Shown: positions 1 through 38,922 of the stretch, piece after piece
Layout: every line of letters begins with the position of its first letter
How positions within the stretch are numbered: position 1 is the first letter of the stretch
IMG/VR virus record: IMGVR_UViG_3300017917_001566
Location: 1-38,922 of that record
Reading direction: 5' to 3' (one strand)
DNA: 38,922 nucleotides
Source: a virus
Position numbers and translations under genes: made by a program
The notes under the pieces: model-generated
The model's database searches: none
What the model was told of the DNA's origin: nothing
Seen by the model: the letters and a program-made list of their open reading frames with translations, nothing else

Positions 1-35
1 CGCAAAAGGTACCCTTGGGGTCTAAGACCTGTTGT

Positions 36-1181
36 TTAAACTCTAGATCGTTCATTTATGTATTGCTCAAAGCGTTGGGGGAATTCTTGTCGAACTTCCT
101 GTTGCAGTTCGGCCAGGCGTTGTTGATTGTATTTACATACAGTATAACATTCTTTTAAGAAACTTGCAAGATCTTGTTGGCACAAGTCTGTTACAATGTC
201 TACTATACGATCCATACGATCCTGATGATTGTCTATCTGATCAAACGATTCATCTACGACATGCCCAAAAGTACGAAATCCTAAATCGTGTAGGTCACGA
301 TAAAAACCTCGGTTGCTGGCCACTATAAACGGATGTCCTATGGTCAAGGGTTTGGCTATTTTTTCTGTGCGGAAACTGTAAGGACTTTCAGCACATATGG
401 TTTCAGTTACCAAGGAAAAGTAAGTGTCACGATAGGGTTCTGGTGTTAGATATATGTCGCCCCACTCGCGGCGAAACAGTTCTTGTTTGAGGAATGTGAA
501 CCCGGGTTCGATGTGCCCAAATGTGGGATTACGATACTGAGGAACTTCATACTCGTCAGGCAGACGTTGCAATACTGTTTCAGTTGACACTACATTGACA
601 CCATTTTCTACTAGACTAAAGTATCGCTGTCCACTGGGTTTACTGTCCAACATGGTCCAAAGGCTGTGCTCTAGTGCGCCTGTGCGTTTGAGCTTTTCGT
701 ATAGATATTTGCGATGCGGTCTGGCACGACCGTTTAGGAACAGGAACTTGTAGGGCTTGTCAGTCTTGTTAAATATTTCTTCTGTGTGTTGCTGTGCTGT
801 TATGTTTTCTTCGTAGTCCAGGATGTGTGTTAAAAAATGTTCGTGAGTCAATACATCATATTCAGGATCCAGCTCTGCACCACCAATTACTAGTATTTTC
901 TTTTGTCTGACCAAGTCGTCGATCTTGAGCTGTCGTAATTGACTTTCCAGTGTCCAGGCTCCTTCTGCACTGTTACCAAACACCAGAATATATTTGCCTG
1001 TTTCGGCCAGTTCGCGAATGGTTGGCAAGAAATCTAAAAAATGTTGCCGTCCAAATACGTAGATAGAACCCGGAACTGGATTGACTTTTTTAAGATCCCA
1101 AAATGATTGATCAATCCAGGGCTTGAGCAAGTTATAAACTTCGCTCATGGTATCTACTACAAGTCTACGATTGCCTAGCAT
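36..1181 (-). CDS. GT-B / exostosin-like glycosyltransferase
   Basis: Predicted 381-aa soluble protein, last gene of the accessory operon. The C-terminal half (about residues 235-330) has the pattern of GT-B nucleotide-sugar-binding domains: a segment reading SLVTETICAESPYSFRTEKI, then a hydrophobic 'PFIVASNRGFYRDL' stretch, then LGFRTFG and DESFDQI. The 'TEKI...G.PFIV' core is typical of exostosin-like and alpha-1,3-fucosyltransferase-like proteins and is seen in many phage glycosyltransferases. The N-terminal half would be the acceptor-side Rossmann domain. The ATG at 1181 is preceded by AAGGAG ten bases upstream and overlaps the radical SAM gene by 17 bases, so translation is probably coupled. 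An internal ATG at 1148 is possible but lacks such a clear Shine-Dalgarno. Donor and acceptor are unknown. The glycosyltransferase class is inferred from motifs only. Confidence 0.6.
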   Translation of the reverse strand: MLGNRRLVVDTMSEVYNLLKPWIDQSFWDLKKVNPVPGSIYVFGRQHFLDFLPTIRELAETGKYILVFGNSAEGAWTLESQLRQLKIDDLVRQKKILVIGGAELDPEYDVLTHEHFLTHILDYEENITAQQHTEEIFNKTDKPYKFLFLNGRARPHRKYLYEKLKRTGALEHSLWTMLDSKPSGQRYFSLVENGVNVVSTETVLQRLPDEYEVPQYRNPTFGHIEPGFTFLKQELFRREWGDIYLTPEPYRDTYFSLVTETICAESPYSFRTEKIAKPLTIGHPFIVASNRGFYRDLHDLGFRTFGHVVDESFDQIDNHQDRMDRIVDIVTDLCQQDLASFLKECYTVCKYNQQRLAELQQEVRQEFPQRFEQYINERSRV

Positions 1182-2586
1182 GGTATTCGCACTCCTTCCA
1201 CCAGGAGGACATTTCTGGAAAGGTCTTTAAAAAGTCTGTGCCGTGTCGACGATCTGCTTCGCTAAAGAAACGATAAAAGTCAGCTTTGGCCTGATCATGA
1301 TTCTGTTGTTTGCCTGAACGCATCCAGGCAATATCTCTGTCTAGTCTAGCAATTTCATAGTCCTTGAATCCTTTGAATCTTGTTGTAGCAGTTTCTTGAT
1401 GTCTCAGCATCCAGGCCCATAGTTGATCCAAGCGTGACGCATAACTTTCGGGCATGATGTCCAAGCGTTGCCAAGTGGGTTGACGCAGTACTGGAGTATC
1501 AAACCATACCCGCTGATAGGTTGTGCTGTACCGTTCTCTCAAGCGTAAGATACCATCGAACAGTTGGTCCAAGGTAGTGACACTGAGATTGTTCATGGTC
1601 ACTATAAATGTAACGCTGTTACGTCCGGGTATTTCTGTTAGGAACTGATTGACACGACTCCATAACAGTTCGAAATCCAGGCCGTGGCGTATGTATTCAG
1701 CTTGTGCGCCCCAGGCATCTAGGCTAACATACTGCATGAAGTGTTCAATCTTCTCACCTTCGCATAACTGTTTAACATAACCTAAATATTTTTCCCAAGA
1801 CTTTTCATCTACACTAAAGTTTGACGTTACGTTTAAATGCAGTTTAGGACTGGGGTTGGCCAGGACATAGTCAAACACACGATAGGTATTCTTGTCTAAT
1901 AGCGGCTCACCACCGGTCATACGGAAGTGTTCCAGTTCAGGGTATACTGTAGGCCACCACGCCCAGAAAGCTTCTACATAAGGATTATCATGGCTAACAG
2001 GGATAGGCTTATTACGACCGGTGAAATGGCTAGGATCGTTATGAGTAGTGCTTGTAGGGTATCCACCCCACTTGTCAATCTCAGCTTGCCAAGTGCTTGA
2101 AAATTGCGGACTGCAATAACTACAAGCCAAGTTACAAACGTGATTGAAATTAACTTCCATATAGCTAGGGGTAACATCTTCATCTCCTGTTGAATTCATT
2201 ATGGTAGCAAAGTCTTTGGCGGCCCATGGTTCACCTGAACGATAATGACGATCACTTAGTTTACCGTTGTCTTCCATGGTCCAACAATAACTACACTCTT
2301 GCGGGCGCTCTTGTTTTAACATAATCCGGCGCTGTTCTTTCTTGTGCGGAGTATTATGTAATGCACTAGGATTGTCTGCTAGTAGACTGCTGTCAATCGG
2401 ATGCAACGGAGGATGGTAACAGGAGTTGTTGAGTCCTGTGGTTAGGTGCAGGCTTACTTGCTTCCATTTGGCCAAGCACATGGCAGGACCCAGGGCCTCT
2501 TTCATTTCTTCAGCACCGTTTAAGAACTGACTTTTGAAGTTGTTCTTGATCGAATCGCCTTTGTTGTTTAAGAAATTGTTTTCCAT
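1165..2586 (-). CDS. radical SAM protein with N-terminal auxiliary-cluster (twitch/SPASM-like) domain
   Basis: 473-aa radical SAM enzyme. The cluster motif CNLACSYC (C151, C155, C158) binds the SAM-coordinating [4Fe-4S] cluster. MTGGEPLL at about 223-230 is the SAM-contacting GGEP motif. Four further cysteines lie before the radical SAM barrel (C37, C56, C98, C101; the last two as ECSYCW) and could hold an auxiliary cluster. This N-terminal placement is known from phage 'twitch domain' radical SAM proteins. Downstream aromatic-rich segments fit the rest of a partial TIM barrel. The start overlaps the upstream radical SAM gene by 19 bases and has no strong ribosome-binding site, which suggests coupled translation. 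Substrate unknown. Members of the class modify peptides, sugars or nucleosides; the flanking glycosyltransferases favour a glycan- or glycopeptide-related role, which is inference. Confidence 0.85.
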   Translation of the reverse strand: MENNFLNNKGDSIKNNFKSQFLNGAEEMKEALGPAMCLAKWKQVSLHLTTGLNNSCYHPPLHPIDSSLLADNPSALHNTPHKKEQRRIMLKQERPQECSYCWTMEDNGKLSDRHYRSGEPWAAKDFATIMNSTGDEDVTPSYMEVNFNHVCNLACSYCSPQFSSTWQAEIDKWGGYPTSTTHNDPSHFTGRNKPIPVSHDNPYVEAFWAWWPTVYPELEHFRMTGGEPLLDKNTYRVFDYVLANPSPKLHLNVTSNFSVDEKSWEKYLGYVKQLCEGEKIEHFMQYVSLDAWGAQAEYIRHGLDFELLWSRVNQFLTEIPGRNSVTFIVTMNNLSVTTLDQLFDGILRLRERYSTTYQRVWFDTPVLRQPTWQRLDIMPESYASRLDQLWAWMLRHQETATTRFKGFKDYEIARLDRDIAWMRSGKQQNHDQAKADFYRFFSEADRRHGTDFLKTFPEMSSWWKECEYHARQS

Positions 2587-3632
2587 ATGTGCTTTTTAAA
2601 ATTGCCTGGCAAGATATCTAATAAATTTTCATTTCTTAGTTTGTCTAAGTAGGTTATTTGTAGCAGGGTCACAGGAAACAACTGTGTTTGATCCTGCTCT
2701 AACTTGTTACGAATAAGCTGGCATGAGTTTTTATTGTAACCTAAATTTTCTATATCAGTTAGGCACTGCTCAGCCAGCTCTTTGAGATCCTCAGGCAAGG
2801 CTGACAAACACAGGTAATCAGGGTAAGTGAGCGGAAACAATCGGACCTTTTCTTCTTTGAAATATTCCAACAACTCAGCAACATACCAGATATTCATCAA
2901 ACTAACTGTACAGTGTATTTCCAAAGCAAATGCTCGGTAGGACTGTGAAAAAGTTTTGAGTCGTTGTAGATTTTCTTTTACTGTGTTCCAGTTGGTTCCA
3001 GACCTTATGATTTCAGCCTTGTCGCCTACTGCGTCTATGCTGGCAGCAAATGTTACGGATTTAAAGTTTTTCCACAGATCAAATATGTCAAGTGTTTTGT
3101 ATTTAAGCACGGTTAGGTTGGAGTTGTACTGTAGCTGTATGTTGTGGCTTAGGCCTTTATCAACCAACATCTGTAAAATTTCCCAGTGCTCGTGATTGAT
3201 CAAAGGTTCTCCTCCAGTGTAGTACATTCGCTGTAGGTCTGAAGTAAACAGGTAATCCTTGAACGGCATGATGTCTTGTTTAATCAGGGTCTTGACCAGC
3301 TGCCTTTCCTGGGCAATTTGATTGCTGTTGTCAGGGTCACAACTTCGACATTTTATATTACAGAGATTGGTGTTTCTGATATCTAAAAATTGAATACCAG
3401 CACCAGAATTAGGTGTGAATGATTGCCTATAACTAGGCAGGTTGTTGGCTTCGTCTTCAACGCATCTATGACAAACCGCAGCAGGTGTTCCTGTGCGTAG
3501 ATCTTGAAATGGATCTTGAGTTAACAACTCAACAGGTTTTCTGTATGAATAATCGATCAGGCAACAGGGTGCAATGGTGCCATTGCTGTGAAACACTACA
3601 CCGTGATCAATAGCACCACAGGTCCAGGTCAT
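2568..3632 (-). CDS. radical SAM protein with N-terminal SPASM/twitch-like domain
   Basis: 354-aa radical SAM enzyme. CNIKCRSC (C91, C95, C98) is the CxxxCxxC cluster motif, and YYTGGEPL at about 137-144 is the GGEP motif. The N-terminus carries a textbook auxiliary-cluster pattern: C5, then 'GVVFHSNGTIAPCC' (C23/C24), then CHRC (C54, C57). This resembles the 'DG.V.PCC ... C..C' signature of SPASM/twitch domains, placed ahead of the barrel. The frame is open to a TTG at 3638, but the AGGAAGG at 3639-3645 is correctly spaced (6 bases) only for the ATG at 3632. That ATG shares one base with the TAA of the upstream gene (TAATG). It is followed directly by a second, divergent radical SAM gene, suggesting the two act in one pathway or as partners. 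Substrate unknown. Confidence 0.87.
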   Translation of the reverse strand: MTWTCGAIDHGVVFHSNGTIAPCCLIDYSYRKPVELLTQDPFQDLRTGTPAAVCHRCVEDEANNLPSYRQSFTPNSGAGIQFLDIRNTNLCNIKCRSCDPDNSNQIAQERQLVKTLIKQDIMPFKDYLFTSDLQRMYYTGGEPLINHEHWEILQMLVDKGLSHNIQLQYNSNLTVLKYKTLDIFDLWKNFKSVTFAASIDAVGDKAEIIRSGTNWNTVKENLQRLKTFSQSYRAFALEIHCTVSLMNIWYVAELLEYFKEEKVRLFPLTYPDYLCLSALPEDLKELAEQCLTDIENLGYNKNSCQLIRNKLEQDQTQLFPVTLLQITYLDKLRNENLLDILPGNFKKHIWKTIS

Positions 3633-4558
3633 TACCAACCTTCCTGACGTCGGATCACATCCATTTCTCTAGTCATTATGCCTTGATTGTGCCAGTTACT
3701 ACGATAGTGATACTTGAAGAATTTGCTTTCTTCTGGACCGTACATGCTGATAGGTAAGTCTAACTGTTGCTCTAGGTCTTCGGCCACACGTCCTGCTAGT
3801 AGTTCAGGATCACTAGACTCTACAGTTTTCCATAAGTCAGTTAATGCATCAAAGTCCTGTACCAGTTTATGATCCCAATTAGTCAGCATGGTCATGTAGG
3901 TGCCCATACGTGCTCCTGCAATGGACCAGATACCATGGTCAGCATCTCTACCAATGTTTTGCCATATGGTTAGATGGTCCAGGTTGCGTTGATGCACTTG
4001 ATCTCGAAACTCATTTACATCAGGACGTCGACCCTTGTTTAAGCACATCTTGACACCTTCACGGAACCCGGCACGCCAAGCATGAAACTCACTTTGATTA
4101 GGGAATGTGGTACTGAAGCAATCGTGCATGGCCCAGTAGTTGGGATAGAAACAAAACTCTACATCGTTTTCAGCCGATCCATCTGTATTTTCATGTGTAC
4201 GCATGTTGTTAACAAATGTTTGGGTCCAGCTACTGACGCCACCATTGCCGTACATGAGTCCGTTGATGTTGTTCTTGGCACGCCAGCGATACACTGCTGA
4301 CTCCCATTCCGCATCTTTGAATACCAACGTCTGATTAAAAAACTCTGGGTATGGAATATTATCCCCATCAATAAGAATAAAACGTTCTGTGGTACTGGCC
4401 TTGGCGGCTGCTTTGTGTGCGGCATCTGAACCTTTGACTCCGTCTACACGCACAGCCCAGGGCACTATGTTTTTGATCTTGACCCAAAATTCTTCTTTCA
4501 TGGGTTCATCGTAACTAAGGTAAATGCAGTCTAAGTCTGCAACGTCAATTTGTGTCAT
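3632..4558 (-). CDS. GT-A-like glycosyltransferase with DGD motif
   Basis: 308-aa predicted soluble protein. The N-terminal 110 residues look like a GT-A nucleotide-sugar domain: a short beta strand (CIYLSYDE), an alanine-rich helix, and then RFILIDGDN (D64-G65-D66), which matches a DxD metal/sugar-nucleotide motif at the end of a hydrophobic strand. The middle holds a tryptophan- and asparagine-rich region and 'HAWRAGFREGVKMCL', which could form an acceptor site. It overlaps the upstream 118-aa gene by 14 bases, and the downstream radical SAM gene starts on its stop codon. I know no precise family. The glycosyltransferase call rests on the DGD context and the neighbours. It could instead be another nucleotide-sugar-dependent enzyme. 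Confidence 0.55.
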   Translation of the reverse strand: MTQIDVADLDCIYLSYDEPMKEEFWVKIKNIVPWAVRVDGVKGSDAAHKAAAKASTTERFILIDGDNIPYPEFFNQTLVFKDAEWESAVYRWRAKNNINGLMYGNGGVSSWTQTFVNNMRTHENTDGSAENDVEFCFYPNYWAMHDCFSTTFPNQSEFHAWRAGFREGVKMCLNKGRRPDVNEFRDQVHQRNLDHLTIWQNIGRDADHGIWSIAGARMGTYMTMLTNWDHKLVQDFDALTDLWKTVESSDPELLAGRVAEDLEQQLDLPISMYGPEESKFFKYHYRSNWHNQGIMTREMDVIRRQEGW

Positions 4559-4901
4559 ATGTTGTCATACTCCATTTGGTGTGTGGTTGTGTTTCGTTGA
4601 CCACAATACAGATATCGTTAGGCGAACAAGGTGTTCCAGTGTCGCTGGGCGTGAGTTTTTTTACTATACTGGCTGGTTTAAGTTCTTTGATTTTTCCATC
4701 TACCACACGAACATTTAAAGGGCCTCGATGAAACATTTCTGCATCGATCTCTATATAATTATGCGGCATGTCCTCCATGCTGTAACAAATAGGAGTGCCG
4801 TCCTCATTGTAATACAGTCTAAAAAAGATTGGTTTGGTTGGTATGGGTGCTGTTAATATAGCCCAAAATTCTGCTTCAGTCAGGGCTTGATCTTTACTCA
4901 T
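4545..4901 (-). CDS. conserved hypothetical small protein
   Basis: 118-aa protein with no membrane segment and no catalytic motif that I recognise. The central part ('RLYYNEDGTPICYSMEDMPH', then 'YIEIDAEMFHRG' and 'NVRVVDGKI') reads as a small mixed alpha/beta domain and resembles hypothetical proteins I associate with T4-like aquatic phages; this is recollection, not a search result. The last 40 residues are polar with two cysteines (in PCSPNDIC). It lies inside the glycosyltransferase/radical SAM operon and overlaps both neighbours (8 and 14 bases). It could be an accessory subunit or a substrate protein of the radical SAM enzymes. It does not look like a classic short precursor peptide because most of it appears globular. 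Confidence 0.7.
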   Translation of the reverse strand: MSKDQALTEAEFWAILTAPIPTKPIFFRLYYNEDGTPICYSMEDMPHNYIEIDAEMFHRGPLNVRVVDGKIKELKPASIVKKLTPSDTGTPCSPNDICIVVNETQPHTKWSMTTYDTN

Positions 4902-5619
4902 CGATCCAGTCCTTTATGTGATAGTGTACTAGTCCCCATTGCGCCACTGTGTTGATTCTTAATGGATTGTTTTCCCATATCAGTTCCTTGGTCCAGTCTT
5001 CGGAGTGTAGACGGTTGATATGTCGTTTCATGTGTACAATGGTTGGACCCAGGCCTGCGGGTAGTGTCACTTGTTCCTCGCCCATGATCACAGCGGCCAC
5101 AGCATAAACAACATCAGTGGTTGGCTCATCATCGGGAAACTTGAGTAATCTTTTGTACTCAGACCAGTTTTCAAATATACCACGTACCAAAACAAAAAAA
5201 TCCTTGGCAGTTTGACTTACACGCCAGTAAGTAATGGCATTGTACACATCGGGTAGGTTGTTCTCGTCAAATATCTTACGATAGTTTCTAGACGTGGCTT
5301 TTTCATCGTAGAATGTTCTAGCGCCTTGACTAATAACTACATCGCGTCGTTCAAACAGTGTCCACCAATGATCGATTGGGCTGGCGCAAATCATGTCTGC
5401 TTCTAGTTTAATAGTTTGTCTATAAGGACTTACAGCAAACATTTGCCAATCATCTGCAAATCCTTCCTGGCGGCCATAAGGCAACATATTTTCAGTTACA
5501 ATGGTAATATCAGCTTCAGGATGAAACTGACGAATACTATCGGCCAAGCGTTCGGCACACTTGACATATACATCACCAAAGGCTGGAATAACGTAGCCAC
5601 GTTCAGCAAGGATTGGCAA
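4894..5619 (-). CDS. GT8-like glycosyltransferase, paralog B
   Basis: 241-aa GT-A-fold protein of the glycogenin/GT8-like kind. It has an N-terminal strand (GYVIPAFGD), a helix 'CAERLADSIRQFHP', the strand 'ADITIVTEN', and then 'SPYRQTIKLEADMICASPID' around residues 64-83. The usual DxD is replaced by E73-A-D75. The C-terminal part has 'GPTIVHMKRHINR', and the final HYHIKDW is plausibly the late histidine metal-ligand region. It is similar throughout to the next upstream gene (shared SP-x-x-QT-x-x-L[ED]AD block and a shared W-x-x-Y region), so the two are probably tandem duplicates. The start is TTG, supported by AGGAGA five bases upstream; no ATG fits the N-terminus. The substrate is unknown. 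Confidence 0.65.
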   Translation of the reverse strand: MPILAERGYVIPAFGDVYVKCAERLADSIRQFHPEADITIVTENMLPYGRQEGFADDWQMFAVSPYRQTIKLEADMICASPIDHWWTLFERRDVVISQGARTFYDEKATSRNYRKIFDENNLPDVYNAITYWRVSQTAKDFFVLVRGIFENWSEYKRLLKFPDDEPTTDVVYAVAAVIMGEEQVTLPAGLGPTIVHMKRHINRLHSEDWTKELIWENNPLRINTVAQWGLVHYHIKDWIDE

Positions 5620-6400
5620 CTATGTCTCCTAATGTTTTCTTGCCCATGGCATGAAAGTCTTGACCACGCAATTCAATCCAACGCGGTTTCTGCTCTGAGG
5701 TTACAAAGTCTACACGATAGTGATCTGGTGCCAGCTGTGTTAGCTTGTGATCCGGTGTTAGACTGGCTAAGTTCCAGGGTATACCAGAATGGTCAAGTAC
5801 ATGTCCGTTGACTACACCCAGGGCAATAGTCAGGGCATGATCATTGCGATAAGCAGTGAGCCTGTTGTTGTAGATATTTCTATAGTGATTCCAATTATCT
5901 CTAACCATGTTCATAGTTTCAAATATTAATCTAGCCTGTTCACTGCGCCTAAACATCATGACAGTGGCCCACCACATGGGCATGTTGTATGCGCCAAAGT
6001 AGTTTAGATCTGTAAAGTCATGTAGTCCAGTAATGTCATAGGCCCAGCGATGCGCCAGAAAGTCTTGTCGACTGTCCAACACAGTTCGTAATTGATTGCT
6101 GGCCACAACATAATCAGCATCCAAAACTAAAGTTTGACTCCATGGACTAAGTTCATATGCATTGACTCTTGAACCGTTGTGCCAAGTGACTGTAGTTTCG
6201 TAATCTCCAAACCATCGACTATTTTTGCCATCTGAATTGGCAATGATCACCTGCTCAAACTTTAATTCAGTGGGGCGATCAGTTACTAGTGCTACCGGAA
6301 TATCAAGATGTCTGCGTATGTTTTCAGCGCACCATGCGGCCATGGCAACATAGTCTGTCTTTTCATTGTTGTAGGCAAAGATTAATGCGCCAGTGGTCAT
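5603..6400 (-). CDS. GT8-like glycosyltransferase, paralog A
   Basis: 265-aa GT-A-fold protein. An N-terminal strand/turn (GALIFAYNN), the helix 'AAWCAENIRRHLDIPVALVT' and the strand 'SPWSQTLVLDADYVV' with D94-A-D96 form a DxD motif at the end of a beta strand, as in GT8-type enzymes. Later residues (RNDHALTIALG, and a histidine in HVLDHSGIPW) fit the acceptor and metal-binding half. It looks like a paralog of the following gene but keeps the canonical DxD. The ATG overlaps the stop of the 101-aa gene as ATGA with no Shine-Dalgarno, so expression probably depends on coupled translation. Likely a retaining sugar transferase; donor and acceptor are unknown. Confidence 0.68.
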   Translation of the reverse strand: MTTGALIFAYNNEKTDYVAMAAWCAENIRRHLDIPVALVTDRPTELKFEQVIIANSDGKNSRWFGDYETTVTWHNGSRVNAYELSPWSQTLVLDADYVVASNQLRTVLDSRQDFLAHRWAYDITGLHDFTDLNYFGAYNMPMWWATVMMFRRSEQARLIFETMNMVRDNWNHYRNIYNNRLTAYRNDHALTIALGVVNGHVLDHSGIPWNLASLTPDHKLTQLAPDHYRVDFVTSEQKPRWIELRGQDFHAMGKKTLGDIVANPC

Positions 6401-6702
6401 CTATTTTTTGATATGGTTTCGTATTCTACTAGCCAAGCGTTCATTTGTTCTTGCCAGTGTGTGCGCACAATATCGCGAAACTCATTAGGAACAACTTTAA
6501 CAGGTGTGTCATACAAGTCAAGCAACACAGATGTTGGACCGGTACAAGCTGCCAATGTAGCTAACAGTTCAGGCCCAGCAAGCCACATACCTCCTGCGTG
6601 AGCAAATGTTAGTTTGCCTTGATATTTTTCTTTGAGCAGGCGTTTAGCAGCTGCGTGTTCAAAACGAGCACGACTATGTGCGATTAAGTTTTCAGTATCC
6701 AT
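6397..6702 (-). CDS. conserved hypothetical, first gene of accessory operon
   Basis: 101-aa protein. It has a charged N-terminal helix (about residues 4-28, ARFEHAAAKRLLKEKYQGKL), then an AHAGGMW turn, a hydrophobic segment too short and too polar for a membrane span, LLDLYDTPVKV, and a C-terminal amphipathic helix. No catalytic motif is recognised. It resembles small hypothetical proteins next to glycosyltransferase genes in T4-like aquatic phages; I cannot verify this. It opens the operon. Its ATG lies only seven bases from the TATAAT box and has no Shine-Dalgarno, so its message may be leaderless. Confidence 0.7.
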   Translation of the reverse strand: MDTENLIAHSRARFEHAAAKRLLKEKYQGKLTFAHAGGMWLAGPELLATLAACTGPTSVLLDLYDTPVKVVPNEFRDIVRTHWQEQMNAWLVEYETISKNR

Positions 6703-6708
6703 AGGATT

Positions 6709-6737
6709 ATTATACTACAAAAAGCGGAAAAGGTAAA
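6709..6737 (-). promoter_or_regulatory. sigma70-type promoter of the accessory operon
   Basis: On the minus strand, TTTACC (6732-6737) and a perfect TATAAT (6709-6714) are separated by 17 bases. A normal transcription start, about seven bases past the -10, would fall on the A of the ATG at 6702, giving a leaderless first gene. The -35 box lies inside the tail of the terminator hairpin of the upstream structural operon. A host-type promoter suggests that this operon is expressed before the late phase. Confidence 0.65.
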
Positions 6738-6754
6738 GCCCCTTGCGGGGCTTT
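6735..6754 (-). terminator. rho-independent terminator of the structural operon
   Basis: AAAGCCCC, loop TTGC (GCAA on the transcript), GGGGCTTT forms an eight-base-pair perfect stem with a four-base loop. It is followed on the minus strand by TTTACCTTTT. It lies 20 bases after the stop of the last structural gene (6774) and just before the promoter of the next operon. Confidence 0.85.
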
Positions 6755-6773
6755 TGGTAAAGCTACAGTGCCG

Positions 6774-7772
6774 TTAGGCTACAGTTGCAGCAATAGTCGG
6801 AGTACCCCAACTGTTGGTAAGATAAGTTGTACTTGGTGGAATGTAACGTACCAATACAGCAGGTGCTGTACCAAATGTTGTGTATGGACTTGGTGTGTCT
6901 GTACCACCACTGATAGTAGCACTTGTACCTGCGCCCACACTACCGTCACTAACCCAGGTAGTTACCAAAGTTAATGTAGTTGCTGCGGCGTTTTTTGCAG
7001 CAGTAACACGAACGTATTCACCACTGTATGGACTAACTGAGTTGTTCAATTGGAACATTGTTGTAGGCGCCGCGTTAGCAACCAATGTGTACCAACCTGT
7101 AGTTGTCAAGTTTGGACTTGGTGTGCCAGAACCGCCAACACGTGTAAAGCCTGTATAACTTGTACCAGCGATTGTTTGTGCAGCACCGTTAACACGACCA
7201 CTCATGTAAAGTGTACCTACTGTGCCAATAAATGTGTTCCAGTCTGGATCTGTGTCAGTACCAGTGCTAGACTTGCTCATGTCAATACGAACTAAACCAC
7301 CTGCATTCCAGAAATAACGTGCTTGATCAGCACTTGGGAATGTAGTTGTACTTGTAAATGTGATTGTCCAGGCAGCTGTACCAGAACCTGTACCAGTTAG
7401 CTTGGCAATGTTACCGGTCCAAGTTGAGCTGGTTGTTCCAGATGCGGCAGCATTTCCACGAGCAGCAGTGACGTTGTTGATGTCAGTCTGTACGTTGGCC
7501 AATACACTAATAGTGTTACCAGCTGATGGTTGTGTTCTAGAAGTAATTGCTACGTTGGTTTGACTTCCCATACTGGCCAAGTTAGCTACCAATGTTGCCC
7601 ACTGAGTAGCTGTTACTGTTCCACCTGTTGATACGTTTGCTATGGTAGTTTGACCCCACCCGCTGTCAGTGGATCCAGTTGCCCAGACCTGGTTGATACA
7701 GTTTGCTGCTACGTTAGCTACAAAACCATTGTAGTCTGTTGCTTGAATTAAACCACCTGTTGAATATGTCAT
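6774..7772 (-). CDS. virion structural / fibre-like protein
   Basis: 332-aa protein, last gene of the late operon. The sequence is rich in Thr, Ala, Gly and Ser with few charges and no signal peptide, as in beta-rich phage fibre or surface proteins. The N-terminal 110 residues look helical and may be an attachment domain ('GFVANVAANCINQVW', 'LVANLASMGS'). The middle and end consist of beta-strand patterns (AAWTITFTSTTTF, GLVRIDMSKSS, GEYVRVTAAKN, LTLVTTWVSD). A DTDPDW motif is echoed in two other structural proteins here. AGGAAAG precedes the ATG. Position beside the other fibre-like genes supports a virion role. The exact location (tail fibre, collar or head decoration) is not determined. 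Confidence 0.6.
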   Translation of the reverse strand: MTYSTGGLIQATDYNGFVANVAANCINQVWATGSTDSGWGQTTIANVSTGGTVTATQWATLVANLASMGSQTNVAITSRTQPSAGNTISVLANVQTDINNVTAARGNAAASGTTSSTWTGNIAKLTGTGSGTAAWTITFTSTTTFPSADQARYFWNAGGLVRIDMSKSSTGTDTDPDWNTFIGTVGTLYMSGRVNGAAQTIAGTSYTGFTRVGGSGTPSPNLTTTGWYTLVANAAPTTMFQLNNSVSPYSGEYVRVTAAKNAAATTLTLVTTWVSDGSVGAGTSATISGGTDTPSPYTTFGTAPAVLVRYIPPSTTYLTNSWGTPTIAATVA

Positions 7773-7787
7773 TGTTCTTTCCTAAAA

Positions 7788-9062
7788 TTATTTGATTGTA
7801 ACAATGGCTTCAACTGTGCCTTCGCCTGCGTCAGACTTGCTGACCAAAGCGCGACCAATTACATTGAATGCTGTTGCTTCGCCTGCACGTGCAGCCCGAG
7901 CGTAACCATTGCCAGCACTTACAAGACGATCGCCTTTGTTAACTAAACCGATAACTTTAACAGGAACTCGTCCAGTCATTGCAACTGGGGGATGTGTAGC
8001 GTCTGAGCCTGCGGCGCTGTTCATCAAATAAGCAGCTTTTGTACTTATCACACCAAACACAGAATCACTTAATTCTGCACTAACTTTGGTGATTTCAGCT
8101 GTGCCACCTAGCTCAACTACTGTGCCAGCTTCAAGTTCTGTGTCTGCATGGAAACGTTCTGCAACGTCAGCGTAGTTGGCGTTGATTTGATTACCACTTA
8201 CAACACCTGTACTACCATTAATTGTTAATGCATTTGTTGGAGTACCTGCTACGTTGACACGGAAGTACATGTTACCATTGGCTGTTTGGTTAGCAAGGAA
8301 TACACTTGTACCACTTACATAAGCATTGAAGTCGCTGTTTGTACCAACAAATAAACCTGAGTTGTTCAATACACTAACTGTACCTGTTGTACTTGTGTTA
8401 GCATTGTTGAGCATGTATGGCTGACCACCAACAAGGCCTTGTGCCAATGTTGCTGTACCTTGGAACAAAGGAATCTGTGAACCAACCAATGTTGACAATG
8501 TGATACCAGGACGTACAGTAGTAAAGCCAGTCAACGCTACTTGCGGAGTAAATGCAGCGTCTTTGGAAATAATACCAACGATACTATCATTGACAAACAA
8601 CTCAATAACCACGTGGCTTGTACTTGTGTTGTCAATGATTGTTGTAGCGATTGCACCAGTAACACCTGTGCCGCTTGTGTACGCAGGACCAACTACCAAC
8701 CATGTGCTACCTGTGTAGACTTTTAACTGTTGATTAGTTGTATCGTACCATAAGTCACCAGTTACGTTACTGGTTGGAGCACTGGCTTGAGCAGTTGTAC
8801 TACTAACTGTCTTGAATGTGGTGCCGTTATAGACCTTGAGCAAGCCGTTTGCGGTATCCCACCACAACTGACCTGTCAATGGATTTCCAGGAGGTGTGCT
8901 GTTTGCACCATTCTCCAAGAGATGAATAAAGTTGTCATCTAAGAACTGACCATATCCAGCATAGTTTTTGCCGATTAGGGTCTGTGAGCTTGATGTGTTA
9001 ATGGTGCCATCTGGGATTGTTGCAAAGATGGTGCCATTTGTTAAGTTAATTGTATATGCCAT
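7788..9062 (-). CDS. tail fibre-like protein with C-terminal beta-clip domain
   Basis: 424-aa protein. The N-terminal part (to about residue 60) ends in 'FLDDNFIHLLENGAN'. Two copies of a short module follow (GQLWWDTANGLLKVYNGTTF and GDLWYDTTNQQLKVYTGSTW), a repeat common in phage fibre proteins. The C-terminal 130 residues run from NYADVAERFHAD through GTVVELGG, FGVISTKAAYLMNS, VAMTGRVPVKVIG and NKGDRLV. This matches a conserved C-terminal domain of T4-like aquatic phage fibres that is thought to act in trimerisation or capping. The start is preceded by CGGAG and, further upstream, by an ATAAATAA late-promoter motif. Likely a receptor-binding or accessory fibre; the receptor is unknown. Confidence 0.72.
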   Translation of the reverse strand: MAYTINLTNGTIFATIPDGTINTSSSQTLIGKNYAGYGQFLDDNFIHLLENGANSTPPGNPLTGQLWWDTANGLLKVYNGTTFKTVSSTTAQASAPTSNVTGDLWYDTTNQQLKVYTGSTWLVVGPAYTSGTGVTGAIATTIIDNTSTSHVVIELFVNDSIVGIISKDAAFTPQVALTGFTTVRPGITLSTLVGSQIPLFQGTATLAQGLVGGQPYMLNNANTSTTGTVSVLNNSGLFVGTNSDFNAYVSGTSVFLANQTANGNMYFRVNVAGTPTNALTINGSTGVVSGNQINANYADVAERFHADTELEAGTVVELGGTAEITKVSAELSDSVFGVISTKAAYLMNSAAGSDATHPPVAMTGRVPVKVIGLVNKGDRLVSAGNGYARAARAGEATAFNVIGRALVSKSDAGEGTVEAIVTIK

Positions 9063-9083
9063 TTATGTTACTCCGTCCTATTC

Positions 9084-9104
9084 TTATTTATCGCAAGATA
9101 ATCT
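9084..9104 (-). promoter_or_regulatory. late promoter-like motif before the fibre gene
   Basis: On the minus strand, AGATTAT (9098-9104), six bases, then ATAAATAA (9084-9091), ending 21 bases before the ATG at 9062. ATAAATA matches the -10-like element of T4 late promoters, read by gp55-bearing polymerase; a gp55 homologue is encoded at 36400. A second ATAAATA (9110-9116) overlaps the stop of the preceding gene. The same bipartite layout occurs at 28018-28039. Confidence 0.55.
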
Positions 9105-9112
9105 ATACATAT

Positions 9113-9721
9113 TTATGCGGCGCTTAAATTAGTCAATGTCTGGATTCTTAGCGTGTAATCTATCTGAATCTGACGGTTTAAGCTCTTCTGCACAGGGTGA
9201 AAAATAACATGAGTAATCAAGCGTAAATCTGTGGCACTTCCGTTCCAGCACTTTAAGCCTAGTTCATCAAATACAAATTCACCGTTAAAATTGGTACTAT
9301 TATCAAATGCTTGTTGCCCTGCTGGCTCGCCGTAGTCCAGCAAGCATGTTACTAAAATGTCAGTGTAAACATTACCCGAGGTATGGAGTACTGTCATTTT
9401 GTTGTAATTTGGATCTGTGTCGGCAGCACTATTATCGTCAACTACCTTAGCATAGGTTTGGTTGTACAAGTCTGCGTTCTGACCAGTGGTGTTTGGGGGC
9501 AAATAAGTGATAACTCCAGTAGGGTCTACTGCGCTTCCACCGTTGCCGAATGCCATCAAGTAGATGTAACCCAAGTTACGATCACTTAGTGTCTGTGCCA
9601 TTGCTATGGAAATGTTCTCATAATGAATGGCGTTCTTTTTATCTACTAAAATTTCGCCGGAAACAGGATCTGTAATCTTTACAAATCCTTCAATTTTTGC
9701 CAGTCCGGGTTGAATAATCAT
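9113..9721 (-). CDS. virion structural protein of unknown position
   Basis: 202-aa protein. The N-terminus 'IEGFVKITDPVSGEILVDKK', followed by NAIHYENIS, is a block I associate with T4-like aquatic phage structural proteins. It continues with GYIYLMAFGNGGSAVD, a Thr/Asn-rich loop containing AADTDP, and a beta-rich C-terminus (LITHVIFHPVQKS, then IQIDYTLRIQTL). The ATG overlaps the stop of the 46-aa minigene (ATGA), and GGAG lies nine bases upstream, inside that minigene. It stands between the giant baseplate-associated protein and the fibre genes, so a connector or baseplate-peripheral role is plausible. No function can be assigned from motifs. Confidence 0.65.
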   Translation of the reverse strand: MIIQPGLAKIEGFVKITDPVSGEILVDKKNAIHYENISIAMAQTLSDRNLGYIYLMAFGNGGSAVDPTGVITYLPPNTTGQNADLYNQTYAKVVDDNSAADTDPNYNKMTVLHTSGNVYTDILVTCLLDYGEPAGQQAFDNSTNFNGEFVFDELGLKCWNGSATDLRLITHVIFHPVQKSLNRQIQIDYTLRIQTLTNLSAA

Positions 9722-9858
9722 GCTCGTTTCTCCACAAATTTCTCTTTGGTGTTTGGATCAAATATCTTTACAAAACCCTCAACACTGATACTACCTGTAT
9801 CGTTGGCCGGTTTTGGTGCTGGCTGTTGTGGTTGATTTGTCTGGGTATTTTGCGTCAT
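9718..9858 (-). CDS. 46-aa minigene, truncated paralog of the next protein's N-terminus
   Basis: A 46-aa frame starting at ATG 9858 and ending in TGA at 9718, overlapping the next ATG. The first 20 residues are a Gln/Pro/Asn-rich linker (MTQNTQTNQPQQPAPKPAND). The rest, 'VEGFVKIFDPNTKEKFVEKR', aligns without gaps to the start of the 202-aa protein (IEGFVKITDPVSGEILVDKK) with 11 of 20 identical residues, and then stops where the homologue continues. There is no clear Shine-Dalgarno; it starts 14 bases after the stop of the giant gene, and coupling is possible. It could be a real small protein that shares an assembly interface, or a remnant of duplication. Confidence 0.6.
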   Translation of the reverse strand: MTQNTQTNQPQQPAPKPANDTGSISVEGFVKIFDPNTKEKFVEKRA

Positions 9859-9861
9859 GAT

Positions 9862-9869
9862 TTATTTAG
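9862..9869 (-). promoter_or_regulatory. weak late promoter-like CTAAATAA
   Basis: CTAAATAA lies just after the stop codon of the giant gene and just before the 46-aa minigene. A start at the normal distance would fall near that gene's ATG, so it could serve the minigene without a leader, or the 202-aa gene. It lacks the AGATTAT partner seen at the two better sites. Confidence 0.3.
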
Positions 9870-9871
9870 CC

Positions 9872-12800
9872 CTATATTTGGCCCCGTAAAAACCTTGCAA
9901 TAGGATTGTTAGTATCTTGCAACGGAACACCATCACTGGGCTCACCTATACCTGGATTATACCAATCTACTCCACGGCGAACCAATATAGACACAGCACT
10001 ACCACTAGCTGGTGCAGTGGCAAATGTAATAACCACTGGATCAGACCCGGTTATAGTATAACCCGACATCAATCTTATGCCACCTACGTAAACTTCCACT
10101 GCCAATTCTAAATTAGTGCTATCTTCGGCTGTGCCTAAATCAATTGATGGAGCTGTAAACACTGTGGTGCTACCATCACCTAACGGGAATTGTCTAGTGT
10201 CTGTGTCAATGTTGCTGACCACATAGTTTTGATATTGTTCTGCCAACAAATTGCCCAGTCCCATATCATAAACCAATGACCCTGTTGTATGGTCTGTGGT
10301 TGCAGTACCTGCGGTGCCACGTAATAAACTGCTGACTGTGTTGTTTACAAGATCACGTTCGCGATACATGATACGCTCACCGTCGATTGTGACCACTCCC
10401 CAGATATTGATATCTACTTCTGGCTGGCTTAATGCGCTGGCATTGGTCACATAAATCACATCGTCGGTTGCCAACAGCGGCTGTGCCAATGTTGTTGTTG
10501 TGCTTGGAGTAATACGATAAGTTTGTTGAAGTCCACGCATGTCTTGGAAGATACGGAACGCCATGCCACTATTAACTACGGTATTAGTGAAACTGGTCAC
10601 AACCACGGTAGCTGTTGGACTAATTATCGGGCCAGTGAGTACAATATAACTACCATCAATGGTGTAGCCATCACCGTAGGCAATGAAATTACCATTTAAT
10701 GTCACTAACAGTCTTGTAGGATCTGCTATGGTACGACCTGTGTCAAATCTATTGGTCTGAACTACTGCTCCGGCTTGATAACTAAACGATCCAGGATCTC
10801 CAGTTACTGTTCCTACGTCAAAATCTGTTTCGTCGTAGCCTTCACTGACAGTGATACCTTGACTAGTTGGGCCAACAAATACCTGTGTGTATATGCCCTG
10901 TTCTGTTGGATCATTCCAGGTAATAATAGTAATAGTGTCTCCTGCCTGAGGATTTAGTCCTTGGCTTGGTTGGAACGTAATTTGATTGCCACTGATAAAA
11001 TATTGAGCTACTGTTCTTACACTGATCAAAACTATTTGTCCAGCAGTTGGAGCAGTTGCTAATGTTACAGTGCGAGGACTTACAGTGTATGGGTCAACAA
11101 AGAAATCCACACCCAATACCAATACAGTCTGGTTAATATAAACTGCAACATCGTTGTCGGCTACCAAGGCCTGACTGTAGTTGCCTGACCATGGCAAATC
11201 ATAAGTTACTGTACTGCCGTCGCTGACATAGCGAGCGCCTTCATAAGGTCTAGCACGAACACCATTGCGTTCTACAATGATATTGGGTACATTGGTGCCT
11301 TGCAGGCTAGCATACGAAGCTAGATTATAAGTTAAACTACCATCAGCAATGAAAGTTTGGAATACTGGTAAACTCCAACTGTGTGTTGGTCCTGTTGCAG
11401 CATAACCCAAGGTACAAAGATTGATACGATTGGTATCATTATATGTTGCTGTGAATGTGACTATGGTTTGATTTCCTACGCCAGCGGCATAGGTGTAATC
11501 TACTCCATTGAACAAAGGTATTTCGCCGTTCCAGATAGCAAATTCACTGATCATGTCTATGTTGAAAGGTACTGTAACCGTGTTGCCGTTGGTCAATTCA
11601 CTGCCAAGATAGGTATTCAAATACAATTGATTGCCACCACCAATGCCAGTTACTAATACTTCAAGAGTATCCCCTGGTTGAATAACATTTGTAGCAGCAA
11701 TACCAGTTAGGTTAATAGTGTAGGTTGGCCAATAAAATGCAGCAGGATCATAGATGCTAGGATCAACTACAACACCTGTGGTAACATTAAACAAACTTAC
11801 AGTAAATGCATATGGTAGCATGCCACTGAAATCTAGGTACGGATCGGCTGGATCATACACATAACGGCGTGTTGCTGTAGGGAATCCGTGTCCGTCGCCT
11901 GACCAGTCACTACCTGGTGTGGTATAAACACGGAAATCTAAGGTATCAAATTCACTACCGGGTACTAGTTCTTCTGGAGCATGACTGCTGTAGGTATCAA
12001 TATAAGCACCACCATCTACATTGATATCTGTAGGAGCTGTGCCAGTTGGAATTGGTCCTGTTGCAGGTGTGCCATAGTAACTGGCATAGAAAGTATCTAA
12101 AATACCATAATCGTATGTTGGCAAGCCGTTGGCATCAAGACTTATGTTGTCAAATGGATTGATGTCAAAATTACCAACGTCAAAGCCAGTGTTTTGATTG
12201 TACAATGGTCCTTTGACCTGAACGCCAGGGTAACTAATTCCATTGATCAACAATGGTAAATCTAATCCTGGCTCGTTAGGAGTAGGAGAATAGTAACCCA
12301 TAGTGCGGTTTGCACCGCTTAGGGTGTCTGCATCAACCAAGGTCCAATCGCTGGTTATAAAAATTGATGTGTTTACTGTACTGTTAGCTGACCATACAGT
12401 GACCTGACCTGTACTGTCTTGATAGCGCACAAGTGTTCCTGTAACATAAGTGGTATTGGGTTGCCACTCAATTATCTGACTTGTGTATTCACAACGGTCG
12501 TACTTGATTACAGTTTTAATTGAACGAACAAGATCGTTGCCCATTAATGCTACTGCCAACGCAATGGTTCCAACATAGACCAATGCCACAGTTCCGTTGG
12601 CTTGATCTTCTGCACCTTGCGGAGGTATGGTTCCTAATACTCCGTTGTTGGCCACGCGATAAATGTTGTTGTCTTGATTGATATAGGCGTTGGTAGTAAC
12701 AGCCACTAATGGTTCCCAATAGATCCAATCAGTTGGAATACCGCCGCCGGAAATAGTTAATGTAGCAGTGGTACTGTAGCCTTCACCAGGGTTGACAATG

Positions 12801-15800
12801 TTGACTGCTACCAATTGTCCAGCACTGTTGATAACTGCTGTCATAGTAGCTGGAGTTATGCAGGTTCCTGTAACAATAACTTCAGGTGCAGTAACATATC
12901 CTGCGCCACCCGATGCCACAGTCACACTCTGTATGCCTAGTAGATAATTGTTATACCATTGCTTCCATGGATCAAGAGTCCAAACTTCAGCGTTACTTGG
13001 AGTGTCACTGACATCATTCTGTACTGAAGTCAAGGCGTGATCATACGGCAATAGTACTGGGCTTACATACTGAGGAATAGGCAAGGCTGTGTTCCAGTAA
13101 GCAGGAACGTCAAAGTCTGTTAGGCTACCTGGGTAGGTATCTTGACCATAGTAAGCCAAATTAAATTCACGAACTTGAACGTGATAAGGTTTTACTTCTT
13201 GAATATAATCCAACACAAAGGTCTGATTATCTTGCATAAAGGCCTGGAACGGAATCAATGCACGAATCTTGTGTTCAACATCAATCAAACTGGTCTTCAT
13301 TAACCATTCCGGAGTTGTAAATTCTCCGTAGATAAAGTTAAACATCAATATTAACGCACTGTTGCGCTCGATCAACAAATCATCAATTAACAGTTCTTCG
13401 TTGATGGCTTGAATAATTTTGCGTGTTTCAATTACAGGCTCTTGGTCAAAATACTGAGCATCAAAAATTTCAACGTCAAATCCAAAGTTACCAACACCGT
13501 AGTTCCATAATTCTTCTTTGAATTCAATGGTACCATCTTGTAGACCCACACGAGACCAACCAGTGTCAGCACGTAGATAAATTTCAAATTTGCCTTGTCC
13601 ATTAGCTGTAACTTTTGCACTGCCGCCAACAGGTACATCTTCTAGAGTAAGAGTATCTAAGCCACTGCGATTTGCAACTTCAGCTAGAGGCTGAATTGTG
13701 CTGTTGTATCCTGGCAAATACCAGTTGATGTGTTGCCAATACAGTTTGGTATCGTAGTTTTGAATACGAACTAGATTTAATACTCGTTCGCCTGGCAATA
13801 AACCATTTTCAACTTGATAAATGGTCCAGCGACCTTGTTGTGTGCTGTCTGACACTACCAAGTACAAGTAGCCAATAGGAACTACAGCAAGATTTTGATA
13901 GCCTAGTTCTTCTAAGTTGGCCACACGTTTGTTCCAGGCACCTGAATTACTACTTGGCTCTGGCTCACTGCTGTTCAACAATGAAAAACTGCGGCTTTCG
14001 GTAATTGGGAACTGTGCCAAAACTTTGTTAACACGTGTCAAGTAATTTTCAAGTGCAGCAAAACGATCTGCAAACATGCTCTGACGTGGACGGAATTGTA
14101 CACCATAACGTTCAGCTGGACTTAGTGTTGGATCTGGAACGGCAGCGCCGGCTTCATCAACACCGCAGAAACTGTCCTGTAGTTTGCGATACAAGGTAGC
14201 ATTCAAGAAACTATCTGGACGACCAGCTGCAACAAATTGATATTCTTGGTGTATGTTGTTGTCGCTTCCTAAGGCCTGGCGATCGTAACCAATGTGCAAG
14301 ATTGTGTCTTGTGCCGAAATCAAGTCAAGAGCATTGTAGATTGCAACTGTGCTGGAGTTAAGAGCAGCAATGTAAGGAATGCCACTGGTACGTGGGCTTT
14401 CAATATAACTGGCAATACCAGTGGTACTGAGAGTTTTACCTGCGCCTGTGTCAATAGAAGTAATGCCACGTACCCAGAAATAGTAAGTGGTCTCAATGAT
14501 GTTTTGTTGATTAAGAGCAGTATTAACAGTGTAACTGGTTGTGCTCAACGGAGTACCAGGGCCAGTATAGTTTACTGGAGTAACACTACTAGCTACCCAT
14601 TGGTAGATATCTACACGACTGCCTGGGAATGTTTGTCCCCAACGACGACTTGCATAGGTTATACTGTCTTGACTTGGATCAATAAAACGCACTGTGTCTG
14701 TGTCCCACCAGATTTCACCAACGTGTTCTTTGGCCCATGAATTACCAACATTATGTACTGTGCCTACATTGTATTGTGCTGGATCTACTGCACCAATGTA
14801 GTCAATGTTTCTACGTGCGGCACCCAGTATCTTGCCTTGTAACGGATTGATAAAATCAAAATAGGTTGTGGTCTTGCTCAACAATTTGTCATAGGCATAA
14901 ACACCTGTGATAAGATTTGTGTCCACTTGTGCTTCTTGTAAGTGTTTGACTTGCCAAACTGGTTGATCAGTTGTGTTGTCAAATACACTGACTTGTCCAT
15001 AGTTTAATGCTACAGAATCAAGATCACTGCCAGGAGCACCTACCAGTAATCTACCACTGGTATAATTAACTGCGGCACCAAATTGATCACTAGTTTTTAC
15101 ATTAGAGTTGTAAACTTGCTGACCAAACGCAAATTGTCCTGGATTAGTTGCTGACTGATTATAGCTTGGTAGATAGTCGTAAGTGTACACAACGCCACTG
15201 TTGATCACTGTGGAAATAAATGTAGTACTACGATCATCAAAGTATGTTTCGCCACCGTCAAAAATCACAGGCTCGATAGCATTGCCATTTGGTGCACCTA
15301 CTACTAAATTATTACCATCGGTATTGATATCAATGGAACTACCAAAATATGCAAAGTCCTGAGCAACTGGCGGAACAATTTCTTGGGTGAATACATAGGT
15401 ATTGAATCCAAGATCATCGTAGGTTGTGCCAATTACACCAGGAAGAACAGTCAACATGTTCTTGGGTTCGGCGGCTAAAGCATTTTTAACACTGATTGTC
15501 ATGCGACCCGACACTACCAAGATAACACTCTTGGCGCCAGGTGCTGTAACAAAGTTTATTTGTTGAGTAGTATTGTTATAGGTATAGTCTACGCCGGCTG
15601 TCTTGAGCACGTTGTCTACATACACCACTGTGGTGTATGCACTGGCAGCAGAATAGATGGTTCCAACATCAAATACCTTGGTATACCCATCGCCCACAAA
15701 AGTCAAATCAGGTGTAAGCATGGCAGTAGCATTGGGTATGTTGGCTGCATTAATTGCTGCTACCAATCCTGCTATGTTTTGATTTGGCGAGTTAGGAACC

Positions 15801-18800
15801 GCAACTTCAAAATTGTTAATGCGAATAGTGTTGCCATTAGTTAGAGTAGGGTTAGCAACCGTAGTAGTAACTACACCATACTCTTTGGCTTGATTTACAT
15901 AGGTATAAATTGATCCACACTGAACAGCAATATTGGTATCACGAGGAGCACCTGCAAAACACATGTTTTCAGCATGAGAGAACTTGACTGCTGTAGCATA
16001 TTGAGTTGCCTGTGGAGTGGTATAACCTGCTGTTAGTCTTTCCAACAGTTGGAACTGATTGGTTTCAATTTCCAAGATATCGCCCACAGTCAGCACCACG
16101 GATGAGGACAACACAACATTACTGCCTGTGACTGTAAATTGTCCATTTAAAAATTGATCAGTATTGGTCAGGAAAGTACCATTCAACAATACTGAAACTG
16201 GTTCGTTGAAACTGCCAGGAATAGCATAGGTTGTTTGAGCAGTATTGGTTATCTGATAAGATACTACACTACGATCATACACATAGGAAGCGCCACAATT
16301 GGCCACACCAGTATCGGATTCTCCTGGAGCACCTATAATCAGTTGTCGTCCAGTTAGGCCTGTACTGATTGTAGAACCAAATTCTGCATTTGCATCCACA
16401 GTTGGAGAATCAATTGAAGCAACATATTTCCAGTAGGTATCGGCAGTCACTGTTATCACAGCGCCAGCTGGTGGTAATGATGCTGGTTCAAAAGTTATGT
16501 CATAGGTAACGTCGTTGCTGTCGTTGTTGAAATCATAATCAAGATGCGGACGTTGCAACACGCCATCAACTAACACTGTAAACGCATAAATGTTGCTGGC
16601 TGTGTAAAGGTATGGATTCAATTCAAACGTTGCTGTGTTTGTAATACCTGTACCGGTAGCAGTAAATGTATTGATTACACCACCAGCATAAACGCTGTCA
16701 ATGGTAATGGTCAAGTCGTTGGCTGCACTACCTGTTGGGCAAATTTGAGTATAGCTGATTGTCAACACATCGCCGGTATTGAAGTTAATGCCAGCATTGG
16801 TCAATGTAGGGAAGTAAACTCCACGAGTGTTTGCCACTGTGAATATAGCTCCAGAGCCGCCGCCAGTGTTGGTGTTGGGCAATACATTGTAATAAATTTG
16901 TTGATCAATCTGTACACCAGTTCTGCGTGTAATTCTAATCACGGCACCTAGACTAGGTGCGGTAGTAAAGATAACGTTTCCACCTGATACCACATAGTCT
17001 GTTTGATATATGGCAGTAACAGTGTCTACCGTTACAACCAACTGTTCAGGATAATTTGAATCAATTTGAATTGTATCGCTGTAATTGTAAATTAAGTTAG
17101 TGCCATCTGCTACATAGGCTGCCAACTGAGATTCAACGTCTACACGATTATAGGCATACACACGATTTACACCAGGACTACTTACATACATCCAACGTTC
17201 GTCTTGACTGAGTGCCACAGCGTATCCAAAGGCAACTGAGTTAAATTCTTGATCGGGTGCTACCAACAGTTGAGTTTGTTTATAGTTGTTAGAGCCAGGA
17301 ACGAGATATAAGGTATTGAGATAACCTGCACCGTTGTTACTTCTTGGTGCGCCAGCAGCAGCCCAACTAGAATTACCAAAGTCTACACTGGCACCGTAGC
17401 CGGCTACATCAGTGGCATTTAACTCTAAAATAACGTTGTCGACATAACTGGTATTTTCACTTCTACGATATGTGTGTACTACACCTGTGTCTGTACCGGT
17501 GCCAGGCATACCAACCAAGGCAGCAAAGTGATTGAGGTTTTGTGAAATGCTAATGCCATAACCGCTGTTGGTAACCGGAGGAATAGGCAACAGTTCTTGG
17601 AAAGCAGTAAATGGTTCTGTTTTTTCCAAAACTTCCCATAGGCCGTCAGGATTTTTATCAATCCAAACTTTAGCACCAGGCAACAGAGATTTAACATAAC
17701 TTAGATTGACAATGTCACTGGGTTGTGTAACACGTTGGCTTTCGAGATAAAATACTAGGCCTTCACCGGTGGTACTGGTTTGATTTGTGTTGTAGAAACT
17801 GATTGCAATGGTTATGCTGAAAACACTAGGCACACCCAACACACGATAAACACCGTCCTCGTTGCCAAAGTAGCGTAAAATAATCAAGTCACCAACTTTG
17901 AGTCCATGTGCCTCAGTAAAGTAAGCAATAGCAGTACCATTGAGGTTGTCTTGTATCTGTGTTACTTGGCCAGCCTTGCGACTGCAACGATAGATGCCCC
18001 AGTTGTAGCTGTTTACTTTGGCTACCCAAATTATGGTACCAATACCAATGTTGTTGATGTCGGCAGCAATGCTGGTAGGATCGTCTAGACTGAATACAGT
18101 GATGTCTACATCATCTAAACTGACATAACCTGCTGTGGGTAAACTCAATTCAGGATCAACTGCGTAGGTTGTTGGCAATATGTTTGTGCTGGTCAACTTG
18201 TAACTACTGCGCCAAACATTGTTTAGCTGTACAGTTTGATCAGCTACACTGTCTTGACCCGGCTGGATAACTTGTATAGTGCCAGGATCTGCTTGTAGAT
18301 CAGCTTCGTTTAATTGCAATTCATAGAAACTCTTGTTGGCATTGGCACCATAGGTAGCAACTAGTACACCCCAGTTTTCATAAATGTTGTATTCGCCTGT
18401 TTCCTTGCCAAGATCGGCACGGGTAAAGATTTCCGCAGCTCGTAGTGTACCTTTGGTGCCTAAGAATTGTTGATACAGGTTGACCTGTGTAACATCATCC
18501 AAGTTCAAGGCAGACATGTACTGACGTGGTCTGAATCCAATCAATCCATAGGCTAGTAAGTCGTTGTCACGTTCCAGGTTGGCTGTGTTGATATTGTAAC
18601 TGTTGGCCAACTGATCAGCCTTGTTGGCAATGTTAGGCAAGAGTCCAGACTGGAATAAGGTGTAATTACTCTTGTACCAATCGTTAAAGTCAAAGGTCTC
18701 TTTGGGCTGAACAATATTGGCAGCTTGCCAGTAGTTGTTTTTGTAAAGAACAATCTCGCCCTTGGTGTACTTGACATAAGGTTTCCATTCTTTAACATTG

Positions 18801-21800
18801 TTTTGATTAAGGATAAAGCCTTGAGGATCTATCTCGCCTACCCAGTCTGTGGTAGTTGAAGCCACAACCTTGATTCGATTTTGACGAGCCGCAGTAATTG
18901 GATCATAGATCAAGTCATTGAAGATACTGACGTTGTCCAGGACAACCATGTTTTCATAGTTGGTAAAGCGCAACTGTAAAAAGTTAATTGTTTGATTGGT
19001 TGTTGATGTTATACTGAATTCATTGCTGTTGCGTTCAACAATCAAATCACGTGTGGGCAATACTCCTCGATTTTGATCCAACAACATGTTTTCAGGTGTT
19101 GTACTGATAATAGTATCTACAATAGCGCCAGGACGATAGGCCTTGAGTGTTGTGGCCACTGGGTTCAAGTTGATCATTGTACCTTCAGCCCAACCTTGTT
19201 CAGTGAAGTACAAGAATTCTGAAGCCATCTGTGCCCAGTTCAATGTATAACCGTTTTCCTGGTCATTGAATATTAGACCCTGTGTTTCAAGATACTTGCC
19301 GTAACTCAAAATAAAGTCTACTACCACAGTGGTGTTGGTAAAGGTATAACCATAAGGTATCTGTGCCACTGTTTGTGTGTACTGTGCAGGAACACGTACA
19401 GTGGCTCCACCTGAGGTGATGTTTTGCATCACACCGTTGCTGGAACTTACCAAGATTTGGAAGTATGGCATCACTGTGCTGTAACCAAATATAGCATAGC
19501 CATTGGCTACTTTTTCAACAATCAAGGCACTGTAACTGATGTCAGCAAATGGTTGATTCTTGTAAAGTAAAAGATTGTAACTTTCGTCTGGCAACAACAG
19601 GCTTGAGTTCAAACTGTTAGGGCTAGAACGCTCTAAGTAAACCTGTAGGTACTGTTTGTCTGTAAACGATGCCATGCGATAGCATAAACGCACATCTAGA
19701 TTCTTAAGTGCTGTAGTTAATGCAGTGGTGCTGTTGAGACCCAACTGTTGATTGTAGTCAACAATCCAGTCAATGTAACTGGCAACACTGAGTCCGTTTC
19801 CGTAAACAGGAACTCCGTTGGCATCTAGTCTATAACGACCATTGAACAAGTACTGATCAAGTTCTACATTGTAACGATAATCGTCACGATCAGCAAACAA
19901 GGCAAAGAATTCAGCTGGGCGTGTCAAGGCAAGTAAACGCATGACCGCAAACGGATAGCTACTCGAAGTCCACCATGCAGCTTCTACAGGGCCGCCATCA
20001 CCGACCTGCCAGGATTTGCGGAATGCTGTAGGATCATAAGCACCTACCACACTTTCAAGTGGTGATAATAATTGACCTTCTGTGCCCACAGGAATAACAT
20101 TGACCAACCCAGGACGAGCATAGTTAGGACGGTAGTATGGCGCCACTGGATCAGCTACATAGCCAGATTCAAGATCGTCCCACAATACCAAGTTGTCTGA
20201 AGTATAAGGTGCTGGACCATAACGTTCAATCCACCAGTCTGGCATTTCGCTGAAACCCAACATTTCCCAAGGAGTGTAGTTAGGACTTTCTGTGTCGTAG
20301 AAGTAACGATAGATACCACGCCATGCACCTAACAAGGGTTGTTCATCCAAGTTGCTGACCTGATCAGTTACAGGATTCAGTTTACTTCCAGCATCACTGT
20401 AGTTGTAAGTGAACGGATTGTTGGCCACATAGTCTTGTGTTTTGTAATCTAACTTGTTCCATCCTACCCAACTCAAGAAACTTTCACCCAAGATATTTGT
20501 TATCTCAGTCTGTGTGTAGTCAGTGGTACGGAAGAAACCAGGTATGACTTCATCTACTGTCAATGGAATAGGATTGTCATCCATCTTGATGTTGTTGTAG
20601 ATACGCTTTTCAAATTCCAACAAGATTTCATCACGATAGTCTTGGAATGCTACAGTAATACTACCGTCATGTCCACGAATAACCACAGTAGGATTTACAT
20701 AATTGGTGTCTAAGAAAATTGCAGGACGGAATTTAGGATACAGGCCTAACTTACTAGGAGTATTGGGTACAAAACTTCCAGCAGTGTTTGAATATTCACG
20801 CACAGTTACCACATCACCTACAACCAATGGAACAAGTATTGTGAGTGTAGGACTGTCAGTACTTACACGATACTCTACATCGCGTTCTAACAAAGTGGTT
20901 ACTGATTGGCCGTCAATGGTTCTAGTAAGATAAACCAACAGCCCTAGATAGTTACTTGATGTAAAATTGTAAGTTTGCTGAGTGTTGAAAACACTGGTTG
21001 TAATTGCTGTAACAGTAGTTACTGTTTGTGTATATGTTGGGCCTGTTGGCAACATATCACTCCAGTAAAAAGGATTAAGATTAGTACGACCTAAAGTGAT
21101 ATCAGCAATGGCCGCATCCAAGATTTCAGGAATAGTCATTGTTCCATAATCATTGTTGATTACAGTTTCCAACAACTTGGATTTGAATTTGATATATTCG
21201 CGACTGTTATAATCCAAGGCAGCAAAAATATCATATTCTTTGCTACGCATGAAGTAACCGGCCAAGGTTAACGGACTTGATTGCTGTAGGATTTGCTGAC
21301 CGTAAGGAATAATATTACCCAGGTCACGTGTGTTATTGGCACCGTTGATTGGGCCTGACAAGTTGATCAAGTTCTGACAAATAGTGCCGTAGTGATTTCG
21401 TATGGTGCCCAAAGTAAATGATTCACTGTTGGCATTTAAAGGATTGTTTTCCAAGTTTGTTGGAACTTGATAAAACGCTGTGGCACTGACTTGATCACTG
21501 AGTACATCTACTTCTACCACATCGCCTGGAGCATGAATCTTGAGCCAGGTAATAGTAGTTGTGTTGTTGGTAGTTGTAACTGTGTAGGTATTGCTTTCTT
21601 GGAACTGACTGTTTACGTACAACTGCACAGCAGGAACCACAGTAGAAGCATTGACCTTGACGTCTAATAATAAAGGACTACCATCGTAAGTAAATTGGAA
21701 CTGCTGACGAGCACGACTCTTTGTCGCGGCTTTTTGCCAACCAATTTCTTTGACATAGTTTAATCTGTCACTGTACTGTCTAACAAAACCCTGACTGATT

Positions 21801-24535
21801 GGCAGGGTAATACCCAAAGATCCTTCAGCATACACAAAGGTGTCTTTGTAAAGATTATTGTCAAATACAATATCGCCCACGTTGGTTAGACTCAAGTAAG
21901 TCAACTGGAAGCCCAACACAGGATCATTCAAGGTGCTGGTAATCAAATTTTCAGTGGCAGTGCTTGGCGTTGCGTAACTGAACAATTTACTGCCAGTAAA
22001 GGTTGAACTAGGATACTTGGCACGATTGCTGAAACTTACAGAATCAGCATCAAACACATCAAACAGGGGAGCTTGATTGGTTTTGGTTTTTTGTTGGGCA
22101 CTGAGCCACTCAACACCATCATACCAGAAACTCTTGCCTTGCAAAGTGTCTCCACTAAGGCAAACTGTGCTTTGATTGATTTGAACTGGTGTAGAATATA
22201 CTGGAGTCAGATTGATAATAGGTTCAGCAATCAAGGGAGGTATAGTGTCAGGAGTTATAAACTCTACTTGATACACTTGATTTCTTACGTCTGGATCTGT
22301 GTCGGCAGCAAAAATCACTGTGGTTCCGTTTACAAACGGATATCCATCAACACCATAACCGATTGATCCGTTAATGGTACTCAGGGCATCGGTGGTGTTG
22401 AAATCAATAATATCAACTGGTGCAATGCCTTCAGTACCAAAATCAAACAGTTTAGTTCCGGCACGGAATTCTAAGATAGGACGTTTGGCACGTTGTAGAT
22501 TGTCCACAGTAGGTACTGTGTTGTTGTAGGTGGCTGATGCATTGATAACATCAATATGGAACCAACGATTGCTACGAGTCCATGGATTCAGTGATAGGTC
22601 AGCACGATTAATTGTTAGATAGTCAGGAATAATTGGCGCATTTAATGTTGCGTCAAAATTGCCCACGTCATAGGGTGTGCTGTCGTAAGGCACTGTACTA
22701 CTTTGAGTATAAGTTTCAGGAGTAACAAAATTGCTTACTGGCAACAACTTGATTGCTGTGCCAACACCTTCTACATAGTATTCGTTGCCTTGATAACTGC
22801 TAGGAGTTACGTTGCCTCTGAATACTACCTTTAATCCATTGGTAAACACCACGCCATTGGGTGATGTGTAATTTTTTCTGCCAATGATTGAGTCTACATC
22901 GATCTGATCACTGTTGTTTTGATCTACCAAACGAATCTGTCCAAAGATTTCTGGATCTGTACCGTCTTGATAATACAGCACATCTTTGATAGCAGTCAAC
23001 AAAGGAATTTCTTCAAAGAAGCCTTCGGCATTTTTATACCATTGAGTACTGGAATACTGAGTGCCAAACAAAATACTGAATTTTTCCAAGTTGTTTACAG
23101 TCAGGATGTTGTTCAACACCATGTAGGCTTGACCATCGGTATCATACTTGTATTGAATTTGATAAACGTCGTAGTACTCGTTGACAGGAATATCTGTGGT
23201 TTGATCAAACAATACAGAATCAAAACTGCCTGGCAGGCCGTTGTTGGTTGGAGCCTGTACCAAAGGATCAAACTGTGTGTTGCGTTGCCAGCCGCCGGCT
23301 TCAGGATCTAAATTAGAATTTAAAAATACTACAGTACGGCCATCTAGATTGGTAATACCATCAATGCCGCCTGTGGCCTGCAAAAATGGTGTGACAAATT
23401 GATTATTGATCTGATCAAACTGTAGATTTGTAACAAGATCAACTGTGCCTATACTGGTCAGGCTGTAGTAAAAACTTTGTGCATCCTTGTAAGGTACATC
23501 AAAGGTAACAGTACCTAAGTCTTCGCCGTTGTTGCCAACGCCCAGCACTGTGCGGTCACTGATGTTAGGAGCATAAGGTAGTGTACCATTAACTCCTGGG
23601 TCGGTCTGAATCCAGAAACCAGGACCTGTGCCTGGTGTGGCGTTGACAATGTTGATTTGACCACGCAGATTAAATTCGTTGGCACTGGAATAATACAAGG
23701 TGTCGGGTGCGTCTTGTGGCACAGTAAACGTAATAATGCCTGTAGTGGCACCGTTGCGCAACACACCGGTATCGTAGGTATTGGTATTGCCTAAACTGGC
23801 CAAGGTCTTGATGTAGAATGGATATACACCATCCAGATTCAAATTAAACACATAGGTATTGCCGCGAACCAGTGTTAGTGTAGGATTGGGTTGATAATCA
23901 ATAACATAACTGCTGGTGCCGTTGTTTGTGACACGGAAGTTAACAGTCTCTTTGTTATTCTGCGCTACTACAAATTCGTAGTTGCCGCCACGTACCAAAG
24001 TGATTACAGGATTATCTCCAGGCACTCCTGAAAAAGTGTAAACACCATTGGCTCTAGTTACTGTGAACGTGTCGGTTAAGGGAATAGCATCTGAATAAAC
24101 GTCGACTGCTAGGGGACCCGATGGTAACCAATAGTACTGACTAAAGTTGGTAAACTTGTCTAGATCAACAAAAGGGTCAAACGCATAGTATTCGCTGGTG
24201 TATAAACGATCAGCTTTGCTAGTGTCAGCGCCTTGTAATTTAAGAGCGTCAGTGATACCAGGATAGGTAATGGCATCAATGATGTTTTTGCTGTTGTCAG
24301 GATCAATTTCAATGACGCCAGGCTCTAGTTGATAATCGTTGCGACTCTTAGTGGGTTCAATCACATACTTGTCAGCAGGATTGACACCAGGACCAACCTT
24401 GCGGCCTACATAGCCTTGTGTCTTTTTAAAGCTAGGCTCTTGGACCAACTGATCCAGTGTTGCCGAGAGAAATTGTCTGTTGACCGGTGTCTGGAATATC
24501 TCTGGCAGGAAGTCAACTGTGCGGACTCTTGCCAT
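9872..24535 (-). CDS. giant 4887-aa baseplate/tail-associated structural protein
   Basis: One uninterrupted frame of 4887 codons. Its ATG shares a base with the gp6 stop (TAATG), the position held by baseplate wedge gp7 in T4 (1032 aa), so a wedge-peripheral or tail-fibre-network role is inferred. Visible parts: an N-terminal domain (1-150) without signal peptide; cupredoxin-like beta sandwich(es) at about 171-299 without copper ligands; a large region with 'FRPRQYMSALNLDDV' near 2000 and a related FRPRQSMF near 3475; seven FG-GAP-like blades between about 2320 and 3190; a glycine-rich GAGY-type repeat pair at about 3870-3930; and many copies of a 50-60-residue beta module, dense in the last 650 residues. 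It has few cysteines and many Thr, Asn, Tyr and Val residues, as in beta-rich virion proteins. I see no enzyme motif. Family unnamed; the virion role is fairly sure, the exact site is not. Confidence 0.8.
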   Translation of the reverse strand: MARVRTVDFLPEIFQTPVNRQFLSATLDQLVQEPSFKKTQGYVGRKVGPGVNPADKYVIEPTKSRNDYQLEPGVIEIDPDNSKNIIDAITYPGITDALKLQGADTSKADRLYTSEYYAFDPFVDLDKFTNFSQYYWLPSGPLAVDVYSDAIPLTDTFTVTRANGVYTFSGVPGDNPVITLVRGGNYEFVVAQNNKETVNFRVTNNGTSSYVIDYQPNPTLTLVRGNTYVFNLNLDGVYPFYIKTLASLGNTNTYDTGVLRNGATTGIITFTVPQDAPDTLYYSSANEFNLRGQINIVNATPGTGPGFWIQTDPGVNGTLPYAPNISDRTVLGVGNNGEDLGTVTFDVPYKDAQSFYYSLTSIGTVDLVTNLQFDQINNQFVTPFLQATGGIDGITNLDGRTVVFLNSNLDPEAGGWQRNTQFDPLVQAPTNNGLPGSFDSVLFDQTTDIPVNEYYDVYQIQYKYDTDGQAYMVLNNILTVNNLEKFSILFGTQYSSTQWYKNAEGFFEEIPLLTAIKDVLYYQDGTDPEIFGQIRLVDQNNSDQIDVDSIIGRKNYTSPNGVVFTNGLKVVFRGNVTPSSYQGNEYYVEGVGTAIKLLPVSNFVTPETYTQSSTVPYDSTPYDVGNFDATLNAPIIPDYLTINRADLSLNPWTRSNRWFHIDVINASATYNNTVPTVDNLQRAKRPILEFRAGTKLFDFGTEGIAPVDIIDFNTTDALSTINGSIGYGVDGYPFVNGTTVIFAADTDPDVRNQVYQVEFITPDTIPPLIAEPIINLTPVYSTPVQINQSTVCLSGDTLQGKSFWYDGVEWLSAQQKTKTNQAPLFDVFDADSVSFSNRAKYPSSTFTGSKLFSYATPSTATENLITSTLNDPVLGFQLTYLSLTNVGDIVFDNNLYKDTFVYAEGSLGITLPISQGFVRQYSDRLNYVKEIGWQKAATKSRARQQFQFTYDGSPLLLDVKVNASTVVPAVQLYVNSQFQESNTYTVTTTNNTTTITWLKIHAPGDVVEVDVLSDQVSATAFYQVPTNLENNPLNANSESFTLGTIRNHYGTICQNLINLSGPINGANNTRDLGNIIPYGQQILQQSSPLTLAGYFMRSKEYDIFAALDYNSREYIKFKSKLLETVINNDYGTMTIPEILDAAIADITLGRTNLNPFYWSDMLPTGPTYTQTVTTVTAITTSVFNTQQTYNFTSSNYLGLLVYLTRTIDGQSVTTLLERDVEYRVSTDSPTLTILVPLVVGDVVTVREYSNTAGSFVPNTPSKLGLYPKFRPAIFLDTNYVNPTVVIRGHDGSITVAFQDYRDEILLEFEKRIYNNIKMDDNPIPLTVDEVIPGFFRTTDYTQTEITNILGESFLSWVGWNKLDYKTQDYVANNPFTYNYSDAGSKLNPVTDQVSNLDEQPLLGAWRGIYRYFYDTESPNYTPWEMLGFSEMPDWWIERYGPAPYTSDNLVLWDDLESGYVADPVAPYYRPNYARPGLVNVIPVGTEGQLLSPLESVVGAYDPTAFRKSWQVGDGGPVEAAWWTSSSYPFAVMRLLALTRPAEFFALFADRDDYRYNVELDQYLFNGRYRLDANGVPVYGNGLSVASYIDWIVDYNQQLGLNSTTALTTALKNLDVRLCYRMASFTDKQYLQVYLERSSPNSLNSSLLLPDESYNLLLYKNQPFADISYSALIVEKVANGYAIFGYSTVMPYFQILVSSSNGVMQNITSGGATVRVPAQYTQTVAQIPYGYTFTNTTVVVDFILSYGKYLETQGLIFNDQENGYTLNWAQMASEFLYFTEQGWAEGTMINLNPVATTLKAYRPGAIVDTIISTTPENMLLDQNRGVLPTRDLIVERNSNEFSITSTTNQTINFLQLRFTNYENMVVLDNVSIFNDLIYDPITAARQNRIKVVASTTTDWVGEIDPQGFILNQNNVKEWKPYVKYTKGEIVLYKNNYWQAANIVQPKETFDFNDWYKSNYTLFQSGLLPNIANKADQLANSYNINTANLERDNDLLAYGLIGFRPRQYMSALNLDDVTQVNLYQQFLGTKGTLRAAEIFTRADLGKETGEYNIYENWGVLVATYGANANKSFYELQLNEADLQADPGTIQVIQPGQDSVADQTVQLNNVWRSSYKLTSTNILPTTYAVDPELSLPTAGYVSLDDVDITVFSLDDPTSIAADINNIGIGTIIWVAKVNSYNWGIYRCSRKAGQVTQIQDNLNGTAIAYFTEAHGLKVGDLIILRYFGNEDGVYRVLGVPSVFSITIAISFYNTNQTSTTGEGLVFYLESQRVTQPSDIVNLSYVKSLLPGAKVWIDKNPDGLWEVLEKTEPFTAFQELLPIPPVTNSGYGISISQNLNHFAALVGMPGTGTDTGVVHTYRRSENTSYVDNVILELNATDVAGYGASVDFGNSSWAAAGAPRSNNGAGYLNTLYLVPGSNNYKQTQLLVAPDQEFNSVAFGYAVALSQDERWMYVSSPGVNRVYAYNRVDVESQLAAYVADGTNLIYNYSDTIQIDSNYPEQLVVTVDTVTAIYQTDYVVSGGNVIFTTAPSLGAVIRITRRTGVQIDQQIYYNVLPNTNTGGGSGAIFTVANTRGVYFPTLTNAGINFNTGDVLTISYTQICPTGSAANDLTITIDSVYAGGVINTFTATGTGITNTATFELNPYLYTASNIYAFTVLVDGVLQRPHLDYDFNNDSNDVTYDITFEPASLPPAGAVITVTADTYWKYVASIDSPTVDANAEFGSTISTGLTGRQLIIGAPGESDTGVANCGASYVYDRSVVSYQITNTAQTTYAIPGSFNEPVSVLLNGTFLTNTDQFLNGQFTVTGSNVVLSSSVVLTVGDILEIETNQFQLLERLTAGYTTPQATQYATAVKFSHAENMCFAGAPRDTNIAVQCGSIYTYVNQAKEYGVVTTTVANPTLTNGNTIRINNFEVAVPNSPNQNIAGLVAAINAANIPNATAMLTPDLTFVGDGYTKVFDVGTIYSAASAYTTVVYVDNVLKTAGVDYTYNNTTQQINFVTAPGAKSVILVVSGRMTISVKNALAAEPKNMLTVLPGVIGTTYDDLGFNTYVFTQEIVPPVAQDFAYFGSSIDINTDGNNLVVGAPNGNAIEPVIFDGGETYFDDRSTTFISTVINSGVVYTYDYLPSYNQSATNPGQFAFGQQVYNSNVKTSDQFGAAVNYTSGRLLVGAPGSDLDSVALNYGQVSVFDNTTDQPVWQVKHLQEAQVDTNLITGVYAYDKLLSKTTTYFDFINPLQGKILGAARRNIDYIGAVDPAQYNVGTVHNVGNSWAKEHVGEIWWDTDTVRFIDPSQDSITYASRRWGQTFPGSRVDIYQWVASSVTPVNYTGPGTPLSTTSYTVNTALNQQNIIETTYYFWVRGITSIDTGAGKTLSTTGIASYIESPRTSGIPYIAALNSSTVAIYNALDLISAQDTILHIGYDRQALGSDNNIHQEYQFVAAGRPDSFLNATLYRKLQDSFCGVDEAGAAVPDPTLSPAERYGVQFRPRQSMFADRFAALENYLTRVNKVLAQFPITESRSFSLLNSSEPEPSSNSGAWNKRVANLEELGYQNLAVVPIGYLYLVVSDSTQQGRWTIYQVENGLLPGERVLNLVRIQNYDTKLYWQHINWYLPGYNSTIQPLAEVANRSGLDTLTLEDVPVGGSAKVTANGQGKFEIYLRADTGWSRVGLQDGTIEFKEELWNYGVGNFGFDVEIFDAQYFDQEPVIETRKIIQAINEELLIDDLLIERNSALILMFNFIYGEFTTPEWLMKTSLIDVEHKIRALIPFQAFMQDNQTFVLDYIQEVKPYHVQVREFNLAYYGQDTYPGSLTDFDVPAYWNTALPIPQYVSPVLLPYDHALTSVQNDVSDTPSNAEVWTLDPWKQWYNNYLLGIQSVTVASGGAGYVTAPEVIVTGTCITPATMTAVINSAGQLVAVNIVNPGEGYSTTATLTISGGGIPTDWIYWEPLVAVTTNAYINQDNNIYRVANNGVLGTIPPQGAEDQANGTVALVYVGTIALAVALMGNDLVRSIKTVIKYDRCEYTSQIIEWQPNTTYVTGTLVRYQDSTGQVTVWSANSTVNTSIFITSDWTLVDADTLSGANRTMGYYSPTPNEPGLDLPLLINGISYPGVQVKGPLYNQNTGFDVGNFDINPFDNISLDANGLPTYDYGILDTFYASYYGTPATGPIPTGTAPTDINVDGGAYIDTYSSHAPEELVPGSEFDTLDFRVYTTPGSDWSGDGHGFPTATRRYVYDPADPYLDFSGMLPYAFTVSLFNVTTGVVVDPSIYDPAAFYWPTYTINLTGIAATNVIQPGDTLEVLVTGIGGGNQLYLNTYLGSELTNGNTVTVPFNIDMISEFAIWNGEIPLFNGVDYTYAAGVGNQTIVTFTATYNDTNRINLCTLGYAATGPTHSWSLPVFQTFIADGSLTYNLASYASLQGTNVPNIIVERNGVRARPYEGARYVSDGSTVTYDLPWSGNYSQALVADNDVAVYINQTVLVLGVDFFVDPYTVSPRTVTLATAPTAGQIVLISVRTVAQYFISGNQITFQPSQGLNPQAGDTITIITWNDPTEQGIYTQVFVGPTSQGITVSEGYDETDFDVGTVTGDPGSFSYQAGAVVQTNRFDTGRTIADPTRLLVTLNGNFIAYGDGYTIDGSYIVLTGPIISPTATVVVTSFTNTVVNSGMAFRIFQDMRGLQQTYRITPSTTTTLAQPLLATDDVIYVTNASALSQPEVDINIWGVVTIDGERIMYRERDLVNNTVSSLLRGTAGTATTDHTTGSLVYDMGLGNLLAEQYQNYVVSNIDTDTRQFPLGDGSTTVFTAPSIDLGTAEDSTNLELAVEVYVGGIRLMSGYTITGSDPVVITFATAPASGSAVSILVRRGVDWYNPGIGEPSDGVPLQDTNNPIARFLRGQI
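9960..11820 (-). repeat. C-terminal array of small beta modules in the giant protein
   Basis: At least five successive copies of a 50-60-residue protein module with the pattern 'V.VYVNG..L..G.DYT..G..I.F..AP..GD.V.I...'. Examples start near 11810, 11575, 11205, 10745 and 10165 (VAVYINQTVLVLGVDFFV; LLVTLNGNFIAYGDGYTI; LAVEVYVGGIRLMSGYTI). Similar copies occur upstream near 21660, 20960, 17090, 16590, 16235 and 15690. The copies diverge at DNA level, so this is an old protein repeat and not a recombination repeat. Confidence 0.6.
14960..17570 (-). repeat. seven FG-GAP-like blades (probable beta-propeller) in the giant protein
   Basis: Seven segments share the pattern 'FG.S/A V......L.VGAP......G.VY.Y': GYGISIS...VGMPGTGT; GYGASVD...AAGAPRSN; FGYAVAL...YVSSPGVN; FGSTIST...IIGAPGES; YATAVKF...CFAGAPRD; FGSSIDI...VVGAPNGN; FGAAVNY...LVGAPGSD. 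They lie at about 17570-17455, 17405-17290, 17240-17140, 16395-16270, 16000-15890, 15350-15185 and 15085-14965. Seven is the blade number of integrin-type propellers. The calcium-loop DxDGDG of classic FG-GAP repeats is mostly missing. Confidence 0.65.
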
Positions 24536-27500
24536 TAAATTACTCCACTACCAGGTGCAGTACGAATATTTGTACTGGTCAAGGCTTGAATAACTTGAAT
24601 GTCGTTTACTGTGGCTGCATTAATGAAGATTTGATTTGGAGCTGAACGAATTTCGTAAAGATCACCAAAGTATTTCTGAGGATTCAACGGTACCAATACA
24701 ACTGAACTCACTATATCTCCAATCTGACTGTGTATGTATGCCGCCAACTCCGAGAAATAAAATGTAGCACCGAAGTCCCATTTGTCCAAAGTAAAGTAAG
24801 CATCCATATAAGTTACAACCAAGTTTTTAATTTCACTAACACTGGCAGTGGTATTCGCCGCCGGTATTACTTTAATTATGGCACGTAATTCTTCAGCGGC
24901 TTTGGCACCAAACAAGGGTTTGAACTCAACACTGTTTAGAATCATGTTGTCTGAAATCATTTTGTAATTTTGTAAGCCGGCATATTCGGTTGTCAACTCA
25001 TCCAAGGTAGGTGGAGTTGGCTCTTGAACAGTACCTGTTGAATCTTTGATCCAGTTTTGATAGGCAGTGTAGTAGGCCAAGGTCACTACATAGATATCAA
25101 TGATGTTGGTGGTGCCAGGATCCAGTCTGGATGTCAACGGACTGTTATGACGATACTGGAAGTACAGATCCTGACGTCCTACACGTGCAATCCACTCGCC
25201 CGGTGTAGCTGGATTCAAAGTGCGTGATCCATCATTGTTCAAAGTAAGAACATAGAACGATCCTTCACTGTAGTTGATTTGATTGGCTGGCAAGCTGGTA
25301 GGATTATAGGCATAAAATACCTGTCCATCCACATACTGTTCTTTGACCAACTCAATGGCATCCACCGTGGCATATTCGCTGTTGACTACTCCGGCTTCAA
25401 CCAGGAGATAGCGTTGCAGGTTATCAAAGTCCACTGTGCGCTGTAGGAATACCAATTTTAAATTGCTGTTGATACCAGGTGCTACGATGTCATTGAAGAA
25501 ATCTGGATTGTCAGGAACTCCGTCGGCATCGCTGTCTTGATAGCCAACTAGAACCTGGAAGTCATCTACATAACCGTCGCTTTCTACAGGTTGTCCAATG
25601 ATACGCAATTTGGTATCACCTTCCAATGGAGTGTTGTTGTCAGGCTTGCTGTTGGTTTTTAATACATTAACAAAGTCACTGATTACTGTGCCTGTGCGGC
25701 TATCATAAATCTTTTGATTGGTAAAGAAGAAGAAACGTGTTTCTAATACTGAACCAAAATAGTAATCTAAACTGCGACTCTGTACTGTATAGGTTGAACC
25801 ATCAGTAGTTGCTTGTATAAACCAACTAGCATCTAGATTAGCTCCAGATGTGTTGCCAGCATTGGCCAAACTAAAATTGGCATTGACAGCAAGATTGGTT
25901 GAATTGATCAAGTACCAGGTATAAGGTGTGCCAGTAATACTGCCGGTGTTGTCGTAGCCCAAACCAAAGTTACGATTCAAACGAATCTGTTCAGCAATAC
26001 TCTGTGCAAATGTACTGGTAAAGTCTGTAGTGAATAAAGGAATTACCTGTGTGGCAATAGCACCAGTTGGAATAAAATTATTGAGCACAACCGGACCCAG
26101 GCCATTTTCAAAATTACCCAAGCCTTGATTGGTTCCATCAAGATATATGGCAGTAGGACTGGCCCATACAGAATATTTTTCCCCGGCACGAATTGGAGTG
26201 CCTGCTACCAATTGATTATCTTTGTCAAAGAAATAACCTGTAGGTGCCACAAACTTGACCAGACTTCCTACCTGTATGTACTTGGTGTTATTACTGCTGT
26301 AATTGCCAATCTGTACAGGATTACCTAGACTGTTTTCAAAATAGCCGGTAGTTTCATTTAGTTGTGTAGTGCTTTCATGCCAGGTTATGTTCAGCACAGA
26401 TAAGTCTGGACGTGTATAGTTGGCATTATAAAATTGTACAGCGCCATCCTTGAGCAACACTGGTGTAACCTTGTTGGCAATGATATCAGAAATATCATTG
26501 TTAGTCAACCAGGTAAACTGAAACGCTGGCAAGTTGTTGGCTTCGTAGAGTGCACCATCTGCGGCAAAAATATTTGTGGAACTATATTTGCCAGTGTTGT
26601 CAACCAGGTCAAGATAACGACTTGTACCAATCGACGCACGGTTAAGAGCTTTGGACTTTAATATTGAGTTGTAAGCAGTGAATGGGAAGTTGTTGTAGTC
26701 TTCACCATTGACCATACGATTCTGTGTGTAGTAACGAGCAGGAGCACGTTGCTTGATTTCGCCAATAGTTTCACGTGCTTGTGCATTTGACACAGGTTGT
26801 GTGATACCACAGGTGAATGTGATTGTTTCTAGGTTGCCAGTGCGACTCACGTAACTGATAGGAATCTGTACACTCTGCATCTCTTGTGGATTAATGATGT
26901 ATTGTAATCCGTTACTTGCACGAACATAGGCACGGAACAGGCCCACTGGAATAGTGGCAAACACTCCGTCACCAAAGTTCAGTGTGATTTGATCATTGGT
27001 TCTACTGGTCACAGAGAAAATTGTTCGTGTGCCCGGTGTCAACTGTTCAACTGCGGCTCCGTAGACATTTTCAACAAAGGTCCACTCTTGGGCAATGTTA
27101 CCCACGTTGTCAATTTGATACAGCCACTTGTCTTCGTTGTTGACACCTTCAATATTGATGTCTACTGCGCGATTACTGATGCGTTCTGGCAAGTTAAAGT
27201 CTTGATTCTGTAGAACACCTTGCTTGAACAGGAAGAAGTAACCGGTGTTGGCTGATGCAAAGCCCAATTGGTCATTGCGGAATAAAATATTAAACTGTCC
27301 ATTGGGTTTTGGACTGGGTTCATACACATAGCTCTTGCCAGCCGATGTGGCATTCACAGCTTCAAATGGCATGTTAATGCCATCAATGGTAGCAGTGTAA
27401 CTCACAATAGGCAAGTAGCCCGGTACCAGGTTGATTGTGTATTCCTGTGTGTCTACGCCAAGAATTGTTTGTTTGTTTCCTGGACGGCCCACACGCTGAG

Positions 27501-27999
27501 TATTAACTAGACTGGCATTGATGATGGCTGTAAACTGTTCTTGCCAATCTAGGTTGCTAGGATCAGCCCAGTTAACTGTAACTGACGCAAGGTTAACACC
27601 GTTGTAGTCTACAACGTTTTCTGTTGTTTGTACACTGAAAACTTTGAGATAACCACTAGCTTCTGTGTTACGCTTGGGTGTGTAACTAACTAATTGTGCA
27701 AGTTTTACAACTGAGTCACGGCGCTCGGCTGTGTCTAAGTAGTTCTCACGTGTGTTTAAATCAGTACGGAATGCAAGACTTTGACCCATAAAGGCCATAA
27801 CGTCCAGCAGGGCAATGAATTCACTGGACTCAATGTAGTCGTTGAATGTTTCTGGATAATATAGGCGTAAGTAGTCTACAAAACTCTTGCGTAGGGTCTC
27901 AAAATCGTAACTTTGAAAGTCAGCTTCGCGGTAGGTTTGATAGATTCTTTTCCAATCTTCAACGCCAAATATCGCGGTTTGTCTTGTAGTTTTAGCCAT
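24535..27999 (-). CDS. gp6: baseplate wedge protein gp6-like
   Basis: 1154-aa homologue of T4 gp6, the wedge subunit that forms the inner baseplate ring. The N-terminal signature is clear: 'DFETLRKSFVDYLRLYYPET', then 'EFIALLDVMAFMGQSLAFRT', DLNTRENYLDTAERRDSV and LVSYTPKR, the conserved helical start of the gp6 family. It is much longer than T4 gp6 (660 aa), the extra length lying in a beta-rich middle. Near residues 822-833 there is an acidic DSDADGVPDNPD loop typical of calcium-binding sites. The C-terminal part (AAEELRAIIKVIPA, ELAAYIHSQIGDIVSSVVLV) fits the baseplate-J-like end. It follows the gp25 gene after 46 bases that hold a late promoter motif, and the giant gene starts on its stop codon. 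In T4, gp6 partners with gp25, gp53 and gp7. Confidence 0.93.
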   Translation of the reverse strand: MAKTTRQTAIFGVEDWKRIYQTYREADFQSYDFETLRKSFVDYLRLYYPETFNDYIESSEFIALLDVMAFMGQSLAFRTDLNTRENYLDTAERRDSVVKLAQLVSYTPKRNTEASGYLKVFSVQTTENVVDYNGVNLASVTVNWADPSNLDWQEQFTAIINASLVNTQRVGRPGNKQTILGVDTQEYTINLVPGYLPIVSYTATIDGINMPFEAVNATSAGKSYVYEPSPKPNGQFNILFRNDQLGFASANTGYFFLFKQGVLQNQDFNLPERISNRAVDINIEGVNNEDKWLYQIDNVGNIAQEWTFVENVYGAAVEQLTPGTRTIFSVTSRTNDQITLNFGDGVFATIPVGLFRAYVRASNGLQYIINPQEMQSVQIPISYVSRTGNLETITFTCGITQPVSNAQARETIGEIKQRAPARYYTQNRMVNGEDYNNFPFTAYNSILKSKALNRASIGTSRYLDLVDNTGKYSSTNIFAADGALYEANNLPAFQFTWLTNNDISDIIANKVTPVLLKDGAVQFYNANYTRPDLSVLNITWHESTTQLNETTGYFENSLGNPVQIGNYSSNNTKYIQVGSLVKFVAPTGYFFDKDNQLVAGTPIRAGEKYSVWASPTAIYLDGTNQGLGNFENGLGPVVLNNFIPTGAIATQVIPLFTTDFTSTFAQSIAEQIRLNRNFGLGYDNTGSITGTPYTWYLINSTNLAVNANFSLANAGNTSGANLDASWFIQATTDGSTYTVQSRSLDYYFGSVLETRFFFFTNQKIYDSRTGTVISDFVNVLKTNSKPDNNTPLEGDTKLRIIGQPVESDGYVDDFQVLVGYQDSDADGVPDNPDFFNDIVAPGINSNLKLVFLQRTVDFDNLQRYLLVEAGVVNSEYATVDAIELVKEQYVDGQVFYAYNPTSLPANQINYSEGSFYVLTLNNDGSRTLNPATPGEWIARVGRQDLYFQYRHNSPLTSRLDPGTTNIIDIYVVTLAYYTAYQNWIKDSTGTVQEPTPPTLDELTTEYAGLQNYKMISDNMILNSVEFKPLFGAKAAEELRAIIKVIPAANTTASVSEIKNLVVTYMDAYFTLDKWDFGATFYFSELAAYIHSQIGDIVSSVVLVPLNPQKYFGDLYEIRSAPNQIFINAATVNDIQVIQALTSTNIRTAPGSGVI

Positions 28000-28017
28000 G
28001 GTTATTCCGTTGTTCTA

Positions 28018-28039
28018 TTATTTATTACAGGAATAATCT
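28018..28039 (-). promoter_or_regulatory. late promoter-like motif before gp6
   Basis: On the minus strand, AGATTAT (28033-28039), seven bases, then ATAAATAA (28018-28025), ending 18 bases before the gp6 ATG. It shares both elements and nearly the spacing with the site at 9084-9104. ATAAATA is the T4-type late element. Confidence 0.55.
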
Positions 28040-28045
28040 GGGTAG

Positions 28046-28420
28046 TTAAACGTAGCTGGCGCGACGGGTTTGTTCATTGAAGAACACCGACAATAACTGT
28101 GCTGTTTGTCCTGGAATCGTGGCCACTTCTAGTTGAATCAGTATGCCATTTTGTTGTGGAAACAAATCTAAATTGGTTACTTGTATGCGTGGATCTCCAC
28201 CAACTACACGCTCTATTTCTGTGGTAATGTTTCTTAGGGTCTCTTGAGTTTGATTTTCAAAAACATTATCCCAGATAGTGGTGCCGTAGCCGGGCAAGCC
28301 CACTAGTTCGCCTTGGCGAATATTAAATGCATTTAATAGATCACGTTTGATCAATTCAAAATCTACTAGAGTAAATTTTTTATATTGATTGATTGTGCTG
28401 TAGCCGATAAAGGTAGTCAT
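28046..28420 (-). CDS. gp25: baseplate wedge protein gp25-like
   Basis: 124-aa protein of usual gp25/GPW family size (T4 gp25 is 132 aa). It shows the family layout: 'DFELIKRDLLNAFNIRQGEL', the glycine-rich LPGYGTTIWDNVFE, an amphipathic helix ending in IERVVGGDPRIQV, and a closing beta hairpin (GILIQLEVATIPG). gp25 bridges the inner baseplate and the first sheath ring. It is not expected to be an active lysozyme despite the family's old name. It is followed by gp6, as in T4-like phages, and lies 13 bases after the preceding gene with TTAAATAA in the gap. Confidence 0.9.
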   Translation of the reverse strand: MTTFIGYSTINQYKKFTLVDFELIKRDLLNAFNIRQGELVGLPGYGTTIWDNVFENQTQETLRNITTEIERVVGGDPRIQVTNLDLFPQQNGILIQLEVATIPGQTAQLLSVFFNEQTRRASYV

Positions 28421-28424
28421 AATG

Positions 28425-28432
28425 TTATTTAA
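28425..28432 (-). promoter_or_regulatory. weak late promoter-like TTAAATAA before gp25
   Basis: TTAAATAA sits in the 13-base gap before the gp25 ATG. It carries the TAAATA core but lacks the AGATTAT partner, and the distance to the ATG is very short, so it may be chance AT-richness. Confidence 0.25.
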
Positions 28433-28433
28433 C

Positions 28434-29942
28434 CTATCCCAACAACTGCTGTTTTAGCTCGTTTAATTTTTGCTGTGCCTGCAAGATATCTGCATTAATT
28501 CCCTTGGTCAGTTCCGAAGGAAATTCAAAGCTAGGTGTAGGAATTTTAGGATTTCCTAATATACGAGTAACAGCGGCATCAACTGTTTGTCGATTAACTG
28601 TGTTATTAAATGCTGCCGCAACCTTGGTAGGTGATACCAAACGGTCACTGTTGAACAGGGCAAAATCCACACTAAAGCCAGACATTTTGCCAAAGGCATC
28701 TAGACTGCCACCTAGATTACTCAACAAGGTCTGTGCTTGTGTGCCTAGTCCACCCAGGGCACCTGATGCTAGATCAGTTAGATTGCCCAGAGCATTGGTA
28801 GTAAATTGCTTGGCTGAATTAAAGCCGGCTGTTAAAGTTCCTTTGGCTTCGTCTATGGTTGAATTTAGTACACCTTGTGCAGAGCCCAGGGCACTATTAA
28901 ATGCAGCACTGCCTTTGGACCAGGCAGCTGCCACAGGCGCTGAAAACTGTGCGGCATTGTTGACCACGGAGCCCACGGATTCTTTGATCAATTGATTGGC
29001 TGCTGTAGTTGCGCCTGCACTCAAATTGGCCACGCCCTGTGTAACTGAATTAACTGCGCCATTGGCAATGGTACTGATATTGTTGATCGGAGTTGACAAC
29101 AAACTGCCAGAATTGACTCCAGCAAATGACGATGTTATTAGTTTATTAAAATTACTGCTCAAGGCCGCTGTGCCAGAAACTAGTGTAGCCGGAGTTAGGG
29201 TACTCAATCCTAGAGCACCAAAGATTGTGCCTGTGCTGACTGACGCTGCTTGTGGATTTTGAGTTTGAATAGTGCCCGATGACGTCAAGGCATTGTAACT
29301 CAAGGTCAATAAATTATTTTGTATTTTGGCCTGTAGTTGCGGATCTGCTAGGATACCAGCTACACTATTGACTCCGTCCTTGCCGGTCCATACACTAGGA
29401 GTTCCAATTACACAAGGAAAGTTAGGATAATTGCTGGTACCGGGTTTGAGATATCCTGTTTGTTCCAGAGTTTGTGGAGTTAGATTGTAATTTCCAATAC
29501 CGGTATCGGTAATGGTATCGGGTGCTTGATCAACCCAGGTGTCAGTGGCTGTAATAACTCCTACTACATCGCCCGGGCCCAGTGGGCCTACCGGATCAGG
29601 TCCTAAAGGAAATAGAGCTTGAGTTTGGCCATACTTGGCAGCATTGATCGGCTGTAAGGGCACGTTGTTCAAGGCCGGCACTGACAGTCCTATTTCGTTG
29701 GTCACAATGGACAGTATGGTCACACGGTCTACACCAGCAGTATCGCGCTCTTTACGACTGAGCTCAAAGTTGGTTTTTCTAGTTTGTTCACTGGTCAGTG
29801 TTTGTCCAATGGTATAACCCACCAGGCTGCCTGCAGCTACCTGACTATAAAATATAAAATCAGCCTGAGCCTGCGTGGTACCAGCCGGCGCATTTAGTTC
29901 AAATTGATTGCCGCTGGGCAAGGTGTATTTGAATATTGCCAT
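28434..29942 (-). CDS. structural protein of the hub/spike region, function unknown
   Basis: 502-aa protein between gp5-like and gp25. The N-terminus 'MAIFKYTLPSGNQFELNAPA' and the following helix (TQAQADFIFYSQVAAGSLVGY) form a small domain. A Pro/Gly-rich linker (LFPLGPDPVGPLGPGDVVGV) follows, then about 200 residues of Ala, Ser, Gly and Asn with heptad-like hydrophobics (about 225-410), and a C-terminal helix (ILQAQQKLNELKQQ). There is no clear membrane helix and no catalytic motif. The long low-complexity helical part could be a spike-associated, tape-like or membrane-interacting element; this is inference. One base separates it from the gp5-like gene, so both are probably translated in step. 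Confidence 0.65.
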   Translation of the reverse strand: MAIFKYTLPSGNQFELNAPAGTTQAQADFIFYSQVAAGSLVGYTIGQTLTSEQTRKTNFELSRKERDTAGVDRVTILSIVTNEIGLSVPALNNVPLQPINAAKYGQTQALFPLGPDPVGPLGPGDVVGVITATDTWVDQAPDTITDTGIGNYNLTPQTLEQTGYLKPGTSNYPNFPCVIGTPSVWTGKDGVNSVAGILADPQLQAKIQNNLLTLSYNALTSSGTIQTQNPQAASVSTGTIFGALGLSTLTPATLVSGTAALSSNFNKLITSSFAGVNSGSLLSTPINNISTIANGAVNSVTQGVANLSAGATTAANQLIKESVGSVVNNAAQFSAPVAAAWSKGSAAFNSALGSAQGVLNSTIDEAKGTLTAGFNSAKQFTTNALGNLTDLASGALGGLGTQAQTLLSNLGGSLDAFGKMSGFSVDFALFNSDRLVSPTKVAAAFNNTVNRQTVDAAVTRILGNPKIPTPSFEFPSELTKGINADILQAQQKLNELKQQLLG

Positions 29943-29943
29943 G

Positions 29944-31689
29944 TTATGCGGATCCTGTGCGCTCTAGGGTTGCAATTTGTTGTTCTGTAATTGCAATAAT
30001 TTTCTTGCGGTCAGCAATGACTTGATCTATCTGTGCCACAAACGATGCTGCGTCTGGAGCATTGTCTGCAATAACTTGGGCGCGGAATGCTTCATCCTTG
30101 GCCAACTCGGCCTTGTAATTGGCCAAGTTTGATTTTAGTTCTGCTACTTTGGCAGCATTAGCACCGGTCAAGGTAATACTGGTTCCGGGCGGCATGGTTG
30201 GTGCACCTGGTGGAGGACTAGGCTGTCCTGATTCCAGGCTGACCTTGTTGCTGACACCTTGATTATGATAGGGCCAAGGTTCGTGTGTGGGCGCACGAGT
30301 CACAATACTTTCAATGCCCTCAGGCGAAACTTTCCATCCTGTGCTGTTGTCAAACTTGGTGTCGGGCATCACATACTTGGTTAGACCTTTGGGTGCTGCT
30401 ACATCCAGGCTTGGGCCGCCATTTAAGCTAACCAATGTGCCTTTGAGGCTTAGACTAGCACCGCCGTCGAATGTGGCCTGTTTACTCTTGAGTGCTAGTT
30501 GTGTGTTTGATTTTAATCCCAGTTTGTTTTCACTGAAAATTGTCAGAGCCTGCTTACAAGCCACACTTAATGCATCGTCGCTTTGAATTGTTAGAGCCTT
30601 TTTGCTCTTCATGTTCAATTGATTACCGGCAAAAATATTAACATCTTGATCAGCATGCAGATTCAGCGTGCCTTCTGTGCGTAGGTTAATACTGTTGGTA
30701 CTAAACACATCCAAGGTGCCCTCTTGTCCTAGTTCAACCCAGGTCTGTCCGTTGGCATGGCAAATGTAAAAACAGTTGCCATCATCGCTCATGGTAATTT
30801 GATGTCCTTTGCCTGTGCGAATACGTATTAGGTTGTCAGCACCTTTGAGATCACCATCATCCATGACAAAGGTATGTCCGGTTCTACGACCAATAACTGC
30901 AATACTGGCTGTCTGTGTTTTGGGATCGTTTAACTTGGCATCAATATTCTGCTCAGTGGCGCCACCTTGAAAAATAGCACGGCCCGGAGTTGAAATACCA
31001 TAGCAACTTGACGGACTTTCGCGTTGACTACTGGAGCCAATACTACCACGCACAGGATCATCCTGTAGACCTTGCTGAAATAACACAGCGGCCGCAAACG
31101 AATGTACAGGTTTTGGTTGATCAAAGAATTTAGGATTGTCGCTGATAGCTGTGTCTTTGACGTTGATTTCAGCCACTGGCAGTCTGGAACTGTTGGCAAA
31201 ATATGTTTCTTGGCTTTTGTTTCCTTGTGCCACAACATAATTTGAAACTGCACCAATGGCAGGGACCATGTGATTTTGTCCAGGACTAGGAATACAGCCC
31301 ACATAGTAACCTTGGTTTGGATCACCGTTGACAAAGAAACACAGGACCTGTACACCAATGTCGGGTGGAGTAAACCACATGCCGTAGGTATTACGGTTAC
31401 CCGGATAAGTTCCTGTGCCAGCACTGGTACCACTGGCCAAGGGAGTTGCTCCGTAAAATGGCGGGCAGTAACTTACTGTACGCCACTGTGATTTGTCTTG
31501 TAAGTTTTGAGTTCCGTCTTTGTTGGTGCCACTGAATTCTTGAATACTGACTTGCAAACGGCCTTGACGTGTGTTGTCGATGTTGTTAACAACCGTGCCT
31601 ATAAACGGACCACCTTCAGCAGGTTGGCCTCCACGATCTAGTTTATAATTCTGGGCACGGCCAGTTGACCGTTGTATATTCTCTGCCAT
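29944..31689 (-). CDS. gp5: baseplate central spike gp5-like, without lysozyme domain
   Basis: 581-aa protein. Residues about 25-145 form a gp5-type OB domain (FIGTVVNNIDNTRQGRLQV, then MWFTPPDIGVQVLCFFVNGD and GYYVGCIP). Residues about 285-425 are a triple beta-helix: regular short repeats such as 'GTLDVFSTNSINLRTEGTLN' and 'ALTIQSDDALSV', as in gp5 and VgrG needles. The segment between them (146-285) has no lysozyme-like sequence, whereas T4 gp5 has a T4-lysozyme-type domain there. After the helix come a Pro-rich linker and a charged coiled coil (about 510-575), which T4 gp5 does not have. Its ATG shares a base with the stop of the upstream hub gene. Predicted role: the membrane-piercing tip of the tail. 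Confidence 0.85.
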   Translation of the reverse strand: MAENIQRSTGRAQNYKLDRGGQPAEGGPFIGTVVNNIDNTRQGRLQVSIQEFSGTNKDGTQNLQDKSQWRTVSYCPPFYGATPLASGTSAGTGTYPGNRNTYGMWFTPPDIGVQVLCFFVNGDPNQGYYVGCIPSPGQNHMVPAIGAVSNYVVAQGNKSQETYFANSSRLPVAEINVKDTAISDNPKFFDQPKPVHSFAAAVLFQQGLQDDPVRGSIGSSSQRESPSSCYGISTPGRAIFQGGATEQNIDAKLNDPKTQTASIAVIGRRTGHTFVMDDGDLKGADNLIRIRTGKGHQITMSDDGNCFYICHANGQTWVELGQEGTLDVFSTNSINLRTEGTLNLHADQDVNIFAGNQLNMKSKKALTIQSDDALSVACKQALTIFSENKLGLKSNTQLALKSKQATFDGGASLSLKGTLVSLNGGPSLDVAAPKGLTKYVMPDTKFDNSTGWKVSPEGIESIVTRAPTHEPWPYHNQGVSNKVSLESGQPSPPPGAPTMPPGTSITLTGANAAKVAELKSNLANYKAELAKDEAFRAQVIADNAPDAASFVAQIDQVIADRKKIIAITEQQIATLERTGSA

Positions 31690-34595
31690 TATGCGTCACT
31701 CTTGTTTAGTTGTTGCGGTGGAGTTGTATTTACTTGCTGGAACGATGCGTTCTGTAGTTTTGCCAAATACTGCTCAGCGGTTTCATTGCCATTCTTAAGC
31801 GGCAAAATACTAGGCGCTGGCGCCAAGTTTGTTCCTGTGTTGGCGTTGGTAGCATTGGCAGGTGCTACTATAATATCACCAGTTGATGTTGGAGTTCCTG
31901 GCGGATTTGCTGGCTGTGTTGTTTGTGGCGAATTGTTTGCGGCCACTGCCTCGGTGCTGTTTGGATTGGGAGGGTACTGTGTAACCGTGCCATCAGGATT
32001 GGTAGCAATGCCTTGTGCCGCTGTAGGAGGCAAAGCATATCCATTGTCGTCGACTGTGGCAAATTCTGGTTGTGTAGTTGGAATAGAGTTGACTCCATCT
32101 GGTCCGGTACTTGCATTAGTAGTTCGAGCCTGTGTATCTGTTCCAGCACCGTTATTTGTTGTAGGTCTTCCGGCTGCACCAGTTTTACTGGCCTGATTGT
32201 CAAATTGATTGATCTTGCTGCCCTTGAGAGTTTGTGTAAATTTGCCTTTGACAAACTCACTGATACACTCTGTGGCTAAAAATATAAAACTGCGTCTAAG
32301 AGATCCCGGTGCCGAACCCGAATTGGCAGTTGCTGTGCCGTTTGAATTGGCAGTGCTAGCCGGAACATTAGGATCCATCAGGCCTGTGTTGAGATTGTAG
32401 TCTACTGGAGTATTAAACAGGACTTCAAACAAGATTTGTTGTGCATCAAAGTTGATGGTACCGTCGGCTAGGAATCCTTTGAAGTTAAAGTTTTTAGAAT
32501 CAACACCAAATGTGATTTCACCTTGCTGTAACCAGGCAGGATCGCCTATAATGCTCATGGTAGCACTGACATTGTCACCCGGACTGTACAGGTAGTCAGC
32601 GGCGTTGGCCGCAGGTTCGTTGGCACGTCCTATAGCACCTTGCCCACTTTGTCCACTGCGTGTGGCTGGAGTCATTTGCACACTGGATTGCGTGGCAGAA
32701 TTGGGATTGGGTGGTCCTCCCGACAATACCTGTGTGTACAGATTATTGTAAGTTTGTTCGTAACTTAGGACTTGAGTATTTTCGCCAGTAAACCAGTAGT
32801 TGTACTGTTTGTGTACTCCGTTGTATTTGGGACTGTTGAAGTAGTTACTAATCATGTCATTGACCTTGTAGGGGTGAATGATGTACTTGATGTTGTAAGC
32901 TGGAGCATTACGTTTAGGATCGTACTCCTTGGGTGTGGCCTGCATACTGATCTTGTACCAGGCTAAATTTTTTCCAGGTTTACCGTTGGGGACCTGAAGT
33001 CCAGTATTTTCCAATACCTTGACCAACTGTTGATCTTCGATGTAGGTTGAGTTTTTTAACAGTTGATCAATGACCTGCACCATAGGAGCACCTGCTGTGA
33101 TACTCAGTGTTCTTGTTGTAGTGTCCTTGCCAGGTTGTGCATTGGGATCAAGTTGCTGTTTGGCACTGCCATTGGTTGGCATAGGATCTTTGGAATCGGC
33201 TTGACCTACCTTGGCAATCTTGGCCTGTGCAATAGCATCAGTCACAAACTCTACACTATAGGTATCGGGTATGCTGATCTGACCCGACTTGACCAATTCT
33301 AATTGATAGTTGTTCATTGCAGCCACAATGCCCTGGCGCACTGTGAGTTTATTAGTGGGCGCTGAATCAGCCTTTTGCGGTGCTGTTGGTTCTTGGCTAG
33401 ATTGTTCATCTCTAGGAGGAACAACATTGGTAGTTGTGGTTGTATTAGTAGTGGTTGCGCCTGTGGTAGTGGTTCTAGTTTCAGATGTTGAAATCACATC
33501 AGCTGCACCATTGAATGCATCTTTGAGTGTGGTACTACTTAATTCAAGATTATACGGAACCACTGCACGTAATTGTCCTGTGTTGATTTGATACTGTACC
33601 GCTGTACCTTCTAGCTCATATTCAACCAGCTTGTTGGCAATTTTGAACTTGATGCTGTTCAACACCATTGGAAAATATTTGGTTACTACCGCTGGTGCTG
33701 ATGTTGCGCCGCTAGTAGTGCCGGTCTGTGGTTGGCCAGCCTGTACCAGTTTGCCATTGTCGTCGTAACCCCAAAATTTAAGAACCAACAGATATAGTTG
33801 TGCTTGGAAATTTTTCTTCTTGGGTGGATTACCAGTGTTGCCCAAGTAGTCAGTTACAGCCTTGTCAAGGTTTTCAATCAAGCTAATACCGTTGGGTTCG
33901 ACCACGGTCATTTTGATCACGTTGGCATTGTGTGCTGTGCCTGTGCCCTTGCCCGAAATGGTAGAATGTATTTCAAAACGGTCAATGTAGTAGTCATTGC
34001 TAAAATACGGATTACGACCTGTAACCGATGCTCCACCGTCCTGAAACAACAGTTGGCTACCAGCAGGATTAAACTTCTTGGTATTGACCATGGCCTGAAA
34101 TGCTTCAGGTTTCATTAGATAAAAGCTGGCCTGATAGGTATAGCTGGCATATTGATCTAGCACATTGGGCTGTGGCACAATAGTACCAGCCGACGAAAAT
34201 ACATTGTCAATTTCTTGTGCTGTAGAATTCTTTGTTGGTTGAGCAGCATCTGCACTGCCGGCACCTACACCAGCACTGGTTGTAGGATTGGCAACATTGT
34301 TTACTGTAGAGGTTACGTCACGATTGACATCTGTTTCTTGTACAATAGGTGTAGTTGCTGGAGTGGCTTGACTATTAGTCAGCGTCAAAGTATCACTGGG
34401 TGCTGTGGCTGTTGTTGCCACATAAGCAGAATTGTCAAGACCTTGACTGGCTCGATATTCTACATTAACCGCAGCAATTTGTTGTTGAAATGTAGATCCT
34501 GGTGCATCGTCTTGCGCTATTTGGCCAGCACTGGCAGATGGCAATATACCACCTTCTGCGGCTCTTACTGCGGCAAGATCGTCTGCTAATGCCAT
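31689..34595 (-). CDS. large baseplate hub-like structural protein
   Basis: 968-aa protein between gp53 and gp5-like genes, a position that suits the hub to which the spike attaches (gp27-like role, inferred from order). The N-terminal 130 residues are disordered (Ala/Thr/Asn-rich). A folded part starts near residue 145 (YTYQASFYLMKPEAFQAMVN) and contains 'KYFPMVLNSIKFKIANKLVE' followed by YELEGTAVQYQINTGQLRAVVPYNL. A Thr-rich linker (about 375-395), a second folded region with NIKYIIHPYKVNDM and 'SYEQTYNNLYTQVLSG', and a final disordered tail of about 180 residues follow. There is one base between the gp53 stop and this ATG. No catalytic motif. I am confident it is structural and less confident that it is the gp27 counterpart. 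Confidence 0.6.
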   Translation of the reverse strand: MALADDLAAVRAAEGGILPSASAGQIAQDDAPGSTFQQQIAAVNVEYRASQGLDNSAYVATTATAPSDTLTLTNSQATPATTPIVQETDVNRDVTSTVNNVANPTTSAGVGAGSADAAQPTKNSTAQEIDNVFSSAGTIVPQPNVLDQYASYTYQASFYLMKPEAFQAMVNTKKFNPAGSQLLFQDGGASVTGRNPYFSNDYYIDRFEIHSTISGKGTGTAHNANVIKMTVVEPNGISLIENLDKAVTDYLGNTGNPPKKKNFQAQLYLLVLKFWGYDDNGKLVQAGQPQTGTTSGATSAPAVVTKYFPMVLNSIKFKIANKLVEYELEGTAVQYQINTGQLRAVVPYNLELSSTTLKDAFNGAADVISTSETRTTTTGATTTNTTTTTNVVPPRDEQSSQEPTAPQKADSAPTNKLTVRQGIVAAMNNYQLELVKSGQISIPDTYSVEFVTDAIAQAKIAKVGQADSKDPMPTNGSAKQQLDPNAQPGKDTTTRTLSITAGAPMVQVIDQLLKNSTYIEDQQLVKVLENTGLQVPNGKPGKNLAWYKISMQATPKEYDPKRNAPAYNIKYIIHPYKVNDMISNYFNSPKYNGVHKQYNYWFTGENTQVLSYEQTYNNLYTQVLSGGPPNPNSATQSSVQMTPATRSGQSGQGAIGRANEPAANAADYLYSPGDNVSATMSIIGDPAWLQQGEITFGVDSKNFNFKGFLADGTINFDAQQILFEVLFNTPVDYNLNTGLMDPNVPASTANSNGTATANSGSAPGSLRRSFIFLATECISEFVKGKFTQTLKGSKINQFDNQASKTGAAGRPTTNNGAGTDTQARTTNASTGPDGVNSIPTTQPEFATVDDNGYALPPTAAQGIATNPDGTVTQYPPNPNSTEAVAANNSPQTTQPANPPGTPTSTGDIIVAPANATNANTGTNLAPAPSILPLKNGNETAEQYLAKLQNASFQQVNTTPPQQLNKSDA

Positions 34596-34596
34596 G

Positions 34597-34899
34597 TTAG
34601 AATCCTAACGCTGTCTGTAGTGTAGAAATTTTTGGAATGTATATCAAGGTATCTGCTTTGAAGTCCAAGGGTGGCTTTTGTAATGTATTAGGATTACGTT
34701 GATAAAACACCCACCACAACTTGGAATTGTCGTACAGGTCGTGCGCCAATAGGTCAGGACGATACTGATAGGTAGAATTGATTTTGAACAAGATATCGTC
34801 GGACTCTTTGGGAATAGGACGATTGGTCATTACATCCAAAAAGAATTGACTGTAAGCGGTTGTATAATACGGACTGGTTGGATCGTAGGTAGCTGGCAT
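34597..34899 (-). CDS. gp53: baseplate wedge protein gp53-like
   Basis: 100-aa protein. The core 'YQYRPDLLAHDLYDNSKLWW' followed by VFYQRNPN, and the ending FKADTLIYIPKI, match the gp53 wedge family, whose LysM-like domain places a tyrosine/tryptophan-rich helix before an 'I.IP' strand. T4 gp53 is 196 aa, so this is a short version. In T4, gp53 joins neighbouring wedges. It begins on the stop codon of the preceding tail-tube-cap-like gene (TAATG) and is one base away from the hub gene. Confidence 0.75.
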   Translation of the reverse strand: MPATYDPTSPYYTTAYSQFFLDVMTNRPIPKESDDILFKINSTYQYRPDLLAHDLYDNSKLWWVFYQRNPNTLQKPPLDFKADTLIYIPKISTLQTALGF

Positions 34900-36284
34900 T
34901 ACCAGAATCCTCCTTTGATTAAGTTGCCATTGGCAAATTCTTTGACACTAAATTGTTTGCTGACCTGTTGACGGCTCTGCACTGGCAATAGTGTTAGATT
35001 GATATCTAGTTTAGTTGGCACATAAGTTGGGCGATTCAGACCCAGAGTGGGCGGCGATATAGCACCCATGGTACCACCTTTGGGCAAAAATGCTGCTGCT
35101 AGTCTATTGATACTGCCAAAGATACTGTTGGTAGCTACACTTTGACGATCACGTATGCTGGTCAAATTCAAACCAACATTGTTAGGACTGCCGGCACGAA
35201 TGTAGTCTACGTTGTCTGGCAAGCTGTATTGGAATGCACTGACTACGCAGGCATGTTCTCTAAACTGGTAATCGCCAAAGCCTGACAGGTAAACCAACGG
35301 AGGAGGTGCACCACGTTGAGTGTCCTGGCCGTAGAACATCTTGGTCACTGATTTTAAAAATGTTATCACGGCCAGCAGGTAATTGGCTTCGTTGGTATCT
35401 TGAGCAGTAAATTGTGCCTTGACACTAATAGCATCAACATAACTGTTTTTATAGAAGTAGCCACGGTAGTTGCTGTGAGTCAGATCATAACTTTCGTAGT
35501 TGGCACGATAACTGGTATCAATCTGTGGAGTGTATGGAAATATAATTCCATCTGTGACTTTGAGTGGTTGCAATATGCCCGGTTGTGGTGCATTATACAA
35601 GTAATTGGACAAAGGAGCCAGGCGCAAGCGCACACGCCAGTCACCGTTGTTGATCTGTTTGCGTTGATCAGCAATGGTCTGTTGATTTTGTGCATTCTTA
35701 ACCAGGCCTTGAATGTTGCTCAATGCGTTGGCATTATCGGCTGATGTTCCTGTGCCGGTGTTTGTTGTGCCGGTTCCTGCGTTGGCACCATTTTCTAAAT
35801 CTTGTGCCACAGCAGGATCTACTGGTGTAGCAGATGTATTAACATCAGTTGGATTAACTATGGTTTCGCCCGGCGATAAAGTGTCAGCTGGGTTCACTGC
35901 GGTGGCTGATGTATTGGCCTGTTCAGCAGCAGCAACATTTTGAAGATCTTGTTGTAGTCCAGTAACTAGCACAGGAGTAGCAACTGTGCCACCTGCTTCA
36001 ACTGTGGCTACATTTTGAAGATCTTGTTGCAGTGTTGTAGTTGACGCCGGAGTAATTGCTTGAGCACTTGTGCTTGTAAGCGATTGCCCTGGAGTATTAT
36101 TTGTGGTGTTGGGTGTTAAAATTGGTGTTGTTGAGGTATCATTATTAGTCACAGTACCACCGGCCGCTACATTGGGTGTAGAGGTCAATATTGATCCTGT
36201 AGGCAACGGGTCTCCAATGGTGTAACTGTTATATTGAGACTGAGTTACTTGAAAAAGTTGTCCGTTGTAGGAAATGTATGGCAT
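34899..36284 (-). CDS. baseplate / tail tube cap-like structural protein
   Basis: 461-aa protein, first gene of the late operon. The N-terminus (MPYISYNGQLFQVTQSQYNS) is followed by about 170 disordered residues rich in Thr, Asn, Ala and Pro with a 25-residue tandem repeat. The folded C-terminal half has 'RVRLRLAP', 'DGIIFPYTPQIDTSYRANYE', 'YDLTHSNYRGYFYKNS', AQFTAQDTNEANYLLAVITFLKSVTKMFYG and GAPPPLVYLSGFGDYQF. This block resembles tail-tube-cap/tube-initiator (gp48/gp54-type) proteins of T4-like aquatic phages; I judge this from memory of the pattern. AGGA precedes the ATG. Confidence 0.55.
   Translation of the reverse strand: MPYISYNGQLFQVTQSQYNSYTIGDPLPTGSILTSTPNVAAGGTVTNNDTSTTPILTPNTTNNTPGQSLTSTSAQAITPASTTTLQQDLQNVATVEAGGTVATPVLVTGLQQDLQNVAAAEQANTSATAVNPADTLSPGETIVNPTDVNTSATPVDPAVAQDLENGANAGTGTTNTGTGTSADNANALSNIQGLVKNAQNQQTIADQRKQINNGDWRVRLRLAPLSNYLYNAPQPGILQPLKVTDGIIFPYTPQIDTSYRANYESYDLTHSNYRGYFYKNSYVDAISVKAQFTAQDTNEANYLLAVITFLKSVTKMFYGQDTQRGAPPPLVYLSGFGDYQFREHACVVSAFQYSLPDNVDYIRAGSPNNVGLNLTSIRDRQSVATNSIFGSINRLAAAFLPKGGTMGAISPPTLGLNRPTYVPTKLDINLTLLPVQSRQQVSKQFSVKEFANGNLIKGGFW
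35935..36029 (-). repeat. 75-bp direct repeat inside the disordered N-terminus
   Basis: ACATTTTGAAGATCTTGTTG occurs at 35935-35954 and again at 36010-36029, a 75-base (25-codon) period. At protein level it gives two imperfect units beginning LQQDLQNVA in the disordered part of the tail-cap-like protein. Such in-frame repeats can expand or contract without shifting the frame. Confidence 0.75.
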
Positions 36285-36304
36285 TCGTTGGTCCTGTTAT
36301 CTGT

Positions 36305-36312
36305 ATATTTAC
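36305..36312 (-). promoter_or_regulatory. possible late promoter of the structural operon
   Basis: GTAAATAT on the minus strand, ending 20 bases before the ATG at 36284, resembles the T4-type late element. A second TAAATAT lies about 22 bases further upstream (36330-36336). It is the only gap large enough to hold the first promoter of the roughly 29.5-kb structural operon. Confidence 0.4.
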
Positions 36313-36347
36313 CGCAGAAAAAAACGGCATATTTAATGATTAAGAGG

Positions 36348-36375
36348 TTGACAACCGTGGTTTTTATGCTACAAT
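36348..36375 (+). promoter_or_regulatory. sigma70-type promoter for gp55-gp47-gp46
   Basis: TTGACA (36348-36353) and TACAAT (36370-36375) are separated by 16 bases, a near-consensus host promoter. The -10 runs on into AATAAATA (36373-36380), a late-promoter-like core, so the two promoter classes may overlap. The remainder of the divergent gap (36285-36399) shows no hairpin or gene. Confidence 0.72.
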
Positions 36376-36387
36376 AAATATCTAATT

Positions 36388-36392
36388 AGGAG
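36388..36392 (+). promoter_or_regulatory. ribosome-binding site that sets the TTG start of gp55
   Basis: AGGAG lies seven bases before the TTG at 36400. No in-frame ATG fits the N-terminus, so this site decides the start. Confidence 0.7.
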
Positions 36393-36399
36393 ATATACA

Positions 36400-37308
36400 T
36401 TGGCCACGCCCATAGTAAAAACACCAGCAAAAACAAATTATCTCAACAATAGAGATATCTTAAAACAAATACACCTTAGCAAAAATACCTACTGTACATA
36501 CCTAGATCCTGTAAACGATCATCAGTACGATATCATCCTGCCCACAGTAGAAAAGATCAATCAACGCACCATTGCTGAAGCAAGGCGCAATCGTGCTGAT
36601 CGTATCAAACGCGAAACAGGTGTAGTAGTGGATCCTAAAAAGATTCCCAATACAGATCTAGTGTTCCGTATTACCTGTTGGGAACACATACCCATGGCAC
36701 CAAAAAAAGTGCCAAAAACAGCAACAAAAAAGAAAAAAATTGAAGATATTTTAGAACTGGACCTTGAAGCCGAAGATCCCCTGGCTGATCTATTAGACGT
36801 ACCTGTTTTGGATGAAAAACATGTACGCTTGAACTTTCCTCCGTTTTATCACTATCGTTTAAACGAAAACAAAGAACCATTCTTGGTAGGCAAGAGTCAC
36901 TGGAAAGGTGACCTGGTCAATGGAGAGTTTAGCAAAGATCACGGCACTATGACTCGCACTCTTGCTACCATGTTCATGAAGCTGTGTGAACGCTATGCTA
37001 CTCGCTCAAACTGGCGTGGCTATACCTACAATGAAGAAATGCGCGGACAGGCCTTGCTACAGTTGAGTCAAATTGGTCTACAGTTTGATGAGTCTAAATC
37101 ACAGAATCCATTTGCTTACTATACAGCAGCCATTACCAATTCCTTTACCAGAATCTTAAATTTGGAAAAGAAAAATCAAAACATTCGTGACGACATGTTA
37201 GAGCAAGCAGGCTTGAATCCTTCCTGGACTAGACAGAACGCTGGCAAAAAGGATCCTAACTTTGGAGCCGAAGTGGTCGTAATCTCCGGTGAAGATTATA
37301 TACAATAG
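36400..37308 (+). CDS. gp55: late-transcription sigma factor gp55-like
   Basis: 302-aa protein with a sigma-region-2-like block at about 206-262: 'GYTYNEEMRGQALLQLSQIG', then LQFDESKSQNPFAYYTAAITNSFTRIL and NLEKKNQ. The F[DE]..KS.NPFAY.T pattern followed by a basic end is the hallmark of T4 gp55, the sigma subunit that directs host RNA polymerase to TATAAATA late promoters together with the sliding clamp. It is longer than T4 gp55 (185 aa). Residues 1-90 are an extra basic N-terminal part, and residues about 100-130 are a lysine-rich stretch followed by an acidic one. It starts with TTG and is served by a strong host-type promoter, fitting expression before late genes. gp47 begins four bases after its stop. 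Confidence 0.85.
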   Translation: MATPIVKTPAKTNYLNNRDILKQIHLSKNTYCTYLDPVNDHQYDIILPTVEKINQRTIAEARRNRADRIKRETGVVVDPKKIPNTDLVFRITCWEHIPMAPKKVPKTATKKKKIEDILELDLEAEDPLADLLDVPVLDEKHVRLNFPPFYHYRLNENKEPFLVGKSHWKGDLVNGEFSKDHGTMTRTLATMFMKLCERYATRSNWRGYTYNEEMRGQALLQLSQIGLQFDESKSQNPFAYYTAAITNSFTRILNLEKKNQNIRDDMLEQAGLNPSWTRQNAGKKDPNFGAEVVVISGEDYIQ

Positions 37309-37312
37309 CTAG

Positions 37313-38329
37313 ATGACAAATCTATTTAAGAAGGCCGCGGTGTGTACGGACATACACTGGGGTCTTAAGAGTAACAGTCTAGTCCATAATCGCGATTGCG
37401 AGGCATTCATTGATTGGTTTATTGCCAAAGCCAAGGAAGAAGGGTGTGAAACCGGATTCTTCCTAGGTGACTGGCATAACCATCGTGCATCGATCAACCT
37501 ACAGACCTTACAGTTTAGTGTACAGGCATTGGAGAAACTAAGTCGTGCTTTTGAAACTTTTTATTTTATTCCCGGTAATCATGATCTCTACTATCGTGAC
37601 AAAAGAGATATTCATGGCGCTGAATGGGCAAAACACATACCGAATATTGTCATTGTCAATGACTGGTTTACTAGTGGTGACGTCGTTATTGCTCCTTGGC
37701 TAGTTGGGGACGATCACAAGAAGCTGGCTAAGTTATCCGGCAAATATATGTTTGGCCACTTTGAGTTGCCACACTTTAAAATGAATGCCATGGTAGAAAT
37801 GCCAGACCACGGTGAAATCAAAGTGGACAACTTTCATGGATTTGAAAGTGTGTATTCGGGACACTTCCATCTGCGTCAAAGCAAGAAGAACATTAACTAT
37901 ATTGGCAACTGCTTTCCGCACAACTTTGCCGATGCTGGTGACGACAAACGTGGCATGATGGTCTTAGAGTGGGGCAAACCCGAACAATATCATGCATGGC
38001 CAGGACAACCTTTGTATCGTGTGTTAAAGTTAAGTGAATGTATTGACAACGGTGCCAATATTTTGAAACCCAACATGCATGTACGAGTTGAGCTGGACAT
38101 TGACATCAGTTATGAAGAAGCTACATTCATCAAAGAAACCTTTATCAAGGATCACAATCTAAGAGAGATGGCCCTTATTCCTAGCAAACGCACAGAAGTA
38201 GACATGGACCTTGCACCCGGCGAAGTCAAGTTTGAAAGCGTTGATCAAATTGTTACTGATCAAATCACTGCCATTGAGAGCGAATTCTACGATCCCAAAT
38301 TACTGCTCAAAATTTATCAAAATCTATGA
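37313..38329 (+). CDS. gp47: recombination nuclease subunit gp47 (Mre11/SbcD-like)
   Basis: 338-aa metallophosphoesterase, the T4 gp47 / SbcD / Mre11 counterpart and close to T4 length (339 aa). Metal-binding motifs in order: DIH (D13, H15), GDWH (D53, H55), GNHD (N89, H90, D91), GHFE (H149) and GHFH (H184, H186). With gp46 it forms an ATP-dependent exonuclease that resects DNA ends for recombination-dependent replication. Its stop overlaps the gp46 start as ATGA, so the two subunits are translated together. There is nothing unusual in the active site. Confidence 0.95.
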   Translation: MTNLFKKAAVCTDIHWGLKSNSLVHNRDCEAFIDWFIAKAKEEGCETGFFLGDWHNHRASINLQTLQFSVQALEKLSRAFETFYFIPGNHDLYYRDKRDIHGAEWAKHIPNIVIVNDWFTSGDVVIAPWLVGDDHKKLAKLSGKYMFGHFELPHFKMNAMVEMPDHGEIKVDNFHGFESVYSGHFHLRQSKKNINYIGNCFPHNFADAGDDKRGMMVLEWGKPEQYHAWPGQPLYRVLKLSECIDNGANILKPNMHVRVELDIDISYEEATFIKETFIKDHNLREMALIPSKRTEVDMDLAPGEVKFESVDQIVTDQITAIESEFYDPKLLLKIYQNL

Positions 38330-38922
38330 TCCAAATAAAAAATTTAACTGTTAAAAACTTTATGAGTGTGGGTAATGCTACACAAGGTATTGATTTTGAT
38401 AGACGAGATCTTACCTTGGTGTTGGGTGAAAATCTAGACCTAGGCGGAGATGGTAGTCGTAACGGCACAGGCAAGACCACAATTATCAATGCCTTAAGCT
38501 ATGCTCTTTACGGACAAGCACTCAGCAACATCCGCAAAGACAATTTGGTCAACAAGACCAACGGCAAAAACATGTTGGTGTCGTTGGACTTTAGTGTCAA
38601 CGGAACAGATTACAAGATTGAACGTGGTCGTAAGCCCAATGTGTTAAAGTTCTATGTCAACAATCAAGAGCAAGAGATTACCGACGAAGCACAGGGCGAT
38701 TCAAGAGAAACACAGGATGCTATTGAGCATACATTGGGGCTAAGTCATGACATGTTCAAGCATATCATGGCTCTCAACACTTATACAGAACCATTCCTGA
38801 GTCTTAAAGCCAACGATCAACGTACAATCATTGAGCAATTACTTGGCATTACCATGCTGAGTGAACGTGCTGATCGTATCAAAGAACTAAACAAACAAAC
38901 CAAAGATGACATACAGCGTGAA
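38326..38922 (+). CDS. gp46: recombination nuclease subunit gp46 (Rad50/SbcC-like), 5' part
   Basis: The first 199 codons of an SMC-like ATPase; the gene runs off the right edge. The N-terminus 'MIQIKNLTVKNFMSVGNATQ' is the usual first strand of Rad50/SbcC proteins. The Walker A loop is present but enlarged: GEN at 34-36 and NGTGKT at 46-51 are separated by nine extra residues (LDLGGDGSR), where T4-type proteins have a direct GENG.GKS. It continues with INALSYALYGQ, a Q-loop-like segment, and 'HDMFKHIMALNTYTEPFLSL' with the start of the coiled coil (LLGITMLSERADRIKELNKQ). It partners with gp47, whose stop it overlaps. Confidence 0.93.
   Translation, partial: MIQIKNLTVKNFMSVGNATQGIDFDRRDLTLVLGENLDLGGDGSRNGTGKTTIINALSYALYGQALSNIRKDNLVNKTNGKNMLVSLDFSVNGTDYKIERGRKPNVLKFYVNNQEQEITDEAQGDSRETQDAIEHTLGLSHDMFKHIMALNTYTEPFLSLKANDQRTIIEQLLGITMLSERADRIKELNKQTKDDIQRE

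What the first reader, a model, noticed from the sequence alone, without database searches (positions are those of the whole stretch)
36..6702. Compact glycosyltransferase plus double radical SAM cassette
Eight genes overlap or touch (4-19 bases at each junction), behind one host-type promoter: four glycosyltransferase-like proteins, two different radical SAM enzymes with auxiliary-cluster domains, and two small conserved proteins. The tight coupling suggests one pathway that modifies and glycosylates a common target, for example a virion protein, a host surface glycan or a small molecule. I know of no described pathway with this gene set.
Basis: partly seen in the sequence, partly recalled or inferred. 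Interest (0 to 1): 0.75.

Follow-up and report, generated by a model that had tools for sequence, protein, structure and literature searches.

The report
Phage sugar-transferase and five-radical-enzyme operon
Large freshwater and marine relatives of phage T4 carry, beside their tail genes, a long and deeply conserved operon of sugar-transferring enzymes and five different radical enzymes that probably builds an unusual modified sugar on a virus or host molecule; the cassette seen here is its first part, cut off by the end of the contig.

Summary
In detail: eight co-directional genes (36-6702, minus strand) overlap by 4-19 bases behind one sigma-70-type promoter. Both radical SAM proteins belong to one subfamily (NF033640). 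A has a GT-B-like fold, D a GT-A-like fold; F and G are a homologous pair with a conserved acidic motif.

The window shows only part of the unit. Relatives continue H-G-F-E-D-R0-[slot]-R1-R3-R2-R4-x10-carbamoyltransferase, with five NF033640 paralogues. The order holds down to about 45-50% identity. In 117 of 118 distinct loci a radical SAM gene follows D. Window genes C and A are slot cargo, not core.

The unit starts behind a conserved terminator and a sigma-70 -10 site 5-7 bases before the H start, whereas tail gene J has a T4-type late promoter. The products are soluble.

Best explanation: a cytoplasmic pathway builds a glycan tailored by radical enzymes, most likely on tail proteins, or else on host LPS core. 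The target is unproven. Campylobacter phages CP220/CPt10 carry a comparable five-radical-SAM module, so 'no described gene set' was too strong. New variant of a known kind.

The parts
36..1181 (-). A: 381 aa, GT-B-fold glycosyltransferase-like; fast-diversifying slot gene between R0 and R1
   Evidence: AlphaFold pLDDT 91.5; top PDB folds PglA (prob 0.90) and SdgB (0.85), E about 0.01, most others GT-B enzymes; 61 subclusters at 58% identity; absent or replaced in divergent loci
1165..2586 (-). B = R0: core NF033640 N-twitch radical SAM protein, 473 aa
   Evidence: 315.0 bits against cut-off 170; in R0 clade with divergent R0, support 0.994
2568..3638 (-). C: NF033640 radical SAM protein, 356 aa; cargo in the D-R0 slot
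   Evidence: 233.9 bits; sister to R6, support 1.0; most relatives lack it at this place
3632..4558 (-). D: 308 aa, GT-A-fold glycosyltransferase-like, core
   Evidence: 69-78% identity across loci with invariant D-G-D-N; model pLDDT 81.7; PDB and viral fold matches dominated by GT-A glycosyltransferases and sugar nucleotidyltransferases
4545..4901 (-). E: 118 aa conserved small protein of unknown role
   Evidence: alignment A4, 8 invariant columns; no useful family match
4894..5619 (-). F: 241 aa, GT-A-like, homologous to G
   Evidence: F and G align with conserved acidic motif (LDAD/LEAD); phrog_1903 (unknown function) match
5603..6400 (-). G: 265 aa, GT-A-like, homologous to F
   Evidence: alignment A3; same BLAST family as F
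6397..6702 (-). H: 101 aa conserved first gene of the operon, unknown role
   Evidence: 22 invariant columns; recognised also in nine divergent contigs
6709..6737 (-). sigma-70-type promoter TTTACC-17-TATAAT, -10 ends 6 bases before the H start (possibly leaderless mRNA)
6735..6755 (-). intrinsic-terminator-like hairpin (AAAAGCCCCGCAAGGGGCTTT) that ends the tail-gene unit
   Evidence: conserved in the I-H gap of relatives
6774..7772 (-). I: 332 aa Ser/Thr-rich presumed tail/virion protein directly upstream; candidate target
   Evidence: always upstream of H in relatives, also divergent ones; role inferred from position
7788..9062 (-). J: 424 aa virion/tail protein with C-terminal IMC-peptidase-like domain; candidate target
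   Evidence: sub-threshold Peptidase_G2 23.3 bits, virion-protein PHROGs
9085..9092 (-). late-promoter-like GATAAATA upstream of J
   Evidence: ATAAATA upstream of J in 96 of 97 distinct relatives

Best explanation
The eight genes are the promoter-proximal part of a conserved 12-13-gene operon, H-G-F-E-D-R0-[slot]-R1-[slot]-R3-[slot]-R2-[slot]-R4-x10-[slot]-x11, of large T4-like phages. Shown: order, conservation, own sigma-70-type promoter behind a terminator, five intact NF033640 paralogues, GT-like folds, soluble products, interchangeable sugar-modifying cargo. Inferred: host RNA polymerase makes the enzymes before or independently of the late tail genes. D, F and G (and slot GT-B enzymes such as A) assemble a short glycan from nucleotide sugars in the cytoplasm. 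The N-twitch radical SAM enzymes carry out successive C-H reactions (epimerisation, oxidation or deoxygenation) on sugar residues or the carrier. x11 carbamoylates it, and slot enzymes give strain-specific decoration. The most likely acceptor is a phage tail protein encoded next door (J or I), so that virions carry a variable, chemically unusual glycan. Target and chemistry are not shown.
For: Operon order in about 160 loci, in loci found independently with G, and at lower identity. Radical SAM gene within 6 kb of D in 117 of 118 distinct loci. R0, R1, R3/R5 and R4 are orthologous clades older than the split of the lineages, supports 0.99, 0.88, 0.73, 1.0. R3-R2 fusions in L373, L374, L401. 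All members over 300 aa examined keep CxxxCxxC, and three auxiliary-cluster Cys are invariant. Terminator plus sigma-70 -10 and late promoter at J. J and I directly upstream of H in all nine divergent contigs read. Cargo: SDR epimerase, DegT aminotransferase, carbohydrate kinase, amidinotransferase-like proteins; carbamoyltransferase at the end. Only 1 of 1974 downstream proteins has two or more membrane spans (control 12% in bacterial flanks). NF033640 genes are interleaved with GT8-family genes in Vibrio phage K566, a separate lineage.
Against: No target is identified. The promoter type separates the operon from the late tail genes, whereas a virion-decoration system could be expected in the same unit. 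GT folds match solved structures only at E about 0.01. Most NF033640 genes elsewhere in these genomes have no detected GT neighbour. In bacterial chromosomes the commonest neighbours are radical SAM/SPASM, PhyH, GDSL and carbamoyltransferase proteins rather than GTs. Most SPASM/twitch radical SAM enzymes known modify peptides (general knowledge).
Confidence: 0.4

Rival explanations
1. The operon modifies the host's LPS core or other surface glycan early in infection, blocking superinfection or masking receptors; soluble GTs extend the core on the inner leaflet and radical SAM enzymes tailor it.
For: Non-late sigma-70-type promoter; rapidly varying cargo resembling O-antigen gene pools; split RfaE-like kinase and nucleotidyltransferase genes in some loci; GTs of pelagimyophage host-recognition clusters were read this way (PMC7029224); Brachyspira plasmid with six or more radical SAM genes, GTs and rfb genes, proposed for LOS biosynthesis or glycosylation (PMC4267127).
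Against: No membrane GT, flippase or polymerase, which excludes a self-contained O-antigen route but not LPS-core GTs; unbroken linkage to tail genes I and J over deep divergence needs another reason.
Confidence: 0.3
2. Radical SAM enzymes modify a peptide or protein (RiPP-like or tail-protein side chains), with H or E as substrate or partner, and the GTs then glycosylate the modified residue.
For: Twitch/SPASM radical SAM enzymes commonly act on peptides (general knowledge); small first gene H and second small gene E are conserved; D's weak fold matches include the peptide S-glycosyltransferases SunS and ThuS.
Against: H and E are conserved along their length without an obvious variable core, unlike RiPP precursors; cargo is sugar-directed.
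Confidence: 0.15
3. Hypermodification of phage DNA bases with tailored glycans.
For: GTs, carbamoyl- and amidino-type enzymes and radical SAM enzymes occur in DNA hypermodification pathways (general knowledge); an early promoter would fit; a TET-associated GT is among D's weak viral fold matches.
Against: No thymidylate-synthase-fold enzyme in 17 related contigs of 138-364 kb, search control positive; no TET/JBP match, though that control was uninformative; linkage to tail genes, not replication genes.
Confidence: 0.08
4. The genes are loosely associated cargo in a hypervariable region, each serving its own small-molecule or surface pathway, with no common product.
For: Many slots exchange genes; NF033640 genes also occur singly elsewhere; H-G-F-E-D occurs without the R0 array in seven loci.
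Against: Core order and orthologous radical SAM groups are kept at about 45-50% identity; translational overlaps and gene fusions.
Confidence: 0.07

Closest known systems
Radical SAM module of Campylobacter phages CP220 and CPt10 (Firehammervirus; PMC2853527)
   Same: T4-like phage; 11-12 radical SAM genes per genome; interchangeable module of five with an amidinotransferase; annotated next to two nucleotide-sugar-transferase-domain proteins and close to baseplate/PAAR genes
   Different: Its radical SAM proteins score at most 31 bits against NF033640 (cut-off 170); no match to the H, D, F/G or A families was found; interpreted there as metabolic and probably non-essential
Host-recognition cluster of pelagimyophages (PMC7029224)
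   Same: Variable island by the tail fibres with glycosyltransferases and radical SAM cassettes
   Different: Described as variable and non-syntenic; no conserved five-radical-SAM operon reported; sequences not compared here
NF033640 radical SAM/GT clusters of Vibrio phages K566/K567
   Same: NF033640 members (two over cut-off in K566) interleaved with GT8-family genes and a GT4-like gene
   Different: About 24% identity; not the same order; not beside a detected J-I tail pair
Brachyspira hyodysenteriae 36-kb plasmid cluster (PMC4267127)
   Same: Run of radical SAM genes with GTs and rfb-type sugar genes, proposed for LOS biosynthesis or glycosylation
   Different: Plasmid, not phage; subfamily not tested here
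Virion glycosylation systems of mycobacteriophages (cited in PMC12619734)
   Same: Phage-encoded GTs acting on virion proteins; works-like resemblance only
   Different: No radical SAM array known to me; target shown there, not here

Membership tests
NF033640 N_Twi_rSAM (twitch-domain radical SAM protein) | Score above curated cut-off of 170 bits | tested here: met
   B 315.0, C 233.9 bits
NF033640 N_Twi_rSAM (twitch-domain radical SAM protein) | CxxxCxxC radical SAM motif and N-terminal auxiliary-cluster cysteines | tested here: met
Glycosyltransferase (A, D, F, G) | GT-A or GT-B fold | tested here: inconclusive
   A: GT-B folds dominate matches, best E 0.009, prob 0.90. D: GT-A folds dominate, best E 0.011 in PDB. 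F and G not modelled
Glycosyltransferase (A, D, F, G) | Curated family match (Pfam/NCBIfam) | tested here: not met
   none for A, D, F, G or for 31 members of A
Glycosyltransferase (A, D, F, G) | Transfer of sugar from an activated donor | not testable with these tools
   needs biochemistry
CP220/CPt10 radical SAM module | Homologous radical SAM proteins of the same subfamily | tested here: not met
   at most 31 bits to NF033640; phmmer of CP220 proteins hit only other radical SAM proteins and the amidinotransferase-like cargo family
CP220/CPt10 radical SAM module | About five radical SAM genes with GT-like and amidinotransferase genes in a T4-like phage | tested here: met
   the amidinotransferase is cargo here, not core
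Phage virion glycosylation system | Glycan on a virion protein | not testable with these tools
   needs virion mass spectrometry
O-antigen/Gtr-type serotype conversion | Membrane GT, flippase or polymerase | tested here: not met
   1 of 1974 downstream proteins with two or more predicted spans
DNA base glycosylation pathway | Enzyme that makes a hydroxymethylated base (thymidylate-synthase fold or TET/JBP) | tested here: not met
   none in 17 contigs; contigs may be incomplete, and the TET control did not ring
RiPP cluster | Precursor peptide with conserved leader and variable core | tested here: inconclusive
   H and E are conserved over their length

The most novel reading that the evidence does not exclude
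A phage-encoded pathway, ancient in T4-like aquatic phages, in which five non-redundant N-twitch radical SAM enzymes act in sequence on a glycan attached to tail-fibre or baseplate-proximal proteins, giving virions a radical-tailored, carbamoylated and strain-variable sugar coat at the host-recognition site. This would be a kind of protein glycosylation chemistry not known from any virus.
Probability: 0.25. Interest if true: 0.88.

Novelty: new variant of a known kind. Interest (0 to 1): 0.63.

Why it matters
Contigs of these phages carry up to 21 genes of one radical SAM subfamily, and five of them form an operon with glycosyltransferase-like genes that has survived deep divergence. The conserved gene list gives a defined substrate question (R0 to R4 in order), the conserved promoter gives a timing prediction, and an isolate with a related cluster (Vibrio phage K566) makes the question testable at the bench. 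It would extend radical SAM chemistry to viral glycans and explain an oddity noted since 2010, the excess of radical SAM genes in some T4-like phages.

Tried and rejected
Sequence searches of A, D, F/G and x10 profiles against solved structures gave nothing useful. Megablast and most tblastn searches of isolate phages gave no relatives. The radical SAM alignment A7 was too diverse for a contig scan. K566's radical SAM as a single query found no confirmed relative in viral contigs. Bacterial neighbourhoods of NF033640 were meant to reveal a GT association; Pfam tallies showed radical SAM/SPASM, PhyH, GDSL and carbamoyltransferase but no GT among the 25 commonest families, so they do not support a universal GT link. 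'Two different radical SAM kinds' was rejected: one subfamily. 'C is part of the core' was rejected: slot cargo. 'A is core' was rejected after divergent loci lacked it. A self-contained O-antigen system was rejected for lack of membrane enzymes. DNA modification was kept as a weak rival. R2 of the divergent loci could not be shown monophyletic, because best-HMM labels there mix in extra radical SAM genes.
Full report
CHECK OF THE OBSERVATION. Eight minus-strand ORFs lie at the stated coordinates and overlap by 17, 19, 7, 14, 8, 17 and 4 bases. I call them A (36-1181), B, C, D, E, F, G and H (6397-6702) in order of coordinate; transcription runs from H to A. B and C are both over the NF033640 (N_Twi_rSAM) cut-off. 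The rest have no curated family match. Upstream are tail or virion genes I, J, K, a 4887-aa ORF, baseplate genes, and on the other strand a late sigma factor and an SbcD/gp47-like gene. The window is therefore a 38.9-kb piece of a T4-like phage, held as a virus record.

GLYCOSYLTRANSFERASE CALLS. AlphaFold models from alignments of relatives give pLDDT 91.5 for A and 81.7 for D. A's best structural matches are the GT-B enzymes PglA (prob 0.90, E 0.009) and SdgB (prob 0.85), and most of the list is GT-B. D's are GT-A enzymes: cellulose synthase, hyaluronan synthase, TarS, SunS and sugar nucleotidyltransferases (best E 0.011), and among viral models mostly named glycosyltransferases. F and G belong to one family with an invariant Asp in an LDAD/LEAD motif. 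I take all four as glycosyltransferase-like; activity is inferred.

THE WINDOW SHOWS ONLY PART OF THE UNIT. Searches with B and D brought 159 IMG/VR loci. The common order is tail genes, K, J, I, H, G, F, E, D, R0 (= B), A, R1, R3 or R5, R2, R4, x10, x11. Between D and R0, R0 and R1, R3 and R2, and R2 and R4 are slots with variable cargo. C occupies the D-R0 slot and is sister to R6, found in the same slot elsewhere. x11 is a carbamoyltransferase (PF02543). x10 is unknown. Cargo read from sequence and Pfam includes SDR epimerases, a DegT aminotransferase, a PfkB/RfaE-like kinase, amidinotransferase-like, sulfotransferase-like and SGNH-hydrolase-like proteins, extra radical SAM proteins (some with B12-binding domains) and methyltransferases. 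The sulfotransferase and SGNH labels are my reading of motifs, not tested matches.

DEPTH OF CONSERVATION. A second profile search reached contigs at 40-55% identity, some of which I take from their project numbers to be marine (not verified). H-G-F-E-D-R0-R1-R3-R2-R4-x10-x11 is recognisable in many of them, while A is absent or replaced. Upstream of H, J and I are present in all nine divergent contigs read. In a tree of 170 sequences, R0, R1, R3 (with R5 and a few bacterial sequences) and R4 of near and far contigs form clades with support 0.994, 0.88, 0.73 and 1.0; R2 could not be tested this way. R3 and R2 are fused in L373, L374 and L401, and an R2-like domain is fused to R4 in L358. All core paralogues keep their cluster motifs. 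Separate, intact, ordered paralogues argue for non-redundant steps.

LINKAGE TEST. Taking distinct D proteins with at least 4 kb downstream, 111 of 118 loci have R0, six have other radical SAM genes and one (L231) has none within 6 kb. On the other hand, 17 large relatives carry 5-21 NF033640 matches each, and of 25 non-core copies examined in three contigs, 22 have no A/D/F/G homologue within 4 kb. Many of these sit as single genes between replication or packaging genes (names from sequence reading). The detector covers only my own four GT families, so other GTs could be missed. So D and its radical SAM genes are tightly linked, but the radical SAM subfamily is not tied to GTs in general.

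REGULATION. J is preceded by ATAAATA in 96 of 97 distinct relatives (exact TATAAATA in 50; background 0.03 per kb), the T4 late-promoter type. After I comes a conserved hairpin with T-tract, then a sigma-70 -10: exact TATAAT 5-7 bases before the H start in 70 of 98, at most one mismatch in 97 of 98, against 0.6% exact in shuffles. The -10 is so close to the start codon that the mRNA may be leaderless. Divergent contigs mostly keep the feature; two (L419, L421) have a candidate further upstream. The operon is thus insulated from late tail transcription and read by host-type polymerase; early timing is inferred.

CELLULAR PLACE. Of 1974 proteins of 90 aa or more downstream of H in these loci, one has two or more predicted spans; the same crude hydropathy scan finds 12% in bacterial flanks and 0.4% in other regions of these phages. 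So the pathway is soluble, which rules out a self-contained O-antigen assembly but not LPS-core transferases.

MECHANISM. I favour a cytoplasmic glycan pathway with radical tailoring and a neighbouring tail protein as acceptor (0.4), over host LPS-core modification (0.3), peptide modification (0.15), DNA hypermodification (0.08; no thymidylate-synthase-fold enzyme in 17 contigs with a positive control) and unrelated cargo (0.07). The linkage to I and J over deep divergence is the main reason for the virion; the non-late promoter is the main reason for doubt.

COMPARISON WITH WHAT IS KNOWN. Campylobacter phages CP220 and CPt10 have 11-12 radical SAM genes, five of them in an interchangeable module with an amidinotransferase (PMC2853527); the GenBank record adds two nucleotide-sugar-transferase-domain proteins beside it. 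Their proteins are not NF033640, so this is a functional parallel, not membership. Vibrio phage K566 has NF033640 genes interleaved with two GT8-family genes and a GT4-like gene, an independent recurrence in an isolate. Pelagimyophages (PMC7029224) and a Brachyspira plasmid (PMC4267127) show related combinations. Paper searches found no description of the five-gene NF033640 operon; the held library is open-access only.

LIMITS. ORFs were called mechanically; contigs are fragments and partly redundant; kinship groups come from HMM best hits; promoter and timing claims are sequence-based; fold matches have weak E-values; the host is unknown.

Noticed in passing
G011, G014, G015 (L321-L335): Single NF033640 radical SAM genes are inserted between core replication or packaging genes (for example between gp47-like and gp46-like genes in L321), like mobile or moron genes; up to 21 family matches in one contig.
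   Followed up: partly
window 6703-6715 and relatives: The -10 site lies 5-7 bases before the H start codon in most relatives, which implies a leaderless transcript for the first gene.
   Followed up: partly
L320:8558-10608 and L332:4004-6102: Just beyond the array, a conserved opposite-strand group of two A-like GTs, an amidinotransferase-like gene and a SPASM-like gene, echoing the CP220 combination.
   Followed up: no
L055/L058 (x24), for example L058:6318-7238: A slot gene that looks like a periplasmic TctC-type solute-binding protein with signal peptide, odd in a phage and perhaps a hint to a Burkholderiales-like host.
   Followed up: no
L253-L277 (Elusimicrobia bin MJ-2014_bin-0981): One bacterial metagenome bin has NF033640-like genes on more than ten separate contigs, a large expansion or a contaminated bin.
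   Followed up: no
L249 and L251: Arrays of R0/R1/R2/R3/R4-like genes in contigs binned as Oligoflexia and Bacteriovoracaceae; bacterial array or unrecognised phage.
   Followed up: no
window 9872-24535: A single ORF of 4887 aa upstream of the tail genes K-J-I.
   Followed up: no
L357-L362 and others: R3 in a subset of phages has an extra N-terminal stretch of about 140 aa of unknown nature, perhaps only an extended ORF start.
   Followed up: no
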